From positions 2,659,711 through 2,723,710 of the forward strand of contig NZ_JAQNDO010000001.1 of the NCBI RefSeq assembly GCF_028369105.1: 64,000 nucleotides of DNA. The letters run 5' to 3'. The notes beneath the pieces were generated by a model. The model did not search any database. It saw only the letters and a program-made list of their open reading frames with translations, and was not told the DNA's origin. Within the stretch, counting starts at the first letter, position 1, and each line of letters opens with the position of its first letter. Both the position numbers and the translations under genes were made by a program. This document shows positions 1 to 64,000 of the stretch, piece after piece. Source of the stretch: Polyangium mundeleinium (lineage in GTDB: Bacteria; Myxococcota_A; Polyangia; Polyangiales; Polyangiaceae).

Positions 1-515
1 AGCCCGTCGACGAGTGGGTCGTGCAAACCTTGACCGAGTACGACAAGCGCCGTCTGCGCAGCATCGCGCACGGCGACATCGATCTCGGCGAGAAGGACGA
101 GAAGGCCGACGAGAAGGCCAACGAGCAGATCAAGAGCGCCGTCTCCGCCGTGAAGGCCACGCTCGGCGAGCGGGTGAAGGACGTGCGCGCCTCACGCCGC
201 CTGACCGACAGCGCGAGCTGCCTGGTCGCCGCCGAGGGAGATCTCGGCGTCAACATGGAGCGGATCATGCGCATGATGGGCGAGGACGCGCCCCAGGCGA
301 AGCGAATCCTGGAGCTCAACCCCGAGAGCCCCATCGTCAAGAACCTGAGCGCACTGGCCGAGAAGGACCCGAGCGCAGAGCCCATCAAGCTCTGGTCCGA
401 GCTGCTCTACGAGCAGGCCCTGCTCGCCGAGGGCGTCGTGGTCGACCCGGCCAAGCTCGTGCAACACATCCAGGATCTGCTCGTCCAGGCCAGCAACGCA
501 GCCGTGGCGCGGTAA
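1..515 (+). CDS. htpG: HtpG (Hsp90 family chaperone), C-terminal part
   Basis: This is the 3' end of a gene that begins before the window; the frame is open from base 3. About 170 residues are visible. They match the end of the Hsp90 middle domain and the C-terminal dimerisation domain: the segment around 'MERIMRMMG' followed by 'RILELNPESPIV' is the conserved HtpG dimer-interface region, and the tail ends with the usual helical segment. HtpG is a cytosolic ATP-dependent chaperone, but the ATPase domain lies outside the window. A hairpin follows the stop, and the next gene converges on it. Confidence 0.85.
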   Translation, partial: PVDEWVVQTLTEYDKRRLRSIAHGDIDLGEKDEKADEKANEQIKSAVSAVKATLGERVKDVRASRRLTDSASCLVAAEGDLGVNMERIMRMMGEDAPQAKRILELNPESPIVKNLSALAEKDPSAEPIKLWSELLYEQALLAEGVVVDPAKLVQHIQDLLVQASNAAVAR

Positions 516-531
516 GGCGTTTCCTCTCGAA

Positions 532-566
532 GCCGTTGTGCTGGGGTGCTGCCCCGGCGCAACGGC
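532..566. terminator. Hairpin terminator between convergent htpG and the antiporter gene
   Basis: A 15-bp stem (532-546 with 552-566, two G-U wobbles) encloses a 5-nt loop in the 64-bp gap between two converging stop codons. There is no clear U-tract, so it may work as a bidirectional roadblock rather than a classical intrinsic terminator. Confidence 0.55.
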
Positions 567-579
567 CTGCGAGGACACG

Positions 580-2670
580 TCACGCAGGCTGCGCGTCGCC
601 CTCCAGTGCCGTGAACAGGGCTTCCGCGCTCGACAGGGACTCCTCTGAGCCGACGGCTGCGAGGATGTCGCCCACTTCGAGCTGATCCTTTGGGCCGGGC
701 ATCATCGAGGGTTTGCCGTCGCGCACGATGGCGAGGATGGCGGCGCCTGTCTTCGCACGTAGATCGAGCTCGCCCAGCGTGCGCCCGATGGCCGTGCTCC
801 CGGGTGCGATGCGCAAGAGGCGTGGCGCGCCGAGACCGAGGAGCAGCGAGGGGGCGTCGTTCGGGGTGGGGGGCGACGTTGCGGCGTGGTCTTTCCCGTG
901 CGCTGCGCGTGCTGTTGCTTCGCCGGCGAGCTTTGATTTGAGCACGTCGAGGACGACGGCTCCTCCGGCTTGCACCTCGAGCTCGAATTGTCGGGCGTTC
1001 CGCCAGAAGGAGACGATCGCGATGATGGCGAGCGCGACGAGGAGCAGGACGCCGACGCCCGGCGGCACGAAGGGCTCGACAGCTGTGACCGAGGCGGCTG
1101 CGGTTGCCACCAGGAGGCCGAGCTGCACGACGAGCGCGACGGGACGACCGATCTTCGTGTCGCCTGCGACCGTCAGGCCGACTGCGCGCGTCAGGCGGAC
1201 AATCCCGAAGACGAACGGCAACACGACGAGCGCGGCTGCGGCGAAGACGAGCACTTGCGAGGCGCCCTTGCTCAGCCCGAGGGACGCGGCGGCTGCGTGC
1301 TGGATGCGCTCGTGCAAGAGCCCGCCGCCAACGAGCAGCGCCACGATGAACGCAGCGTCGAGCACGAGCAGCACGCTCAGGCGACGCAGCCGCGCGCCTG
1401 TCGTCGCGGACGCGGGTGCCGTGCGCACGCGCTCGATCCACGCGCTGTAGAGCGTGATGAAGGTGCCGATCCGGCGAGGGACATGGTCCTCTACGAAGCG
1501 CGCGGCGCCTTCCGAGCGGCGGATCAGCGCGGGCGTCGTCAGCGTCGTGATGGCGGAGACGGCGACGGCGACGGCGAAGAGGAACGGCCGCGTCGCTCCG
1601 AGCGTGGAGCCGAGGCCCACGATGATGAACGAGAACTCGCCGATCTGGGAGAGGCTGAGACCTGCCTGCGCGCTCGTGCGGAGCCCGCAGCCCGTCACGA
1701 TGCCGCCGAGCCCCACGCCGACGACCTTGCCCACGATGACGACCACCGAGAGGACGAGGACGGCGACCCAGTTCTGGAGCACGAGCGCAGGCTCGATGAG
1801 CATGCCGACCGACACGAAGAAGATGGCCGCGAACATGTCGCGGATGGGGACGATCAGGTGCTCGACGGTATGCCCCTCGCCGGACTCCGAGATGAGCACC
1901 CCGGCGACGAAGGCGCCGAGCGCCACGGAATAGTGCATGGCCGCGCAGGCATGCGCGAAGACGAAGCAGATGCCGATGCTGGCGACGATGGTGGTCTCGG
2001 GCCTGCCGAGCCGCACGACGTAGCGCATGAGCCTGGGCACGATGAGCAGGCCGGCGACGACCATGACGACGAGGAACCCGACGAGCTTGCCGGTCGTGAG
2101 GAGGAGCGTGGTCGCGTCGAGGCCGCTGCCGGTCGCGACGGTGGTCATCACGGCGAGGAGCAAGATGGCGAGGATGTCCTCGACGATGAGGACGCCGTAG
2201 ACGAGCTCGCGGAGGCGCGGGTCGATCTTCATCTCGTCGAAGACCTTGGCGATGATCGTCGTGCTGGAGATGGCGATCGCGGCGCCCGCGAAGATGCTCT
2301 CGATCTGCGTCCAGCCGAAGGCCTGACCCACGGCGACGCCGGCGCACATCATGAGCGCGACCTGGATGACCGCGATGACGCCCGCGGTGGGCGCGACGCG
2401 CACGAGTTTCTCGATGTTGAGCTCGAGGCCGATCGCGAACATGAGCAGGATGACGCCGAGCTCGGAGAGGGTCTGGACCGTGCTCATGTCGGCGTTCAGC
2501 GGCAGGGGCAGGTGAGGCCCGACGACGAGGCCGGCGATGATGTAGCCGAGGACGACTGGCTGGCGGATCCGCTGAAAAACGACCGTCGTGATCGCCGCGA
2601 CGCCGAGCACGGTAGCGAGAGTCTGAAGGAAGGCGTGCGCGTCCTGCATCCTTCGAGAAGTAGCGCTCAC
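580..2670 (-). CDS. Kef-type / CPA2 monovalent cation:proton antiporter with C-terminal RCK_C domain
   Basis: This is an inner-membrane antiporter of 696 residues. Residues about 10-400 form the Na+/H+ exchanger fold with some twelve hydrophobic segments, including 'VVLGYIIAGLVVGP' and the family-typical 'GALGAFVAGVL'-like stretch near residue 250. Further membrane segments follow to about 575. The last 80 residues form a TrkA-C (RCK_C) regulatory domain with 'GRTLGELDLRAKTGAAILAI'. No full RCK_N nucleotide-binding domain is seen, unlike KefB/KefC, so glutathione gating as in E. coli cannot be assumed. The chosen start is GTG at 2670; an in-frame ATG at 2649 is equally plausible and neither has a strong ribosome site. 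The gene is monocistronic, with an AT-rich control region upstream. Confidence 0.85.
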   Translation of the reverse strand: MSATSRRMQDAHAFLQTLATVLGVAAITTVVFQRIRQPVVLGYIIAGLVVGPHLPLPLNADMSTVQTLSELGVILLMFAIGLELNIEKLVRVAPTAGVIAVIQVALMMCAGVAVGQAFGWTQIESIFAGAAIAISSTTIIAKVFDEMKIDPRLRELVYGVLIVEDILAILLLAVMTTVATGSGLDATTLLLTTGKLVGFLVVMVVAGLLIVPRLMRYVVRLGRPETTIVASIGICFVFAHACAAMHYSVALGAFVAGVLISESGEGHTVEHLIVPIRDMFAAIFFVSVGMLIEPALVLQNWVAVLVLSVVVIVGKVVGVGLGGIVTGCGLRTSAQAGLSLSQIGEFSFIIVGLGSTLGATRPFLFAVAVAVSAITTLTTPALIRRSEGAARFVEDHVPRRIGTFITLYSAWIERVRTAPASATTGARLRRLSVLLVLDAAFIVALLVGGGLLHERIQHAAAASLGLSKGASQVLVFAAAALVVLPFVFGIVRLTRAVGLTVAGDTKIGRPVALVVQLGLLVATAAASVTAVEPFVPPGVGVLLLVALAIIAIVSFWRNARQFELEVQAGGAVVLDVLKSKLAGEATARAAHGKDHAATSPPTPNDAPSLLLGLGAPRLLRIAPGSTAIGRTLGELDLRAKTGAAILAIVRDGKPSMMPGPKDQLEVGDILAAVGSEESLSSAEALFTALEGDAQPA

Positions 2671-2701
2671 ACGCGTCGATTCAAGAGATCACGGCCGATC
2701 G

Positions 2702-2725
2702 TGTGCATATTTTATTTGTGCACAT
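2702..2725. promoter_or_regulatory. Candidate operator: TGTGCAT ... TGTGCACAT pair upstream of the antiporter gene
   Basis: TGTGCAT at 2702-2708 and TGTGCACAT at 2717-2725 (its first eight bases form a perfect palindrome) flank an AT-rich 8-mer. Read on the minus strand, the spacer gives a TAAAAT-type -10. The same two words recur at 58353-58386, at the start of the MarR-family gene. Binding is inferred. Confidence 0.4.
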
Positions 2726-2996
2726 AATAACTCTCGGGAGAGGACGCCAAACGGAGCCTCCCGCGCCTCCGTGGGCAAACCCGACGACGATGCCGCGCTC
2801 GTGCAGCACCCTCAGGTTCGAGCCGAGCTCGGGCCCGGGTCATGATGTGATCGATCGTACGCCGCTTGATGCGGCGTCTCTGGTTCTGCTGTCCCGAGCG
2901 CTTCGACTTGAAGCCTCGGGCCTCCGCCCCCCGTGCTTGCCCGCGCCTCGGTACGCTCCGTTCGTGCGCGCGCTTCGACCTCGGGCGGGTTCGTCG

Positions 2997-3002
2997 TAGA
3001 GT
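2997..3002 (+). promoter_or_regulatory. -10-like hexamer TAGAGT for pdxJ
   Basis: It ends 8 nt before the ATG at 3011, which has no Shine-Dalgarno sequence; this fits a leaderless or near-leaderless transcript. No clear -35 is visible. Confidence 0.35.
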
Positions 3003-3010
3003 CCCGCCTC

Positions 3011-3799
3011 ATGGCGGTTCGGCTGCACATCAACATCGATCACGTCGCCACCGTGCGAAACGCGCGGGGCACGCGTTACCCCGATCCCGTCTTCGCCGCG
3101 GGCCTCTGCGAGGCGGCCGGCGCCGATGGCATCACCGCGCATCTGCGCGAGGATCGGCGCCACATCACCGACGACGACGTCACGCGCCTGCGCGCCTCGG
3201 TTCAGACGCTCCTCAACCTGGAGATGGCCGTGACCGAGGAGATGATCGGCATCGCGTCGAGGGTGCGTCCCGACGTGATCACGCTCGTCCCCGAGCGGCG
3301 CGAGGAGCGCACGACCGAAGGCGGGCTCGACGTGATCGGGCAACGCGCGGGCGTCGAGGCCGCCGTGAAGATGGCCAAGGAGCGCGGGATCAAGGTGAGC
3401 CTGTTCATCGGCGCGGACGAGGCCATGGTCGAGGCCTCCGCGGCGGCCGGCGTCGCGCAGATCGAGCTGCACACCGGCGAGTACTGCCACGCCTCGGGGG
3501 AGCAAGCCGAGCACGAGCTCGATCGGCTGAAGCGCGCCGCGGCCCGCGCCTCGGCGCTCGGCCTCGAGGTCGCCGCGGGCCATGGCCTCACCCGTCACAA
3601 CGTCGGGCCCGTCGTGGCGATCCCCGACATCGTGGAGGTGAACATCGGCCACTCGGTCATCGCCGACGCCGTCTTCTTCGGGCTCGACCGCGCCGTGCGA
3701 GACCTTCGGAGGGCCGTCGATCGGGGGCTCGGGGGCAGAGCTCCGCTTGCCGGAGCGGAGCCCTCGAACGCTGACAACGCCCGGGGTCGTTCGCGATGA
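3011..3799 (+). CDS. pdxJ: Pyridoxine 5'-phosphate synthase
   Basis: The cytosolic TIM-barrel enzyme that condenses 1-deoxy-D-xylulose 5-phosphate with 3-amino-2-oxopropyl phosphate, the last ring-forming step of DXP-dependent vitamin B6 synthesis. The 262-residue product opens with the family hallmark 'LHINIDHVATVRNARGT' and keeps 'DGITAHLREDRRHI', 'TLVPERREE', 'IELHTGEY' and 'EVNIGHSVIADA'. The usual length is about 240; the extra 20 residues at the C-terminus (Gly/Ala/Arg-rich) look unstructured. The ATG at 3011 was chosen over an upstream in-frame codon at 2933 because homology begins there. Its TGA overlaps the start of nnrE (ATGA), so the two are probably translationally coupled. Confidence 0.95.
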   Translation: MAVRLHINIDHVATVRNARGTRYPDPVFAAGLCEAAGADGITAHLREDRRHITDDDVTRLRASVQTLLNLEMAVTEEMIGIASRVRPDVITLVPERREERTTEGGLDVIGQRAGVEAAVKMAKERGIKVSLFIGADEAMVEASAAAGVAQIELHTGEYCHASGEQAEHELDRLKRAAARASALGLEVAAGHGLTRHNVGPVVAIPDIVEVNIGHSVIADAVFFGLDRAVRDLRRAVDRGLGGRAPLAGAEPSNADNARGRSR

Positions 3800-4731
3800 T
3801 CCCCGTCCTCACGCGCGCCCAGATGCGCGCGTTCGACAAGTACGCGATCGAGACGTGCCACGTGCCCGGCGTCGTCCTCATGGAGAACGCCGGCCGCGGC
3901 GCCGCGGACGTCCTCTCCGCGATGATCGAGGCGCGCCGCCCACACACGCCGAGCCGCGAGGCCGACGCGATCTCCGCCCGCGCCCGCTCTTTCCCGGTCC
4001 GCCACGTGCAGAGCCCCGGCCAGCCCGCCACGTACCCGCTCGAAGCGCGCGTCGTCGTCGTCTGCGGCACGGGCAACAACGGCGGCGATGGGTTCGTCGT
4101 GGCGCGCCACCTCTACGCCCGCGGCGCCGAGGTCGAGGTCTATCTCGCCGGCAAGAGCGAGAAGGTGATGGGCGACGCGCGCATCAACCACGACGCCTAC
4201 ATCGACCTCGGCGGCCGCTTCTTCGAGCTGCCCGAGGGCGCGGGGCTCGGGCCGTTGCACACCGCCCTCGCGCGCGCCGACTTCGTCATCGACGCCCTCT
4301 TCGGCACCGGCCTCGACAGGCCGATCACCGGCCACCTCGCCGACGTGATCGCCGTGCTCAACGACGCGGCCGCCCGCTGCGTCGCGCTCGACATCCCCTC
4401 GGGGCTCGACGCCGACAGCGGCGCGCCGCTCGGCATCGCGGTGCGCGCGGACGACACCGTCACGTTCGGCCACCTCAAGATCGGCATGCTCACGCCCGAG
4501 GGCGCGCGGCTCGCGGGCAACGTGCACGTGGTCGACCTCGGCGTCCCCGATCCGCCGATCCTCACGCACGTCGGCGTCGTCGCCGAGGTCATCCGCCGCG
4601 AGACGGTTGGCTCGTACTTCGCGCCGACGCCCGAACGATCCCCCGCCTTCCCACGCCAGGTTGGCGCCTGGACACGCCCCGGTGTCGATTTGACACGCCG
4701 GGGGGACACACGTCCTGTGGCGTCCCAATGA
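3796..4731 (+). CDS. nnrE: NAD(P)H-hydrate epimerase (YjeF_N domain), stand-alone
   Basis: Interconverts the R and S forms of damaged, hydrated NAD(P)H (NADHX/NADPHX) for repair. The 311-residue protein carries one YjeF N-terminal Rossmann-like domain: 'LMENAGRGAADV' near residue 30, the nucleotide-binding 'CGTGNNGGDGFVVARHL' near 90, and 'FVIDALFGTGLDRP' near 165. Two things are unusual. Bacterial Nnr proteins normally continue into the ADP-dependent dehydratase (NnrD) domain; here the gene stops after about 35 non-conserved residues, and no dehydratase remnant is visible in other frames before the next gene. A Pro/Arg-rich insertion of about 30 residues also sits at 50-83. It overlaps pdxJ by 4 bp. 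A GTGTC-type palindrome lies within its last codons. Confidence 0.88.
   Translation: MIPVLTRAQMRAFDKYAIETCHVPGVVLMENAGRGAADVLSAMIEARRPHTPSREADAISARARSFPVRHVQSPGQPATYPLEARVVVVCGTGNNGGDGFVVARHLYARGAEVEVYLAGKSEKVMGDARINHDAYIDLGGRFFELPEGAGLGPLHTALARADFVIDALFGTGLDRPITGHLADVIAVLNDAAARCVALDIPSGLDADSGAPLGIAVRADDTVTFGHLKIGMLTPEGARLAGNVHVVDLGVPDPPILTHVGVVAEVIRRETVGSYFAPTPERSPAFPRQVGAWTRPGVDLTRRGDTRPVASQ
4682..4696. promoter_or_regulatory. Palindrome GTGTCGATTTGACAC, candidate NrtR-type operator upstream of the sigma-factor gene
   Basis: The arms GTGTC and GACAC are separated by 5 nt. Thirteen of 15 bases match the palindrome in the NrtR promoter at 26514-26528. It lies inside the last codons of nnrE and 111 bp before the ECF sigma gene. 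The functional link is inferred from sequence similarity only. Confidence 0.35.
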
Positions 4732-4807
4732 TTCCAATCACTTAGGACGTGCCACGCCTGGGCACCCGCCTTGCGAAAGGCCCCGAGCACCAGGAGGTCA
4801 CGTCGCC

Positions 4808-5392
4808 ATGTTCGCTCAGGCCCTCGCCACCACGCCCGTCCCCTCGAAGTCGCTTCAAGCCAACTCGATCGAGGAGCTCCGCCGAGGTGTCGCCGCGCTG
4901 GCCCCCGAGCTCTTCGGCCGCGCCCTTCGCATGTCGCGCTCCAGCGCCCTCGCCGAGGACCTCGTGCAGGACACCGTCGAGCGCGCCCTCCGCTTCGAGA
5001 ACCAGTACCGCCCCGGCACGAACCTGAAGGCGTGGGTCCACCAGATCCTTTTCAGCGTCTTCATCACGAAGTGTCGCCGCAACCGTCGCGAGCGCCGCGC
5101 CCTCGACGTGCTCTATTCCGACCCGAACGCGTGGACGGCCGCGCCCGCGGTCTCCGAGATGACCGCGCTCTCGCCGCCCACCCTCCGCGCGCTCGAAGCC
5201 ATCCAGGAGGTGTATCGCGAGGCGCTCATCCTCGTGGACCTGCAGGAGATGACGTACAAGGACGCCGCCGAGAAGCTCGGTGTGCCCGTGGGCACCGTCA
5301 TGAGTCGTCTCCACCGCGGCAGGCGCCTGCTCGCCAAGGCCCTCGAGGCCGATCGGGACGCGTCGCTTGTGCAGTGCAACATGTTGGAGTAG
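4808..5392 (+). CDS. ECF-type RNA polymerase sigma factor
   Basis: A 194-residue sigma-70 family protein of the extracytoplasmic-function class. Region 2 lies at about 28-98 ('LAEDLVQDTVERAL' and 'GTNLKAWVHQILFSVFI'), and region 4 at about 125-180 has a helix-turn-helix ('YKDAAEKLGVPVGTVMSRLHRG'). No region 3 or fused sensor domain is present. The ATG at 4808 is set by an AGGAGG about 10 bases upstream. No anti-sigma gene is adjacent: the next gene, 53 bp downstream, is a thiolase. Its trigger and regulon therefore cannot be read from context. A palindrome resembling the NrtR site lies upstream. Confidence 0.9.
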   Translation: MFAQALATTPVPSKSLQANSIEELRRGVAALAPELFGRALRMSRSSALAEDLVQDTVERALRFENQYRPGTNLKAWVHQILFSVFITKCRRNRRERRALDVLYSDPNAWTAAPAVSEMTALSPPTLRALEAIQEVYREALILVDLQEMTYKDAAEKLGVPVGTVMSRLHRGRRLLAKALEADRDASLVQCNMLE

Positions 5393-5445
5393 TTCGCTTC
5401 TCCGGGGCGCGCGCTCCGTTGCGCCCGAGCCTCCCGGAGGATGCG

Positions 5446-6630
<1,185 letters not shown>

Positions 6631-6634
6631 CGCC

Positions 6635-7489
6635 ATGGGGCGGCCGTGGCGCGTCACGCTGGGCGTCGAGCGTTTTCCCGCGCTCACGCCCACCTTGCCT
6701 CCCGCCACCCACACGAACAGCTACGCGCTGGGCGAGCGGGAGGTGCTGCTCGTCGAGCCAGCGACGCCGTTCGACGACGAGCGGCGCGCGTGGCTCGCAT
6801 GGGCGCGCTCCCTTTCGAGCCGCGGCCGTCACCCCATCGGCATCCTCCTCACGCATCACCACGTCGATCACGTGGGCGGCGCCTGGTTCTTCGCGAACGA
6901 GCTGCGCCTGCCGCTGCTCGCGCACCACGAGACGGCCGCGCGCCTCGCCGGGGAGGTCCGCGTCGACCGCCACATCGAGGATGGCGAGCGGATCGTGCTC
7001 GATGGTCCGCACCCCATGCCGCTCCGTGTGCTCCACACCCCGGGCCACGCGCCGGGCCACGTCTGCCTCTTCGACGAGGACACGGGCACCGCGGTCGTCG
7101 GGGACATGGTGGCGAGCGAGGGTACGATCCTCATCGAGCCCGTGGACGGCGACATGATCGCGTATCTCGCGCAGCTCGATCGCCTCGCGGGGTTGTCCGC
7201 TGCGGTCGCGCTCCCCGCGCACGGCGATCCCATCGACGAGCCGACCACGCTCTTTCGCCGGTACATCACGCATCGCCTCGCGCGCGAGGCCAAGGTCGTC
7301 GCGGCCTTTGCCTCGATGCCTCCCGCGGGCGCGAGCCTCGACGCGCTCCTGCCCGTCGCCTACGCCGATACGTCGTCTCTGCTCTGGCCCCTTGCGCGGA
7401 TGAGCCTCGAAGCGCACCTCGTCAAGCTCGAGCGCGAGGGGCGCGTCCTGCGCACCGGGGACGGCGGGTACCATCTCGTCGCTGGGTAA
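6635..7489 (+). CDS. MBL-fold metallo-hydrolase, LACTB2-like
   Basis: A 284-residue metallo-beta-lactamase-fold protein. The zinc signature 'THHHVDH' is at residues 73-79, with further ligands in 'TPGHAPGH' (about 135) and the 'VVGDMV' aspartate (about 155). A C-terminal stretch (about 210-280) looks like the small winged-helix tail of the LACTB2/glyoxalase-II-like branch. Members include RNA endonucleases and thioester hydrolases, so the substrate is open. It starts 4 bp after the thiolase stop, and linkage to a thiolase might favour a thioester substrate, but that is inference. Confidence 0.8.
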   Translation: MGRPWRVTLGVERFPALTPTLPPATHTNSYALGEREVLLVEPATPFDDERRAWLAWARSLSSRGRHPIGILLTHHHVDHVGGAWFFANELRLPLLAHHETAARLAGEVRVDRHIEDGERIVLDGPHPMPLRVLHTPGHAPGHVCLFDEDTGTAVVGDMVASEGTILIEPVDGDMIAYLAQLDRLAGLSAAVALPAHGDPIDEPTTLFRRYITHRLAREAKVVAAFASMPPAGASLDALLPVAYADTSSLLWPLARMSLEAHLVKLEREGRVLRTGDGGYHLVAG

Positions 7490-7558
7490 CTCTTCCCGCC
7501 GGGGCCGGGCCGGCCTAGGCTGCCTCCGCTCGCCGTCTCTCGGGTGGAGGAACGCTTG

Positions 7559-9034
7559 ATGAAACGAACGCTGATTTCCCTGGGGCTCGTGGGGGGCGCG
7601 CTCGTCGCTGCCGGTTGCGCGGACGAGCCGAACCAGAACCCGCCCCCGGCGCCCGAGCCCAACATCGAGCGCTTCCAGCCCGAGGGGTGCGATTTCGAGA
7701 TCGCCACCCGCGCCGAATACATGAATTTCCAGCGCGGCAGCGCCAAGACCTCGGCCGCGCCCGACATCCGCCGCGTCCGCCTCGGCCTCGGCGGCAACGT
7801 CGAGATCGGGGCCCCGGGCCGCGCCGATCCCGCGACCTCCGCGGGCTTCGGCTGGCAGACCGACCCGGAGACACTCGCCAGCGAGATCCAGTGGGGCACC
7901 ACGCCCGACCCGTCGACCTGGCCCGCCACGAATCGCAAGGGCGGCGTCACGTGGGTGACCCCCCAGGGCCTCATCGCCCCGCAAGGCGACGATCGCATGC
8001 ACGAGGCCTATCTCTGCGGCCTGACCCCCGCGACGACCTATTATTATCGCGTCGGCGGCGGCCCCGCGGGCAAGGAGGTCTGGAGCGAGGTCCATTCCTT
8101 CACGACCACGCCGAAGGATCCCAATGCCGAGGTCCTCCTCGGCGTCTCGGGCGACGCGCGCGGCCAGGACAACCAGGCCTGGCGCCTGATCCAGCGCCGC
8201 ATGATGAAGGCCGGCGTCACGGCCGAGCTCTTTTCGGGCGACATGATCAATTTCGCCACCGATCAGAGCGAATGGCACAAATGGCTCGATCTCGCGGCGA
8301 AGGACGCCGACGGGAGCCTGCTCACGCTCGGGCAGATCCTCACGCTCTCGACACACGGCAACCACGAGAACCACACGACGCATTTCTACAGCAGCGTCGT
8401 CCTCCCCCAGGACACGACGAAATTCGCGGACTACCCCGAGCTCTTTTATTCGGTCGACATCGGCCCGGTCCACGTCGTGGTCGTCGACGACTTCTGGGTC
8501 ACGTCCCCGACCGGAAAACCCGATTACGCCCCGATGCTGAAGGCGTGGCTGGAGAAGGACCTCGAGGCGGCGAACAAGAATCGCGCGAACGTGCCCTGGA
8601 TCGTCGGCATGCACCACCACGCCGAGTTTTCCTCCTCGTCGCACGGCACCGATTCGGACGTCCTCCTCGGCCGGCAGTTTTTCGTGCCGATATGGGACAA
8701 GTACCAGGTCGATCTGATGGTCCTCGGCCACGACCACAACTACGAGCGCACGAAGCCGCTCACCGGCCCGCTCGCCGAGGGCACGCTCGAGCCCGTGGTC
8801 CAGGCGCCGCCCGCGAAGGGCACGATCTACATGGTCTGCGCCGGCGCGGGCGCCGATGCGTACGGCAAAGGCTTCAGCACGTGGACCGACGTCAGCGCGG
8901 CCTACGACAGCAAGACCGTGTTCGGCTTCTACTCGTTCCTCAAGGCCAACAAGACCTCGCTGACCATCGAGTCGCACGAGATCCGGCCCGACGAGACCGA
9001 CCCGGTCATCGACATGATCACCCTCAGCAAGTGA
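7559..9034 (+). CDS. Purple-acid-phosphatase-like metallophosphoesterase lipoprotein
   Basis: A 491-residue predicted envelope lipoprotein with a signal peptide and lipobox 'LVAAGC'. Residues about 60-190 look like the fibronectin-like N-domain of purple acid phosphatases. The catalytic metallophosphoesterase domain follows, with the ordered metal ligands 'GVSGDARGQ', 'FSGDMIN', 'THGNHENH', 'GMHHHAEF' and 'LGHDHNYER'. It probably hydrolyses phosphomonoesters or diesters outside the cytoplasm, perhaps for phosphate scavenging. The ATG at 7559 has a GGTGGAGG ribosome site; a GTG at 7544 lies inside that site and was rejected. A TAGGCT -10-like hexamer occurs about 37 nt upstream. Confidence 0.85.
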   Translation: MKRTLISLGLVGGALVAAGCADEPNQNPPPAPEPNIERFQPEGCDFEIATRAEYMNFQRGSAKTSAAPDIRRVRLGLGGNVEIGAPGRADPATSAGFGWQTDPETLASEIQWGTTPDPSTWPATNRKGGVTWVTPQGLIAPQGDDRMHEAYLCGLTPATTYYYRVGGGPAGKEVWSEVHSFTTTPKDPNAEVLLGVSGDARGQDNQAWRLIQRRMMKAGVTAELFSGDMINFATDQSEWHKWLDLAAKDADGSLLTLGQILTLSTHGNHENHTTHFYSSVVLPQDTTKFADYPELFYSVDIGPVHVVVVDDFWVTSPTGKPDYAPMLKAWLEKDLEAANKNRANVPWIVGMHHHAEFSSSSHGTDSDVLLGRQFFVPIWDKYQVDLMVLGHDHNYERTKPLTGPLAEGTLEPVVQAPPAKGTIYMVCAGAGADAYGKGFSTWTDVSAAYDSKTVFGFYSFLKANKTSLTIESHEIRPDETDPVIDMITLSK

Positions 9035-9157
9035 GCCAAGCCGCCCCGGGCGCTTGCACGCGCGCGCCGATGCGCCGCGCGAGGGCGCCCGTTCGCCCTT
9101 GCGCTACTGCAACTCGTTTGCTACTTGGTTCGCGTTGCTTTTGCGGAGGTGATTCAA

Positions 9158-10051
9158 GTGAAGCAAATGTGCGGGATTCGTGCGCAGCTCCTCGCCCTCG
9201 GAAGCGCGGCTCTCTTCGTCGTCGGATGCGGCGGCGAGGACGGCGCGACGGCCGAGAAGGGCTCGGCCCAGGTCTTCGTCGAGGCGGAAGACACCATCCC
9301 GAACGGCCTGGCCGCCGGCATGGGCGATGAGGACATCCAGGACGGCTGGAGCGTCACCTACGACCGCTTTCTCGTCGCGATCGGCAACATCCGCGCCTCG
9401 CGCTCCGACGCGACCGAGGCGCTCTCCGCGCCCGACGTGTACGTCCTCGACCTGAAGAAGGTCCCCGCGGGCGGCTACGTCGTGGCGACGTTCGAGGACG
9501 TGAGCGCGACGCGCTGGGACCGCTTCGGCTTCGACCTGCCGAACGCCAAACCCGGCGCCAAGGGCCTCGGGAACACGAGCGAGGCAGACGTCTCGCTCCT
9601 CGTCGACAACGGATGGTCGCTCTACATCGCGGGCACGCTCGACAACGGCACCACGCAGAAGACGTTCCGCTGGGGCCTCGCCGCCGGCACGTCGTACGAC
9701 GATTGCGCGACGGAGGACGAGATCCCCGGCTTCGCAGTCCCGGCCGGCGGCAGCGTGCCGGTCAAACCCACGATCCACGGCGATCACTGGTTCTTCAACA
9801 ACATCACGGCCGGCACCGAGGTCACGGCGCGCTACGCCCAGTACATCGCCGACGCCGACGCGAACGACGACGGCGAGACCACGCTCGACGAGCTGAAAGC
9901 GACGCAGGCTGCCGCCGTGTTCCCGCCCGACAAGTACAGCCTCGCCGGCGTCGCCATCGAGACCGCGTACGACTACGTCCTCGCCCAGGCGCGCACGCTC
10001 GGTGACTACCAGGGCGACGGCGAGTGCCCGACGCGCAAAGTTCTCCCCTGA
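9158..10051 (+). CDS. Secreted lipoprotein with EF-hand-like loop, function unknown
   Basis: I do not recognise a named family. The 297-residue product has a short signal peptide ending in 'FVVGCGG', a likely lipobox, then a probably beta-rich domain. Near residue 235 an acidic 'DADANDDGETTLDEL' loop matches the EF-hand calcium-binding spacing. It starts with GTG at 9158, set by a GGAGGT seven bases upstream; an internal ATG at 9167 would shorten the signal peptide. It stands alone, 123 bp after the phosphatase, and ends 70 bp before dnaJ. Confidence 0.7.
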   Translation: MKQMCGIRAQLLALGSAALFVVGCGGEDGATAEKGSAQVFVEAEDTIPNGLAAGMGDEDIQDGWSVTYDRFLVAIGNIRASRSDATEALSAPDVYVLDLKKVPAGGYVVATFEDVSATRWDRFGFDLPNAKPGAKGLGNTSEADVSLLVDNGWSLYIAGTLDNGTTQKTFRWGLAAGTSYDDCATEDEIPGFAVPAGGSVPVKPTIHGDHWFFNNITAGTEVTARYAQYIADADANDDGETTLDELKATQAAAVFPPDKYSLAGVAIETAYDYVLAQARTLGDYQGDGECPTRKVLP

Positions 10052-10108
10052 ACGCGGCGCCCGGTCCTTCTGGCCCTCACCCCCCTGGGCCCTCGTCCGG
10101 ATCGGTGC

Positions 10109-10114
10109 TATTCC
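10109..10114 (+). promoter_or_regulatory. -10-like element TATTCC (preceded by TGC) for dnaJ
   Basis: It ends 7 nt before the GTG start of dnaJ. No Shine-Dalgarno sequence is present, so a leaderless transcript is likely. Confidence 0.35.
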
Positions 10115-10121
10115 GGCCTCC

Positions 10122-11237
10122 GTGCGCGATCCCTACGATGTGCTCGGCGTCGACCGCTCGGCGACGCAGGACGAGATCAAGAGCGCCTTCCGCAAGCTCG
10201 CAGGGCAGCACCACCCGGACAAGAACCCGGGTGACGATGGGGCGCATCAGCGCTTCAAGGAGATCAACGCGGCCTACCAGATCCTGAGTGATCCGCAGAA
10301 GCGCGCCGCGTTCGATCGCTTCGGCCCGATGGGCGTCGGCGGCGCCGGTGGGCAGCCGGGCAGCCCCTTCGGCGGCGCGGGCTACGTCGACCTGAACGAC
10401 CTCAACATCGACGGCCTCTTCGGCGACCTGCTCGGCGCGCTCGGCATCAAGGTCGGCGACCGCGGCAACCTCCAGAAAGAGATCCGCATCAGCTTCGAGG
10501 AAGCGGCGTTCGGCTGCACCAAGGAGATCACCTACGAGCGCGTCGAGCCGTGCAACGACTGCGGCGGCGTCGGCGCGGCGAAGGGCACGCAGACCGAGCG
10601 CTGCAGCCTCTGCCTCGGCCGCGGCCGCGTCCGCATGCAGCAGGGCGTTTTCCCGATCGCCGTCGAGCGGCCGTGCACGCGCTGCCGCGGCACGGGCCGC
10701 ATCGTGCTCGATCCGTGCAAAAGCTGCCGGGGCGCGGGCGTCGTGGCGAAGCCGCGCACGATCGAGGTCACGATCCCCGCGGGCATCGAGAACGGCGCCA
10801 CGCGGCTCGTCGAGCGCGGCGGCAACTGCACGCGCCCCGATCGCGCGCCGGGCGACCTCGAGCTCACGATCCGCGTCGCGCCGCATGAATTTTTCCGCCG
10901 TGTGGGGGACGATGTCGTCTGCTCGGTCCCGATCTCCTTCCCGATCGCCGCGCTCGGCGGCGAGGTCGAAGTCCCCACGCTCGAAGGCAAGGGCAAGTTG
11001 CGCATCCCCCCGGGGACGCAGCCCGGCTCCGTGCTGCGCGTCAAAGGCAAGGGCATCGTGCGCCGCGTCATGGGCGGCCGCGGCGATCAGCTCGTGGAAA
11101 TCGGCGTGGAAGTGCCGACGCGGCTCACGGACGAGCAGAAGGAGCTCATCACCCGGTTCGCGTCGACCCTGGGCGAAATTCCGCAGGAGCCCGAACGCGA
11201 GAGTTTCATGGACAAGTTGAAGAGCCTTTTTGGGTAG
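10122..11237 (+). CDS. dnaJ: DnaJ (Hsp40) co-chaperone
   Basis: A type I J-protein of 371 residues that delivers clients to DnaK and stimulates its ATPase. The J domain covers residues 1-65, with the essential HPD at 31-33. A Gly-rich linker follows (about 70-110). Next comes the zinc-binding domain with all four CxxCxGxG repeats ('CNDCGGVG', 'CSLCLGRG', 'CTRCRGTG', 'CKSCRGAG') at about 146-207, then two beta-sandwich client domains. The GTG at 10122 was chosen because the J domain begins there. No grpE or dnaK is adjacent. This may be one of several DnaJ paralogues, as is common in myxobacteria. Confidence 0.93.
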   Translation: MRDPYDVLGVDRSATQDEIKSAFRKLAGQHHPDKNPGDDGAHQRFKEINAAYQILSDPQKRAAFDRFGPMGVGGAGGQPGSPFGGAGYVDLNDLNIDGLFGDLLGALGIKVGDRGNLQKEIRISFEEAAFGCTKEITYERVEPCNDCGGVGAAKGTQTERCSLCLGRGRVRMQQGVFPIAVERPCTRCRGTGRIVLDPCKSCRGAGVVAKPRTIEVTIPAGIENGATRLVERGGNCTRPDRAPGDLELTIRVAPHEFFRRVGDDVVCSVPISFPIAALGGEVEVPTLEGKGKLRIPPGTQPGSVLRVKGKGIVRRVMGGRGDQLVEIGVEVPTRLTDEQKELITRFASTLGEIPQEPERESFMDKLKSLFG

Positions 11238-11309
11238 GCTTGTCGTTCGAGCGGCGTGGCTCAAACGAGCACAGAAGCCTTCCTCGATCCGACCGAGACG
11301 AAGACGAGA

Positions 11310-12140
11310 ATGAGCAAGCCCATGTCCAAGTTCATCGACGTGCTGAGCGACTCGACGGGGGAGACCGCCGAGAAGGTCGTCCGCGCCGCGCTTCTCCAGT
11401 TCCCGCAGGCGGGCGTGCAGATCCGCCTGCACACGCGCGTGCGTACGAAGGAGGTCGCGCGGCCGGTCCTCGAGCGTGCCGCGAAGGAAGGCGCGCTGCT
11501 CGTGTTCACGGTCGTCAGCCCCGAGCTGCGCGAGTTCATCCACTCGGCGACGGCGGAGCTGCGCATCGAGGCGATCGACGTCATCGGCTCGCTCATCGGC
11601 AAGCTCGGCACGTTCCTCGATCGCGAGCCGATCAACCTGCCGAGCGCGATGCTCCCGCTCAGCGACGAGTATTTCCGTCGCATCGAGGCCGTCGAGTTCG
11701 CCGTCAAGAGCGACGACGGCAAGGAGCCGCGCAACTTCCGCAAAGCCGACATCATCCTCGTCGGCGTCTCGCGCACCTCGAAGACGCCGCTCTCGACGCT
11801 CCTCGCGCAGCGTGGCCTGAAGGTCGCGAACCTCCCGCTCGTGCTCGGCGTTCCGCTCCCGCACGAGATCGAGGAAGCGCCGAGTGATCGCATCGTCGGC
11901 CTCACGATCGGCCTCGATCAGCTCTGCGAGATCCGCCAGGCGCGCCTGCGCCAGCTCGGCATGCCCCCCGAGACGAATTACGCGATGCGGGAGCACGTGC
12001 GCACGGAGCTCGACTTCGCGCACAACATCTTCCGCGCGCATCCCGAGTGGCCCGTCGTCGATGTCACGGGCCGCGCGATCGAGGAGACGGCGGTCATCAT
12101 CCTGGAGAGCATTCACGAGCGGAACCGAGCCGCGCACTGA
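11310..12140 (+). CDS. PEP synthase / PPDK regulatory protein (kinase-pyrophosphorylase, DUF299)
   Basis: This family switches pyruvate,water dikinase or pyruvate,phosphate dikinase off by ADP-dependent Thr phosphorylation and on by Pi-dependent phosphorolysis. The 276-residue product matches the usual length of about 270. It shows the N-terminal 'VLSDSTGETAEKVVRAAL', and the P-loop-like 'VGVSRTSKTPLS' near residue 150. The ATG at 11310 fits the family length better than an upstream GTG at 11256. Its target is not adjacent. A PPDK-like gene at 58846 lacks the PEP-synthase barrel, so it is an unlikely partner. The gene follows dnaJ by 72 bp on the same strand. Confidence 0.85.
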   Translation: MSKPMSKFIDVLSDSTGETAEKVVRAALLQFPQAGVQIRLHTRVRTKEVARPVLERAAKEGALLVFTVVSPELREFIHSATAELRIEAIDVIGSLIGKLGTFLDREPINLPSAMLPLSDEYFRRIEAVEFAVKSDDGKEPRNFRKADIILVGVSRTSKTPLSTLLAQRGLKVANLPLVLGVPLPHEIEEAPSDRIVGLTIGLDQLCEIRQARLRQLGMPPETNYAMREHVRTELDFAHNIFRAHPEWPVVDVTGRAIEETAVIILESIHERNRAAH

Positions 12141-12150
12141 ACCGAACGGC

Positions 12151-12201
12151 GCGCCCGATCCTCCTTGTGCCTGGCGCAGCGCGGGGCGGATAATCGGGCG
12201 C
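12151..12201. promoter_or_regulatory. Inverted repeat GCGCCCGAT ... ATCGGGCGC ending at a start codon
   Basis: Perfect 9-bp arms (12151-12159 and 12193-12201) with 33 nt between them; the right arm directly precedes the ATG at 12202. Within it, GATAAT (12189-12194) is a plausible -10, 7 nt before the start. It could be an operator or the end of the preceding transcription unit. Confidence 0.3.
12189..12194 (+). promoter_or_regulatory. -10-like hexamer GATAAT for the IgGFc-binding-type lipoprotein gene
   Basis: It ends 7 nt before ATG 12202, and there is no ribosome site between. This fits leaderless transcription. Confidence 0.35.
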
Positions 12202-13890
12202 ATGACTTCAGCCCGGCTCAAGCACACAGCGTTCGTTGCGTTTGCGCTTCTCCTCGTTCCGGGAGTCCTTGCGGTCTCCTGCTCGGCGACGTCGAACCGG
12301 AACGAGTTCGGCGACGGTGGCGCGGGTGGCGAAGGGCCGGGTGGTCCGGGCGGGCCGGGCAGCGGCGGCATGGGCGGCGACATCTTCGTTGGTTCGGGTG
12401 GTTCGGGGGGGCTCGGCGGCGGGGATCCCGGCGTCGATCCGACGACGTGCGACGAGGCCGCGGCGGCGCGCACGTACATCGGCTGCGACTTCTGGCCGAC
12501 GGTCGTGGCGAACAACGTCTGGTCGATCTTCGACTACGCGGTCGTCGTGGCGAACGCGGGGGATCAGCCTGCCGAGGTCACGGTCACGCGTGGCGCCAAC
12601 ACCATCGCCACCGCGACCGTCCCGCCGAACGACCTCGCGAAGATCTACCTGCCGTGGGTGCCCGAGCTGAAGGGCCCGGACGCCAACGAGTGTGGCAGCG
12701 CCACGCCGCTTTCGAGCACGGTGCGCGTGCCGGACGGCGCTTATCACCTCGTGACCACGCGCCCCGTCACGGTCTACCAGTTCAGCGCGCTCGAGTACGG
12801 CCCGCAGGGTGGACCGCCCGGCAAGGACTGGAGCTCGTGCCCTGGGCAGTTTTGCTCCTTCCCCGGTCCCCTGGAGTGTTTCTCCTACTCGAACGACGCC
12901 TCGCTCCTGCTCCCGAGCACGGCCATGACCGGCAACTACCGCATCACGAGCTACAAGGGGTGGGCTGGCGCGAACATCGGCGCTTACTTCGCCGTCACGG
13001 GCACGCAGGATGGCACGAGCGTGCAGGTCAAGGTCTCGGGCAAGGGGGAGATCGTCGGCGGCGGCGGCGTGCCGAGCACCGCGGCGAACGGCCTCGCGAC
13101 CTTCCCCGTCAATCGCGGCGAGGTCGTCGAGGTCCTCTTCGCGCCGACCTCCGATCCGGCGGGCTCGCTCGTCTACGCGGACAAACCCGTCCAGGTCATC
13201 GCGGGGATCCCGTGCACGCAGATGCCCGAAGGCGTGGTGGCGTGTGATCACATCGAGGAGTCCGTCTTCCCCGCCGAGACGCTCGGCAAGCGGTACTTCG
13301 TCACGGTCCCGACCTCGCCGGGCGGCGGCCCTGTCGGCCACGTCGTGCGAATCTTCGGCAACGTCAACGGCACCAAGCTCACCTACCCGGGCACGACGCC
13401 GCCGGGCGCGCCGCTCAGCATCAACGCGGGCCAGGTCTTCGACCTCGGCCAGGTAGGCGCGGACTTCGAGATCGTCGGTGATCACGAGTTCGCTGTCGCC
13501 TCCTTCCAGCTTGGCACCGAGCTCGTCGATCTGTTCGGCGATAAGGGGGATCCTGCGCAGAGCCTCGCCACGGCCGTCGAGCAATATCGCCTGAAGTATA
13601 TCTTCCTCGCGCCGAGCGATTACGACGTGAACTACGTCGACGTCGTGCAGCCGCTGTCGGCGACGGTGACGCTCGACGGCCAGGTGGTGGCGCAGTCGCC
13701 GACGCCGATCAGCTCGGCCTACGGCATCGTGCGTCTCCAGCTCGGGCCTGGAAAGAACGGCGCGCACGTGCTCACCGCGACGGAGCCGGTGGGCATCCAG
13801 GTCATGGGGTACGGCTCTGCCACGAGTTACCAGTACCCCGGCGGCCTGAATCTCGGCACCATCGCGCCGCCCCCGCCCCCGCCCAAGTGA
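12202..13890 (+). CDS. IgGFc-binding-domain-like lipoprotein
   Basis: A 562-residue exported protein with a signal peptide ending near 'VLAVSC', then a Gly-rich spacer of about 40 residues, then a large beta-rich region. That region resembles the IgGFc_binding N-terminal family common in myxobacteria and metazoan mucus proteins. Visible features include 'GCDFWPTVVANNVWSIFDYAV' and repeated 'PVTVYQFSALEY' and 'FAVTGTQDGTSVQ' type strands. It is probably surface-exposed; binding partners are unknown, and the family name comes from animal homologues, so it says nothing about antibody binding here. It ends in a short proline run and is followed 33 bp later by a small lipoprotein gene. Confidence 0.8.
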   Translation: MTSARLKHTAFVAFALLLVPGVLAVSCSATSNRNEFGDGGAGGEGPGGPGGPGSGGMGGDIFVGSGGSGGLGGGDPGVDPTTCDEAAAARTYIGCDFWPTVVANNVWSIFDYAVVVANAGDQPAEVTVTRGANTIATATVPPNDLAKIYLPWVPELKGPDANECGSATPLSSTVRVPDGAYHLVTTRPVTVYQFSALEYGPQGGPPGKDWSSCPGQFCSFPGPLECFSYSNDASLLLPSTAMTGNYRITSYKGWAGANIGAYFAVTGTQDGTSVQVKVSGKGEIVGGGGVPSTAANGLATFPVNRGEVVEVLFAPTSDPAGSLVYADKPVQVIAGIPCTQMPEGVVACDHIEESVFPAETLGKRYFVTVPTSPGGGPVGHVVRIFGNVNGTKLTYPGTTPPGAPLSINAGQVFDLGQVGADFEIVGDHEFAVASFQLGTELVDLFGDKGDPAQSLATAVEQYRLKYIFLAPSDYDVNYVDVVQPLSATVTLDGQVVAQSPTPISSAYGIVRLQLGPGKNGAHVLTATEPVGIQVMGYGSATSYQYPGGLNLGTIAPPPPPPK

Positions 13891-13923
13891 TCGTCGGGAA
13901 AATCAGTTATTCTTCGACGCACT

Positions 13924-14445
13924 GTGTCTTCACGCAGAGCGTTCGTCTTCAGCTTAGGGCTTCTGGGGGCCGTCCTTGCAGGACTTTCGGCGTGTGAGAA
14001 GCCCAAACCTCCACCGCCCGATGTGGACGGAGGACATGGCGGCGAGGGGGGTTGTCCCGTACGACCTCCCGAGCCGCTCTTCGTCCTCGACGTCCGCGCG
14101 GATGGCGAGCCCCTCCCGCCGGATCTGCGCATCGTCGTCGAGTGGAGCGCCGGCGATGAACCGCCGTTCGACCTGTCCGACGCGACGACGTGGAAGACGC
14201 TCGACGACGGCGCGAACTTCGTTTGCAACGTCGATCGAACCAAGCCACCGCCCACGGATCTCGCGGCCCTCCTGTGCGAGCTCTGGACGAGCGGCCCGGT
14301 GAACGTGCTCGTCACGGCCGAGGGGTTCGAGCCACACGCCGAGACGCTCCAGCCCGCGATGAGCGAGCTCTGCGGCACGCTCACGCCGATGGAGGTGGCC
14401 ATCCTGCTCTCGCGTGCGAAGATGGACGCCGGCGCGACGCCCTGA
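13924..14445 (+). CDS. Small lipoprotein, function unknown
   Basis: A 173-residue product starting with GTG at 13924. The N-terminus is a lipoprotein signal ending in 'LAGLSACEK', followed by a Pro/Gly/His linker. The mature domain (about 55-165) looks beta-rich, with three Cys, and I do not recognise it. A TTATTC hexamer 11 bp upstream of the start may be its -10. It is followed 19 bp later by an inner-membrane DUF6544-like gene. Confidence 0.6.
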   Translation: MSSRRAFVFSLGLLGAVLAGLSACEKPKPPPPDVDGGHGGEGGCPVRPPEPLFVLDVRADGEPLPPDLRIVVEWSAGDEPPFDLSDATTWKTLDDGANFVCNVDRTKPPPTDLAALLCELWTSGPVNVLVTAEGFEPHAETLQPAMSELCGTLTPMEVAILLSRAKMDAGATP

Positions 14446-14464
14446 AAGGAAGGCGAAGGAGCGG

Positions 14465-15322
14465 ATGGCTTCTCGTGGCGGCGGCAGGTTGATCCCCCGC
14501 ATCGTCTACGGGGTCACGGGCACGTTGTTCGGCGGCGCGGTTTTCCTCGCGGGCCGGCGGCTTTATGGCGACCGCGTCCTCCAGCGAAGGTGGCGCGCGC
14601 TCCTGCCCCGGCCGAGCGAAGGTCGCTTCGATCCTCGCGAGCTCGACGACCTGCCCGAGCCCGTGGCCCGTTACTTCCGGCATGCGCTCGCGGAGGGGGC
14701 GCCCCTCGATCCTGCCGTGCGCCTCGCGATTCGCGGCGAGATGCGCCTGTCGCCGACGGACGCGTGGCGATCGATGGAGGCCGAAGCGCTCCTCGCGCCG
14801 CCGCGCGGGTTCGTCTGGAAGGCGGCGGTCGGCGCGGGGGGCAGCCGTTTCGTGGGGTCCGACTGGCTCGAAGGCGAGGACGCGGGCAGCGAGTTTTATG
14901 CGATCGGCGCGCTCCCCGTGGCGCATGCGCGGGGCCTCGACGTGCGCCGTTCTGCGGCGGGCCGGCTCGCGCTCGAATCGATCCTCTCGCCGGCGTCGCT
15001 GCTCCCTTCGCGGGGCGTGCGCTGGGAGGTCGAGGGGCCCGACGCGATCCGCGCGACGCTTCGGATTGCGGGCGAACCGCACACCGTGGCGATCACCATC
15101 GACGACGCGGGCGCGGTGCGCTCGGCGAGCCTGCTTCGCTGGTCGAACCAGACCAAGGACAAGCGCTTCACGTGGATCCCGTTCGGGGTCGACGTCGACG
15201 AGGAGCGCACCGAGGGCGGCCTCACCATCCCTTCGCGTGTCCGCGTCGCGTACTGGCACGGAACGGAACAGCGCTTCGAGTTTTATCGCGCCGAACAGCG
15301 GATCGTCCCCCTGGGTGGATGA
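14465..15322 (+). CDS. DUF6544-like membrane-anchored protein
   Basis: A 285-residue protein with an N-terminal hydrophobic segment ('VYGVTGTLFGGAVFLAGRRL') and then a soluble domain. The arrangement 'PVARYFRHAL', a 'RGEMRLSPTDAW' strand, 'PPRGFVWKA', and late 'VTIDDAGAVRSA' and 'PSRVRVAYWHGTE' strands resembles the uncharacterised DUF6544 family, probably a lipid- or ligand-binding beta fold. The ATG at 14465 has a purine-rich AAGGA/GAAGGAG upstream. The function is unknown. Confidence 0.6.
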   Translation: MASRGGGRLIPRIVYGVTGTLFGGAVFLAGRRLYGDRVLQRRWRALLPRPSEGRFDPRELDDLPEPVARYFRHALAEGAPLDPAVRLAIRGEMRLSPTDAWRSMEAEALLAPPRGFVWKAAVGAGGSRFVGSDWLEGEDAGSEFYAIGALPVAHARGLDVRRSAAGRLALESILSPASLLPSRGVRWEVEGPDAIRATLRIAGEPHTVAITIDDAGAVRSASLLRWSNQTKDKRFTWIPFGVDVDEERTEGGLTIPSRVRVAYWHGTEQRFEFYRAEQRIVPLGG

Positions 15323-15505
15323 ATATTTCCCCACCCGGTCCGTTCTTGATCCATCCCCGTATGTTGCGTCTCCTGACGTCCCGGCCCGTAACGGCGAAAA
15401 ATCGTGAGGATACGGTAATTTCTCACGACCGTTCCGGGTGCGCAGCGGGTGTTGACGTCTGGCACGGGACGTGCTGAAAAGAAATCACGTAGGAGGACGG
15501 TCGTC

Positions 15506-15907
15506 ATGAAGAAAGCCCTTTCGCTCGCTGCTGTTGCTATCCTCGCTTTTGCCGGCGCCGCATTCGCGGGCGACAAGTACGACCTCAAGATTTCGCCCGC
15601 GTCCGGCAAGTCCGGCGACAAGGCCACGGCGACCGTGACCATCAAGGCCAAGGGCGAGTATCACGTCAACCTCGAGTACCCGCACAAGCTCATTCTCAAG
15701 GCGCCGGACGGCGTGACGGTCGAGAAGGCGAAGCTCGTCGCGGCGGACGCGAAGGTTTCGAAGGAAGAGCTGAGCTTCACCGTGGTCGCGACGGCCGCCG
15801 CGCCCGGCAAGAGGACCATCGAGGCGGAGCTCAAGGGCGCGGTTTGCACGGAGAAGACGTGCGAGCCGTTCTCCGAGACGATCTCGATCCCCGTCGACGC
15901 GAAGTGA
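15506..15907 (+). CDS. Small periplasmic immunoglobulin-like protein, DsbD-alpha-like
   Basis: A 133-residue exported protein with a clean signal peptide ('LAFAGAAFAG') and a compact all-beta domain. The pair of Cys in 'AVCTEKTCEP', followed by a C-terminal strand, resembles the redox edge of the DsbD N-terminal (alpha) domain. It could accept electrons from a DsbD-type membrane protein, and the DsbD-like gene at 44216-45571 lacks its own alpha domain; the pairing is inference. The ATG at 15506 is fixed by AGGAGG 10 nt upstream. A strong bidirectional hairpin follows the gene. Confidence 0.6.
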   Translation: MKKALSLAAVAILAFAGAAFAGDKYDLKISPASGKSGDKATATVTIKAKGEYHVNLEYPHKLILKAPDGVTVEKAKLVAADAKVSKEELSFTVVATAAAPGKRTIEAELKGAVCTEKTCEPFSETISIPVDAK

Positions 15908-15945
15908 GTTTTTCGCGGCGCTCTCCGGAGCGCGCGTGAAATGAA

Positions 15946-15974
15946 AAAGCGCCGTCCCTTTCGGGCGGCGCTTT
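15946..15974. terminator. Bidirectional intrinsic terminator
   Basis: A 12-bp stem (15946-15957 with 15963-15974, one G-U pair) and a 5-nt loop. An A-run lies on one side and a T-rich run on the other, exactly between two converging genes. It can terminate both. Confidence 0.85.
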
Positions 15975-15999
15975 CGTTTTCGAACGTTCGAGCGAGCCC

Positions 16000-17571
16000 T
16001 CAGGCCGGCGCGATGACGAGCCCTTCGCCGCTGGGGAGCGCCGGCGCCGGTTTGCCGGCCATGATTGCGTGTATCGCCTCGATGTCCGCGGCCGAGGGAC
16101 AGCCCCAGCCGGCTTGATACTCGAACACCGAGGCCGCCGAGCGCGCGTGCAGCCGATCGTCGAGGATCTCCAGCTCGTCGAGCGTCACCAGCGCCGGATG
16201 CGGCACGCCGCAGGCCCGCGCGAGCTGCAGCAGCTCCTTGCGCAGGCTCGTCACGTAATTCGCGAATCGGGCAGCTTTGTCCGTCGGATCGAGCCCACGC
16301 ACGAGCCAGCGGCTTTGCGTGGCGACGCCCGTGGGGCAACGGCCCGTGTGGCACTCCTGGGCCTGGATGCAGCCGATCGAGAGCATCGCCTCGCGCGCCA
16401 CGTTCACCATGTCGCAGCCAAGCGCGAACGCGAGAAGCGAAGCGTGCGGGAAGCCGAGTTTGCCCGAGCCGATGAAGACCACGTCCTCGGCGATCCCGGC
16501 CTCCGCGAACGTACGATAGATGCGGCTCATCCCGATCTTGAAGGGCAGCGCCACGTGGTCGCTGAACACGAGCGGGGCCGCGCCCGTGCCGCCTTCGCCG
16601 CCGTCGATCGTGATGAAATCGACGCCCCGATCGCCGCGCGTCATGAGCTTCGCGAGCTCGTGCCAGAACTTCTCCTGACCGACCGCCGATTTGATCCCCA
16701 CGGGCAGGCCCGACGCTGCGGCGAGCTTCTCCACGAAATCGAGCAGCTCGTCGGCCGAGGAGAACGCCGTGTGCGCGGCGGGGCTGATGCAGGTTTCTCC
16801 GATCGGAATGCCGCGGATCTTCGCGATCTCGGCCGTCACCTTCGCGCCTGGCAAGACGCCGCCGAGGCCGGGCTTCGCGCCCTGGCTCAGCTTGATCTCG
16901 ATCGCGCGGATCGGCGCCGACGCGACCGTCTCCAGGAATCGCTCCATGCTGAAGCGCCCCTGCTCGTCGCGGCAGCCGAAATACCCCGTGCCGATTTGCC
17001 AGACGAGGTCCCCGCCGTGCCGGTGGTGCGGCGATACGCCGCCCTCGCCGGTGTTCTGCATGGCGCCCGCGATCTTCGCGCCGCGGTTGATCGCCTCGAC
17101 GGCCGCGCCGGAGAGCGAGCCGTAGCTCATCGCCGACGAGTTGATCACCGAATTCGCGCGAAATGCCTTCTTCCGGCCCCGCTTGCCGCCGAGCACCTTC
17201 GCGCAGGGCACCCGGTAGCCCGGATCGTAGCCGGGCTCGCCCGCGTGCAGCTCCGGCAGCGGGAACGCCGCGTGCTTGACGATGAGGTAGTTCGGGCTCT
17301 GCTCCAGGTCGTTGTCCGTGCCGAACCCGAAGTAGTTGTTCTCTTTTTTCGCCGATGAGTAGATCCACCGGCGCTGATCACGGCTGAAGGGGCGCTCTTC
17401 GTCGTTGTTCGTGACGATGTATTGCCGCAGCTCCGGCCCCACCGCTTCGAGCAGGTAGCGGAAATGCCCAATGATCGGGAAATTGCGAAGGATCGCGTGT
17501 TTCGTTTGCGTCACGTCGTAGATCGCGACGGCGACGACGAGGACGGCGAAGACGGCCAGGATGATCCACAC
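16000..17571 (-). CDS. Membrane-anchored FMN-binding glutamate-synthase-like protein
   Basis: A 523-residue protein with an N-terminal transmembrane helix (about 1-22), then a glutamate synthase central/FMN barrel domain. The FMN-site glycine-rich 'DGGEGGTGAAPLV' lies near residue 320, and the CIQAQECHTGRC cluster near 398-410 matches the C-x5-C-x4-C 3Fe-4S signature of GltB. The glutaminase and GltD parts are absent, so it is not a complete glutamate synthase. Stand-alone members of this family are common oxidoreductases of unknown substrate. An ATG start at 17571 is followed immediately by the hydrophobic anchor. Confidence 0.88.
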   Translation of the reverse strand: MWIILAVFAVLVVAVAIYDVTQTKHAILRNFPIIGHFRYLLEAVGPELRQYIVTNNDEERPFSRDQRRWIYSSAKKENNYFGFGTDNDLEQSPNYLIVKHAAFPLPELHAGEPGYDPGYRVPCAKVLGGKRGRKKAFRANSVINSSAMSYGSLSGAAVEAINRGAKIAGAMQNTGEGGVSPHHRHGGDLVWQIGTGYFGCRDEQGRFSMERFLETVASAPIRAIEIKLSQGAKPGLGGVLPGAKVTAEIAKIRGIPIGETCISPAAHTAFSSADELLDFVEKLAAASGLPVGIKSAVGQEKFWHELAKLMTRGDRGVDFITIDGGEGGTGAAPLVFSDHVALPFKIGMSRIYRTFAEAGIAEDVVFIGSGKLGFPHASLLAFALGCDMVNVAREAMLSIGCIQAQECHTGRCPTGVATQSRWLVRGLDPTDKAARFANYVTSLRKELLQLARACGVPHPALVTLDELEILDDRLHARSAASVFEYQAGWGCPSAADIEAIHAIMAGKPAPALPSGEGLVIAPA

Positions 17572-17605
17572 GGCGGGCTACCTCCGGGGGCTCGGGGGAG
17601 AGAGG

Positions 17606-18217
17606 CTAACCTTTCTCGGCAGATGGTGTCGAGGGTGCCTTTCGCGCGAGCTCGCCCTCGATCTTCACGAGGGCCTCGTCGATCCAGCGCTCCACCGTGC
17701 GCGGGAAGGGCCACATCCAGCCATAATCCGGCCCCGTGAAGCGCCGCACGATCTCCGCCCGCAGCGCGGGGGCGCGGGCCGCGGCGAGGCCCTCGATTTC
17801 GGCGACCGCGCGCAGCGTCTCCTCGTACGCCTCCCACTCGAGGCGGGCGCGGAACCAGGCGAGGCCCATCGGCAAGGGCAGGACGCCGTAGAAGAGAACC
17901 ATGATGACCCAGCCGTACCGCTCGAACTGCGCGACGTGCACGGCCTCGTGGCGGAGGATTTCGAGCGCGCGGGTGGGCTCCCAATTGTCGAAATCGTCGG
18001 GCACGTAGATCGTGTGACCGAGCGTGGTCACGTAATGGGTGAGGTACTTGTTCTGGCCGCCGAACGTCACGGCCCAGAGCGCCGCGCCCGCGGCCCGCTG
18101 GTGCCAGTATTCGGATTTCTTCACGACCCGGATCGGGCGGCGCCTTCGGGCGAATCGTTCGAGCAGCCGCGAAAGCTCCTCGCGTGCCTTTCGGTCGGCG
18201 ATGTGCGTCGGCTTCAC
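17606..18217 (-). CDS. HEXXH-motif protein, function unknown
   Basis: A 203-residue product with 'ILRHEAVHVAQF' near residue 100. This HExxH motif is typical of zinc-dependent peptidase folds, and it is followed by a hydrophobic segment and a Glu-rich helix ('ARLEWEAYEE') that might supply the third ligand. I cannot assign a family, and no signal peptide is seen. It starts with GTG at 18217, overlapping the stop of the upstream gene (GTGA), so it is translationally coupled as the last of a three-gene operon. Confidence 0.6.
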   Translation of the reverse strand: MKPTHIADRKAREELSRLLERFARRRRPIRVVKKSEYWHQRAAGAALWAVTFGGQNKYLTHYVTTLGHTIYVPDDFDNWEPTRALEILRHEAVHVAQFERYGWVIMVLFYGVLPLPMGLAWFRARLEWEAYEETLRAVAEIEGLAAARAPALRAEIVRRFTGPDYGWMWPFPRTVERWIDEALVKIEGELARKAPSTPSAEKG

Positions 18218-18786
18218 GCGCCCCCTTTCGGCACCTTCACGTCGAGCTTGCCGAGGCGCGCGAGCAGTGGGCCTCGCTCGTCCATGGCCGTGCCGAGCAG
18301 CGCCCGCGCGGCTTCCTCGTCGAGCGCCGGGACGTCTTTCGCCGCGAACCTTGCTTCCTCCGCGGCGGGGATCTTGAAAATCAGGTGATAGACGCCGCTG
18401 TTCGAGACCGCGAGCACGTTCGGCTTCTCCTCCACGCCGAGCAGGCGGAGGAGCGCCGCGGCCAGATATCCTCCGGCCGCGCGGGCGAACGCGCCGCCGC
18501 GATAGGACATCGAGACGTGGTGCTCGTGGCCGTCCTCCTCGCCCGCGTTCGCGACCGTGTACGCGATCGCGATATCGGCGGACGTAATGAACGCATTGCC
18601 CTCGGCGAACGGATCCGCGGGCGGCCCTTTGCCCACGCCCGCGAGCGCCGCCTGCTTGGCGCGGCCGAGCCCGCGCGAGAGCTCCATCAGGTGGTCCGGG
18701 GAGAACAGCCGATCGTAGCGCGGCCGCTTCATCGCGAGCCGGTAGATCAGGAACACCACGAGCCCGATGAGCAGCCATTTCAGCAT
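18214..18786 (-). CDS. Membrane-anchored protein, function unknown
   Basis: A 190-residue protein beginning with a transmembrane segment ('MLKWLLIGLVVFLIYRLAM') and then a cytoplasmic-looking domain with 'NAFITSADIAIAYTVANAG' and a Lys-rich end. No family is recognised. The ATG at 18786 was chosen because the hydrophobic anchor starts there and it overlaps the preceding stop by a few bases. It forms an operon with the Cys-rich protein upstream and the HEXXH protein downstream. Confidence 0.55.
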   Translation of the reverse strand: MLKWLLIGLVVFLIYRLAMKRPRYDRLFSPDHLMELSRGLGRAKQAALAGVGKGPPADPFAEGNAFITSADIAIAYTVANAGEEDGHEHHVSMSYRGGAFARAAGGYLAAALLRLLGVEEKPNVLAVSNSGVYHLIFKIPAAEEARFAAKDVPALDEEAARALLGTAMDERGPLLARLGKLDVKVPKGGA

Positions 18787-19358
18787 CGGGGCTTGCGCCT
18801 CCGCGCCCATGCGCCGAGACAAACGATCCCGACCGCGGCGAGCGGCAGCGCGGGGGAATCGCCTGCCCCGTCGAGATCAATCGAGCAGATGCCGCCGCCG
18901 CGGCGGCGCCCCGGTGCGCTCATGCCGGAGGTCGTCTTCGTCATGCACGTGGCTACGATTTCCTGCGTCGAGCCAGCTGCGCACCCCTTGTCCTCGTTCA
19001 CGTAGCTCACGGCCTCGCGAAAGCTGCGCCCGCTGCCTCCCGCGGTGCGGATGATGCCCGGCGCGACGCACATGCGCACCTCGACGCACCCCTGTCCCGG
19101 CACGCAGGAGTTTCGGTCGGCGGTGCTGCAGACCTCCATCAAGCAGCAAGGCCGCCCGCCCGCGCAGACGCCGCCTTGCGAGCCGAGAGGGCAGGTGTCG
19201 GGCGCGCAGCCCGTCCCGGCGTGCCCCGTGATGCCATGTGTTTCGGGGGGACAGGACGTCGGCGCGGGCGGGACGGCGTCCGCGTGCGCGCGGGTAGGCA
19301 GAGCGAGCGCGGCCACGAGCGACAGGATCGCCGCCGATCGCGCCTTGGTTCGTTCCAT
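18780..19358 (-). CDS. Cys-rich exported protein with MYXO-CTERM-like tail
   Basis: A 192-residue protein with a Sec signal peptide ('SLVAALALPTRAHA') and a region with 14 or more Cys including 'GGRPCCLMEVC', probably disulfide-bonded. The C-terminus has a Cys, a hydrophobic helix and a basic end ('AWARRRKPRC'), the layout of the myxobacterial MYXO-CTERM sorting tail. It would be cell-surface targeted if that tail works. It is first in a three-gene operon with overlapping ends. Confidence 0.6.
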   Translation of the reverse strand: MERTKARSAAILSLVAALALPTRAHADAVPPAPTSCPPETHGITGHAGTGCAPDTCPLGSQGGVCAGGRPCCLMEVCSTADRNSCVPGQGCVEVRMCVAPGIIRTAGGSGRSFREAVSYVNEDKGCAAGSTQEIVATCMTKTTSGMSAPGRRRGGGICSIDLDGAGDSPALPLAAVGIVCLGAWARRRKPRC

Positions 19359-19427
19359 GGCGAGGCATCGTGCGGGTCCTCGAAGGATTCGTCAACGCGC
19401 GTGGGGGGCTGGTACGTCGAAGGTCCC

Positions 19428-19805
19428 ATGCCTGCTCCTCCGCGCTCCTCGCTCCTCCTCCGCGTGGCCACCTTGATGCTCTCGCTCGGCATCCTCGGCG
19501 TTCTCGTGACCCAGGCCTCGCTCTCGACCGGATGCTCCCGCAGCGAGCCCCCTGCGCCCTCGGCCGTTCTCGAGCGCAGCGCCGCCGTCCCGCCGCCCGC
19601 GCCTTCCGCGACGCCGGGGCCCATGCCCGGAGACCCCGCCGCCGCGCCGGATTCCACGGGCTCCCTCGACGTGGGCGACGAGATGTTCGGCACCACGAAA
19701 TCGGGGAAGTTGTTCCGGCCCAAATCCCAGGGCTCCGCGGCCCCGAAGGGCGAGTCGGGCATTCTTCAAGACGTGCCACCCTCGAACGCCCATGCCCCGC
19801 GCTGA
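19428..19805 (+). CDS. Short Pro-rich lipoprotein
   Basis: A 125-residue product: signal peptide with lipobox-like 'ASLSTGC', then a low-complexity Pro/Ala/Ser region, and a short conserved-looking segment 'GDEMFGTTKSGKLF'. Its function is unknown. Its last 14 bp overlap the start of the sterol-desaturase-like gene, so the two are probably co-transcribed. Confidence 0.55.
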   Translation: MPAPPRSSLLLRVATLMLSLGILGVLVTQASLSTGCSRSEPPAPSAVLERSAAVPPPAPSATPGPMPGDPAAAPDSTGSLDVGDEMFGTTKSGKLFRPKSQGSAAPKGESGILQDVPPSNAHAPR

Positions 19806-20625
19806 GCTCTCGCAGGCGCTCGACGCGTTGTGGGCCGCGCTCGCGAGCCTCGCCGTGCTCGTGGTCATGTTCGTCCCGCTGGAACGCGTTTTTCCGGCCA
19901 GACACCAGCGCATCCTCCGGCCTGCCCTTGGCCTCGACCTCTGCTTTTTTTTCGGGCAATACCTCGTCTGGAACGCCCTCGCGATCTTCGTCGCGCGCAC
20001 GGCTTCGGCGTGGATCGGTGGCTACTTGCCGGAAGGGCCCCGCGCGTTTTTCGCGGCGCAACCCTTCTTCATCCAGGCCATCCTCGTGGTCCTGCTCGGC
20101 GACCTTTGCGTGTATTGGTACCACCGGGCCTGCCACCGTTTCGATGTTCTCTGGCGTTTCCACGCCGTGCATCACACGAGCGAGCACCTCGACTGGGTCG
20201 CGGCGCATCGCGAGCATCCGGTCGACGGCGTCCTCACGCAGCTCGCGACGAACCTGCCGGCGCTCGCGCTTGGCTTCGCGCCGCGGGCGCTCGCCGGCCT
20301 CATCGTCCTTCGGGGCGCGTGGGCCATCTTCATCCACTCCAACGTGCGCCTGCCCCTCGGCCCGCTGAAATGGATCCTCGGCGCGCCCGAGCTTCACCAC
20401 TGGCACCACGCGCGCCTCGAACGCACGCAGCACAACTTCGCGAACGTCGCGCCGTTTCTCGACGTGATCTTCGGGACACACCATTGCCCCGCGAAGGACG
20501 AGACCTACGATCTCGGCGTCGCGTTCGCCGCGCCGAAGAGCTATCTCGGGCTCCTCCTCGCGCCGTTTTTGCCGGCTACCGCGTCGGCTTCCGCAGAATC
20601 ATCGTCTGCGTCGCGTACGCCGTGA
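19792..20625 (+). CDS. Sterol desaturase / fatty acid hydroxylase family protein
   Basis: A 277-residue integral membrane di-iron enzyme. The eight-His set is visible as 'WYHRACHRFDVLWRFHAVHH' near residue 107 and 'HHWHHARLERTQHNF' near 205, with hydrophobic segments between. Such enzymes hydroxylate or desaturate sterols, fatty acids or carotenoids; the substrate is not evident, though myxobacteria do make sterols and hydroxylated lipids. Its 3' end overlaps the converging thioesterase gene by 50 bp, an unusual degree of convergent overlap. A related but distinct protein lies at 39707-40378. Confidence 0.85.
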   Translation: MPRAELSQALDALWAALASLAVLVVMFVPLERVFPARHQRILRPALGLDLCFFFGQYLVWNALAIFVARTASAWIGGYLPEGPRAFFAAQPFFIQAILVVLLGDLCVYWYHRACHRFDVLWRFHAVHHTSEHLDWVAAHREHPVDGVLTQLATNLPALALGFAPRALAGLIVLRGAWAIFIHSNVRLPLGPLKWILGAPELHHWHHARLERTQHNFANVAPFLDVIFGTHHCPAKDETYDLGVAFAAPKSYLGLLLAPFLPATASASAESSSASRTP

Positions 20626-21427
20626 GCTTGCCGTCCGCGCCCCACACCTCCGCCTCCGCCGTCGCATACCCCGCCCGCGCCCTCCGCGCCCACACGCTCA
20701 CGAGGTGCCAATCGCTGGTCGTGGGGTCGAGGAAATGCACCGTGAGGTCCAGGCTCGGCGCGTGGAAATGCGGGCCCTCCGGGCCGAGCTTCTGGCGCAG
20801 GGCCGGCGGCATCAGGTCCGCGATCGGCGGGATCGCGAAGGGATCGAGCGTGCCGTCCGCGAGGCGCTGCGGGACCTTGTACCGCATCCACCGCGCATAA
20901 CGAGCGGAGCCCGCCGGCCAGCCCGGCTTCCACCAGACGTGCCCGAGCGCGAGGCGCGAATCGAAATTGTCGAGGAATGGGTATTCGCTGCGGCCCGCGA
21001 CCGAGCGGCGTGGCTCCACGATCGAGGGCGCCTCTTCGGGGTCCGGCACGCGCGGCGGCGCCGTGTCGAGCAGGTCGAAGCCTGGCCGCTCGCGGGCGAA
21101 CGTCGCGCTCACTTCGAGGTCCGTCTCCGCGGAGGCCTGCGCGCGGAGCGCGGCGCGCGCCTGCACGGCCGCATTGCCGCGCCGGAGCACCTCGACGCGG
21201 ATGTCGAGCGGACCGGCCGGGACGGGGCTGCAAAAGATCGTCGTCGCCGAGACAGGGCGAAACGTCGCATCGGCGATCGTGGCCTCGATCGCGCGCAGCG
21301 CCACGGTCATGAGCACGCCGCCCGAGGGCAGGTTCCAGCTCCAGGCGTCGGGGAGGTTCGTCGTGTAATGGCCGGGCGAACCGGGGACGGGCGTGACGGC
21401 GGTGTCGAGGGCGAGATCGGCGGGCAT
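20576..21427 (-). CDS. Acyl-CoA thioesterase family protein (double hotdog, TesB-like)
   Basis: A 283-residue protein with two hotdog repeats: residues about 20-120 ('LPSGGVLMTVALRAIEATI', then strands to 'LEVSATFARERPG') and about 190-283 ('APSLDLTVHFLDPT', ending 'YATQTMIL'). The family hydrolyses acyl-CoA thioesters. The ATG at 21427 lies 8 bp after the stop of the ABC-2 permease gene, which suggests one transcript. Its 3' end overlaps the opposite-strand desaturase gene. Confidence 0.8.
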   Translation of the reverse strand: MPADLALDTAVTPVPGSPGHYTTNLPDAWSWNLPSGGVLMTVALRAIEATIADATFRPVSATTIFCSPVPAGPLDIRVEVLRRGNAAVQARAALRAQASAETDLEVSATFARERPGFDLLDTAPPRVPDPEEAPSIVEPRRSVAGRSEYPFLDNFDSRLALGHVWWKPGWPAGSARYARWMRYKVPQRLADGTLDPFAIPPIADLMPPALRQKLGPEGPHFHAPSLDLTVHFLDPTTSDWHLVSVWARRARAGYATAEAEVWGADGKLTAYATQTMILRKPTR

Positions 21428-21435
21428 CGCGGGGC

Positions 21436-22221
21436 TCAACTCGAAGCGGAGGTATAATGGCCGATCGCGCGGATCCAGACGGTCCGCGCCATCACGGCGA
21501 GCAGGGCTGCGCCGAGGATCGAGGCCACGGCGGTCTGCGCGGCGAGCGCGCCGAGCAGCGCTTCGGCCGGGTACGTCGTCATCACGCCGAGCGGGATGAC
21601 GAAGGTGAACACGATCTTCCAGACCCCCTTGAACACGGACACGGGCCAGCGCGCGAAATCGAAGAGCGAATCGAACAGGTACGCGAGGTTGTCCACGCGA
21701 ACCACCCAGAAGGCCGCGGCGATCACGAGGATCCAGATCGAATAAAGGACCACCGTGGCCGCCGCGAGCATGGCGAGCGCCGTCAGGACGCCGACCGGGC
21801 TCGGCACGCGCCCGAGGCGCACGAAAGCGACCGTGACGAGCGCGAGCCCGGCGATCGCGTCGAACACGCGGAAGACCTCGAACTTCGTGGTCGAGACGAG
21901 GAACTGCGCGTCGGCGGGCTTGAGCAGCACGAAATCGAGCGTGCCCTCGCGGATCTGCTGCACGACCGCGAGGAGCGAGGGGTTCACCGCGCCGTCGAGC
22001 ACGCCCCGCAGCAGCGTGAAAAAGCCCACGACCACGAGCGCGGTCTCGTACGTCCAGCCCCCGACGGGCGGCCGGTCGTGGAAGGCCACGTGGAACGGCA
22101 CCAGGCCCGCGACCGTCCAGAGCAGGGCGAGGACCCCGCTGACCACGAAATCCCAGCGATATTGCATCGCGAGGGTCACGGACTTGCGGAGCTGGAGGCC
22201 GAGCAGGGAGAGATACCGCAT
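21436..22221 (-). CDS. ABC-2 family permease (first-type subunit of a split exporter)
   Basis: A 261-residue inner-membrane protein with six hydrophobic segments. The cytoplasmic loop 'QQIREGTLDFVLLKPADAQFL' is characteristic of one of the two PF06182-like permeases that assemble with a single ATPase. The complementary permease (31938-32723) and ATPase (32720-33724) are on the same strand about 9.7 kb away, although such trios are normally contiguous. The exported substrate is unknown. Confidence 0.85.
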   Translation of the reverse strand: MRYLSLLGLQLRKSVTLAMQYRWDFVVSGVLALLWTVAGLVPFHVAFHDRPPVGGWTYETALVVVGFFTLLRGVLDGAVNPSLLAVVQQIREGTLDFVLLKPADAQFLVSTTKFEVFRVFDAIAGLALVTVAFVRLGRVPSPVGVLTALAMLAAATVVLYSIWILVIAAAFWVVRVDNLAYLFDSLFDFARWPVSVFKGVWKIVFTFVIPLGVMTTYPAEALLGALAAQTAVASILGAALLAVMARTVWIRAIGHYTSASS

Positions 22222-22281
22222 CTCGCGTCCGCGCGGAGGCTAGCACGCCCCGGGCCCGACGCGGTTATACTCGCGCTCCCC

Positions 22282-23073
22282 GTGCCCCCGCGCCTCGAAG
22301 CCCCGAACGATACGAACGCCCGCGCGCTCAGCCCCTACCGCGCGGCTCCGCTCGCGTTCGGGCCGCCCGTCGCCACGTATCGCCCGAGCAAGCTGCGCCG
22401 CGCGTCCTCGCTCTTCGTCGGCGTGTCCACGGGCCTCGCCGCGATCGTGTCGCTCCTCGCGTCGCTCGGGGGCGGCTCGGATCCGGGCTCCTGGGTCATG
22501 ACGTTCCTCGTGGTGGGCATGTTCGGGACCGTCGCGGCCTTCGCGCTCCGTCTCTTCCTGCGGGACATGCGGGCGCTCGTCACCGTGCACGACGAGGGGA
22601 TCGGCATCACGACGTACACCGGGAAGCACATGGTTTTGTGGGAGGACGTGACCGGCATCTGGGCGCGATTCTATGAGCCCGTACGTTCGCCCGAGTTCAT
22701 CGTGCGCCTCGGGTCGCGGGACGGCCGCGTGACCGAGTTCCCGGCGGAGCTCGAAAACGCGCGGGACCTGGCCACGCGGGTGCAACAGGAGACGGCGGCC
22801 GGGCTGCTCGCGGAGACGGTGGCTTCGCTCGACGCGGGAGAGAGGCTCCCGTTCTGGCCGATGGTGGTCGATGCGTCGGGCATTCATTACGGCAGAGGCG
22901 CTTCGCGGTGGAATGATGTCGACGCCATGCAGCTCTCGTTCCGGTGGCTCGAAGTGCGGCTCGCCTCGGGCAATCGGATCTTGCTCCCGACCGAGGACGT
23001 GCGAAACGTGGGCGTCCTGCTCGCCGTGGCGGCGCGGTTCGGAATCGGTCGATTGGCGGGGGGTCCGGCCTAA
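22282..23073 (+). CDS. Two-helix membrane protein with PH-like domains, function unknown
   Basis: A 263-residue protein. After a Pro-rich start, 'PPVATYRPSKLRRASSL' leads into two transmembrane helices (about 40-95). Then come strands such as 'VTVHDEGIGITTYTGKHMVLWEDVTGIWARF' and a similar second set, suggestive of PH-like membrane proteins of the DUF6585 kind (uncertain). The GTG at 22282 follows a TTATAC -10-like element by 11 bp. Its stop overlaps the converging msrQ stop by 4 bp. Confidence 0.6.
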   Translation: MPPRLEAPNDTNARALSPYRAAPLAFGPPVATYRPSKLRRASSLFVGVSTGLAAIVSLLASLGGGSDPGSWVMTFLVVGMFGTVAAFALRLFLRDMRALVTVHDEGIGITTYTGKHMVLWEDVTGIWARFYEPVRSPEFIVRLGSRDGRVTEFPAELENARDLATRVQQETAAGLLAETVASLDAGERLPFWPMVVDASGIHYGRGASRWNDVDAMQLSFRWLEVRLASGNRILLPTEDVRNVGVLLAVAARFGIGRLAGGPA

Positions 23074-23723
23074 CCGCGCTTGTCCCCGCGCTCCCGCGCC
23101 CAGTTCATGATCCGGATCAGGAAGAGCCCCGCGAGCACGGCCCCGTAGAGCGCTGGCTCCGTCACGTCCTTCTTCACCCGCATCACGAAATGCACGACGC
23201 CGAGGATCGCGACCACGTACGCGAGCCTGTGCAATCGTTTCCACCGGGCGAACCCCATCCACTTGAGGGCTCTTGCGGTCGACGTCGCGGCCAGCGGGAG
23301 GAGCAGGACGAACCCGGCGAACCCCACGAGGATGAACGGGCGCTTCGTGATGTCCTCGACGATCGCGCGCAGGGCGAGCGATTGATCGACGACCGCGTAG
23401 ACCAGGAAATGCGCGCAGACGTAAAAGAAGCCGAGCAGACCGAGCGATTTGCGAATGCGGATCGGCCATTTCCAGGCGGTGACGATCTGGAGCGGCGTCG
23501 CGGCGAGCGAGAGGACGAGCAGGACGAGCGCGAGCAGCCCGAGCTGGTTCATCGCCTCGGCGATCGGGTTTGCCCCGAGGTCGCCGCGCGCCGCGCGTGC
23601 CGCGAGCACGACGGCCGGAACGAGGCCGCCCGTGACGATCGCGGGGACGAGCCAGCCGAGCTTGCCCGCGCCCGCGCGAGGCGCGGCAGGTTTGTCCGGC
23701 GTGGGGAGAACACTCGCCGCCAT
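23070..23723 (-). CDS. msrQ: Protein-methionine-sulfoxide reductase heme-binding subunit
   Basis: A 217-residue ferric-reductase-like membrane protein with six hydrophobic helices. Conserved His occur in 'YVCAHFLVYAV', 'RWKRLHRLAYVV' and 'GVVHFVMRVKKD'. It passes electrons from the quinone pool or flavins to periplasmic MsrP. Its ATG shares a base with the msrP stop (TGATG), so the two are translationally coupled. Confidence 0.92.
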   Translation of the reverse strand: MAASVLPTPDKPAAPRAGAGKLGWLVPAIVTGGLVPAVVLAARAARGDLGANPIAEAMNQLGLLALVLLVLSLAATPLQIVTAWKWPIRIRKSLGLLGFFYVCAHFLVYAVVDQSLALRAIVEDITKRPFILVGFAGFVLLLPLAATSTARALKWMGFARWKRLHRLAYVVAILGVVHFVMRVKKDVTEPALYGAVLAGLFLIRIMNWARERGDKRG

Positions 23724-24742
23724 CAGTAAGACATCCGGAGGTCCATGCCCGCGTAGAGCGACGCGACCTCCTCCGCATAACCGTTGAACGGGAGCGTCGG
23801 CCGTTTTTCGACGTCCCCGATGCGCCGCTCCATCGCCTGGCTCCAGCGCGGGTGGGCGACATCCGGGTTCACGTTCGCGTAAAAGCCGTATTCACGCGGG
23901 GCCGCCATGTTCCAGGACGTCTGCGGCTCCTTCTCGACGAGCGCGATCCGCACGATCGACTTGATCCCTTTGAACCCATACTTCCACGGCACGACGAGCC
24001 GCAGCGGGGCGCCGTTTTGCCCGGGGAGCGATTTGCCGTAAAGGCCGGCCGCGAGCATCGTGAGCGGGTGCATGGCCTCGTCGAGGCGCAGACCCTCGCG
24101 GTAAGGCCATTCGAGCACGTCCGTGAGCTGGAACGGGAGCTGCTCCGGATCCATCAACGTACTGAACGCGACGTACTTCGCCCGCGACGTCGGTTCGAGC
24201 CGTTCGAGCAGCTTCCCCAGCGGAAAGCCGAGCCACGGGATCACCATCGACCACGTCTCCACGCAACGCATGCGGTAGACGCGCTCCTCCAGGGGAAACC
24301 ATTTCAAGAGCGTCTCGATGTCGACGCGCTGGGGTTTTTTGATCTCGCCCTCGAAGACCACGGTCCACGGCCGCGGCTTCAGGGTCTTCGCGTTTCGCGC
24401 CGGATCTTCCTTGTCGAGGCCGAGCTCGTAATAGTTGTTGTACGTCGTCACGTCCTCGTAAGGCGTGCGCGGCTCGTCCGTGGTGAAGGGATTGCGCGCA
24501 GCAGCCGAGCCCGAGGGCGCGGCGGGCACCGCGGATGCGGGCGGCACCACGAGGTCTGCGGGCAGCGGCTCGGCGGTGATCGTCGCGCGGCGGCCTCGGC
24601 CCGTGAGCGCGACGAGGCCCGTGCCCATCGCTGCGGCCGTCCCCACGAAAAGCCCCGCGCTTTTGAGGATCTCGCGGCGGCGCAGGTACCGTGCTTCGGG
24701 CGTGATCTCGGAGCTCGGGGGCGGCGTGGGCAGCCTGCGCAT
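23723..24742 (-). CDS. msrP: Protein-methionine-sulfoxide reductase catalytic subunit (periplasmic molybdoenzyme)
   Basis: A 339-residue molybdopterin oxidoreductase that reduces methionine sulfoxide in envelope proteins. The N-terminus has a Tat signal ('[10 protein letters not shown]', residues 21-30), followed by the family-typical '[17 protein letters not shown]'. The Moco-ligand Cys160 lies in '[15 protein letters not shown]', and '[10 protein letters not shown]' follows later. The ATG at 24742 is preferred over longer options because it leaves a normal Tat leader. It is divergent from the SDR-like gene at 24801. Together with msrQ it forms an oxidative-stress repair operon. Confidence 0.93.
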
Positions 24743-24785
24743 GAGGGCATTGTAGGCGATACGCGTTGCGACGTCGCGCCCGACG

Positions 24786-24791
24786 TACGAT
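24786..24791 (+). promoter_or_regulatory. -10-like hexamer TACGAT for the SDR-like gene
   Basis: It ends 9 nt before ATG 24801, and no ribosome site is visible. Confidence 0.35.
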
Positions 24792-24800
24792 GATCGCCGC

Positions 24801-25424
24801 ATGAAGATCTTGGTCTTCGGGGCTTCGGGGCCCACTGGTCGGGAGGTCGTCACGCAGGCGATCGACGCGGGGTACGAGGTACGCGCGTTCGCGCGCAGGC
24901 CCGCGGCCGTCGGCGCCTGGTCGCCGCGCCTCGAGCTCGTGCAAGGAGACGTGCTCGAGTGGGGGCACGTGGGGCCCGCGATGCGCGGCGTCGACGCGGT
25001 CATCTCGGCGCTCGGGACGGGGAGGGACTTCGGCGAGACGAATCTGTTTTCCGACGGGTTCGCGGCCATCCTGTGGGCGATGGCCGAGGCCCGCGTGCGC
25101 AGGTTCGTGTGCGTGACGTCGGCCGGGACGATCGAGGATCCGAACGAGCCGTTCTGGTACCGGACCGCGGGCCGATGGATGGCGCGGCACGTGTACGCCG
25201 ATCAACGAAGGGCCGAGGAGCGCCTCCGCGCGAGCGACTCCGACTGGACCATCGTGCGCCCGCCGCGCCTCCTCGACGGACCGAAGAGGAGTGATTACAA
25301 GATCGTGAAGGACGGGCCCGCCGGCAAGTCGTACGAAGTCAGCCGCGCGGACCTCGCCGAGTTCATGGTGGCCGAGATGATGGCGATGAAATACGTCCGC
25401 GCCGCCGTGGGAATCGGGTATTAG
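24801..25424 (+). CDS. NAD(P)-binding atypical SDR (NmrA/BVR-B-like)
   Basis: A 207-residue Rossmann protein with '[13 protein letters not shown]' at the N-terminus and '[11 protein letters not shown]' and '[10 protein letters not shown]' in the middle. It lacks the classical YxxxK catalytic pair, as is usual for the NmrA/biliverdin-reductase-B-like branch. These bind NAD(P)H and act as redox sensors, flavin reductases or quinone reductases. It ends one base before the start of the (frameshifted) pirin gene, so the two were an operon. Confidence 0.82.
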
Positions 25425-25425
25425 G

Positions 25426-26456
25426 ATGAGCTCCGCGAACGACATCGTGCTCGAGACGCGCCCCCTTGGTTTTCCCTGGGAGACGGCCGATCCCTTCCTC
25501 TTTTGCGTGCACCACGACGACGCGTACCCCGCGGGCAACGAGCGCATGGGGCCGGCCGCGTCGCTCGCGGGGCGCAACATCGGCCAGGATTTCGCCGGCA
25601 AGGACGGCTGGCGGATGTACCACGGCGAGGTCGTGCCCGCTTCCCGCAGCACCCGCACCGCGGCTTCGAGACGGTGACGATCGTGCGGCGCGGGCTCATC
25701 GATCACGCGGACTCGCTCGGCGCGGCGGCGCGCTTCGGCGCGGGCGACGTGCAATGGCTGACGGCGGGCGGGGGCATCGTCCATTCCGAGATGTTCCCGC
25801 TGCTCGATCGGGCGAACCCGAACCCGGCCGAGCTGTTTCAGATCTGGCTGAACCTGCCGGCGGAGGACAAACTCGTGCCGCCGCACTTCGCGATGCTGTG
25901 GAGCGATACGATCCCGCGGTGCGTTTTTCTCGACGAGGCGGGGCGAGCCACGGAGGTGACGGTGATCGCGGGTTCGCTCGACGGGAAACGTGCGCCGGCG
26001 CCGCCGCCGAAGTCGTGGGCGTCGCGTCCGGACACGGATGTGGCGATCTGGAGCATTCGAATGGCCCCGGGCGCCACGTGGACGCTGCCGAAGGCGGCGC
26101 ACCCGCAATCGGTGCGGACGTTGTATTTCTTCCAGGGCGCGTCCTTGCAAATCGGGGAGCAGGCGCTCACGGGGCACGTGGCGGCGCGGGTCCGGAGCAA
26201 CGTGGATGTGCGGCTCCAGGCCGGCGACACGGAGACCGAGATCCTGCTCTTGCAGGGGCGCCCGATCGGGCAGCCGGTGGTGCAATACGGTCCGTTCGTG
26301 ATGAACACCCGCGAGCAGATCCAGCGCGCGATGATGGATTACCAGCGGACCCGCTTCGGCGGGTGGCCGTGGCCGAGCGACGACCCGGTGCATGGGCGCG
26401 AGGAAGGTCGGTTCGCGCGGCATGCGGATGGACGGATGGAGCGGGTCGGGGGCTGA
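25426..26456 (+). pseudogene. Pirin family protein, single-base frameshift near 25640
   Basis: Frame 1 reads from ATG 25426 through pirin's N-terminal strands to 'MYHGEVVPA' and then runs into a stop at 25675-25677. The rest of the protein continues without a break in another frame from '[18 protein letters not shown]' (the metal-binding His motif) through 'GGGIVHSEMF' to the C-terminal cupin and 'MNTREQIQRAMMDYQRT'. Restoring one G in the run at 25636-25641 would give an intact 343-residue pirin. Pirins are Fe-binding cupins with quercetinase or regulatory roles. It could be a true pseudogene or a sequencing error; the downstream part keeps perfect coding character, which hints at a recent or artefactual event. 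Confidence 0.85.
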
Positions 26457-26505
26457 ACGCTCCTCCACGTTCCCGCCGATCTTCTAGGCGTGATCACGCG
26501 CGTCC

Positions 26506-26534
26506 TTGACATGGTGTCGACTCGACACTAAGGT
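26506..26534 (+). promoter_or_regulatory. Sigma-70 promoter of the nrtR operon
   Basis: The -35 is TTGACA (26506-26511), with a 17-bp spacer and -10 TAAGGT (26529-26534), the best consensus promoter in the window. Predicted start of transcription is near 26541. The spacer is almost entirely a 15-bp palindrome. Confidence 0.7.
26514..26528. promoter_or_regulatory. Operator 1: palindrome GTGTCGACTCGACAC in the promoter spacer
   Basis: Perfect 7-bp arms around one central base, lying between -35 and -10. A bound dimer would exclude RNA polymerase. Its position directly upstream of an NrtR-type repressor gene suggests autoregulation. Confidence 0.6.
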
Positions 26535-26535
26535 T

Positions 26536-26552
26536 CGTGTACATCCTACACG
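26536..26552. promoter_or_regulatory. Operator 2: palindrome CGTGTA-N5-TACACG over the predicted start site
   Basis: Perfect 6-bp arms. It shares the GTGT-N7-ACAC skeleton with operator 1, and the centres are 23 bp apart, about two helical turns. It overlaps the predicted transcription start. Confidence 0.55.
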
Positions 26553-26561
26553 GACCCATTC

Positions 26562-27251
26562 ATGAGCGTGACCTACCACTACCCGCGCCCGGCGCTCGCC
26601 GTGGACTGCGTCGTGTTTGGCCTCGACGAGGAGGACCTCAAGGTCCTCCTCATTCGGCGCGGCGTCGATCCTTTCGCCGGGCGCTGGGCTTTGCCTGGCG
26701 GGTTCGTGCGCCTCGACGAGACACTCGACGAGGCCGCGCGGCGTGAGCTTCGCGAAGAGGCCGGCATCGAAAAGGTGTACCTCGAACAGCTTTATACGTT
26801 CGGGGCCGTGGACCGGGATCCACGCGAGCGTGTCGTTTCGGTGACCTATTACGCGCTCGTGAAGCTCTCCGAGCACATGGTCCGCGCCGCCACGGACGCG
26901 CGCGAGGCCGCCTGGTTTGCGATCGACGACTTGCCGCGGCTCGCGTTTGATCACGAATCCATCGTCGACAAGGCCATCACGCGCCTGCGCGGCAAGGTGC
27001 GGTATGCGCCCATCGGGTTCGAGCTCTTGCCCAAGAAGTTCACGCTCACGCAGCTCCAGCGCGTGTACGAGAAGGTGCTCGGGTACGAGCTCGACAAGCG
27101 AAACTTCCGCAAGAAAGTGGCCGCGACGGGGCTCTTGATCGAGCTCGACGAGGTGGAGCAGGACGTCGCGCATCGGGCGGCGCGGCTCTATACGTTCGAC
27201 GAGAAGACGTACCGCAAGCTCGAAAAAGAGGGCTTTTTGTTCGAGATATGA
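26562..27251 (+). CDS. nrtR: NrtR-type transcriptional regulator (Nudix domain plus winged helix)
   Basis: A 229-residue protein. Residues about 8-140 form a Nudix fold ('[30 protein letters not shown]' spans the Nudix box region), and about 150-229 form a winged-helix domain ('[22 protein letters not shown]'). This is the fold of NrtR, a repressor of NAD-synthesis genes that is released by ADP-ribose. The Nudix box appears largely intact (REL-REEAG), so residual hydrolase activity is possible. It begins at ATG 26562 without a ribosome site. It heads a run of five same-strand genes with gaps of 13-28 bp and has two palindromes in its promoter. Confidence 0.88.
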
Positions 27252-27267
27252 GGCCGGGGAGGTTGTC

Positions 27268-28092
27268 ATGCGCGTCGACGAGCGATTCGAGGTGGCCGCG
27301 GGCAGCGTGACGGGACGCTCGCACGTCCTCGCCGGGAAGCCGAATCAGGACGCGTTTGCGTTTCGTTCGGCCGAATGCGGGATCGTCGGCGTCGTGTGTG
27401 ACGGGTGCGGCAGCGGCGCGCATAACGAGATCGGGGCGGCGATCGGGGCGCGCATCCTCGCGTCGCAGGTGCTCCGCGAGATGGAGGCCGGCGCGGCGAT
27501 CGGCGAAGAGGCGACGTTCGAGCGAGTGCGGGAGCGTTTGCTCCTGGCGCTCGCTTCGGCCGCGCAGGACATGGGGATCGCACACGCGCGTGGCGTGGCC
27601 GAGTTTTTCCTGTTCACCGTGCTCGGCGTGGCGATCTCCGCCGAGCGGGCCGTTGTGTTCGGCGCCGGGGACGGGATCTTCGCCGTGGGGGACGAGGTCG
27701 TGCGGCTCGGGCCTTTCCCTGGCAATGCGCCGCCGTACCTCGGGTATGGACTCTCGGGGGCGGGGCCGCGGGTCTCGATTCATCGCGTCTTGCCCGCGTC
27801 GGCGCTCACCTCGGTGCTCGTCGGCACGGACGGCGCGGCCGATTACGATACGCTCGCAGGCGCGTTGATCCCCGGGGCGCACGGGGAGCGTGTGCCGCCG
27901 CTCCGGGCCTTCTGGTCGGAGGATCGGTACTTTCGGAACGCTGATGCGGTGCGGCGATCCCTCGCGCTCGTCAATCGGGACGTGACGCGGCCGCTTTGGG
28001 ACGAGCGGCGGCTCCACAAGGAGCCGGGGCTGCTCGAAGACGATACGACGTTGCTCGTCGTGCGCCGCAAAAAGACGAGCGCGCCGGACTAG
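27268..28092 (+). CDS. PP2C-type protein phosphatase of the NrtR operon
   Basis: A 274-residue PP2C-fold protein. Metal-binding motifs are present: 'KPNQDAF' (Asp28), 'DGCGSG' (45-50), 'GTDGAADY' (about 190) and 'EDDTTLLVV' near the C-terminus. No signal peptide or membrane segment is seen, so it is cytosolic. The Mg/Mn-dependent Ser/Thr phosphatase probably reverses the work of the kinase encoded 13 bp downstream. It differs from the second PP2C in the window (37374-38192), which has the ordinary 'DGMGGH' form. Confidence 0.8.
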   Translation: MRVDERFEVAAGSVTGRSHVLAGKPNQDAFAFRSAECGIVGVVCDGCGSGAHNEIGAAIGARILASQVLREMEAGAAIGEEATFERVRERLLLALASAAQDMGIAHARGVAEFFLFTVLGVAISAERAVVFGAGDGIFAVGDEVVRLGPFPGNAPPYLGYGLSGAGPRVSIHRVLPASALTSVLVGTDGAADYDTLAGALIPGAHGERVPPLRAFWSEDRYFRNADAVRRSLALVNRDVTRPLWDERRLHKEPGLLEDDTTLLVVRRKKTSAPD

Positions 28093-28105
28093 CAGAGGGG
28101 TTCTG

Positions 28106-30049
28106 ATGAAATGGCCGTTCGGGCTCGCCGCGAGGCGAGGACGGGAGACGTGTGCCATGGAAGTATACATCGACGACAAACGCCTTCGCGTGCGCCCACA
28201 GGCCTCGATCGGCAAGGGCGGCGAGGCGGACGTCTTCGACCTCGGCGGCGGCGTCGCGCTGAAGCTCTGGAAGGGGCCGGACCATCCGGACGTCGCCGGG
28301 GTCTCGGTCGAGGCGCGCGCGGCGGCGGACAGGCTCGCGCTCGTGCAGGAGAAGATGCCGTTTTTTCCGGCGGGATTGCCGGCGCGGGTCGCCTCGCCGC
28401 TTGCGCTCGCGAAGGACCGGAAGGGCAGCACGATCCTCGGGTACACGATGTGCTTGATCGCGGGCGCTGAGCCGCTCATGTGCCTCGGCGAGCCGGCGCG
28501 GCGCCGGGCGCTCGGGGGGGATGCCGCGGTGCGGATTCTGCGTGACCTCCGGGCGACCGTGGCGGCCCTGCATCACGCCGGCGTGGTGATCGGCGATTTC
28601 AACGATCTGAATGTGCTCGCGCGGGACGGCGAGGCGCACATCGTGGACGCGGACAGCTTTCAATTCGGCCGGTTTCCGTGCCCCGTGTACACCGAGCGAT
28701 TCGTGGATCCGCTGCTCTGCGAGACGAGCGAGCCGCGACCGCGGCCCGTGCGGCCGTTCACGGCTGCATCCGACTGGTATGCGTTCGCCGTGATGGTGAT
28801 GGGCACGCTGCTTTGCGTGGGGCCTTATGGCGGCGTGTATCGGCCGCGGGATCCGGCGAAACGTGTCCCCGAGGCGGCGCGGCCGCTCCGGCGGATCACG
28901 GTGTTCGACCCGGAGGTGCGTTATCCGAAGCCGGCGATCCCGTTCGGCGTTTTGCCGGACGATCTTTTGCATGCGCTCGCCTCGATCTTCGAGCGCGACG
29001 CGCGGGCGCCGTTTCCGCTCGCGCTGCTCGAAAACCTGCGTTTCACGGCGTGCGTGTCGTGTGGGGCCGAGCATGCACGGGTGCGTTGTCCGGTCTGTGA
29101 TCACGGCGCGGCGCGCGAGGTGATCGTCGTGCGGGGGCACGTGAAGGCATCGCGCAAATTCGCCACGTCTGGCACGATGGTCGCGGCGTCGCTCGTGGGG
29201 GACGCGCCGGCGTACGTGGTGCACGAGGGGGGCGTATACAAGCGGGAGGACGGCGCCGAGCTTTTGCGGGGGCCGCTCGACGGGGCCTTGCGGTTCTGGA
29301 TCCAGGGGAAAACCACGTTCATCGGGCGGCGCGGGCGGGTCGTGGCGTTCGAGGCCGGGCAAACCGAGCAGGCGATTGCGGTGGATGCCCTGGGGCAGGA
29401 ACCCGCATTCGTGGTGAATGATCGATATCGATGGTTCGTCCATGGAGGGCGCCTGTTCCGGCGCGCCGCGCGGCCTACCGGTTCGCCCCTCGCGGGCCTC
29501 GCGGAAGGCGCGGCGGAGCCCTGGGGCGAGGTGCTGGCCGGACAGACCCGCATCTGGGCCGGCGAGCGGCTCGGGTTCGGCTTTTACCGGGCGGGCGCGG
29601 TGTCGGTCGTGTTCACGTGGGATCCCGAGCGCCGCGGGATTCGCGATTCGGTGAAACTGCCCTGGCCGAGCGGGCAGATCGTGGCGGCGGACGCCGCGAT
29701 CGATAAAGACAGGGTTTGGTTTTTCGTGACGTATGTGCGCGCCGGTCGAACGATGAACCGGTGCGCCGTCGTGGCCGAGAGCGGCGCGCTCCTCGGCGTG
29801 GCCGAGGCCGAGGCGGGCGACGGCTCGTGGCTCGGGTCGATCGCGGGGAAAACGGCGATCGGGGGCGCTCTCCTCGTGGCCACGGACAGCGGCCTCGTGC
29901 GGGTCGAGCTCGGCCCGGGCGGGCCGGCCGAGGCGCGGCGTTTCCCGGACACCGAGCCGTTCGTGCACGAAGGCGCGCGGATCCTTGCGGGATCCGCGGG
30001 TCTCTGGGTCGTGGGGGCGCGCGAGATCACGGCGCTCGCCATGGGTTGA
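28106..30049 (+). CDS. Atypical protein kinase with zinc ribbon and C-terminal beta-repeat domain
   Basis: A 647-residue cytosolic protein. Residues about 30-300 are a protein-kinase-like fold: Gly-rich loop 'IGKGGEADVFDL' (35-46), Lys53 in 'VALKLW', a catalytic loop 'IGDFNDLNVL' (Asp164, Asn169) in place of HRDxxxxN, and 'DADS' (181-184) in place of DFG. A zinc ribbon CxxC...CxxC lies at 316-331. Residues about 340-647 contain repeated short strands ('AYVVHEGGVYKRE', 'RWFVHGGRLFRR') resembling a beta-propeller. The ATG at 28106 has AGAGGGG upstream; ATG 28157 is an alternative. It resembles kinases found with PP2C and vWA partners in TerY-type signalling triads. Confidence 0.78.
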   Translation: MKWPFGLAARRGRETCAMEVYIDDKRLRVRPQASIGKGGEADVFDLGGGVALKLWKGPDHPDVAGVSVEARAAADRLALVQEKMPFFPAGLPARVASPLALAKDRKGSTILGYTMCLIAGAEPLMCLGEPARRRALGGDAAVRILRDLRATVAALHHAGVVIGDFNDLNVLARDGEAHIVDADSFQFGRFPCPVYTERFVDPLLCETSEPRPRPVRPFTAASDWYAFAVMVMGTLLCVGPYGGVYRPRDPAKRVPEAARPLRRITVFDPEVRYPKPAIPFGVLPDDLLHALASIFERDARAPFPLALLENLRFTACVSCGAEHARVRCPVCDHGAAREVIVVRGHVKASRKFATSGTMVAASLVGDAPAYVVHEGGVYKREDGAELLRGPLDGALRFWIQGKTTFIGRRGRVVAFEAGQTEQAIAVDALGQEPAFVVNDRYRWFVHGGRLFRRAARPTGSPLAGLAEGAAEPWGEVLAGQTRIWAGERLGFGFYRAGAVSVVFTWDPERRGIRDSVKLPWPSGQIVAADAAIDKDRVWFFVTYVRAGRTMNRCAVVAESGALLGVAEAEAGDGSWLGSIAGKTAIGGALLVATDSGLVRVELGPGGPAEARRFPDTEPFVHEGARILAGSAGLWVVGAREITALAMG

Positions 30050-30077
30050 TTCGCAGAAAGAAACGAGAGGCGACATC

Positions 30078-31124
30078 ATGAACCACAAGGAACTTCCGCT
30101 GCCGGTCTTTTACGATCACAAGAGCGCCGAGAAATGGGGCCATCGTCCCAAGGAGGAGCTGCTCTTCGTGGCCGCCGAGGACTGGCGCAAGGCGCTCGAC
30201 ATCCGGCCGGCGGGCGCGGACAAGACGAACGTGCACCTCTTGCTCATCGACGTGCAGAAGGATTTTTGCCACCCCGAAGGCGCGCTCTTCGTGGCGGGGA
30301 GGAGCGGGCGGGGCGCGATCGACGATAGCCGGCGCATCGCGGAGTTCATTTACAAGAACCTCGACGTGCTCACGGCGATCACGACGACGATGGATACGCA
30401 CTTCTCGCACCAGATCTTCTTCCCGTCGTTCTGGGTGGACCGCGAGGGCAAGCCGCTGACCGCGCACCGGGTGATCACGACGCGGGACGTCGACGCAGGC
30501 GAGGTGCGGCCGAATCCGGCCATGGCGAAATGGCTCTGCGGCGGGAACTACCCGTGGCTCGTGAAGCAGGTGCGGCATTATTGCGAGGAGCTGGAGAAGG
30601 CCGGGAAGTACACGCTTTATCTGTGGCCGCCGCATTGCTTGCTCGGGAGCGACGGGCACGCGCTCGTGGGTGCGCTTCACGAGGCGAGGCTTTTTCACTC
30701 GTACGTGCGCGGGGCGCAGTCGTGGGTGGAGGTGAAGGGAGGCAATCCGCTGACGGAGAACTATTCGGTGCTCTCGCCGGAGGTGCTCACGCGGTTCGAC
30801 GGGCAGCCGCTCGGGCAAAAGAACACGCTGTTCTTGAAGACGCTGCTCGCGGCGGACGTGGTGATCATTGCGGGGCAGGCGGCGAGCCATTGCGTGAAGA
30901 GCTCGATCGACGACATCCTCGGCGAGATCGCCTCGGTCGACGCCGCGCTCGCGCGGAAGATCTACCTGCTCACCGATTGCATGTCGGCCGTGACGGTGCC
31001 GGACGGCAAGGGCGGGTTCGTGGCGGATTTCACGCCCGAAGCCGACAAGGCGCTCGCGAAGTTCGCGGCGGCGGGGATGAACCTGGTGAAGAGCACGGAC
31101 GAGATCGGGCGCTGGTTGAAATAG
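30078..31124 (+). CDS. Long nicotinamidase-like isochorismatase-family hydrolase
   Basis: A 348-residue protein with the PncA catalytic set: Asp58 ('LLIDVQKDFC'), Lys220 ('WVEVKGGNPLTENYS') and nucleophile Cys272 ('GQAASHCVKSS'). The metal ligands are Asp106 and His108 ('TMDTHFSH') and His186 ('WPPHCLLG'). Nicotinamidase converts nicotinamide to nicotinate for NAD salvage. It is much longer than ordinary PncA (about 210): about 50 extra N-terminal residues and an insertion at about 125-180. Its position under an NrtR promoter supports a role in NAD metabolism. The ATG at 30078 was chosen because homology follows; only a weak GAGAGG precedes it. Confidence 0.82.
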   Translation: MNHKELPLPVFYDHKSAEKWGHRPKEELLFVAAEDWRKALDIRPAGADKTNVHLLLIDVQKDFCHPEGALFVAGRSGRGAIDDSRRIAEFIYKNLDVLTAITTTMDTHFSHQIFFPSFWVDREGKPLTAHRVITTRDVDAGEVRPNPAMAKWLCGGNYPWLVKQVRHYCEELEKAGKYTLYLWPPHCLLGSDGHALVGALHEARLFHSYVRGAQSWVEVKGGNPLTENYSVLSPEVLTRFDGQPLGQKNTLFLKTLLAADVVIIAGQAASHCVKSSIDDILGEIASVDAALARKIYLLTDCMSAVTVPDGKGGFVADFTPEADKALAKFAAAGMNLVKSTDEIGRWLK

Positions 31125-31138
31125 GAGAGGAGGACGTC

Positions 31139-31936
31139 ATGACGAACGGGAATGGGAAGGGAAGCGAGATCCGGCGGCTCTTCGAGGCGGCGGAGGAGGA
31201 AGGGACGCTCTCGCCGGAGGCGCTCGCGGCGCTCGCGGCGATCGATATCGGGGCGCAGATCCAGGCCGGGCTCGGCGTGGGCGTCGATGACGTGCAGGCG
31301 TCCGAGGTCGTGCTCGTGACGATCATGCCGGATGATTCGGGGTCGATCCGGTTTTCCGGGAACGCCGATCTCCTGCGGGAAGGGCACAACACGGTGGTGG
31401 AGGCGCTCGCGTCGTCGAAGCAGAAGGATTCGATCCTGGCGCATACACGGTACTTGAATGGATTCGTGCTTTATCCGTACCGGCCCGTGGCGCTCGCCGA
31501 GCGGATGACCCCGAAGAACTACGATCCCACGCTGGGGACACCGCTCTACGATCAAACGGTGGTGCTCCTCGGGACGGTGATCGCCAAAGCGCAGGAGTTT
31601 GCGCAGAGCGGCGTGCCGGTGCGGAGCGTGACGTTGATCCTCACGGATGGGGCGGACGAGGGATCGTGCAGAGCCAAGGCGAGCGACGTGCGGGTGCTCG
31701 TGCGCGACATGCTGGCGAGCGAGCAGCACATCGTGGCGGCGATGGGGATCGATGATGGGCATACGCCGTTCCGGGACGTGTTCCGGGCGATGGGCATCGA
31801 GGATCGGTGGATCCTGACGCCGCGCAGTGATGCGGGGGAGATCCGGCGGGCGTTCCGGATGTTCTCGCAATCGGCGATGCGCGCGAGCCAGCACGCGGGG
31901 TTTTCGCGGGCGGCGGCGGGCGGGTTTCTCGGGTGA
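31139..31936 (+). CDS. vWA-domain protein of the NrtR operon
   Basis: A 265-residue cytosolic protein. After a 55-residue N-terminal helical region, a von Willebrand A domain begins with the MIDAS DxSxS at 65-69 ('MPDDSGSIRF'), and the later ligands lie in 'LGTPLYDQT' and 'ILTDGADE'. The ATG at 31139 is set by GGAGAGGAGG. vWA proteins paired with PP2C and kinases usually act as phospho-regulated scaffolds, and the target here is unknown. Its stop lies one base from the stop of the converging ABC permease gene, with no room for a terminator. Confidence 0.82.
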   Translation: MTNGNGKGSEIRRLFEAAEEEGTLSPEALAALAAIDIGAQIQAGLGVGVDDVQASEVVLVTIMPDDSGSIRFSGNADLLREGHNTVVEALASSKQKDSILAHTRYLNGFVLYPYRPVALAERMTPKNYDPTLGTPLYDQTVVLLGTVIAKAQEFAQSGVPVRSVTLILTDGADEGSCRAKASDVRVLVRDMLASEQHIVAAMGIDDGHTPFRDVFRAMGIEDRWILTPRSDAGEIRRAFRMFSQSAMRASQHAGFSRAAAGGFLG

Positions 31937-31937
31937 A

Positions 31938-32723
31938 TCAGCCGCCGAACGCCCCGAACCGCCGCACGCCCGCGCGAAAGACGAGGAGGGCGGCGGTCGC
32001 GGCGGCCGCCGCGTAGGTGTATTGCACGGCGAGGCCTCGCAGGGCGGACTTCGTGTCCATGAGGCCAATCACGACCTCGACGGGAAACCCCAGGGTGTAG
32101 CGGAAAGGCAAGGCCTCCGCGACGCCGCGCACCCAGCCGGGGAAGAGCTCGAGCGGGACGACGTAGCCCGAGAGCAACATGAACGTGATGAGCCAGATCT
32201 CGAAGACGCTCGTGGAGCTCTCCAGGAAAAACGCGAGCGAGCCGATGAGGGCCATCGTGAAGAAATTGATGAGCCACGCACCGAGCAGGGAAGCGAAAAA
32301 GATCACGAGGAGCGGGCCGCTCCGCGTGAGGTTGGCGTACACGACAGCCACGACGACGACCGGCAGGCAAAGCGCGGCCCGGAGCGGCAAGGCGGCGAGG
32401 TTCTCCGCGCTGTAGATCCAGAGCGGGTGAATCGGCTTGAGGAGGCGCTGCGAGAGCGTGCCCTGGCGGATCTCCTGGTTCATCTCCCACACGAGCCAGG
32501 AGCCCGTGACCTGGCGGACGACGAGCGCCGCCAGGAAATATCCCATGAATTCGCTTGGGCCATATCGACCCACCGGCGCCTCGCTCGCGACGGCCGTCCA
32601 GATGGAGAGGCTGACGAGCGGCATCGTGGTCGTCAGCATCCAGATCACGAGCTCGGCGCGATAGGCGAGCGCTGCGGAGAAGCCCACCCGCAGGAGGGTC
32701 GGATAGACCCGAAGCAGGTTCAT
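31938..32723 (-). CDS. ABC-2 family permease (second-type subunit)
   Basis: A 261-residue membrane protein with six hydrophobic segments and the loop 'NQEIRQGTLSQRLLKPIHPLW', typical of the second permease type in PF06182-like exporters. Its start overlaps the ATPase gene stop by 4 bp, which indicates translational coupling. Its usual partner permease is at 21436-22221. Confidence 0.87.
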   Translation of the reverse strand: MNLLRVYPTLLRVGFSAALAYRAELVIWMLTTTMPLVSLSIWTAVASEAPVGRYGPSEFMGYFLAALVVRQVTGSWLVWEMNQEIRQGTLSQRLLKPIHPLWIYSAENLAALPLRAALCLPVVVVAVVYANLTRSGPLLVIFFASLLGAWLINFFTMALIGSLAFFLESSTSVFEIWLITFMLLSGYVVPLELFPGWVRGVAEALPFRYTLGFPVEVVIGLMDTKSALRGLAVQYTYAAAAATAALLVFRAGVRRFGAFGG

Positions 32724-33724
32724 TGCGTGGCCTCGGCCGGCTCCTCGGCGGGGCGCGCGAAGAGGTCCCGCATGACCTCTTCGAGCGGCGGATCCTCGAT
32801 CGTGAGGTCACTCGTGGGCGCGCTCGCGACGAGGTGGCTCACGGCCTCGCGCACGTCCGATTGCGGGACACGCAGGACCGCGCGCGTCCCTTCGAGCTCG
32901 ACGACGGTCCCCACACGTTCGAGGGCCGCGCGCTCCGGCGGCGCGGTGAAGACGAGGACGATACGTTTGTCTGGGCGGATCGTCTTGACCAGCGTGGCGA
33001 GGTCGCCGTCGTAGCGGAGCTTGCCCCGGTCGATGACGATGACGCGCGGGCAGAGCGAGGCGACGTCGTCCATGTAATGGGACGTGAGCAGGATGGTCGC
33101 CCCGCGCTTCTCGTTGTACTTGCGGATGAATTCCCGCACGACGAGCTGCATGGAGACGTCGAGGCCAATCGTGGGCTCGTCGAGGAAGAGGATGCCCGGG
33201 CGATGCAGGAGCGCCGCCGCGAGCTCGCATTTCATGCGCTCGCCGAGCGAGAGCTGGCGCGTGGGCTTTTTCGTGAGCGCGCCGATGTCGAGCAGGGTTT
33301 CGAGCTCGTGCAGGGTCTCCGCGAACGCCGCGTCCGGGACGCCATAAATGGCCCGGTTCAGGTCGAACGTCTCGGCCGGCGGCAAGTCCCAAAGGAGCTG
33401 CTGCTTCTGGCCCATGACGAGCGTGATCGCCCGCAAAAAGTCGGCCTCGCGGCGCCGCGGGACGTGGCCCGAGACCGTCACCTCGCCGCTCGTCGGGTGC
33501 AGCAATCCCGAGAGGATCTTCAAGGTGGTCGTTTTTCCCGCGCCATTCGGGCCGAGGAAGCCGACGCGCTCGCCAGGCTCGATCGTGAACGAGAGGTCCT
33601 CGACGGCACGAACCTCCTTGTACGTTCGGCGGAAAACGCTGCGCAACGAGGCCGCGAGACCCGCCGGGCGCTCGTGGACCCGATAGACCTTCGTGAGTGC
33701 GCGGACCGCGACGGCGGCGTCCAT
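32720..33724 (-). CDS. ABC exporter ATP-binding protein
   Basis: A 334-residue ATPase with Walker A 'GPNGAGKTT' (about 57), Q-loop 'MGQKQQLLWDLP', signature 'LSLGERMK', Walker B 'ILFLDEPTIGLD' and a switch His in 'LLTSHYMDD'. The C-terminal 80 residues form the accessory domain of daunorubicin-resistance-type ABC-2 ATPases. It heads the ATPase-permease pair and is read from a TACCCT -10-like element 9 nt before its ATG. Confidence 0.9.
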   Translation of the reverse strand: MDAAVAVRALTKVYRVHERPAGLAASLRSVFRRTYKEVRAVEDLSFTIEPGERVGFLGPNGAGKTTTLKILSGLLHPTSGEVTVSGHVPRRREADFLRAITLVMGQKQQLLWDLPPAETFDLNRAIYGVPDAAFAETLHELETLLDIGALTKKPTRQLSLGERMKCELAAALLHRPGILFLDEPTIGLDVSMQLVVREFIRKYNEKRGATILLTSHYMDDVASLCPRVIVIDRGKLRYDGDLATLVKTIRPDKRIVLVFTAPPERAALERVGTVVELEGTRAVLRVPQSDVREAVSHLVASAPTSDLTIEDPPLEEVMRDLFARPAEEPAEATQ

Positions 33725-33733
33725 GGGCCGCGG

Positions 33734-33739
33734 AGGGTA
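33734..33739 (-). promoter_or_regulatory. -10-like hexamer TACCCT for the ABC ATPase gene
   Basis: On the minus strand it ends 9 nt before the ATG at 33724, and no ribosome site intervenes. Confidence 0.3.
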
Positions 33740-33784
33740 GCACCGAACGAGACCCAGATCGGTTAGCCTCCGTCGCAGCAGTAC

Positions 33785-36145
33785 ATGACCGACTTCAAGG
33801 CGACCCCAACGTTACCCGATCCCCTCAGCGAGGCGCCGACAGGCCTGGTCCTTTCGAGCGCGCCAGGCGATCGCGTGGCCGGTCGATACACGCTGCTCGG
33901 CCTGCTCGGGGTCGGCGGCATGGGCAGCGTCTATCGCGCCCGCGACGAGGAGCTCGAAGAGGTCGTGGCCCTGAAGGTGCTGCGGCAAGACCTCGTGAAC
34001 GAGCCGGGGATGCTCGAACGGTTCCGCCGCGAAGTGAAGCTCGCGCGACGCGTCACCCACAAGAACGTCGCCCGCGTCTTCGACATTGGCGAGCACGGCG
34101 CCGACAAGTACCTGACCATGGAATTCGTCGAGGGCGAGCCCCTCAACGTGGGGCTCGCCCGGCAAGGCGCGATGTCGGTCGCGCGTGTCGTGGAGATCGC
34201 GACGGCGATCTGCGCAGGCCTCGCCGCCGCGCACGCCGCCGGCGTGGTGCACCGGGACCTGAAGCCCGAAAACGTGCTCCTGGCGAAGGACGGGCGCGTG
34301 GTGATCACCGATTTCGGCATCGCGCGGATGCACGAGCCCGAGGGCTCGCGGACGCAGGTCGGCGCCGTGATCGGGACACCGGCGTACATGGCGCCCGAGC
34401 AGGTGCAAGGGATCGCCGACATCGACACACGCGCGGACATCTATGCGCTCGGCGCGATGCTGTACGAGCTCTTCACGGGCGAAAAAGCGTGGCGCGGGGA
34501 GTCGATCGTGAGCGTCGCCGCGGCGCGGCTGGTGCAACCGCCGCCGGATCCTCGCGTCAAACGGCCCGATTTGCCGACGGCGTGCGGGACGATCGTCCTC
34601 AAGTGCATGGCGCGCGATCGCGACGAGCGATATCGCACGGCGCAAGAAGTGGCCGAGGAGCTGACGAGCCTGACCTTGCCGGCCATGAACAAGCTGCCCG
34701 TGACGACGCTCGTGGCGCCCGCGGCGAGCACCGGCACGCCGACGCCGGCCGCGCAGGCGGCGGCCGAGAAGGCGGTCGCGGTGCTGCCCTTCCGCAACAG
34801 CGGGCCGCCGGATGACGACTACCTCGCCGAAGGGCTCACCGACGATCTGATCGACACGCTGTCGATGACACGCGGCCTCAAGCTGCGGCCGCGCGGCGTG
34901 GTGATGCGCTGGAAGGGCGTCGATCAGGACCCGCGCGAGATCGGGCGCGAGCTCGCGGTGCAGGTCGTCGTCGAGGGGAGCGTGCGCAGGACGCCGGCGG
35001 GCATGCGCATCAGCGCACGCGTGCTCAGCGTGGCCGACGGGTTCCAGCTCTGGGCGAAGCGATTCGACCGACCAGAGAAAGATCTCTTCGTGGTGAACGA
35101 CGAGGTCGCGAAGGCGATCGCCGACGCGCTGACGGTCGACATGGCGCAGCCCGCGCGCGAGTCGCCGACGGACCCCGTGGCCGTCGAGCTCTACCTGAAG
35201 GCGCGCATCGAGTACCGGAAGTTCTGGGTGGAGCACGTGCGCGAAGCCGTGAAGCTGCTCGAACAAGCCCTCGCGCGCGCGCCGCAGGATCCGACGATCC
35301 TGTCCGGCTACGCGAGCGCGCTCGCGCGGATGTCGTTCTTCAACGGCGACAACGCCGTGCTGGCGAAACAAGCCGCCGAGCGCGCCCTCGCGGCGGCGCC
35401 GCACCTCGCCGAGGCGCACCTCGCCATGGCGCACGGGCTCTTCCAGGCCGGCGACGGGACCGGCGCGCTGCGGAGCGCGCGCCAGGCGATCACACGCGCG
35501 CCCGCGCTCGCCGAGGCCTATGGGCTGATCGGGATGATCCTGTCGGAGTCGGGTCCGCTCGACGAAGCCGCGCGCGTGCTCGAGACGGCGCGCTCGCTCG
35601 ATCCGGCGGCGCCCTCGGTGTCGCGGAACCTCGCGCGTGTCGCCGTGCTGCGCGGCGACCTGGACGGCGCGCAGAAGCTCCTCGAACAGGTGCGGGCCGT
35701 CGAGGGCGAGTTCGCGTACTTCGCAGGCGTGACGCGGTACGCGATCTGGGGCCGCGACGAGGCGCTCTCGAAGAGCGTCGCCGAGCGGCTGCGGAGCGTG
35801 AAGATCGAAGCGCCCATCCAGATGGCGATCCGCGACGCGTTCCTCGACAAGATCTCGCCGTTCGATTCGCCGATCTTCCAGCAGGCGATGGCAAACAACG
35901 AAGGCGGATGGCGACGGACCGCGTACTTCCGGCAGGTCGAGGTCGAGCTCGCGCTCTACGTGGGCGACGTGGCGCGCGCCGTCGGCTCGATCGTGCCCTG
36001 CGCGCAGAGCGGGCTCATCGATCTCCTGTGGATGGATCGTTGCCCGCTGCTCGCACCGCTCCGCGGGACACCAGAGTTCCAGGCCGCGCGCGTGATCGTC
36101 GACGAGCGGGTGTCGCGGATGCTGGAGGCGTTGCGCGCGGGTTAG
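33785..36145 (+). CDS. Ser/Thr protein kinase with TolB-like and TPR modules
   Basis: A 786-residue protein. Residues about 34-295 are a complete Hanks-type kinase: 'GVGGMGSVY' loop, 'VALKVL' Lys, 'HRDLKPENVL' and 'DFGIAR', then 'GTPAYMAPEQ'. Residues about 335-450 match the TolB/FlgO-like N-domain found fused to kinases and adenylate cyclases ('VAVLPFRNSGPPDDDYLAEGLTDDLI'). Residues about 460-760 are helical TPR-like repeats. No transmembrane segment is obvious, so it is probably cytosolic. A TAGCCT -10-like element lies 15 bp before the ATG. It is divergent from the ABC exporter genes. Confidence 0.88.
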   Translation: MTDFKATPTLPDPLSEAPTGLVLSSAPGDRVAGRYTLLGLLGVGGMGSVYRARDEELEEVVALKVLRQDLVNEPGMLERFRREVKLARRVTHKNVARVFDIGEHGADKYLTMEFVEGEPLNVGLARQGAMSVARVVEIATAICAGLAAAHAAGVVHRDLKPENVLLAKDGRVVITDFGIARMHEPEGSRTQVGAVIGTPAYMAPEQVQGIADIDTRADIYALGAMLYELFTGEKAWRGESIVSVAAARLVQPPPDPRVKRPDLPTACGTIVLKCMARDRDERYRTAQEVAEELTSLTLPAMNKLPVTTLVAPAASTGTPTPAAQAAAEKAVAVLPFRNSGPPDDDYLAEGLTDDLIDTLSMTRGLKLRPRGVVMRWKGVDQDPREIGRELAVQVVVEGSVRRTPAGMRISARVLSVADGFQLWAKRFDRPEKDLFVVNDEVAKAIADALTVDMAQPARESPTDPVAVELYLKARIEYRKFWVEHVREAVKLLEQALARAPQDPTILSGYASALARMSFFNGDNAVLAKQAAERALAAAPHLAEAHLAMAHGLFQAGDGTGALRSARQAITRAPALAEAYGLIGMILSESGPLDEAARVLETARSLDPAAPSVSRNLARVAVLRGDLDGAQKLLEQVRAVEGEFAYFAGVTRYAIWGRDEALSKSVAERLRSVKIEAPIQMAIRDAFLDKISPFDSPIFQQAMANNEGGWRRTAYFRQVEVELALYVGDVARAVGSIVPCAQSGLIDLLWMDRCPLLAPLRGTPEFQAARVIVDERVSRMLEALRAG

Positions 36146-37284
36146 CTCGGCGAGCGGAAGAGCGCGAGCACGCTGGTGTAAAGGTCGAGCCGTGACGGAC
36201 GGCCTTCGCGGGGGCTGATCTCGAAGGCTGCGTGCATGCCGGCGATCGGGAGATCACCAAAGCGCTGGCGGAGGATCCGCACCTCGGCGTCGGGCACGCC
36301 GTACAGGGCTTGGCCGCGGCCCGCGCAGGTCAGGTAGAGGGCGAAGCGCGGAGCTGCGCCGAGCGCGTTCTTGGAGACGACACGCGCCATCGTCTCGAGC
36401 TCGGTCCTTGCTGTCTGCGCGTCTCGCACCGCGAAGGCCATGCGCAGCCCGGGGCGCGCGTCCGCGCCGATCATCACGCCTCGCCGGGAGGGATCGATCC
36501 CGCGCACGGGACGGATCACGAAGCGCGGACGCCCGTCGTCTGTGACGTCGTCTGGCTCGGCGAGCGCGGCGAACACGAGGGGCGAGGGCGCGCCGGGGTT
36601 GTCGGCGCCGGGCGCGCATCGTGAGAGCTCTTCGAGTGCGGCGCGGCTGCCGATGCGCGTCACGAGGCCTGCGTGGACCTCTTCGATGGGCGCGAGATCG
36701 GAGACGAGGCGGCATGCGGGGGAGGCTGCGACGATCGGCGAGGCGAGCCCCTTGATCGCCATCCCCACGGCGCGTGCTGCGCGCTCTTCGCCCTCTGCCG
36801 TGACCACCATGCCGCCTGCGCCCACGGTGCCGGCGCCGAAGACACATGCCGAGGGGGCGGCGGCTGCGAGGCCTTCGAGCAGACTCGTGTCGAAGCCGTC
36901 CGCGCGGTGGAAGAGCAGCGCGGAGGAGGGGCGCGCGCCGAGGGCGTGCCCGATCGATTCGCCGAGCGCGCGGGGGGATTCTTCTGCTTCGCCGAGCGCG
37001 AACGGCGTCGTTTGCCCTCCGTTCCAGAGGATGCCGCTCACGGCGGGGACCCCTTCGAGCTCCGCGCGCTCGTGCAGCACGCCGGCGCCAGGGACGAGCA
37101 CGGTCGGCACGCCTCTCCATGCGGCTGCCACGCGCCCTGCGAGCGTGCGGAGGTGCGGCACGAGTGGGCCTGTCACGAAGACGAGCCCACCTGTTGGGGA
37201 GGTGACGGCGCCGCGTGTCTCTCGGAGGACGCGCGAGAGCCCGTCGGGGGAGGTCACGCTCGTGCAGAAGCTCCGCGCTGCCAT
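36142..37284 (-). CDS. FIST-domain sensory protein
   Basis: A 380-residue protein with FIST N and FIST C domains, proposed small-ligand sensor modules. Visible parts are 'GLVFVTGPLVPHLRTLAGRV' near residue 30, Gly/Ala-rich strands through 250, and the C-domain 'FALYLTCAGRGQALYG' with 'IAGMHAAFEISP'. No output domain is fused. The ATG at 37284 was chosen because a TAGACT -10 lies 14 bp upstream on its strand; a longer reading would start inside the opposite-strand PP2C gene. Its 3' end overlaps the kinase gene's stop by 4 bp. Confidence 0.8.
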   Translation of the reverse strand: MAARSFCTSVTSPDGLSRVLRETRGAVTSPTGGLVFVTGPLVPHLRTLAGRVAAAWRGVPTVLVPGAGVLHERAELEGVPAVSGILWNGGQTTPFALGEAEESPRALGESIGHALGARPSSALLFHRADGFDTSLLEGLAAAAPSACVFGAGTVGAGGMVVTAEGEERAARAVGMAIKGLASPIVAASPACRLVSDLAPIEEVHAGLVTRIGSRAALEELSRCAPGADNPGAPSPLVFAALAEPDDVTDDGRPRFVIRPVRGIDPSRRGVMIGADARPGLRMAFAVRDAQTARTELETMARVVSKNALGAAPRFALYLTCAGRGQALYGVPDAEVRILRQRFGDLPIAGMHAAFEISPREGRPSRLDLYTSVLALFRSPS

Positions 37285-37373
37285 AGGAATGACGAGGGAG
37301 TCTACCCGAGCGGACGGCCCTCTCGACAGGGGGGCCCGGGGCGGATTATCGTCGGAATCGTACGAGCTCGACG

Positions 37374-38192
37374 ATGAGCACACCCCAGGACCGGAACGAC
37401 GCTTTGCGTCAGAATGATGCGCCGACGCTCCGAGGGCGGTGGCCCGTCCGCTCGGCGGCGCGCACGGACGTCGGTAAGCATCGCAAGGGCAACGAGGATG
37501 CCTTCTTCCACGATGACGAGCTTGGGCTCTACATCGTGGCGGACGGGATGGGGGGTCACGCCGCGGGCGAGGTCGCGAGCCATCAAGCGGTGGACACGAT
37601 CCACGGGATGGTCAAGCGCGGGCTCGGCGCGCTCGGTCCGATCGACGGGGAGCTCGACGAGGCCCAGGCGCGCGCGGCCTGCCGGATCATGGAGGGGGCG
37701 ATCCAGGCGGCGACGTACCTGATCTACGCGATGGCGGAGCTCGAGCGCGACAAGATCGGGATGGGCACGACGATCAGCGCTGCGCTCTTCCTCGGCCGAT
37801 CCCTCGTGACGGGGCAGGTGGGCGACAGCCGCATCTACCAGATCCGCGAGGGGGCCGCGGTGCAGCTCACCGAGGACCACACGCTGCTCGCCTGGCAGAT
37901 CAAGCAAGGCTTGCTGACGCCCGCGGAGGCGGCGAAGGCCACGCACAAGAACGTGATCACGCGCGCCGTGGGCAACCGGGACTACGTGGAGGTGGACACG
38001 GCGGTGATCGCGGTGCGGGCGGGGGATCGGTTCCTGCTCTGCTCGGACGGCCTGCACGGCTACCTGAACACCGAGGAGATCCCGGAGGTCACGGCGCTCG
38101 GGGCCGCCGACGCGGTGACGCGGTTCATCGATCTCGCGAACGGGCGTGGCGGGAAGGACAACATCACCGCCGTTCTTGTCGAGGTTGTGTAG
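37374..38192 (+). CDS. PP2C-family Ser/Thr protein phosphatase
   Basis: A 272-residue stand-alone phosphatase with the classical motifs 'KGNEDAFF', 'VADGMGGHAAGE', 'GTTISAAL', 'GQVGDSRIY', 'CSDGLHGYL' and 'KDNITAVLVEV'. It is cytosolic and probably reverses Hanks-kinase phosphorylation. It is divergent from the FIST gene and followed directly after its TAG stop by a REP-like element. Confidence 0.93.
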   Translation: MSTPQDRNDALRQNDAPTLRGRWPVRSAARTDVGKHRKGNEDAFFHDDELGLYIVADGMGGHAAGEVASHQAVDTIHGMVKRGLGALGPIDGELDEAQARAACRIMEGAIQAATYLIYAMAELERDKIGMGTTISAALFLGRSLVTGQVGDSRIYQIREGAAVQLTEDHTLLAWQIKQGLLTPAEAAKATHKNVITRAVGNRDYVEVDTAVIAVRAGDRFLLCSDGLHGYLNTEEIPEVTALGAADAVTRFIDLANGRGGKDNITAVLVEVV

Positions 38193-38249
38193 TCCCGAGG
38201 GGGACGCCTCGCGTTGCGATCTCCCTAGAACATCGTTCCGATGTTCTAG
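38193..38249 (+). repeat. Intergenic REP-like element, copy 1
   Basis: It begins with TCCCGAGGGGGACGC immediately after the PP2C stop codon, continues through a 'GCGATCTC' word, and ends in a perfect 11-bp hairpin (CTAGAACATCG, loop TTC, at 38225-38249). No T-run follows the hairpin. The same leading word and CTAG-bounded hairpins occur at 42028-42142 and, inverted, at 43189-43245. Confidence 0.6.
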
Positions 38250-38375
38250 ATCCCGAATCATCCCGTGCAGATCCGAAGTTGTCCGTTTTGTTGACCCCTT
38301 CATCGATTGTCTGATACCCGCCGGCAAGAAGGTCGTGACGTGGTCCGAGCGTTCACGTCGACGGAGGTGGATTCG

Positions 38376-39383
38376 ATGAAGAGGCGATCGATGCGGAGGC
38401 GGGTCGGCGTGATCATGGGTGGATCGTCGTCGGAGCTGTCCGCCGGACATGCCGTGGCGGAGGCGCTCACGGCGCGCGGCCACGAGGTGGTCCGCCTGTC
38501 GCTCGGCGAGAGCTACGGCCCCGACCTCGCGTCCGTGGTTCAGAAAGCCCGGATCGACGTGGCCTTCCTGGCCCTCTCGGGCCGCATGGGCGAGGACGGC
38601 TGCGTGCAGGGGCTCCTGGAGCTGCTCCGCATCCCGTACACGGGCTCGTCCGTGCTCGCGAGCGCGCTGGCGATGGACAAGCTGAAGGCGAAGGAGATGT
38701 TCCGCCTGCACAACGTGCCCACGCCGCCCTACTACACGGTGTCGGTCGACACGGACCTTTCGGACCTCGACGGTCTGCACGGCTCGTTCGGGTACCCGGC
38801 GATCGTGAAGCCGCGCGGGGAGGGGTCGAGCCAGGGCGTCAGCCGGGTGACGAACCTCGACGAGCTGCGGGCGGCGCTGGAGCAGGCGTTCGAGTACGAC
38901 GACATCGCGCTCGTGGAGCGGTTCGTGACGGGCGTGGAGATCAACGTCGCGATCCTGGACGGGCAGGTGCTCGGCTCGTTCGAGGTGGCGACGCCGAAGG
39001 CGATGCTGGAGGATCCCTCGGCCGAGCTCGTGAAGGTGGAGCTCTCGCCGCAGCGCGAGCGCGGCGTGCAGAACCTGGCGGAGCGCGCGGCGCGTGCGCT
39101 CGGGTGCACGGGTGCGGTGCGCGTCGATCTGCTCGTGACGGCGGGCGAGAACGAGTACGTGCTCGAAGTGAACACGCTGCCGGCGCTCTCGCCGGACGGC
39201 CTGCTCGCTCGGGCGGCCGCGACGAAGGGCTACGACTTCGGCGAGCTCTGCGAGACCGTGCTCGACGGCGCGAAGCTCGCCCAGCCGGCGCGCCGGAAGA
39301 CGCCGGTGGACACGCTCTCGGCGGGCGGGTTCCGCGCGAGCGCGGCGACGGCGCCGGTCGCGATGATGAAGTCGGTGGGCTGA
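38376..39383 (+). CDS. D-alanine--D-alanine ligase family protein
   Basis: A 335-residue ATP-grasp protein. N-terminal domain: 'GVIMGGSSSELSAGHAVAEAL', with 'GEDGCVQGLLELLRIPYTGS' further on. ATP-grasp core: 'PAIVKPRGEGSSQGVSRV' and 'VERFVTGVEINVAIL'. Metal site: 'VRVDLLV' and 'LEVNTLPALSPDGLL'. This is the layout of Ddl, which makes the D-Ala-D-Ala dipeptide for peptidoglycan. 'SPDGLL' replaces the usual 'T..SL.P' wording, so a related dipeptide ligase is possible. The ATG at 38376 has GGAGGT upstream. It is isolated from any mur cluster, so this may be a second ligase. Confidence 0.82.
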   Translation: MKRRSMRRRVGVIMGGSSSELSAGHAVAEALTARGHEVVRLSLGESYGPDLASVVQKARIDVAFLALSGRMGEDGCVQGLLELLRIPYTGSSVLASALAMDKLKAKEMFRLHNVPTPPYYTVSVDTDLSDLDGLHGSFGYPAIVKPRGEGSSQGVSRVTNLDELRAALEQAFEYDDIALVERFVTGVEINVAILDGQVLGSFEVATPKAMLEDPSAELVKVELSPQRERGVQNLAERAARALGCTGAVRVDLLVTAGENEYVLEVNTLPALSPDGLLARAAATKGYDFGELCETVLDGAKLAQPARRKTPVDTLSAGGFRASAATAPVAMMKSVG

Positions 39384-39430
39384 GCCCCGCCTCCCGCTCC
39401 CCGTTTCACGAAAAAGCTTCTCCTGCTCCT

Positions 39431-39663
39431 CGCCTCGTGTCGACCGTCGCGGGTCGTCGTGACGCGAGGGGGTCGCCTCGTGTCGACCGTCGCGGGTCGT
39501 CGTGACGCGAAGGGGTCGCCGCGCGTCGACCGTCGCGGGTCATCGTGACGCGAGGGGGTTGCCTCGCGTCGACCGCCGCGGGTCATCGTGACGCGAGGGG
39601 GTCGCCACGCGTCGACCGTCGCTGGTGATCATGACGCGAGGGGGTCGCCACGTGGCGAGGGGG
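39431..39663. repeat. 43-bp tandem repeat array, five full copies plus a partial
   Basis: Units begin at 39431, 39474, 39517, 39560 and 39603, exactly 43 bp apart, with a decaying sixth from 39646. Each contains 'CGACCGTCGCGGGT', 'GTGACGCGA' and 'GGGGGTCGCCTCGCGT' with a few substitutions. The latter word differs by one base from the core of the REP-like elements nearby. There are no unique spacers, so it is not CRISPR. Confidence 0.9.
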
Positions 39664-39683
39664 TCGGGTCTTCGTCGCGCGGA

Positions 39684-39705
39684 GGGGTCGCCTCGAAGCG
39701 ACCCC
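39684..39705. terminator. Hairpin terminator at the end of the tandem array
   Basis: GGGGTCGC pairs with GCGACCCC across a 6-nt loop, one base from the stop of the minus-strand gene. It has no U-tract. Confidence 0.45.
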
Positions 39706-39706
39706 G

Positions 39707-40378
39707 TCACGCGTCGTTTGGCTTCCTCGCCAGCGTCCCGAAGAGCCAGTCGCAGAGCGGGAACGTGATGTTGAAGTTCTCGTGCGCCATGCGGCCGAGC
39801 TCGTGATGGAGCGCGTGCCTCTGGCGCAGGGCGCGGACGAGGCGGCTTCGCGCGATGCGCGAGTGCTCCGGCAGGTGGTAGGCGAAGTGGAGCCACTCGT
39901 AGGTCAGGAAGTAGCCCATGGCGGTGGCCACGAAGAGCCAGCCGGCGTTCGGGGTGGCGACGGCGAAGAGCAGGAGCGCGACCGGGAGGGCCACGCCGCC
40001 GAGGACCACGAGGAGCATCACCGGGGGAAAGAGGACGAGGGAGAAGTCGGCCGCGGACTCGCAGGCCATCGCCTCGTGCGTGAAGAAGCGGTGGTGCCGC
40101 AGGGTGTGGCGCTCGTAGAGGATCGGCAGGAGCTTCTTCCTCCGGTGCATCGGGCCGCGGTGCACGAGGTACTCGACGAGGTTCGCGAACAGGAAGGTGC
40201 TCGGGACGACGAGCGCTTCGAGGAGGCGGACACGCTCGACGCGAGAGGCGGCGAACGTGATGGCGCCGAGCGAGGCGAGGCTCGTGAAGGCGAAATGCGC
40301 CCAGCCGGACGCGCGCGTGCTTGGCCTTCGTTCGGCGCGGTCCTGGCCGCGGAAGGCGAGCACGTGCGGCGGCGTCAT
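39707..40378 (-). CDS. Fatty acid hydroxylase superfamily membrane protein
   Basis: A 223-residue protein with four hydrophobic segments and the His-rich di-iron motifs 'VHRGPMH', 'RHTLRHHRFF', 'HFAYHLPEHS' and 'QRHALHHE'. This is the small bacterial branch of the sterol desaturase/carotenoid hydroxylase superfamily. The substrate is unknown. The ATG at 40378 is preceded by a TAGACT -10 only 6 nt away, so the mRNA may be leaderless. It is divergent from the DUF4912 gene. Confidence 0.82.
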   Translation of the reverse strand: MTPPHVLAFRGQDRAERRPSTRASGWAHFAFTSLASLGAITFAASRVERVRLLEALVVPSTFLFANLVEYLVHRGPMHRRKKLLPILYERHTLRHHRFFTHEAMACESAADFSLVLFPPVMLLVVLGGVALPVALLLFAVATPNAGWLFVATAMGYFLTYEWLHFAYHLPEHSRIARSRLVRALRQRHALHHELGRMAHENFNITFPLCDWLFGTLARKPNDA

Positions 40379-40384
40379 GTTCGA

Positions 40385-40390
40385 AGTCTA
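40385..40390 (-). promoter_or_regulatory. -10-like hexamer TAGACT for the hydroxylase-like gene
   Basis: It ends 6 nt before the ATG at 40378 on the minus strand, leaving no room for a Shine-Dalgarno sequence. Confidence 0.4.
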
Positions 40391-40508
40391 GTGCGAGGCC
40401 CCCGTAGCTCGGCGCTTTTCCGGAGGCTTTCTGCGGAGATGCTCCGGACGAACGGACGCCCTGAAATCCGCCCCGCCTCGGACGCTCTCGTCGCGCCGAG
40501 CTTCGTGC

Positions 40509-40514
40509 TAGGTT
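40509..40514 (+). promoter_or_regulatory. -10-like hexamer TAGGTT (TGC-extended) for the DUF4912 gene
   Basis: It ends 9 nt before the ATG at 40524; the leader would be 2-3 nt at most. Confidence 0.4.
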
Positions 40515-40523
40515 GCGCGCGAA

Positions 40524-41984
40524 ATGGAGCGGCACGAGCTCGAGGGTTTGACGCGTGAGGAGCTGATCGCGCTTTCGGAAGAGCTCGGCATCGCCCGCCC
40601 GCGCGCGCTCACGATGCCGGAGCTCGTGGACGAGATCGTGACGCGCACGGCGCGGAGCGAGCGGGACCGCGCGCGGTCGCGTGGATGGATGGGGCGAGCG
40701 AGGGATCTGCTCGCAGGCGTGATCGAGCGAGGTCTGCACCTGCCCGATGTCGCGAGCGCGGTGCGGAGCGCGCCGCCGCCGGCGAAAGGCTGGCCGACGG
40801 CGCCGCCGCCGCTCGCGACGGTGACGCTCGCGGAGATCTACGCGGCGCAAGGGTTCGTGGACAAAGCGATCGGCGTGCTCGACGAGGTGCTCGCGCGGGA
40901 GCCGGAGCACACGGAAGCGCGCGTGCTGAGGCAGCGGCTCGTCGCAGGAGGAGCGGCGCCCGCAGTCGAGAAAGAGATGCGGAGGGAAGCCGTGACCACG
41001 CCGAGCGAGACGGACAGCGAGGCCCAGCCAACCGAGGACGAGCGCACGACGGAAGCCGCGGAGGTCGAGGTCGCGGCGGAAGCGGCGCCGGTTGCGGAAG
41101 CGGTCGCGGAAGCGGAAGCGGAAGCGGCGCCGGTTGCGGAAGCGGTCGCGGAGGCGGAAGCGGCGCCGGTCGCGGAAGCGGAGGCGGAAGCGGCGCCGGT
41201 TGCGGAAGCGGTCGCGGCAGCGGAAGCGGAAGCGGAAGCCGAAGCCGAAGCGCCTTTGTGGTCGGCGCCCGAGGCGGATGCCATCGAGGAGCTGCCGCTG
41301 CCCGAGCGCTACGACGTCGACGAGATCGTGGCCATCGCCGTCGATCCCGCGACGATCTACCTCTACTGGGAGGTACGGCCCGTGAGCCTCGCGCGGGCGC
41401 GGGCGCGGCACACCGACGGCGCGCTCGTGGTGCGCATGGTGCAGGTGACCCCGAGCTGGGATGGTCCGATCGTCGAGCAACGGGACCTGCGCATCGACGC
41501 GCTCTTCGGCGATGCCTACCTCCGCAACTTGCAGGCGGGCTCCAACGTGCGCGTGAGCATCGGCTGGCTCGCGCACGGCATGTTCGAGCCCTTCGCCATC
41601 GGCGCCGAGGTCATGACGTCGCGCAGCGAGCCCACGACGTCGGTCTCGACCCGCGTCGCGCGATGGACGCCCGAGCGAGGCGTACACCGCCCGGCCGGCG
41701 TCGCGGCCGCCGCAGCGCAGGTGCGCGCCGTGGCCGGGGCCCCGGCGCCCGCCGAGATCGAGGCGATGCTCGGGCCGATCCTCACGGGCACCATGGCCCC
41801 CGCGCAGACGGGCGCGGCCGGGCGGATCGAGGCGATCGGCGCGCGATGGCCCACGCTCGATTTCGGCGACCGCGGCGCGCCCGCCGACGCGGCGAGGCCG
41901 AGCGCGCCTGCGCGCGGCGGCGCGAGCGAGCTTCCTCGTGGTGGCGCGAGCGAGCAGGTTCGTCCCGGACCCCGCGAACGCTAG
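40524..41984 (+). CDS. DUF4912 protein with SAP/Rho-N-like head and Ala/Glu repeat linker
   Basis: A 486-residue protein. Residues 1-45 resemble a Rho N-terminal/SAP helix pair ('LTREELIALSEELGI'). About 95-140 is one TPR-like repeat ('VTLAEIYAAQGFVDKAIGVLDEVLAREP'). About 170-250 is a low-complexity Ala/Glu/Val/Pro tract. About 255-390 is the DUF4912 domain ('PERYDVDEIVAIAVDPATIYLYWEVRP'), which is of unknown function. The tail is Gly/Ser/Arg-rich and disordered. It is cytosolic. The gene ends inside a hairpin with a T-run. Confidence 0.8.
   Translation: MERHELEGLTREELIALSEELGIARPRALTMPELVDEIVTRTARSERDRARSRGWMGRARDLLAGVIERGLHLPDVASAVRSAPPPAKGWPTAPPPLATVTLAEIYAAQGFVDKAIGVLDEVLAREPEHTEARVLRQRLVAGGAAPAVEKEMRREAVTTPSETDSEAQPTEDERTTEAAEVEVAAEAAPVAEAVAEAEAEAAPVAEAVAEAEAAPVAEAEAEAAPVAEAVAAAEAEAEAEAEAPLWSAPEADAIEELPLPERYDVDEIVAIAVDPATIYLYWEVRPVSLARARARHTDGALVVRMVQVTPSWDGPIVEQRDLRIDALFGDAYLRNLQAGSNVRVSIGWLAHGMFEPFAIGAEVMTSRSEPTTSVSTRVARWTPERGVHRPAGVAAAAAQVRAVAGAPAPAEIEAMLGPILTGTMAPAQTGAAGRIEAIGARWPTLDFGDRGAPADAARPSAPARGGASELPRGGASEQVRPGPRER
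41066..41257. repeat. In-frame low-complexity DNA repeat (GCGGAAGCGG-type) in the DUF4912 gene
   Basis: Imperfect repeats of GCGGAAGCG and GCGCCGGTTGCGGAAGCG, encoding runs such as 'AEAAPVAEAVAEAE' about four times. Units are multiples of 3 bp, so length changes would keep the frame. Confidence 0.8.
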
Positions 41985-42026
41985 AGCATCGAGCGGTTTG
42001 CAACCGCTCGATGCCCTAGCTCTTTT
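41981..42026 (+). terminator. Intrinsic terminator of the DUF4912 gene
   Basis: A 13-bp perfect stem (41986-41998 with 42002-42014, 3-nt loop) extended by CTAG on both sides and followed by CTCTTTTG. The left CTAG contains the gene's stop codon. Confidence 0.75.
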
Positions 42027-42027
42027 G

Positions 42028-42142
42028 TCCCGAGGGGGACGCCTCGCGTCCCCCTCTCGCCCGGGCAAAGCCCGGTCGATTCACCCCCCGAGGCGAGCTC
42101 GCTTCGCGATCTCGCAGAGCGCCGAACGGGTCGGCGCTCTAG
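42028..42142 (+). repeat. Intergenic REP-like element, copy 2 (longest)
   Basis: It begins TCCCGAGGGGGACGC, contains an internal hairpin CCGGGC/GCCCGG, then GCGAGCTCGCTTCGCGATCTC-type sequence, and ends in a 10-bp hairpin (42116-42140, arms AGAGCGCCGA and TCGGCGCTCT) finishing in CTAG. It fills most of the gap between the DUF4912 terminator and the next gene. Confidence 0.65.
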
Positions 42143-42203
42143 GTCGCGACGACAAATCGTCGGATCGTGCGCAACTCGTCGCGGCCCGCGTCGATGTACG
42201 CGC

Positions 42204-43184
42204 ATGGTCCAACGAGATTGCTCCGAAGTACGGTCCTCCATTCCCCTGGCCTTGGCCGCCGCGCTCGTCGTGCTCCTTCACGTGACGCGGGCGCGAGCGG
42301 CGTCGACGTTGCTGGACGACGACTGGGCGTTCCACGCGGTCGCGGATCTCGACGACGCGTCGATGCACGAGCTCTGGAGCGACGGCGCGTCGCATGGATC
42401 GTTGTGGGTCTCGCTGCAGGCGTCGTTCGTGCGTCGCGATGAGGGGAGACACGATCTCGGCGCGATGGTGCTCGTGGGGGTCCCGATCGAACGGATCGCC
42501 GAGCCTGCGGGGGCACGGCGCGCACGGGGTCGCAGTACCAAGGTCCCGAACGTGGATCCGGCCGCGCCCGCGATCGAGCCTGCGCCGGAGCCCGCGCCTG
42601 CCATCCCTCCCGAGGCAACGCCGGTGGCGCCACGTGCAGCGCTGCAGCTCTTGATCTCGCCGTCCGTCGCGCGTGCCGTCGTGTCGGCGGCGATCGAGCA
42701 TGCGCGCCTGGAAGAGCACGTCGCGCGTGTCGATCGCGTGGCGTCCCGCGCACGCGCGTCCGCCCTCCTGCCTGAGCTTCGGCTGCGCGTGACACGCCTG
42801 CTCGACGAAGCACGCGCGCTCGCGCCGACGGAGTACGACCCGGATCGCGTGACGGCCTCCGGCGGATCGAGCTTGTGGCTCGAAGCGCGCGCGACGTTCC
42901 GCCTCGATCGGCTGGTCTTCGCCGACGAGGAGGTCGCGCTCGAACGGCTGCGCGAGGAGCGCGCCGCCGCGAGGCACAAGCTTGAAGCGCGCGTCCTCGA
43001 AGCGCTCTTCACGTGGCAACGCGCGTGCGTGGAGCGAGACGACGAAGCGCGGGATCCGGAGGCACGGACGCGCGCGACGCTGATGGTGCTGGAGGCGGAG
43101 AGCACGCTCGACGTGCTGACGGGGGGCTTCTGGTCGCGATGGAAGGCGGCGCGGATCGGGGAGGATGCGACGGCGACGTGGTGA
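42204..43184 (+). CDS. Exported protein of unknown function
   Basis: A 326-residue product with a signal peptide ('LALAAALVVLLHVTRARAAS'), a first domain beginning 'DDDWAFHAVADLDD', a Pro/Ala hinge (about 105-150) and a long helical C-terminal half rich in Arg/Glu/Ala (about 170-300), possibly coiled coil. The layout superficially recalls a periplasmic TolC-like or adaptor helix region, but no family is recognised. It is followed by an inverted REP-like element. Confidence 0.6.
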   Translation: MVQRDCSEVRSSIPLALAAALVVLLHVTRARAASTLLDDDWAFHAVADLDDASMHELWSDGASHGSLWVSLQASFVRRDEGRHDLGAMVLVGVPIERIAEPAGARRARGRSTKVPNVDPAAPAIEPAPEPAPAIPPEATPVAPRAALQLLISPSVARAVVSAAIEHARLEEHVARVDRVASRARASALLPELRLRVTRLLDEARALAPTEYDPDRVTASGGSSLWLEARATFRLDRLVFADEEVALERLREERAAARHKLEARVLEALFTWQRACVERDDEARDPEARTRATLMVLEAESTLDVLTGGFWSRWKAARIGEDATATW

Positions 43185-43188
43185 TCGT

Positions 43189-43245
43189 GCGCCGATTCGT
43201 CGGCGCCGAGATCGCGAAGCGAGCTCGCGTCCCCCTCGGGACTAG
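43189..43245 (-). repeat. Intergenic REP-like element, copy 3 (inverted)
   Basis: Read on the minus strand it runs CTAG-TCCCGAGGGGGACGC, a GCGAGCTCGCTTCGCGATCTC-type segment, then a 7-bp hairpin GCGCCGA/TCGGCGC (43189-43206). The leading CTAG holds the TAG stop of the minus-strand lipoprotein gene. It therefore abuts a stop codon, as copy 1 does. Confidence 0.65.
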
Positions 43246-44165
43246 ATGGTGTCCGGGGACAACTTCACCCAGCGCTCGGCCGTGCCGACGTCTCCGTCCT
43301 TGTCCTTCACGCTGGCCTTCACGAGCATCGTCTTGCCGAGGAGCTGCTCGATGTCCGTGCCGCCGTCGATCTGGAAGCGCAGGCCGTAGAGCTTGCAGAA
43401 CCCGCCCTCGTCAGGGTCGAACGTGAAGATCACGGTGAACGGGTTGATGTCGAGGTCGAGCTCCTCGACGTGGCCCGTCAGCGTCGTGATGCTCCCGGAC
43501 TGGCGCAGGTTCTTCATGCGCAGCGCGATCCAGATGTGATGGCCGCCCTGCGGGCCGGCCTCGATCTGCGCGAGGTCGTAGTCGCTCGTCGGCAGATAGT
43601 CCGCCTGGCCCTTGCCCACGAGCAACGTCGGCGGGCCATCGTTCGGCTTGCAGATGTCCGCCTTTCCCTTGGACCAGCCGGCGTTGTAGTCCTCGAGCAT
43701 CGCGGGGTTCACGTACGAAGCGCCGCAGACGCCGCCCGTGCACGTCTGCGGCGCCTCACAGCTCGGGGCCATCGAGCCGGCACACGCGGCGGCGAGGTCG
43801 ACCCGCAAGAGGAGCGTGCGGCCTGCGCGGATCGTGCTGCCCGCGGTGCGGACGACGAGCGGCAGGCTCGTGCCGCCGAAGGCCTCGATCTCGACGTCGA
43901 CGTCGTCGCCGTCTTCGAGGTCCGCGAAGCCGATCTCGAGCGGGATCTGAAAGGGAGACGCGCCGTCGGAGAAGAGGTCCTCGTCGCTGACGACCGCGCC
44001 GTTGACCTTGCGGATCACGTGCAAGCGCAGGACGTCGACGCCGACACGGAGATCACTCGTGACGCCGATGACGAGGTGGCCGCGGCGTGGTTCCCCGCCG
44101 GAGCAGCCAGAGACGAGGAGGAGGAGCGGGACGAGGAGGGAGAGAAGCCGGAGGACGATACCCAT
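43242..44165 (-). CDS. Lipoprotein of unknown function
   Basis: A 307-residue protein with a lipoprotein signal ('LLVPLLLLVSGCSG'), a beta-rich N-terminal half ('HLVIGVTSDLRVGVDVLRLHV', 'VDVEIEAFGG') and a short Cys cluster near 135-150 ('SCEAPQTCTGGVCG'). The C-terminal half contains 'GGHHIWIALRMKNLRQSGS' and 'DEGGFCKLYGLRFQ'. It is typical of myxobacterial envelope lipoproteins with no known role. The ATG at 44165 was chosen for the signal peptide. Confidence 0.65.
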   Translation of the reverse strand: MGIVLRLLSLLVPLLLLVSGCSGGEPRRGHLVIGVTSDLRVGVDVLRLHVIRKVNGAVVSDEDLFSDGASPFQIPLEIGFADLEDGDDVDVEIEAFGGTSLPLVVRTAGSTIRAGRTLLLRVDLAAACAGSMAPSCEAPQTCTGGVCGASYVNPAMLEDYNAGWSKGKADICKPNDGPPTLLVGKGQADYLPTSDYDLAQIEAGPQGGHHIWIALRMKNLRQSGSITTLTGHVEELDLDINPFTVIFTFDPDEGGFCKLYGLRFQIDGGTDIEQLLGKTMLVKASVKDKDGDVGTAERWVKLSPDTI

Positions 44166-44215
44166 GACGGACCTCGCGAGGGGAGGAGGAGGCGAGGTGG
44201 CGTGGGCGCTTCCCG

Positions 44216-45571
44216 TCAGTTGATGCCCTCGATGGCCGTGAGGAACTTGTCGGCAGGGACGAACTCGGTGAACCGCTTCCACTCCTTGCCGGTCGAGTCG
44301 TAGATGACCACCGTCGGAAGCCCGACCACCCCGTACTTCTTCTTCACCTGATCCACCTGCGGATCCTCGTCGTCGGTCGCGTCGACCTTGACCGCGACGA
44401 AGCCGCCCGCCTTTTCCATGACGCGCGGATCAGAGAAGGTGTGCTTCGTGAACTCTTTGCAAGCGCCGCACCAGTCGGCCGTGAAGTCGACCATGAGGGG
44501 ACGCTTCTCGCGTTGCGCCCTCTCCGAGGCGACCTGCTCGGAGTGCTCCCACGTGAGGTTCGGCGGCGGCGCCTCGATGCTGACCCACAAGACGAAGCCG
44601 CCCGCGGTGGCCGCCGCGATCCCGAGCCCCTTGCGGATCTTCACGCCGAGGCCGCCGTCGCTCCAGTCGAGGTGCACCGCGCCGAGCAGGAGCCCGATGA
44701 GGATCGCGCCGCCGCCCGCGACCATGAACATCGTGTCATGGCGTGCCACCTTGGTCATCGCCGGGATGGCGTACCGCAGGAAGTAGAGCGCGCAGACGAG
44801 CAGGACGGTGCCGAAGAACGACTTCACCGCGACCATCCACTTGCCGCTCTTCGGTAGGCCGACGGCGAACGCGCCGACGAGGAAGAAGGGCAGGCCGAGG
44901 CCGAGCGCGTAGCAGAAGCCCACGAGCGCGCCGAGCACCACGTTCTGCGTCTTGCCGATCCAGAGCAGCACGCCGGTGAGCACGGGGCCCGTGCACGGCG
45001 CGGCGATCAGGCTGCTCACGAGGCCGAGCGCGAACGCGCCGCCGTAACCAACGCCGCCGACGCTGGAGAGCCGCTGCATCACGCTCTCGGGGAGCGTGAG
45101 CTCGAAGGCGCCGAACATCGACGCGGCCATCGCGCCCATCACGAGCGCGATCCCGACGTTGACCCACCACTTCTGGAGCGCCGCGCCGAACAAGCCGCCC
45201 GTGAGCGCGGCGCCGACGAGCAGCGTGGTGAAGAGGACCGCGATGCCCATGACGAACGAGAGCGAGAGCAGAACGGCCTGCTTTCGGCTCGACGCCTGCT
45301 TGGCCCCGAAGACGCTGACCGTGATCGCGATCATCGGGTAGACGCAGGGCGTGAGGCACGTCAGGAGGCCGCCGGCGAACGCACCCACGGCGCCGCCGAC
45401 GAGGCCGTAGTCCTCGCGCAGGCGTGTGAAGAGATCGCGGCTGTCCTCCGCCGCGAGAGCCGCGGAGGGCGAGAGCAAGAGGACCCCGAGCGCGAGCGCG
45501 GCGAGGGCGAGCGGCGCGAGCGAGCGAGGTGCGGGGAGAGGCGGTTGGGCACGTCGGGGGGCGGGTCGCAC
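44216..45571 (-). CDS. DsbD-like thiol:disulfide interchange protein (membrane beta plus thioredoxin gamma domains)
   Basis: A 451-residue protein. After a cleavable-type leader, residues about 50-320 form the eight-helix CcdA/DsbD-beta electron-transfer domain, with the two redox Cys in 'GLLTCLTPCVYPM' and 'SLIAAPCTGPVLTG'. Residues about 340-451 are a periplasmic thioredoxin-like gamma domain with 'TADWCGACKEF'. The N-terminal alpha domain of true DsbD is missing, so a separate acceptor must exist. It would carry reducing power from cytosolic thioredoxin to the envelope. It starts with GTG at 45571, 7 nt after a TAACAT hexamer. Confidence 0.88.
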   Translation of the reverse strand: MRPAPRRAQPPLPAPRSLAPLALAALALGVLLLSPSAALAAEDSRDLFTRLREDYGLVGGAVGAFAGGLLTCLTPCVYPMIAITVSVFGAKQASSRKQAVLLSLSFVMGIAVLFTTLLVGAALTGGLFGAALQKWWVNVGIALVMGAMAASMFGAFELTLPESVMQRLSSVGGVGYGGAFALGLVSSLIAAPCTGPVLTGVLLWIGKTQNVVLGALVGFCYALGLGLPFFLVGAFAVGLPKSGKWMVAVKSFFGTVLLVCALYFLRYAIPAMTKVARHDTMFMVAGGGAILIGLLLGAVHLDWSDGGLGVKIRKGLGIAAATAGGFVLWVSIEAPPPNLTWEHSEQVASERAQREKRPLMVDFTADWCGACKEFTKHTFSDPRVMEKAGGFVAVKVDATDDEDPQVDQVKKKYGVVGLPTVVIYDSTGKEWKRFTEFVPADKFLTAIEGIN

Positions 45572-45578
45572 GGCGCGT

Positions 45579-45584
45579 ATGTTA
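45579..45584 (-). promoter_or_regulatory. -10-like hexamer TAACAT for the DsbD-like gene
   Basis: It ends 7 nt before the GTG at 45571 on the minus strand, so the transcript would be leaderless. Confidence 0.4.
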
Positions 45585-45628
45585 CCAAAGGGTCGGGCGT
45601 TCGGCCCGAACCGCGAGCGACGTCCGCG

Positions 45629-46540
45629 TCAATCGGTCGGCAGGCGAGCGAGGGCCTGGCGGGCCGCCTCGACTTCGTCACGGAGCGCGATGGCGGCGGC
45701 CCTTCGGCCGGACGTGGTGCGTTCGACGAAGGCCTCGAGCCAGCGGCGGGCGTCGTCCGGTCGGCCAGCATGCAGGGCCAGCAGGCCGAGCACGAAGCGG
45801 CCGTACCCATTGCCCGCGGGCGCGACGGCGAGCCTCTCGATGAGCTCTCCGATCCCGTCGACGTCCTGCCCGAGCGCGAGCCGCGAGAGCGCGAGGTGCC
45901 CCTGGTAGAGGGGCTTGTCCGTCGTGCCCCAGCGCGCGGCGCGCGACATCGCGGCGATCGCCTCGGGATAGCGGTGATGCAGATAAAAGAGGCTGCCGAG
46001 GGTCCAGTAGTGAAACGCCTTGCGGCTCGCGGGGCCGATGCGCGCGGCGAGGCGCAGGTGCGCGGCCGCGCCCTCGACGTCGCCGAGGGCCTGTTTCGCG
46101 CGCGCCGCGTCCTGGTGGGCGACGTCAGGCAGCACGTCGAGCGTCAGCGCTTGCTCGGCGATCGCGGCGGCCTGCGGGAAGCGGCCCTCCTCGTAGTAGG
46201 CGAGGTAGAGCTGGCGAAGCAGCATGGCCTGCGTCGTGCGATCGAGCTGCGCGCGGGTCGCGAGGCCGCGGCGGGCCCAGAGCGCGCGCGAGCGCGGCGT
46301 CGGCGCTTCGAGCGCGCGGCGGAGCATGTCCTCGGCGAGCACGGACTTCGGCCGCGCAGGCCGCTTCTTCGCAGGGGCCTTGGCGCGCTCGCGCCGCGCG
46401 GACGTTTCTTTCGTGGCGGCAGCGGGGACGCCCGCCTCTTGCTCTCGCTCGCGCGAGGTGCGGCGTGGCGCCTTGGGTTTGGCCGTCTTCCCCGCTCCTG
46501 CGGGGGCGAAGGAAGCTGGGTTGTCCTTCGCCTTGCTCAC
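45629..46540 (-). CDS. TPR-repeat protein with basic N-terminal tail
   Basis: A 303-residue cytosolic protein. The first 70 residues are Lys/Arg/Ala/Pro-rich and disordered. Residues about 75-300 are helical repeats of TPR type ('LRQLYLAYYEEGRFPQAAAIAEQAL', 'GSLFYLHHRYPEAIAAMSRAARW'). It is probably a scaffold, and no partner is indicated. It starts with GTG at 46540, 6 nt after a TAAGCT -10-like hexamer. Confidence 0.75.
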   Translation of the reverse strand: MSKAKDNPASFAPAGAGKTAKPKAPRRTSREREQEAGVPAAATKETSARRERAKAPAKKRPARPKSVLAEDMLRRALEAPTPRSRALWARRGLATRAQLDRTTQAMLLRQLYLAYYEEGRFPQAAAIAEQALTLDVLPDVAHQDAARAKQALGDVEGAAAHLRLAARIGPASRKAFHYWTLGSLFYLHHRYPEAIAAMSRAARWGTTDKPLYQGHLALSRLALGQDVDGIGELIERLAVAPAGNGYGRFVLGLLALHAGRPDDARRWLEAFVERTTSGRRAAAIALRDEVEAARQALARLPTD

Positions 46541-46546
46541 GGATCG

Positions 46547-46552
46547 AGCTTA
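46547..46552 (-). promoter_or_regulatory. -10-like hexamer TAAGCT for the TPR gene
   Basis: It ends 6 nt before the GTG at 46540 on the minus strand, with no ribosome site. Confidence 0.4.
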
Positions 46553-46661
46553 GCAAGGCCTCCCTGAGCGTCCAGAATTCGACAGCCCCTCTGTACGAGG
46601 CCGTGCCCCCTCGCGCGGCGAGGTTGCGCCTCGGGCGGAGGCACGCCAAGGTCTCGACGCC

Positions 46662-46997
46662 ATGGGCCAGCGGGTAACGGAGCAGGGTGGTTCGAGTGCG
46701 AGGAGGGGCCTCGCCGGGGCCTTCCTGATGCTCACGCTCGGGTTCGTCGGGGTCGGGTGTGGTCGCCCGGCGACGCGCGCCGAGTGCGACGAGATCCTCG
46801 ACAAGAGCGCCGCGATCGAGCTCGCCTCGCAGAACGTGACGGACCCGGCCGAGGTGCAGAAGAGGACGGCCGCCGTCCGCGCCGCGCGGGGGGAGGAGCT
46901 CGTCAGCAAGTGCGTCGGCCGCCGGATCACGCAGCGCGCGATGGAGTGCGTGCGCAAGGCCACGACGGCCGAGCAGGTCGATCGGTGTCTCGATTGA
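46662..46997 (+). CDS. Small Cys-patterned lipoprotein (first of a tandem pair)
   Basis: A 111-residue product with a lipoprotein signal ('LTLGFVGVGCGR') and a mature helical domain with four Cys. The last three follow the order C-x11-C-x12-C ('KCVGRRITQRAMEC', then 'DRCLD'). The following gene encodes a domain with nearly the same pattern, so the pair probably arose by duplication. The function is unknown. Its TGA overlaps the TTG start of the next gene. Confidence 0.65.
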   Translation: MGQRVTEQGGSSARRGLAGAFLMLTLGFVGVGCGRPATRAECDEILDKSAAIELASQNVTDPAEVQKRTAAVRAARGEELVSKCVGRRITQRAMECVRKATTAEQVDRCLD

Positions 46998-47332
46998 GCA
47001 CGCCGGCGACCCGCGCCGAGGTGGTCGCGACGCTCGCGATCGTGCTCCTCGTCGTGGGGTTCGTCGTGTCGAAGCCGGTTCGTCGCTCGTTCTCGGCGCA
47101 CCCTTCGCAGGACACGTGCGCGGCGCTGCTCGATCGTTACGTGGAGCACATCATCCACGCGATCGACGAGAAGCCTCCGGCCTCCGAGCTCGTCACGCGC
47201 AAGGCGCAGGCGCGGACGCTCGCCTCCACGGATCCCAAGTTCGCTCGCTGCCCGACCTACCTCACCGTCGACGAGGCCGAGTGCGCGATGCGCGCGAACA
47301 ACGCCGACGAGTTCGAGCGATGTCTTCCGTGA
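46994..47332 (+). CDS. Small Cys-patterned membrane-anchored protein (second of a tandem pair)
   Basis: A 112-residue protein with an N-terminal transmembrane helix ('VVATLAIVLLVVGFVVS') and an exported helical domain with four Cys; the last three are spaced C-x10-C-x12-C and end in 'FERCLP', like 'VDRCLD' in the preceding protein. It starts with TTG at 46994 inside the TTGA overlap, the only in-frame start that includes the membrane helix. Confidence 0.6.
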   Translation: MSTPATRAEVVATLAIVLLVVGFVVSKPVRRSFSAHPSQDTCAALLDRYVEHIIHAIDEKPPASELVTRKAQARTLASTDPKFARCPTYLTVDEAECAMRANNADEFERCLP

Positions 47333-47474
47333 CGAAGTTCGACAAGCCAGGAGAATGGCGCTCGTGGGGGCGCAGGATTCCAGCGGTCGTGTCGATCTAC
47401 ACGTCGTTTCCTGGTCGCATCGGCGGCCCCTATGGTAGGTTCTCTTCGGGCCTTCAGGAGCCTTATCGATCGCC

Positions 47475-48320
47475 GTGAAAGTCATCTCACCGCTTCTCGG
47501 CTTCAACAACAACGTCAAGCACAAGGGGCGTGTCTTCCATATTCAAACGGAAGACTCGGGGCACCGTCACCCGCACGTGATCACGCATCTTTTTGCGGAC
47601 GGCGGGCGCATCCTGAAGACCCTGAAGACCTCCTACGCGGAGCACCTCAACGAGGCGAACGTGCAGGAGACGGTCCGTCAGCTGATGAAGGATCAGCACA
47701 AGGCGATGTTCGTCGCTTTGCGAGACGGGCAATTCGATCACATTTTCGAGGACAAAGCGGAGACCGCTGCGCCAGCACCCGCTCCCGCGCCGGCCGCCGC
47801 CGCGCCAGCACCCGCTCCCGCGCCTCCGGCGCCCGAGCCTGCGGCGCCTCCGCCGAGCTACAACCCGGCGCTGCCACAGCGGCCCTCCGTGCTGATGAAC
47901 GCGGCGGATCTGCAGGCCGCGCTCCGCGGAAAACCGCCCGCGTCGCAGGCCGCGGTGCCGTCGAGCGCGGAGATCGACATGCAGCTCGCGGCGCTCGAGC
48001 AGCAGACGAAGGCGCCCGAAACGCCGGCGTTCGTGCAGCAGACGCAGGACGTCCCGCCGCCGCCCGCGTCGATCAAGAAGGGCGGCGCGCTCTTCACGGC
48101 AGGCGTCTACCGCGCGCTCGGCACGCCCGAGCCCGCGTCCGCGTCGTCGCCGTCCTCGGCGGGTCGATACGCGCAAACGCGCCCCCCGGCCATCTTCGCG
48201 ACCGCGCGTCCCGCGCAGGGAACCTCGATCTTCGGGGAGGATCTCATCAGCGAAAAATCGCTCGATGAGGTCATCCTGAGCTACCTGGCCGAGGACCTCG
48301 AGGGCGGCGAGAGCCCGTAG
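47475..48320 (+). CDS. Conserved deltaproteobacterial hypothetical protein
   Basis: A 281-residue protein. Residues 1-95 are a well-conserved-looking domain ('LLGFNNNVKHKGRVFHIQTEDSG', 'ITHLFADGGRILKTLKTSYAEHL') known from many Deltaproteobacteria without assigned function. A Pro/Ala repeat linker follows (about 100-130), then a mostly disordered tail with a short C-terminal helix ('SLDEVILSYLAEDLEG'). It starts with GTG at 47475 with AGGAG upstream and a TAGGTT hexamer near 47436. It is followed 28 bp later by the DUF2254 gene. Confidence 0.65.
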   Translation: MKVISPLLGFNNNVKHKGRVFHIQTEDSGHRHPHVITHLFADGGRILKTLKTSYAEHLNEANVQETVRQLMKDQHKAMFVALRDGQFDHIFEDKAETAAPAPAPAPAAAAPAPAPAPPAPEPAAPPPSYNPALPQRPSVLMNAADLQAALRGKPPASQAAVPSSAEIDMQLAALEQQTKAPETPAFVQQTQDVPPPPASIKKGGALFTAGVYRALGTPEPASASSPSSAGRYAQTRPPAIFATARPAQGTSIFGEDLISEKSLDEVILSYLAEDLEGGESP

Positions 48321-48348
48321 CCGCGCTCTCGTCCTTTCGAGGAGGCTC

Positions 48349-50001
48349 GTGCGTAAAGCTCGCCTCGCGCTCTCGAACAGCTTGTGGCTCTACCCGCTGT
48401 CGATCCTCGCGATCGTCAGCGTGACGGCGTTCGTCGCGCTCCGGCTCTTCGATCTTTCGCACGCGCAGCCCGGCGGCGTGACCACGCTCTTCGGCGAGAT
48501 GTCGCCCGACGACGCGAGCCGGATCATGGGCGGCACGGGCGAGGTGATCGCGGCGATCCTCGGGATCGTCATCACGGTCGCGTCGATCATCGTGCAGCTC
48601 GCGGCGACGCGGTACACGCCGCGCATCACGGACATGTTCTTCCGAGACCGTACGAACCGCGCGGTGATCGCGTTCTTCGTGGTCTCGGCGGTCTTCTCGC
48701 TCTGGGTGAACTACGCGATCCGGCAGGCGTCCGATCCGGCGCAATCCTTCGTCCCGCGCTTCGGCGTCATCGGCTCGATCGTGCTGCTCACGCTGAGCCT
48801 GCTCGTGATGGCGCCGTACTTCAATTACGTCTTCGACTTCCTCGAGCCCGACAAGATCGTCGAGCGCATCCGTCGAGGCGGCGTGGCCCAGGCGCTTTTG
48901 CGCTCGCGCGGCGAGTCGGAGGAGGAGGTCGACGGCCGGCGCATGACCGCGCTCTCGGCGCTGGAGCACCTCGCCGACATCGGGCTCAACGCGATCGAGC
49001 AGAAGGACAAGGGGATCGCCTCGAACACGGTCGACGCGATCTGCGACCTCGTGGTCGCGTACATGCCGCACAAGAGCGAGCTCGACGATCGCTGGTTCTC
49101 GATCCGCGGGCGGCTGCTCAAGGACGCGGACTTCGTGAGCATGAACGAGATCGCGCTCGGCAAACTCCAGAGCGATCGCACCTGGCTCGAATACAAGGCG
49201 CTGCGGCAGTTCTTGATGGTCTTCCGTGAGGCGCTCACGGAGATGCCCGACATCGTCAACCGCATCGCGATCGGTACGCGGTACATCGGGCTCGCTGCGC
49301 TCGCGGCGGAGGATCGGGCCGCGCTCGCGACGGTGATCAAGTTCTTCAACACATACATGCGCCGCGCGCTGAACGCGCGGGACGTGCCCGCGGCCTACAA
49401 CTGCCTGAACCAGTACCGCTACCTCGGCGAGAAGATCCTCTCGCAAGGATGGGGCGACGAGGCGCTGCGGATCGCGGGGCACTTCAAGTACTACGCGCAG
49501 ACGGCGCACGCGATGAAGCTCGCGTTCGTCACCGAGACCGTGGCCTTCGATCTCTGCGCGCTGAACGAGCTCGCCTACGATCTCGGCGCGGACGTGCGCG
49601 ACGAGCTTCTGCACAACTTCCTCGAGGTCGACAAGGAGGCCGAGGTGGCGCAGCAGGAGCAGTCGCTCCGCGGCGTGCGCAAGGCCCAGGTCAAGCTCGC
49701 GACGTATTACTTGCAGAAGGGCGAGATCGATCTGGCGCGGCGGATCCATCGCGACATGCGCGACGAGCGGCCCGATCGGCTGCGCTCGATCAAGAACGAG
49801 ATGCTCGCCGTGACCACGAACGAATTCTGGGAGATCAACGATCGGGGCGTGGTCTTCGAGTACATCGAGCCCGCGAGGCATGCCCATTTGCACGAGTTTT
49901 TCGAGTGGTTTCCCCACCTCGATGGGCCACAACGCGAGCCGGGCGGGCCGAAGCAGCCTGCTTCCGCTGCCCTCGCGCCTGGCGGCGCGCACGAAGGCTG
50001 A
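48349..50001 (+). CDS. DUF2254 family membrane protein
   Basis: A 550-residue inner-membrane protein with four hydrophobic segments in the first 170 residues. These include 'IAAILGIVITVASIIVQLAATRYTPR', the hallmark of DUF2254, and 'RAVIAFFVVSAVFSLWVNYAI'. A long helical cytosolic part follows. The family has no established role, though ion-channel-like functions have been suggested for its fold. It starts with GTG at 48349 with GAGGAGG upstream. Confidence 0.82.
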   Translation: MRKARLALSNSLWLYPLSILAIVSVTAFVALRLFDLSHAQPGGVTTLFGEMSPDDASRIMGGTGEVIAAILGIVITVASIIVQLAATRYTPRITDMFFRDRTNRAVIAFFVVSAVFSLWVNYAIRQASDPAQSFVPRFGVIGSIVLLTLSLLVMAPYFNYVFDFLEPDKIVERIRRGGVAQALLRSRGESEEEVDGRRMTALSALEHLADIGLNAIEQKDKGIASNTVDAICDLVVAYMPHKSELDDRWFSIRGRLLKDADFVSMNEIALGKLQSDRTWLEYKALRQFLMVFREALTEMPDIVNRIAIGTRYIGLAALAAEDRAALATVIKFFNTYMRRALNARDVPAAYNCLNQYRYLGEKILSQGWGDEALRIAGHFKYYAQTAHAMKLAFVTETVAFDLCALNELAYDLGADVRDELLHNFLEVDKEAEVAQQEQSLRGVRKAQVKLATYYLQKGEIDLARRIHRDMRDERPDRLRSIKNEMLAVTTNEFWEINDRGVVFEYIEPARHAHLHEFFEWFPHLDGPQREPGGPKQPASAALAPGGAHEG

Positions 50002-50046
50002 GCCGGACACCGCGCATTTCCGACGCAAATCGGCCGGGTCCGGGGG

Positions 50047-50052
50047 TAGACT
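50047..50052 (+). promoter_or_regulatory. -10-like hexamer TAGACT for the lipoprotein-kinase operon
   Basis: It ends 6 nt before the ATG at 50059, with no ribosome site; the likely transcript is leaderless. Confidence 0.4.
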
Positions 50053-50058
50053 GCTCGC

Positions 50059-51426
50059 ATGATCGGGCGGATGGCCCGCTACGTTTGGGTCCTTTCAGCG
50101 CTCCTCGGCGCGGGCTGCACGCCCGAGCTCGGCGACGTGCCGTTCGCGTGCGGCGCCGGCGGGCTTTGCCCCGAAGGGTATTCGTGCCAGGCCACGGTCT
50201 GCGTACGTGACGGCGCGAGCCCCACGAGCCGCAGGCCGAAGCGCGTCGCCTGGATCAACCCGCCCGAGATGTTCTGGCTCTCGGCCCCGGGCGAGGGCGC
50301 GACGCTCCTCGTGAACGACGGCTTCACCCCGGGCGCGCGCGGGATCTACGAGATCCACGTCGCGCCCGACGGGAAGGTGTCCGAGCCGCGCGCGCTCCTC
50401 ACGTACGGCGGCGCGGTGATCTCCTCGGCCGTGGTGCCGCTGCCGGACGGTCGTTACGGCGTGGTGCTCGTGCGTTTCCCGAACGTCGAGTCCGACGAGA
50501 CGACGCTCGAGCTGCTCGGGATCGAGCGAACGTCGGCGAGCGGATCGACGCCCGCGGTGGAGAAGCTCTTCTCCACGACGACGCCGTTCCTCGGCGGCGT
50601 GGAGCCTCCGTACGTCGGCGCCGCGATCGACGGGACCACGCTGAACATCGCGTGGACGGTGCCTTCCGGCGGCGGACGTGTCGAGGTGCTGCACCTCGAA
50701 CGGCAAGGCTCGCTCTGGAACCCCACGTGGAAGGCGTCGACGAGCCTGCCGCCCAACGTGCCGCCGCTCTCCGGCGACTGCCAGCTCTTCCGCGACGACG
50801 GCGGCGTGCTCACGGTGCGCGTGGGCTTCGAGAGTTACGCGCTCTCGACGCTGGATCCCGCGACCGCGATGGACGGCATGGGCTCGATGACGACCTTCGC
50901 GCCGACGACCGACGAGCCGCTCTTCGGCTGGAAAGACGGCGTCTTCGCGATGCGGCGCGGCGACTACGATCCGGCGAAGGCGGCGTTCGCGGTGAGCTAC
51001 GTGTTCACCCCCGCGATGGGCATGCCCACGGAGGACAAGGGCTTCACGATGCCGGAGACGACGACGCCTTTCGTGGGCACGCCGTTCGAGGGAGGCGCGC
51101 TCGTCGCGCCGGTGTCGCGTGATCCGAAGCTGCCGACGATCGACGTCGGGTGGCGCTCGCCGACGGAGCCTCTGCGGATCGTGGCGAGCGTGCCGCGCAC
51201 GAGCACCGGATCGATCTTCACGTCGCGCGCGTATGGCCTGGGCGACAAGGCGTACGTCGCGTGGACCGAGTTCTACGAGTCGAACATGGACCTCTGGATC
51301 GGCGTGTCGGATCTGCGTCGCGAGGGCGTGGGGATGCTCCTCGGTCGATCGATGCGCGTGCGGGGGCTCTCGCGGCCGGTCGGAGGGCCGCAGATCGAGA
51401 AGGCGGAAGGGCAGGGGGCACCTTGA
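50059..51426 (+). CDS. Lipoprotein with EGF-like Cys cluster (first of a tandem pair)
   Basis: A 455-residue protein with a lipoprotein signal ('VLSALLGAGCTPELGD') and then a compact Cys cluster ('FACGAGGLCPEGYSC', 'TVCV') resembling small EGF-like repeats. The remaining 390 residues are strand-rich with recurring 'GVVLVRF', 'LNIAWTVPSGG' and 'AYVAWTEFYES' units, suggestive of a beta-propeller. The next gene encodes a paralogue of the same design. It is first in a run of four or five same-strand genes ending in a kinase operon. Confidence 0.7.
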   Translation: MIGRMARYVWVLSALLGAGCTPELGDVPFACGAGGLCPEGYSCQATVCVRDGASPTSRRPKRVAWINPPEMFWLSAPGEGATLLVNDGFTPGARGIYEIHVAPDGKVSEPRALLTYGGAVISSAVVPLPDGRYGVVLVRFPNVESDETTLELLGIERTSASGSTPAVEKLFSTTTPFLGGVEPPYVGAAIDGTTLNIAWTVPSGGGRVEVLHLERQGSLWNPTWKASTSLPPNVPPLSGDCQLFRDDGGVLTVRVGFESYALSTLDPATAMDGMGSMTTFAPTTDEPLFGWKDGVFAMRRGDYDPAKAAFAVSYVFTPAMGMPTEDKGFTMPETTTPFVGTPFEGGALVAPVSRDPKLPTIDVGWRSPTEPLRIVASVPRTSTGSIFTSRAYGLGDKAYVAWTEFYESNMDLWIGVSDLRREGVGMLLGRSMRVRGLSRPVGGPQIEKAEGQGAP

Positions 51427-52796
51427 GGGGATCGAGGGGACGGGTTCTTTCGGGCGCGATGGTGGCCGCGCTCGGGATGTTCGGGGCAGGTTGCGGGGAG
51501 CCTTCGTTCGGGGAGATGCCGGCGCTCTGTGCGGAGGACGGCGCTTGCCCCGAGGGATACGACTGCATTCACGGCGTCTGCGCGTTGCCGGGCACGCCCG
51601 TGCCCGTCACCGTCGGCACCGTCCCGTACCTGCGTGGCTCGGACATGCGCATGGTGCCGCAAGCCTCGGGCGTGCTCGTCGTGTGGGAGACGTACGCGTA
51701 CTCCGAGGACGGGCAGCGCTTCGTGGGCGCGCGCGTCACGCCCACGGGCGCGGTGAGCCCGCGCATGGACATCGTGGGCCGCTTCGTCGCGGACAGCGAC
51801 TCGCTCGAGCCCTACTTCGACGTCCTGTCCGTGAGCGGGGATCGCGTGCTCGTGGCGATCAGCTCGCCCTCGCTCCCGGAGGATCCCTCGGTCGAGCCTC
51901 GTCTCGTCACGTACCGCGTCGATCTGCCGCCGGAGGGTCGCGAGGATCAACCGGCCGCGTTTGAATCCGCGTGGGCCAAGGAGGAGCGCCTCGCGACCGT
52001 GGGCTACGGCGCGGTGAGCTTTCCGAAGCTGCTTCACCGCGGCGATCGGGTCGAGCTCGGCTACGTCCGATCGCGGACGACGACCGTCGACAACAACCTC
52101 GAGACGATCGCGGAGCTCGCGATTTTCTCGATGCAGGAGGACGGGACGCTTTTTTCACCCGATCCCACGTACCACCCGGCCCGCGCGAATTTGCCCGTCG
52201 CCGTGGGGGTCCTCGGTGGGTTCGGCATGAGCACGGGCGCGTGGTGGATCCTCGACAACGAGCGGCCGAGCGCGGTGCTGCTCCCGGACAGCGGCGGTGA
52301 GGCGGAGGTGAAGCTCGGTCGCCTCGCGGTGCCGGTCGCGGCCGACGACACGTCGCTCACGTACATCGAGCCCTCGGCGCGTTCGGGTGACAAACAGCCG
52401 ACGGATCCCGTGTCGGGGCCAGCCGCGCTGCGCACGGTCGCGGCGCCCGTGATCGGGGATCCCATGCCGCCGGCCGAGACGTCGATCGGCGCGCTGCCGG
52501 GCCTGCGCGATACGCCGCGCCCCGCGTGGATCGGACGGCAGGGTGCAAAGCCGATCCTCGTGACGCCCGGCGAGGCCGTCGATGCGCCCGAACTCACGGT
52601 CTACCTCGTGGATCCGGCGAGCGCCGCGACGACACGCGTGGCTTCGATTCCGCGGCTCTCGACGCGCACCATCGGCGCGCTCCATGCGGTCCTCACCTCG
52701 GGCAAGCTCTTCGTCGGCTGGCTCGAGACGGACGAAACATCGGCCACGATCCGCATGGCCATCCTACCCGAGCCCGAGCCCCCGGCGGCACCTTGA
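51423..52796 (+). CDS. Lipoprotein with EGF-like Cys cluster (second of a tandem pair)
   Basis: A 457-residue paralogue of the preceding protein: lipobox in 'GMFGAGCGEPSFGEMP', Cys cluster 'LCAEDGACPEGYDC' and 'GVCALPG', then a strand-rich body ('GVLVVWETYAY', 'KLFVGWLETDE'). It starts with TTG at 51423, overlapping the upstream stop (TTGA). The alternative ATG at 51459 would leave only 11 residues before the lipobox Cys, too few for a signal peptide, so TTG is preferred. Confidence 0.68.
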   Translation: MRGSRGRVLSGAMVAALGMFGAGCGEPSFGEMPALCAEDGACPEGYDCIHGVCALPGTPVPVTVGTVPYLRGSDMRMVPQASGVLVVWETYAYSEDGQRFVGARVTPTGAVSPRMDIVGRFVADSDSLEPYFDVLSVSGDRVLVAISSPSLPEDPSVEPRLVTYRVDLPPEGREDQPAAFESAWAKEERLATVGYGAVSFPKLLHRGDRVELGYVRSRTTTVDNNLETIAELAIFSMQEDGTLFSPDPTYHPARANLPVAVGVLGGFGMSTGAWWILDNERPSAVLLPDSGGEAEVKLGRLAVPVAADDTSLTYIEPSARSGDKQPTDPVSGPAALRTVAAPVIGDPMPPAETSIGALPGLRDTPRPAWIGRQGAKPILVTPGEAVDAPELTVYLVDPASAATTRVASIPRLSTRTIGALHAVLTSGKLFVGWLETDETSATIRMAILPEPEPPAAP

Positions 52797-52803
52797 GGCG
52801 CGT

Positions 52804-54651
52804 ATGAGCATCGGCTCCATTGGCTCCCAGCCTCTGTTCGCAGGCAAGTACCGCCTCATCCGCATGCTCGGCAAGGGCGCGATGGGGGAGGTCTGGCTCG
52901 CCGAGGAGGAAGGGCCGCGCAACTTCCGCCGCCGCGTCGCGGTGAAGCGCCTGCTCGCCGCGGGCGACATCGGCGACATCGCGACCGACTCGTTCGTCGC
53001 CGAGGCGCAGGTGATCGCGCGCCTCGATCACCCGAACGTCGTGCGCCTGATCGAGCTCGGCAACGCGGAGGGCGGACTCTACCTCGTGCTCGAGTTCGTC
53101 GACGGCGCCGCGCTCGATCGCATCTTCAAGCGCACGGGCGCGCTCGCGCCCGCGACGGTCGCGTACATCGGCCGCGAGGTCGCGCGCGCGCTCGAGGCCG
53201 TGCACGGCATGTGCGACGAGAACGGCAACAACGTCGGCGTCGTGCACCGCGACGTGACGCCGTCGAACATCCTCGTCGCGCGCGACGGCCGCGTGCGGCT
53301 CTCGGACTTCGGCGTGGCGCGCATCTCGGGCCTCGGCGGCGAGAAGACCGAGACCGGCGTGTTCAAGGGCAAACTCCCGTACATGCCGCCCGAGCAGGCG
53401 CGCGGCGAGCCCTTCGACGGGCGCGCGGACGTCTTCGCGCTCGGCATCACGCTCTTCGAAGGGCTCCTCGGGCGCAGGCTCCGCAAAGCCGAGACGCAGA
53501 CGCAGCTCCTCATGATGATCGCGAGCGAGCCGGTCGCGCGCGTGCACGAGCTCATGCAGGGCGTCCCCGACGCGCTCGCGCACGCGATCGATCGCGCGAC
53601 GGAGCTCGATCCACGCCGGCGCATCGCGGACGGCAGCGAGCTCGCGTATCTCATGGACGAGGCTTTGCGCGCGCTCGGGCCGACGGCCGTGAAGGAAGCA
53701 CAAGCCGAGCTCCGCGCGCGCGTCGAGCAGGTGGCGGGCGCGCCTGCCGGCGGATCAAGCGCGCCGGGCACGGGGCAAGCGAAGCGGCCGCAGGAGTGGA
53801 GCATGCAGCTCGGCACGGGCGCGCAGCGGCCGAGCGCGTTTCCCGTGGAGACCACGCGCTCGTCCGACGCGCCGGGGCAACCCTCGTACGGCACGTACGG
53901 GGGCGCGGCCCAACCCGGGACCAACGCGGGGCGAATCTCGACGTCCGGGCATCACCTCTCGACGATGGGCGCGCCGGGATCGTCGCCCGGATCGAACCCG
54001 ACGAGCGGCGGCCTTGGCGTGACGAACGTCGCGAGCTTCGCGGACGCGGGCGCGCCGTCGAGCTTGCAGGCGAGCGGGCGCCGCTCGATGGTCCTGCCCG
54101 TGCTCGCGCTCGCGGGCTTCACGATCCTCGGCGGCGTCGCGGCGTTTTTCGTGCTCTCGCAGAGCGCGTCGGGGCCACGCACGGATCCCTCCGCCACGTC
54201 GGCGTCGCCGTCCGCGATCGCGCCTGCGCCGACGGCGTCCATCGCGGCCGCGCCGAGCACGGTGGAGCCCGACGCGCTTCCGACGACCTCGGCTTCGGGC
54301 GCGACCCCGCCCACGCCGACGGCGACGATCGCGCAGGGGACGGGCGCGCGGACCGCGAATCCGCGGCAAGGGGGGCAAGGCGCGACGCCGGCGTCGACCG
54401 CGTCGGCGGCCGTCGAGGAAGCGAACTCGAACGAGCCGGGCACGCTCGTCGTGTCCGTCTCGCCTTGGGCCGACGTGACCGTGGATGGACGTTCCGTCGG
54501 GACGACGCCGCTCGCGCCGATCTCGCTCGCGCCGGGCCCGCACTCGGTGGTGTTGCGCAACAGCGAGCTCGGCGCGTCGCGCAGCCTGTCGGTCACGATC
54601 AAGCCGGGCAAACCATCGTCGGTCCGGGTGGATTTGCGCAGGGCGGAGTAG
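52804..54651 (+). CDS. Membrane-anchored Ser/Thr protein kinase with PEGA domain
   Basis: A 615-residue protein. Kinase domain about 12-280: 'LGKGAMGEVWLAEEE', 'VAVKRLL', catalytic loop 'HRDVTPSNIL' (the Lys of HRDLKPEN is replaced, common in myxobacteria), 'SDFGVAR' and 'LPYMPPEQARG'. A Gly/Ser/Thr-rich linker leads to a transmembrane helix near 435 ('VLPVLALAGFTILGGVAAFFVL'). A Thr/Ala/Pro-rich periplasmic stretch follows, and then a C-terminal PEGA domain ('LVVSVSPWADVTVDGRSVG'). It probably senses an envelope cue. It starts 7 bp after the lipoprotein pair. Confidence 0.88.
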   Translation: MSIGSIGSQPLFAGKYRLIRMLGKGAMGEVWLAEEEGPRNFRRRVAVKRLLAAGDIGDIATDSFVAEAQVIARLDHPNVVRLIELGNAEGGLYLVLEFVDGAALDRIFKRTGALAPATVAYIGREVARALEAVHGMCDENGNNVGVVHRDVTPSNILVARDGRVRLSDFGVARISGLGGEKTETGVFKGKLPYMPPEQARGEPFDGRADVFALGITLFEGLLGRRLRKAETQTQLLMMIASEPVARVHELMQGVPDALAHAIDRATELDPRRRIADGSELAYLMDEALRALGPTAVKEAQAELRARVEQVAGAPAGGSSAPGTGQAKRPQEWSMQLGTGAQRPSAFPVETTRSSDAPGQPSYGTYGGAAQPGTNAGRISTSGHHLSTMGAPGSSPGSNPTSGGLGVTNVASFADAGAPSSLQASGRRSMVLPVLALAGFTILGGVAAFFVLSQSASGPRTDPSATSASPSAIAPAPTASIAAAPSTVEPDALPTTSASGATPPTPTATIAQGTGARTANPRQGGQGATPASTASAAVEEANSNEPGTLVVSVSPWADVTVDGRSVGTTPLAPISLAPGPHSVVLRNSELGASRSLSVTIKPGKPSSVRVDLRRAE

Positions 54652-54658
54652 GGTTGCC

Positions 54659-55951
54659 ATGAAGAACGGGACGCGGAGCATGGGCGCTCGGCTCGGGCGA
54701 GTCGCGGTGGCTGTTTTGATGTGCGCGGCGCTCGGCGCTGCCGGGACGGAGGCGCGAGGGCAGGATCTCGCGAGCGTCGTGGCGAGGGCGCGCGAGCAGG
54801 TCGAGAGCGGCGCGTTCGCGGACGCGCTCCGCACGCTGAGCACGCTGCCGAAGTCGGAGATCCCGCCGACGCTCGCGGTGGAGGCGGGCCTGCTGGAGAC
54901 GCAGGCCGCGCTGGTCACGAAGGGCGAGGCGGCGGGCGCGCAGGCGTGCACGAAGGCGGTCGTCGCGGCGGGCTACGATCCCGAGGTCGCGCGAGATCAA
55001 TCGCCGAAGGTGCGCGCGGCTTGCCGCACGGCCGCGGAGAGCGCGCGGAAAGATCGCATCGAACGTGCGGGCGTAAAGCTCTCCGACCTCGAGATCGAGG
55101 CGCCCGAGGTGGCGTGGGCGCCCGTGCGGATCTCCGCGACGGCGAGCGTTGCGCCTCCGTGGTTGCGGGTGATCGCGCGGGTTCGATCGAGCGCGATCGA
55201 AGGCTCGTTTGATCTGCCGCTCGCGCCTTCGCCCGACGGGCCTCTGCGCGGCACGCTCGATCCTTCGTTCATCCGGCCGAAGGCGAAGCTCGATATCACG
55301 ATCGTCGCGCAGGACAAGTTCGGGGATCTCGCGACGACGGCGCTCACGAAGTCGCTCACAGTGCCTGCCAAGGAGGCGATCGTCGCGCTCGGCGATGTGC
55401 CGGGCTCGGCTGTGGTGCTCGTCGACGACAAGCCCGTGGATCCCGACGACGACGGGCACGTCGCCGTGGAGCCGGGCAAGCACGAGGTCGAGATGCAGGT
55501 GGACGGCGCGACGTCGAGCACGGTCGTCACGGTGCAGCGTGGAAGCGTGGCGCGCGTGGCGCTCTCGCCGACGAAGGGCGGCGGCCGGACGTTCGCGTGG
55601 ATCGCGACGGGTTTGACCGTCGGGCTCGGCGCCGCCTCGGGCGTGATGCTCTACACGGCGGCTTCACGCACGAGCGAGATCGAGGACCTCGCGGCGCTGC
55701 GCGAGCCGGGCACGAGCTTGCCCGCGACGGACTATGCCGAGATCAAGGCGCGGGACGACGAGCGACGGACGTTCCAGACGGTGGGCCTCGGCCTCGCGAT
55801 CGGCGGCGGCGTGATAGGCGCGCTCGCGCTCACGTTCTGGCTCTTGCCGTCCGGTGGTGGGAAAAAACCGGTGAAGAAAGACGCGCACCTCGCGCCCGTG
55901 ATCGTGCCGTACATCGGGCCGGGGAGCGTGGGTTTGTCGGGTACGTTCTAG
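54659..55951 (+). CDS. PEGA-domain envelope protein paired with the kinase
   Basis: A 430-residue protein with a signal peptide, a helical repeat region (about 35-130), beta domains, and a PEGA-like repeat near 245-300 ('GSAVVLVDDKPVDPDDDGH'). Two C-terminal transmembrane helices follow ('TFAWIATGLTVGLGAASGVMLY', 'VGLGLAIGGGVIGALALTFWLL'). Proteins of this layout regularly follow Hanks kinases in Polyangiales. It is a likely partner or substrate of the kinase encoded 7 bp upstream, by context. Confidence 0.7.
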   Translation: MKNGTRSMGARLGRVAVAVLMCAALGAAGTEARGQDLASVVARAREQVESGAFADALRTLSTLPKSEIPPTLAVEAGLLETQAALVTKGEAAGAQACTKAVVAAGYDPEVARDQSPKVRAACRTAAESARKDRIERAGVKLSDLEIEAPEVAWAPVRISATASVAPPWLRVIARVRSSAIEGSFDLPLAPSPDGPLRGTLDPSFIRPKAKLDITIVAQDKFGDLATTALTKSLTVPAKEAIVALGDVPGSAVVLVDDKPVDPDDDGHVAVEPGKHEVEMQVDGATSSTVVTVQRGSVARVALSPTKGGGRTFAWIATGLTVGLGAASGVMLYTAASRTSEIEDLAALREPGTSLPATDYAEIKARDDERRTFQTVGLGLAIGGGVIGALALTFWLLPSGGGKKPVKKDAHLAPVIVPYIGPGSVGLSGTF

Positions 55952-55964
55952 GAGAGAAACGTCG

Positions 55965-56816
55965 ATGTCCGAAGGCCCGCTCGTCACGGTGGATTGGCTC
56001 GCGGCGCATGCGTCCGATCCGCGCGTCCTCGTCGTCGACGTGCGCTGGTATCTCTCGGGCAAGCGCGGCGTCGATGCGTACGACGCGGGCCACATCCCCG
56101 GCGCGTCGTTCGTGGATCTCGACGCCGAGCTCGCGGGGGATCCGGCGCGTGGCCCTGGCCGTCATCCGCTGCCCGCGTTGCAGACCTTCGCGGCGCTGCT
56201 CTCGCGCCTCGGCGTCACCGAGGGTTCGATCGTCGTGGCCTACGATGACGCCGGCGGCGCGATCGCCGCGCGCATGTGGTGGCTGCTCCGCTACTTCGGG
56301 CATCGAGACGGCCGTGTCCTCGACGGCGGCATCGGCGCCTGGATTGCGGCGGGCCACGTGCTCGAAACGGACGCCCCTCGCGTGACATCCACGCCGCCGC
56401 TCGTGCTTCGGCCCGGCGGCGCGCCCGTCGTGGACAAAGCTGACGTCGCTCGCCTCGTTGCGCTCGGCTTGCCGGCGGCCGTCGTCCTCGATGCGCGGGC
56501 TCGCGAGCGGTACGAGGGCCGATCCGAGCCGATCGACGCGCGCGCTGGGCACGTCCCCGGGGCACGGAATGCGCCTTTCGTGGAGAACCTCGTGGCGCCT
56601 GGCGGGGCCTTCCTGCCGCGCGAGGCGCTCGCCGCGCGGTACCGTGCGCTCGGCGCGCTCGATGCGAAGAGCGTCGCTTGTTACTGCGGCTCGGGCGTCA
56701 CCGCTTGCCACGATCTCCTCGCCCTCGCGATCCTCGGCCGTGACGACGTCGCTCTGTACGAGGGGTCCTGGAGCGACTGGGCGCGGGACGCGGCCCTCCC
56801 GATCGAGACCGGCTGA
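55965..56816 (+). CDS. Two-domain sulfurtransferase (rhodanese / 3-mercaptopyruvate type)
   Basis: A 283-residue protein with tandem rhodanese domains. The N-terminal one is catalytically inert ('VLVVDVRWYLSGKRGVDAY', 'GHIPGASFVDLD'). The C-terminal one carries the active Cys241 in 'CYCGSGVTACH'. CGSGVTA is the loop form of mercaptopyruvate sulfurtransferases rather than CRKGxTA thiosulfate enzymes, so 3-mercaptopyruvate is the better guess. It is cytosolic. A GGAGAGA ribosome site lies upstream of ATG 55965. Confidence 0.9.
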   Translation: MSEGPLVTVDWLAAHASDPRVLVVDVRWYLSGKRGVDAYDAGHIPGASFVDLDAELAGDPARGPGRHPLPALQTFAALLSRLGVTEGSIVVAYDDAGGAIAARMWWLLRYFGHRDGRVLDGGIGAWIAAGHVLETDAPRVTSTPPLVLRPGGAPVVDKADVARLVALGLPAAVVLDARARERYEGRSEPIDARAGHVPGARNAPFVENLVAPGGAFLPREALAARYRALGALDAKSVACYCGSGVTACHDLLALAILGRDDVALYEGSWSDWARDAALPIETG

Positions 56817-56873
56817 GCCTCGATCCGGGAAGCCCCTTGCGCCATCGCAACTGCGGTGCTTTGGGGTAGGGCC

Positions 56874-58265
<1,392 letters not shown>

Positions 58266-58275
58266 GGCCCGACGA

Positions 58276-58302
58276 GGGAGCCCGGCCCGCGCACGGGCTC
58301 CC
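58276..58302. terminator. Hairpin downstream of asnS
   Basis: A 9-bp stem GGGAGCCCG/CGGGCTCCC with a 9-nt loop, 11 bp after the stop. It probably assists the intrinsic terminator that follows. Confidence 0.5.
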
Positions 58303-58306
58303 TTCC

Positions 58307-58340
58307 GCCGCGCTCGGCACGAATCGAGCGCGGCTTTTTT
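58307..58340 (+). terminator. Intrinsic terminator of asnS
   Basis: A 10-bp GC stem (58307-58316 with 58325-58334), 8-nt loop, followed by TTTTTT (58335-58340). It is the clearest Rho-independent terminator in the window and insulates the MarR gene from asnS. Confidence 0.92.
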
Positions 58341-58352
58341 CTGGCGTAATTA

Positions 58353-58386
58353 TGTGCATGGATGCAACGATTCCAATTGTGCACAT
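58353..58386. promoter_or_regulatory. Candidate MarR operator: TGTGCAT ... TGTGCACAT pair
   Basis: TGTGCAT (58353-58359) and TGTGCACAT (58378-58386) start 25 bp apart; the same words upstream of the Kef-type antiporter start 15 bp apart, a difference of about one helical turn. The location over the probable promoter and start of a MarR gene suggests autorepression. A TAATTAT word at 58347-58353 may be the -10. Confidence 0.45.
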
Positions 58387-58849
58387 GAAGGCCGATGACC
58401 GCCGAGCGCTGCGGGAGAGCATCCGCGTCACGCGGATGGCGACGGCGCGCGACTTCCTGATCGGGGCGATTTCCTCGCTCGACGAGGTCGAGCTGACGCT
58501 CCTGCAGCTCGGCGTGCTCCTCCTGCTCGAAGACGGCGTGCCGCGCACGTTGAAGGAGCTCGCGGAGCTCGTCGGCCGTTCGCCCTCGGCGACGAGCCGC
58601 CTCGTCGATCAGCTCGTGCGGCGCAAGCTACTCGTTCGCGAGGAGGATCCCGAGGATCGGCGCGCGCGGCGCGTCACGCGGAGCCCACGCGCGGCGCGGC
58701 TCGTGGCGGAGCTCCTCGATCGCCGCACGGATGTGCAGATCAGCATGATGGCGTCGCTCTCGGACGAGGAGCGCGCGCTCGTACTGCGGGCCTTCGTCAT
58801 CCTGGGCGAGGCCGCGCAAAGGATGACGAAGAAGGAGGTCCGACGATGA
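58385..58849 (+). CDS. MarR family transcriptional regulator
   Basis: A winged-helix repressor of 154 residues if started at ATG 58385 (165 from ATG 58352). The DNA-binding part is 'VPRTLKELAELVGRSPSATSRLVDQLVRRKLLVREEDPEDRRARRV', with the recognition helix at 'SPSATSRLVDQL' and the wing at 'DPEDRRARRV', flanked by dimerisation helices. The later ATG was preferred because the candidate -10 and operator lie between the two. MarR proteins are released by phenolic ligands, antibiotics or oxidants. Its stop overlaps the start of the downstream enzyme (ATGA), so the two work together. Confidence 0.85.
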   Translation: MKADDRRALRESIRVTRMATARDFLIGAISSLDEVELTLLQLGVLLLLEDGVPRTLKELAELVGRSPSATSRLVDQLVRRKLLVREEDPEDRRARRVTRSPRAARLVAELLDRRTDVQISMMASLSDEERALVLRAFVILGEAAQRMTKKEVRR

Positions 58850-61521
58850 CGACAGAAAGCACGGTGCTCCCGCTCTCGGCGCTCGATCGATCCTCGCTCC
58901 CCATCGCTGGCGGAAAAGCCGCGAACCTCGGCGAGATGATCCGCGCCGGGGTGCCGGTCCCGCCGGGGTTCGTCCTGACGACGTCCGCGTTTCGCGCCGC
59001 GGCGGAAGCGGCGAACATCGGCCCGAAGCTCGAAGCGCTCGCGGGCACCGAACCGAACGATCGCGCCCGGCTCGCGGCGCTTGCGGGCGAGATCCGCGCG
59101 GAGCTCTCGTCCGTGACCGTGCCCGATGCGATCGCCGAGGCGTGCGTTCGCGCGTATGACGTCGAGCTCGGCGGCGTAGCCGTGGCCGTGCGTTCGTCGG
59201 CAACGGCCGAGGATCTGCCGGACGCGAGCTTCGCCGGGCAACAGGACACCTACCTCGGCGTGCTCGGCAAGGAAGCCTTGCTCGACGCCGTTCGTCGCTG
59301 CTGGGCATCTCTCTTCACGGAGCGCGCCGTCGTCTACCGCGCGGATCGATCGATCGATCCACGCGACGTGTCGCTCGCCGTCGTGGTGCAGCGCCTCGTG
59401 CATGCACGCGCGGCGGGCGTGCTCTTCACGGCGAACCCCGTGACGGGGCGGCGCCGCGAGGCCGTGATCGACGCAGCGCCGGGGCTCGGCGAGGCGGTCG
59501 TGAGTGGCGCGACGAACCCCGATCACCTGGAGGTCCGCGTCGACACGGGGGAGATCGTCACGCGCCGCCTCGGGGACAAACGGGTCGTGATCGAGGCGCT
59601 TCCGGGCGGAGGGACGCGCCACGAGGAGCGCGCGGACGGCTCGGCGGAGGCCTGCATCTCGGACGCGGAGGCGCGCGCGCTCGCAGCGATGGGTGCGCGC
59701 GTCGAGGCGCATTACGGGGCGCCGCAGGACATCGAGTGGGCGATCGATCCCGAAGGAAAGCTCCTCCTCGTGCAGTCGCGCCCGATCACCACGTTGTTCC
59801 CGATCCCCGCGGGCCCGCTGTCGAAGAACGACGATCTCCGCGTCTTCTTCAGCTTCAACGTGGCGCAGGGCGTGTTCCGGCCGTTTTCGCCGATGGGCCT
59901 GCAGTTCTGGCGCGCGTTCGGGGGCGTCGCGTCGCGTGGCCTCGGCCTGTGGGACGGCGAGCCGCTCGACGGTCCGCCCATCTTCGCCGTGGGCGCGAGT
60001 CGGCTCTTCCTCGACATCACCGCGATCTTGCGAGATCCGCTCGGCAGGCGTGTCGCCGCGTTCGCCTTGTCCAGGATGGAGGCGCGCAGCGGCGTCGCTG
60101 TGCGCGCGGTCCTCGACGATGAACGGCTCGGCGTCGTGGAGACGCCACGCTGGAAGATCGCGCGTGCGGCTCTTCGTGCGCTCGCGCGTACGCGCGCGCC
60201 CGTCACGCTCGCGCGTGCCCTCCGGGATCCCGACGCCGTGCCCGATCGTATTGCCGCGAAGGTCGACGCCGCGATCGCGGTGGGCGAGGTGCCCGAGGGC
60301 GCGCCGCCCTCCGCGTATGTCGATGCGGTCGAGCGCATGATCCGGGAGGGCGTCGGTCCTTTCATCTTCACCGCGATCCCCAGCATCGCCGGCGCGCTCG
60401 TGAGCATGCTCCTCTTCCGCCGCGCGCTCTCGGGCCTGATGACCGAGGACGAAGTCCACACGCTGCTCCGATCGCTTCCGAATAACCCGACGACGGAGAT
60501 GGACCTCGAGCTCTGGTCGCTCTCGCGCCGCGTGGGCGCGGATCCCGCGTCGCGGAGTGCGCTCGGCGAGGAGGCGCCCGCGGCGCTCGCGAAGCGTTAC
60601 GCCGAACGATCGTTGCCGGCCGTGCTCCAGCGCGAGCTCGGAGCGTTCCTCGCGCGCTGGGGCGCGCGCGGCGTCGCGGAGATCGACATCGGCGTGCCGC
60701 GTTGGCGTGATGATCCGACGCACATCCTCGGCAGCCTCGCGAACTACCTTTCGCTCGGCGATGATGCGTCGCCGCCGGATGTGGCCTTCGAGCGCGGCGC
60801 GCGCGAGGCGGAGCGGAAGGCGGAGGAGCTCGTGGAACGAGCGCGCGAGAAGGGGGTCCTGCGCGGCGGGGTCGCGCGCTTCGCGGTGCCACGCGTGCGC
60901 AGGCTCCTCGGTGCGCGCGAGGCGCCGAAGTTCGGGATCGTGCGCATCATCGCGCACGCACGTTCGCTGCTGCTTCAGGCAGGCCGGTTGCTCGTGCAGG
61001 AAGGCAAACTCGCTGCCGAGGACGACGTCTTCCTCCTCGACCTGCGTGAGCTACGCGCCGTCACCGGAGGCACGGATCTCCGCGCGCTCGTGACGGAGCG
61101 TCGCCGCATGATCACGCAGGAGCTCGGCCGCAAGCACGTCCCGCGGATCCTGCTCTCGGACGGCACGGAGCCCGAGATGATGGCCGCCGCCGCGTCGGGC
61201 GAGGGAGGGTTGTCCGGCACGCCTGCCTCCGCGGGTCGTGTCACGGGCAAGGCGCGCGTGGTGCTGGATCCGGTGGGCGCGAAGATCGAGCCCGGCGAGA
61301 TCCTGGTCGCGCCCTCCACGGATCCCGGCTGGACGCCGCTGTTTCTGACGGCGGGCGGGCTTGTGATGGAGATGGGCGGGAGCATGTCGCACGGCGCGGT
61401 GGTCGCGCGTGAGTACGGGATCCCGGCCGTCGTGGGCGTTGCCGGCGCGACGGCGCGGATCACGACGGGGCAGCAGATCACCGTGGATGGAGGCGCGGGG
61501 CGGGTGGGCGTGGAAGTGTAG
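58846..61521 (+). CDS. Rifampin-phosphotransferase-like / PEP-synthase-like dikinase
   Basis: An 891-residue protein with three parts. An ATP-grasp PPDK_N domain spans about 12-320 ('GGKAANLGEMIRAGVPVPPGFVLT', 'AVRSSATAEDLPDASFAGQQDTYL', 'VLFTANPVTGRR'). A helical middle domain spans about 330-770. The C-terminal swivelling phosphohistidine domain carries His849 in 'GGSMSHGAVVAREYGIPAVVGV'. The PEP/pyruvate barrel of true PEP synthase is absent. That trio is the layout of rifampin phosphotransferase (RPH, about 860-870 residues), which inactivates rifamycins using ATP and water. The substrate is unproven; other RPH-like enzymes exist. A MarR gene overlaps its start by 4 bp. Confidence 0.82.
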   Translation: MTTESTVLPLSALDRSSLPIAGGKAANLGEMIRAGVPVPPGFVLTTSAFRAAAEAANIGPKLEALAGTEPNDRARLAALAGEIRAELSSVTVPDAIAEACVRAYDVELGGVAVAVRSSATAEDLPDASFAGQQDTYLGVLGKEALLDAVRRCWASLFTERAVVYRADRSIDPRDVSLAVVVQRLVHARAAGVLFTANPVTGRRREAVIDAAPGLGEAVVSGATNPDHLEVRVDTGEIVTRRLGDKRVVIEALPGGGTRHEERADGSAEACISDAEARALAAMGARVEAHYGAPQDIEWAIDPEGKLLLVQSRPITTLFPIPAGPLSKNDDLRVFFSFNVAQGVFRPFSPMGLQFWRAFGGVASRGLGLWDGEPLDGPPIFAVGASRLFLDITAILRDPLGRRVAAFALSRMEARSGVAVRAVLDDERLGVVETPRWKIARAALRALARTRAPVTLARALRDPDAVPDRIAAKVDAAIAVGEVPEGAPPSAYVDAVERMIREGVGPFIFTAIPSIAGALVSMLLFRRALSGLMTEDEVHTLLRSLPNNPTTEMDLELWSLSRRVGADPASRSALGEEAPAALAKRYAERSLPAVLQRELGAFLARWGARGVAEIDIGVPRWRDDPTHILGSLANYLSLGDDASPPDVAFERGAREAERKAEELVERAREKGVLRGGVARFAVPRVRRLLGAREAPKFGIVRIIAHARSLLLQAGRLLVQEGKLAAEDDVFLLDLRELRAVTGGTDLRALVTERRRMITQELGRKHVPRILLSDGTEPEMMAAAASGEGGLSGTPASAGRVTGKARVVLDPVGAKIEPGEILVAPSTDPGWTPLFLTAGGLVMEMGGSMSHGAVVAREYGIPAVVGVAGATARITTGQQITVDGGAGRVGVEV

Positions 61522-61536
61522 CCCGCCCGCGCGGCG

Positions 61537-62961
61537 TCACTTCGTCTCGCTGAGCTTCTTCACGTGCTCGAGCACGCGTGTGTGGATCGCGTGGATCGCG
61601 CTGTCGGACCAGAACGCCCAGTACACGTTCGGTGCCATTTCGAGCTCGTACCACGTCGTCCCTTCCAGCCGCGTCCGCCCGCCCGGCAGCTCCGTCAGCA
61701 GGAACTGCCCACGCTTGGACCTCAAACTACCGTCGAGGTGCGGCGCGTGCACGTACTGGAACGGGCTCCACTCTTTCATCGCGTGCGGCTGCTTCGACAC
61801 GTCGAACGCGAGCCGGTGCGGCTTGTCCCAGACCGTGATCGGCTCGACGAACGGGCCCGTCGAGAACTCGCAGTACCGCACGGCGCCCACGCCTTCACCT
61901 TCGAGGCGCGCTCGCACGGGGTAGGCGATCCCCGTGTGGAAGAACCATTCCGAAGGCGGCGAGAGCTCGCCGAAGCCGATCACGTTTTCCCACACGCGAT
62001 CCGGCGGCGCATCCACCTCGATCACCGTCTTCACCTCGCGCAGATCCGGCTGCACCACCGCCGCCTCTGCGCCCACGAGCCCCGGCAGCGCCAGCACCGC
62101 GGCGGCCGCGTGCGAGTGCGGCGTCTTCGCCTGCAGCGCGATCGCGCGACCCAGGATCGCGCCGATCACGGCCACCACGCCCGCGATCGGCGCGGCCATC
62201 AAGAGGCACACGAGCCCCTCCAGCGCGAACAGCAGCATCGCCCCGCCCGTGATCGCCACGGACAAACACGCGACTCCGACCGCGCGCTTGAGGGACTGCG
62301 GCGCCTCGCGGTTCAGGAGGAACGAGCTCACCGCGCCCATCACGAACGGCGTCACGAAGAAGAGCGACAGGCCGTAGAGATCCAGCGCGTACACGCTGAG
62401 GCCCGCCATCCCGAGCCCCACCGCGACGGCTGCTGCGACGCCGAGCAACGCGCTCCGCAGGGAGCCCTCGATCTTCGGCTGGATCTTCTCCTGCGGCCCG
62501 CCTGCGCGGTAGGGCGACGTCGGCTCCGGCTTCCACGCGTCCGCGCGCTCCGGGAGCCCCGCGAGCACGAGCATCACGAGGTAGTTCAGCGCCGGCACGA
62601 GGAACGCGAGGCCGAACCACGGCGACAGGCCCGCGTTCGCCGCGCGCCGGATGCTCATCGAGATCCCGATCCACAGGAACGGCAGCGTCGCGACCGCGAG
62701 CACCACGAAGAGCCACGACGGCGCGTCCGGAATGCTCCTCATACGTAACGTGAGGGCCGGGCTCATGTACGCGAGCGGCGACCACAAGACGCCCGACGCG
62801 AGATACACGAGCAGCGTGTCGAGGCCGTACTTGAGGGCCATCAGCGTGACGCCCGTGAGCAGATAGGCGCGCCTACCGACAGGCGCTTCGAGGCCGAACC
62901 AGAGCCTCGCCACCTCGCGCACGCGTGAACGTGGGCGAGACGAGGGAGGGGTGTCACTCAT
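61537..62961 (-). CDS. DUF805-like membrane protein fused to an SRPBCC domain
   Basis: A 474-residue protein. Residues about 25-160 look like DUF805 ('GLEAPVGRRAYLLTGVTLMALKYG', 'SIRRAANAGLSPWFGLAFLVPALN'). Further transmembrane helices run to about 320. Residues about 325-474 form a soluble START/SRPBCC polyketide-cyclase-like domain ('KTVIEVDAPPDRVWENVIGFGEL', 'LEGTTWYELEMAPNVYW'). It probably binds a hydrophobic ligand at the membrane; the role is unknown. The ATG at 62961 is preceded 6 nt away by a CATAAT hexamer that lies just before the HIT gene stop. Confidence 0.75.
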   Translation of the reverse strand: MSDTPPSSRPRSRVREVARLWFGLEAPVGRRAYLLTGVTLMALKYGLDTLLVYLASGVLWSPLAYMSPALTLRMRSIPDAPSWLFVVLAVATLPFLWIGISMSIRRAANAGLSPWFGLAFLVPALNYLVMLVLAGLPERADAWKPEPTSPYRAGGPQEKIQPKIEGSLRSALLGVAAAVAVGLGMAGLSVYALDLYGLSLFFVTPFVMGAVSSFLLNREAPQSLKRAVGVACLSVAITGGAMLLFALEGLVCLLMAAPIAGVVAVIGAILGRAIALQAKTPHSHAAAAVLALPGLVGAEAAVVQPDLREVKTVIEVDAPPDRVWENVIGFGELSPPSEWFFHTGIAYPVRARLEGEGVGAVRYCEFSTGPFVEPITVWDKPHRLAFDVSKQPHAMKEWSPFQYVHAPHLDGSLRSKRGQFLLTELPGGRTRLEGTTWYELEMAPNVYWAFWSDSAIHAIHTRVLEHVKKLSETK

Positions 62962-62967
62962 GCGCGC

Positions 62968-62973
62968 ATTATG
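62968..62973 (-). promoter_or_regulatory. -10-like hexamer CATAAT for the DUF805/SRPBCC gene
   Basis: On the minus strand it ends 6 nt before the ATG at 62961 and lies across the stop of the upstream HIT gene, giving a separate leaderless promoter. Confidence 0.4.
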
Positions 62974-63394
62974 CGGGAGATCGCAGCGCCGTACGTAGCG
63001 TCTCCGCGACACGCGCCATCGCTTCGTCGCTCTCGTATTTCGCGCGAGGCCAGAAGAACCCCCGCAATCCATCCTTCTTGCGGCGCGGCACCACGTGCAC
63101 GTGCAGGTGCGGCACGCTCTGGCTGACCTTGTTGTTCATCGCCACGAAGGAGCCGTCCGCCGAGAGCGCCGGCTCGATCGCGCGGGCGATGCGCTGGGCG
63201 GCCCCGAAGAGCGGAGCGATCGAGGGCGCGGGCAGATCGAGCAGCGTCGGCACGTGGGCGCGAGGTACGACGAGGCAGTGGCCCAGGAACAGAGGGCTGC
63301 GATCGAGGAATGCGAGGACCTCGGGCTCGTCGAGCACGAGCTGGGCAGGAAGCTCACCGGACGCAATCCGACAAAACGTGCATGCCTGGGCCAT
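62969..63394 (-). CDS. HIT family protein
   Basis: A 141-residue histidine-triad hydrolase with 'CTFCRIASGELPAQLVLDEPEVLAFLD' at the N-terminus and the triad 'PHLHVHVVPRR' near residue 100. HIT proteins cleave nucleoside phosphoramidates or adenylylated compounds. The ATG at 63394 begins the conserved 'CxxC' start of the family. It lies 7 bp upstream of the DUF805/SRPBCC gene and is divergent from the response regulator gene. Confidence 0.9.
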   Translation of the reverse strand: MAQACTFCRIASGELPAQLVLDEPEVLAFLDRSPLFLGHCLVVPRAHVPTLLDLPAPSIAPLFGAAQRIARAIEPALSADGSFVAMNNKVSQSVPHLHVHVVPRRKKDGLRGFFWPRAKYESDEAMARVAETLRTALRSPA

Positions 63395-63527
63395 GGCAGA
63401 GAATCTCGTCACAGGTGTGCGTTGTACGCTGTCCGACGTACGATAATTCGTTCCATGCGGTGGGATGCGGGGCTGGCGATGCCGTGGGCGGGTCAGTAGA
63501 GTGGCACGCCTTCGCCGGGCGGGGACC

Positions 63528-63911
63528 ATGGGCACGATCGAGCAGGGAAGGCGCGGCGTCCTCGTCGTCGAGGACGATCCCGACATCCGTGAGACCATCG
63601 CGCAGATCCTCGAGGAAGAGGGGTACGAGGTGCGCGGCGCGAGCAACGGGAAGCAGGCCCTCGACCTGCTCCGCGAAGGCGTACGCCCGCAGCTCATCCT
63701 GCTCGACCTGATGATGCCGATCATGGACGGCTGGCTGTTCCGGACCGAGCAGCGCAACGATCCGAAGATCGCCGACATCCCCGTCATCGTGATCTCGGCC
63801 GACGGCAACCTGCGGCAACAGGCCGCGAAGATCCAGGCGAACGGCTACCTGCGCAAGCCCGTCGGCATCGAGACGTTGCTCAGCACGGTCCAGCGTTACC
63901 TGAAGGCGTAA
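63528..63911 (+). CDS. Single-domain response regulator
   Basis: A 127-residue receiver domain without output domain: acidic pocket 'VVEDDPDI' (14-21), phosphoacceptor Asp60 in 'LILLDLMMPIMDGW', Ser in 'VIVISADGN' and the conserved Lys in 'YLRKPVG' near 109. It is CheY/DivK-like and acts by protein contact. The ATG at 63528 has GGGGA upstream. No kinase is adjacent, so it is an orphan, as is usual in myxobacteria. Confidence 0.9.
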   Translation: MGTIEQGRRGVLVVEDDPDIRETIAQILEEEGYEVRGASNGKQALDLLREGVRPQLILLDLMMPIMDGWLFRTEQRNDPKIADIPVIVISADGNLRQQAAKIQANGYLRKPVGIETLLSTVQRYLKA

Positions 63912-63916
63912 CGCCT

Positions 63917-63956
63917 CTTCGCCCCTCTCCCGCGAGGGAGAGGGCTCGGGGCGAAG
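63917..63956. terminator. Nested hairpin after the response regulator
   Basis: Outer arms CTTCGC/GCGAAG and inner CCCTCTCCC/GGGAGAGGG (loop GCGA), 6 bp after the stop and one base before the stop of a probable converging gene. It may act as a bidirectional terminator. The inner sequence has the look of a multicopy genomic repeat. Confidence 0.6.
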
Positions 63957-64000
63957 CTACGACCTGCGGTACTCCATCTTGCGCGGGATCATCCCGCTCT
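63957..64000 (-). CDS. Possible 3' end of a converging gene (partial)
   Basis: On the minus strand the last 44 bases read 'SGMIPRKMEYRRS' followed by TAG at 63959-63957, immediately after the hairpin. The position is what one expects of a gene converging on the response regulator. Too little is visible to assign a function. Confidence 0.35.
   Translation of the reverse strand, partial: SGMIPRKMEYRRS

Follow-up and report, generated by a model that had tools for sequence, protein, structure and literature searches.

A nicotinamidase-like gene linked to a kinase, PP2C and vWA unit in Polyangium mundeleinium, other bacteria and viral contigs

What would a nicotinamidase-like hydrolase do in one operon with an NrtR-type regulator, a protein kinase, a PP2C phosphatase and a stand-alone vWA-like protein? 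This question is raised by a locus of Polyangium mundeleinium lying in a window of 64,000 nucleotides, i.e. the whole stretch of DNA analysed here. We consider it rather probable that the operon is opened by the ADP-ribose which NAD breakdown releases, that it thereby supplies a dedicated nicotinamidase under phospho-regulation, that large phages carry their own version, and that the whole forms an inducible NAD-restoration module.

The operon and its products

Five ORFs were called on the forward strand over 26562-31936: an NrtR-family regulator (26562..27251, 229 aa), a PP2C-type protein phosphatase (27268..28092, 274 aa; Pfam PP2C_2, E 4.7e-16), a protein kinase (KIN; 28106..30049, 647 aa), a nicotinamidase-like hydrolase (HYD; 30078..31124, 348 aa) and a vWA-like protein (31139..31936, 265 aa), separated in order by 16, 13, 28 and 14 bp. 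The first-pass annotation had described five same-strand genes with gaps of 13-28 bp, one promoter ahead of them and a convergent gene directly behind. The ORF coordinates bear this out, a single promoter-like site (TTGACA-N17-TAAGGT) being recognised in the sequence at 26506-26534 and the convergent gene having its start at 31938, one base past the vWA stop. KIN, HYD and the vWA protein were without any Pfam match over cut-off, and PADLOC gave weak matches only (PDC-S07 for the regulator at E 2.2e-10, the remaining models above 0.02).

The regulator combines a Nudix domain and a winged helix, with Pfam scores above cut-off for both NUDIX (82.5 bits) and NrtR_WHD (96.3 bits) and a structure-profile match, so that its earlier naming as NrtR stands. 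Its Nudix signature (GX5EX7REUXEEXGU, residues 46-69) is intact, which suggests a nucleotide-diphosphate ligand; among the bacterial NrtR-type matches listed, counted by profile, the full signature was aligned in 18 of 28 rows and a mismatch in 10. According to the available part of PMC4666351, an impaired signature is usual in NrtRs of NAD metabolism and does not define them. Since the closest solved relative by sequence is the L-arabinose regulator AraR (E 4.3e-63), an ADP-ribose response is argued from residues: the second Arg of RDPR aligns with Arg98 of SoNrtR, which contacts ADP-ribose and is replaced by Gly in AraR (PMC4666351, available part). The same Arg disfavours an L-arabinose regulator. 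Together with the conserved operator pair on the promoter, it lends sequence support to the link between NrtR and ADP-ribose from which the first-pass annotation had started.

In the structure search with the predicted HYD model (pLDDT 96.4), the first 16 entries were nicotinamidase/pyrazinamidase (Z 22.4-17.2), several being of one protein and the lowest tying with other isochorismatase-superfamily members. The HYD profile matched yeast Pnc1 at E 1.6e-12, and D58, K220 and C272, which we take to be the nicotinamidase Asp-Lys-Cys triad, were invariant in 27/27 aligned rows. Equally invariant (27/27) were D106, H108 and H186, presumably forming with an aligned fourth position the Asp-His-His-His metal-site positions of nicotinamidases; at the position aligned with the third metal-ligand His, 14 of the 27 rows have Gln, 12 Asp and 1 His. 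As HYD falls below the curated cut-offs (NCBIfam PRK11609, 30.4 vs 174 bits; Pfam, 16.7 vs 27), we name it only nicotinamidase-like, a description that agrees with its best structural matches and with the NAD salvage genes found nearby. Nicotinamidase as its probable enzyme class is supported by modelled fold, residues and genomic context.

KIN is composed of a kinase domain (residues ~18-313), a zinc ribbon (29051..29098, forward strand; C316-x2-C319-x8-C328-x2-C331) and an all-beta C-terminal domain (~341-646). It gave profile matches to PDB kinases, its predicted model has the kinase fold, and the top three rows of a Foldseek search were LRRK2, with a TM-score of at most 0.29. The earlier label of atypical kinase holds in so far as the protein is divergent, but the usual catalytic residues (K53, D164, N169 and D181) are kept and invariant in the alignment.

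The last protein shows an invariant D65-S67-S69/T134/D170 pattern in its alignment, which we take to be a MIDAS-like motif and by which gene 5 is probably a vWA-like protein; one PDB protein was matched by its profile at E <= 0.01 (4cn8, E 1.5e-5). The TerY-P triad known from tellurite/Ter stress systems groups the same three kinds of gene, for a kinase, a PP2C and a vWA protein, in one cluster, and this clustering, to which the first-pass annotation had appealed, is present here. The Polyangium operon adds HYD and NrtR, however, and a TerD-family model that matches 2 of 14 control genomes had 0 matches in the Polyangium genome, which makes the filing as a TerY-type triad weak and led us to reject a Ter system.

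Linkage in bacteria and in viral contigs

HYD-seeded loci were collected from bacteria (best 80 of at least 581 relatives, 70 after dereplication) and from IMG/VR (best 80 of 123 relatives, 63 after dereplication), and KIN-seeded viral loci from the best 80 of 106 relatives (66 dereplicated of 79). The counts lean to closer relatives since only the best-scoring ones were kept, and HYD-linked copies served to build the profiles of KIN, PP2C and vWA.

The first-pass annotation had made its proposal depend on the genes being neighbours in other genomes. The last four of them, i.e. PP2C-KIN-HYD-vWA, all lie within at most 10 kb in 19 of the 70 best-scoring bacterial loci and in 43 of the 63 best-scoring viral HYD loci. 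Taken singly among these best-scoring relatives, vWA, KIN and PP2C were found in 21/70, 21/70 and 20/70 bacterial loci and in 59/63, 55/63 and 43/63 viral ones; the 51 of 70 bacterial loci where the full set is missing are mostly cyanobacterial, and 8 of the 70 are shorter than 9 kb. Seeding with KIN recovered HYD in 62/66, vWA in 64/66 and PP2C in 45/66 of the best-scoring viral loci. The two viral sets overlap (33/79 KIN-seeded loci share DNA), and the non-overlapping KIN-seeded loci still gave HYD in 41/46 and vWA in 43/46. Viral HYD and vWA open frames, measured stop to stop among the best 80 of 123, are a median 7 bp apart and on the same strand in 59/59 cases. In 20 control segments, each of 20 kb and cut from these viral contigs, HYD, vWA, KIN, PP2C, PncB and NadE were found 0 times and NadD once. 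Across 282 genomes of the phylum, HYD occurred in 33, KIN in 26 and both in 14 (Fisher p 2e-8), on one contig in 13 of these 14. The locus counts, the Fisher test and the control segments lead us to reject a chance neighbourhood.

A single clade of viral copies is not supported: on the tree, built by a quick method and holding seven long branches, the label has to switch between virus and bacterium at least 10 times, and branches with support of at least 95 force 6 of these switches. A terminase or Gp23 capsid match over cut-off was obtained for 11 of 50 viral contigs, the terminase model also matching bacterial control genomes.

In large viral contigs the four genes keep company with genes for deamidating NAD salvage, a viral side that lay beyond the reach of the first-pass annotation, which used no databases. 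NadE, PncB and NadD were found in 23/66, 21/66 and 12/66 of the best-scoring KIN-seeded viral loci, using profiles made from clusters within the loci, of which only the representatives were checked with Pfam/NCBIfam; neighbour representatives were named nicotinate phosphoribosyltransferase, NAD synthase and nicotinate-nucleotide adenylyltransferase. Over whole HYD-carrying viral contigs, NAPRTase (28/50) and NAD synthase (26/50) passed their cut-offs, and NAMPT_N, a model that matches 2/14 control genomes, was found in 0/50. This census covered 50 of the 63 dereplicated loci, and the 13 loci left out were mostly on short contigs (L123, L138, L148, L156, L158, L162, L167, L168, L172, L173, L183, L186 and L187).

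The predicted promoter and its operators

A -35 box (TTGACA, 26506..26511) and a -10 box (TAAGGT, 26529..26534, 3/6 to consensus) were read on the forward strand, with predicted operator O1, GTGTCGACTCGACAC (26514..26528), within the 17-bp spacer and predicted operator O2, GTGTACATCCTACAC (26537..26551), immediately beyond the -10 box. Some cyanobacterial copies carry a TATATT-like -10 box. What is new in the present analysis is the conserved GTGT-N7-ACAC palindrome at the promoter of the module: among the best 80 of at least 581 bacterial relatives, it is present in 23 of the 27 loci with KIN or vWA, the four others all being cut at contig ends. Within the same 27 best-scoring loci, 18 have paired sites, the second 22-37 bp downstream, and 20 have the arrangement TTGAC-N2..4-GTGT-N7-ACAC. 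The exact promoter plus operator has a single match in the whole 13.25 Mb Polyangium genome, at the operon. These sequence features suggest a pairing of promoter and regulator.

That HYD loci in general carry the operator was rejected, the site being found in 5 of the 53 HYD-only bacterial loci among the best-scoring relatives (L044, L050, L054, L069 and L073), and near the genes in L044, L050 and L069 only. Nor is it enriched in phage copies: 8 matches were counted in 79 viral loci of best-scoring relatives vs 16 expected from shuffles preserving single-base content only, so that phage copies would mostly be under other regulation. Three viral operator matches (L112, L113 and L138) lie ~40 bp ahead of the HYD frame.

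Competing explanations, mechanism and meaning

The rival that survives best, although we hold it unlikely, is plain NAD homeostasis: NrtR would control a second operon for a divergent nicotinamidase in the ordinary manner, with kinase, PP2C and vWA tuning enzyme level or assembly and without a conflict role. NrtR regulation of NAD salvage is known from the available parts of PMC4666351 and PMC11535050, and PncB (10) or NadE (8) lies near HYD in 13 of the 70 best-scoring bacterial loci, 8 of the 13 being without a kinase or vWA match (L044, L053, L054, L057, L058, L061, L074 and L105). Yet large viral contigs carry this core too, and the Polyangium genome already holds a separate pncB-pncA-Nudix cluster (C1, ~7.18 Mb). 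This cluster disfavours HYD as the sole nicotinamidase of the genome and, with the unique exact promoter-operator, indicates that the HYD operon is separately switched.

Quite unlikely, in our view, is a bacterial counter-conflict system directed against ADP-ribosylation, whose vWA protein binds modified proteins and whose HYD merely clears nicotinamide. An ADP-ribosylglycohydrolase match in 7 of the 70 best-scoring bacterial loci (two tandem copies in L083) speaks for it, as do the glycohydrolase-centred host systems proposed in PMC9503650 (section 3.8, available part), in which ADP-ribose chemistry likewise goes with Nudix-HTH regulators, vWA and phosphatases; but the 7 loci are all from outside the myxobacteria, and the constant partner is HYD, which also seeded the search, not the glycohydrolase. 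In the available part of that section the glycohydrolase is the central enzyme, the phosphatases are rhodanese-like and others, not PP2C, and a nicotinamidase is undescribed.

Slightly less likely again is a HYD that has a different small amide or imide as its substrate, by isochorismatase-superfamily chemistry, the NAD link being incidental and the triad a TerY-P-like signalling unit. The sub-threshold family scores and the altered metal-site position would fit, and the same triad, with zinc ribbon and beta-rich domain in the kinase, occurs in other systems, i.e. the actinobacterial GAP1-N2 neighbourhoods of PMC7159879 (available part); here, in contrast, it is tied to a nicotinamidase-like gene and found in other phyla and viral contigs. 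Against this explanation stand the nicotinamidase structural entries, even with the last ones tied to other superfamily members, the NAPRTase and NAD synthase genes on about half of the 50 viral contigs and the lack of a TerD match in the genome. Least probable of all is a regulator sensing sugar or NAD instead of ADP-ribose, with a trigger other than NAD breakdown: AraR is the best solved match and NAD or L-arabinose is the effector that moves some NrtR-family proteins (PMC4666351, available part), but the ADP-ribose-contacting Arg is kept and the intact Nudix signature suggests a nucleotide-diphosphate ligand.

In the preferred reading, i.e. an ADP-ribose-induced NAD-restoration module, an NrtR-type dimer would rest on O1 and O2 and block the promoter, as the conserved site geometry suggests. 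NAD+ cleavage would raise ADP-ribose and nicotinamide, and ADP-ribose would free NrtR and turn the operon on, judging from homology and the residue match. The regulator may also hydrolyse its inducer and so reset itself, because the Nudix box is intact in it and in most operon-linked relatives. HYD would convert nicotinamide to nicotinate, feeding the deamidating PncB-NadD-NadE route; PncB is encoded away from the operon in the Polyangium genome, and the module is accompanied by PncB and NadE in many viral contigs and by NadD in some. In what is the weakest step, KIN and PP2C may work against each other, and the vWA protein, its frame being the closest to that of HYD, would likely be a scaffold or phospho-target switching or localising HYD. 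The module would plausibly counter NADase-based immunity in phages, and in bacteria make good the NAD consumed by NADase toxins, by ADP-ribosylation or by immune enzymes.

Phage NAD+ reconstitution is known from NARP2. It is also described as phage-borne for NARP1, in the available part of its source, and phage NadV/NadM/NadR salvage rebuilds NAD+ according to the available parts of PMC9503650 and PMC7824862. NARP1, NARP2 and NadV-type salvage use Adps/Namat or nicotinamide phosphoribosyltransferase, the latter being the only route described in the phage salvage surveys (PMC9503650 section 3.6 and PMC7824862 section 3.4.8, available parts), whereas the genes found here are deamidating (nicotinamidase-like, PncB, NadD and NadE), free of NAMPT_N matches in the census and linked to the kinase-PP2C-vWA unit. 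Xanthomonas phage X1 (PMC13384950) carries deamidating salvage genes (pncB, nadM, nadD and nadE, with NAMPT) with a suggested anti-NAD-depletion role; the main text of that paper lists NAMPT, and nicotinamidase, isochorismatase, protein kinase, phosphatase and von Willebrand are absent from it. On the bacterial side, NrtR-controlled salvage (Pseudomonas aeruginosa pncB1-nadD2-nadE, PMC11535050; Synechocystis and Shewanella NrtR, PMC4666351) has in common the Nudix-winged-helix repressor and a predicted ADP-ribose response, and offers a precedent for buffering a NAD-depleting toxin (PMC11535050), as far as the available parts of these papers go. The Polyangium operon differs by its intact Nudix signature, its kinase-PP2C-vWA genes and a nicotinamidase-like enzyme as the regulated step. 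Our literature search found no publication joining a nicotinamidase with a kinase-PP2C-vWA unit, an earlier mention being possible.

A wider reading, which we take seriously while leaning slightly against it, is a mobile NAD-warfare module, in which large phages would set HYD-vWA-PP2C-kinase with PncB/NadD/NadE against NADase immunity, and bacteria would keep the core behind a self-resetting ADP-ribose sensor, with a promoter layout common to Myxococcota and Cyanobacteriota. If this were true, the kinase, the phosphatase and the vWA protein would together act as a post-translational NAD switch, of which we found no characterised counterpart, and a deamidating route with its own nicotinamidase and kinase/phosphatase/vWA would add another answer to NADase immunity. 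With a double operator conserved at the promoter, the ADP-ribose trigger can be put to the test directly in bacteria that grow in culture, and orphan kinase-PP2C-vWA triads would gain a concrete metabolic client.

Operon layout, operator and regulator

The five genes, encoding an NrtR-type regulator, a PP2C phosphatase, a kinase (KIN), a nicotinamidase-like hydrolase (HYD) and a vWA protein, occupy positions 26562-31936 with intergenic gaps of 16, 13, 28 and 14 bp. From 31938 they are followed by a gene in convergent orientation; the first-pass annotation had placed the operon correctly. The genome (13.25 Mb) is close to Polyangium, and its HYD shares 99 % identity with the HYD of Polyangium fumosum DSM 14668 (L032). 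By eye, a pirin-like candidate gene lies upstream (25503-26456), and a candidate 786-aa ORF with a Ser/Thr kinase-like N-terminal part lies at 33785-36145.

The predicted promoter, TTGACA-N17-TAAGGT (26506-26534), holds within its spacer a palindrome (GTGTCGACTCGACAC), and a second one (GTGTACATCCTACAC) lies directly 3' of the -10 element; both are putative operators. At least one GTGT-N7-ACAC was found in 23 of the 27 bacterial loci carrying KIN or vWA (about 0.2 per locus expected from base shuffles) and in 18 of 21 after dereplication; in the four site-less loci (L040, L045, L098 and L108), the contig ends before or within PP2C. The site immediately follows TTGAC in 20/27 loci, with a second site 22-37 bp further in 18/27. 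Within the genome studied, the exact promoter-operator pattern occurs only once, at the operon, and allowing one mismatch gave four sites versus two for the reversed control. In a Sorangium locus (L034), roughly 5 kb separate the regulator from the module, and the site pair is present at both, which ties the regulator to the module in trans. Another locus (L036) carries an additional site pair immediately before the HYD coding region. The motif was not enriched in viral loci (8 sites vs 16 expected); three of these (L112, L113 and L138) have one site about 40 bp 5' of the HYD frame.

Both the NUDIX and NrtR_WHD domains of the regulator scored above the Pfam cut-off. Its closest solved relative is AraR (5bs6, E 4.3e-63), and 3gz5, the Shewanella NrtR, is the third solved match (E 1.1e-32). 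The RDPR motif of the regulator aligns with RDPG in AraR. PMC4666351 reports that Arg98 of SoNrtR touches ADP-ribose and that AraR has Gly at this position; it also describes the Nudix signature as impaired in NrtRs of NAD metabolism. This signature is unbroken here (residues 46-69) and complete in 18/28 bacterial NrtR-type rows (including L032-L036, L038, L044, L065, L069, L075, L083, L085, L087, L089, L096 and L104), incomplete in the other 10 (L006, L010, L016, L018, L037, L049, L052, a second L065 row, L074 and L108) and complete in 4/8 viral rows. Since it is kept in this regulator and in most operon-linked relatives (Myxococcota, Cyanobacteriota), these proteins look as though they may still hydrolyse their ligand.

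Phospho-signalling proteins and the nicotinamidase-like enzyme

Gene 2 is a PP2C according to Pfam. KIN gave no Pfam match above cut-off; a 38-row KIN profile matched PDB protein kinases (best E 3.9e-7), K53, D164, N169 and D181 are invariant, and the predicted structure (pLDDT 90.2) matched kinases at Z 19.2 (rmsd 3.5, 248 aligned). A CxxC-x8-CxxC zinc ribbon (residues 316-331) is followed by a predicted all-beta domain. In the vWA protein, D65, S67, S69, T134 and D170, which we take to be the MIDAS site residues, are invariant among 27 rows.

Nicotinamidase/isochorismatase models match HYD weakly in sequence databases, and a 27-row HYD profile retrieved yeast Pnc1 (E 1.6e-12) along with further nicotinamidases. 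With the predicted structure (pLDDT 96.4), every one of the top 16 entries was a nicotinamidase or pyrazinamidase (Z 22.4-17.2). Other superfamily members begin at Z 17.0, level with the end of this group, and a further nicotinamidase ranks lower (Z 15.6). Structural matches cover residues 48-348, with about 45 extra N-terminal residues. D58, K220, C272, D106, H108 and H186 are invariant in the 27 rows. In the column that aligns with the other metal-binding His, 14 rows have Gln, 12 have Asp and one has His. The genome also carries a pncB-pncA-Nudix cluster separate from the operon (Nudix gene assigned by eye). At one locus (L015, 1426-3432), HYD is part of a 669-aa open frame and may be fused to a further C-terminal part.

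Distribution among bacteria and viral contigs

Relatives of HYD and KIN occur in 33 and 26 of 282 genomes of the phylum, respectively, and together in 14 (odds ratio 14.6, p 2e-8), on the same contig in 13; in the exception, G245, HYD sits at a contig end. The 12 KIN-only genomes hold weaker KIN matches (E 2.3e-13 at best). A scan of named genomes (best 80 of 581 HYD relatives) yielded 70 dereplicated loci, eight of them shorter than 9 kb. All four core genes were present in 19, in the order PP2C-KIN-HYD-vWA, in Myxococcota, Elusimicrobia, Cyanobacteria, two MAGs (labelled Parcubacteria and Yanofskybacteria) and a third, unassigned MAG; the full set was not found within 10 kb in 51, chiefly cyanobacterial and acidobacterial. 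Of all 70 loci, 10 have PncB and 8 have NadE near HYD. The modules binned as Parcubacteria and Yanofskybacteria (L049 and L052) carry PncB, L049 also NadE and a glycohydrolase match, and may be phage contigs inside bacterial bins. In Pseudanabaena (L083, 6539-8079), two tandem ADP-ribosylglycohydrolase-like genes, the first confirmed by Pfam and the second by resemblance, separate PP2C and kinase.

The HYD-seeded IMG/VR scan (best 80 of 123) gave 79 loci, which dereplication at 90 % HYD identity reduced to 63, with vWA in 59, KIN in 55, PP2C in 43 and all four in 43; NadE (18), PncB (15), NadD (8) and NadM (4) were also found. The full sets are ordered HYD-vWA-PP2C-KIN in 31 (one with two vWA), as in bacteria in 11 and otherwise in one. 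The nearest vWA, KIN and PP2C neighbours are all on the HYD strand, and the HYD-vWA frame distance, stop to stop, has a median of 7 bp. In 20 control pieces (20 kb, same contigs, away from the module), HYD, vWA, KIN, PP2C, PncB and NadE were absent, and NadD, phosphoesterase and RlaP had one match each. The reverse KIN-seeded scan (best 80 of 106) returned 79 loci beyond L138, 66 dereplicated, with HYD in 62 and vWA in 64; of the 79, 33 have DNA in common with HYD-seeded loci, and the other 46 contain HYD in 41 cases and vWA in 43.

Among representatives of the neighbours, nicotinate phosphoribosyltransferases matched TIGR01514 above cut-off in L122 and L134 and below it in L118 and L126, an NAD synthase neighbour matched TIGR00552 above cut-off in L126, and nicotinate-nucleotide adenylyltransferase was the best model, below cut-off, in L128. 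Viral locus L126 gathers PncB, NadE, HYD, vWA, KIN, NadD, an NrtR-type gene and an ADP-ribosylglycohydrolase match within about 12 kb. Among 50 whole viral contigs, NAPRTase exceeded the cut-off in 28, of which 21 had E <= 1e-20, NAD synthase exceeded it in 26, and NAMPT_N was found in none. Terminase passed in 6/50, with a model that also matches 6/14 control genomes, and Gp23 capsid in 8/50 versus 0/14; either or both mark 11 contigs of 176-435 kb, and the viral status of the other 39 is that of IMG/VR. One contig (L159, 207 kb) combines terminase, capsid, the four core genes, PncB and NadE. Some viral-labelled copies close to bacterial ones, e.g. L116, may be host DNA. Another viral contig (L188, 389 kb) has HYD matches at 9944 and 15454, on either side of vWA-PP2C-KIN.

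On a tree of 161 HYD proteins built by a quick method, at least ten virus/bacterium changes are required, and branches supported at 95 or more force six of these. The tree therefore favours repeated exchange, with details unsure because of long branches.

RNA repair genes were also encountered. Eight of the 70 bacterial loci (best 80 of 581), all cyanobacterial (L059, L062, L064, L069, L079, L080, L081 and L082), carry a T4-type RNA ligase and a PNKP-like kinase-phosphatase near HYD, with kinase and vWA matches absent within the locus, a hint that NAD salvage and RNA repair may be connected. On a Vibrio vulnificus plasmid (L193, 8998-10570), a distant HYD homologue lies immediately 5' of an annotated RNA ligase family protein, and a TerD family protein is annotated on the opposite strand (13734-16295). 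In the 63 viral loci (best 80 of 123), seven (L119, L134, L136, L160, L162, L166 and L183) have a match to an RlaP-like RNA repair nucleotidyltransferase within about 10 kb of the module, and 12 have calcineurin-like phosphoesterase matches.

Proposed working and precedents

Sequence comparison shows the conserved linkage, operator and residues, with the fold being predicted. We propose that NAD breakdown would free ADP-ribose and lift repression, that HYD would channel nicotinamide into the deamidating route (PncB-NadD-NadE), and that kinase and phosphatase, via the vWA protein, would tune HYD activity or assembly. An experimental precedent is provided by P. aeruginosa, in which, according to PMC11535050, NrtR-controlled salvage genes are derepressed when the NAD-depleting toxin NatT is active, and deletion of pncB, nadD2 or nadE worsens NatT toxicity.

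Actinobacterial conflict systems, as described in section 29 of PMC7159879, combine a kinase-zinc ribbon-beta domain protein with PP2C and vWA as here but, unlike this operon, without a nicotinamidase. A 2026 paper (PMC13384950) reports that Xanthomonas phage X1 carries pncB, nadM, nadD, nadE and NAMPT; its main text never mentions nicotinamidase, isochorismatase, protein kinase, phosphatase or von Willebrand. The operon's combination is likewise absent from sections 3.6 and 3.8 of PMC9503650 and section 3.4.8 of PMC7824862. The individual parts are known, and their combination was not found in the literature searched. More boldly, and at somewhat less than even confidence, the phospho-regulated nicotinamidase module may be a mobile weapon of NAD warfare, carried by large phages and by bacteria behind an ADP-ribose sensor.
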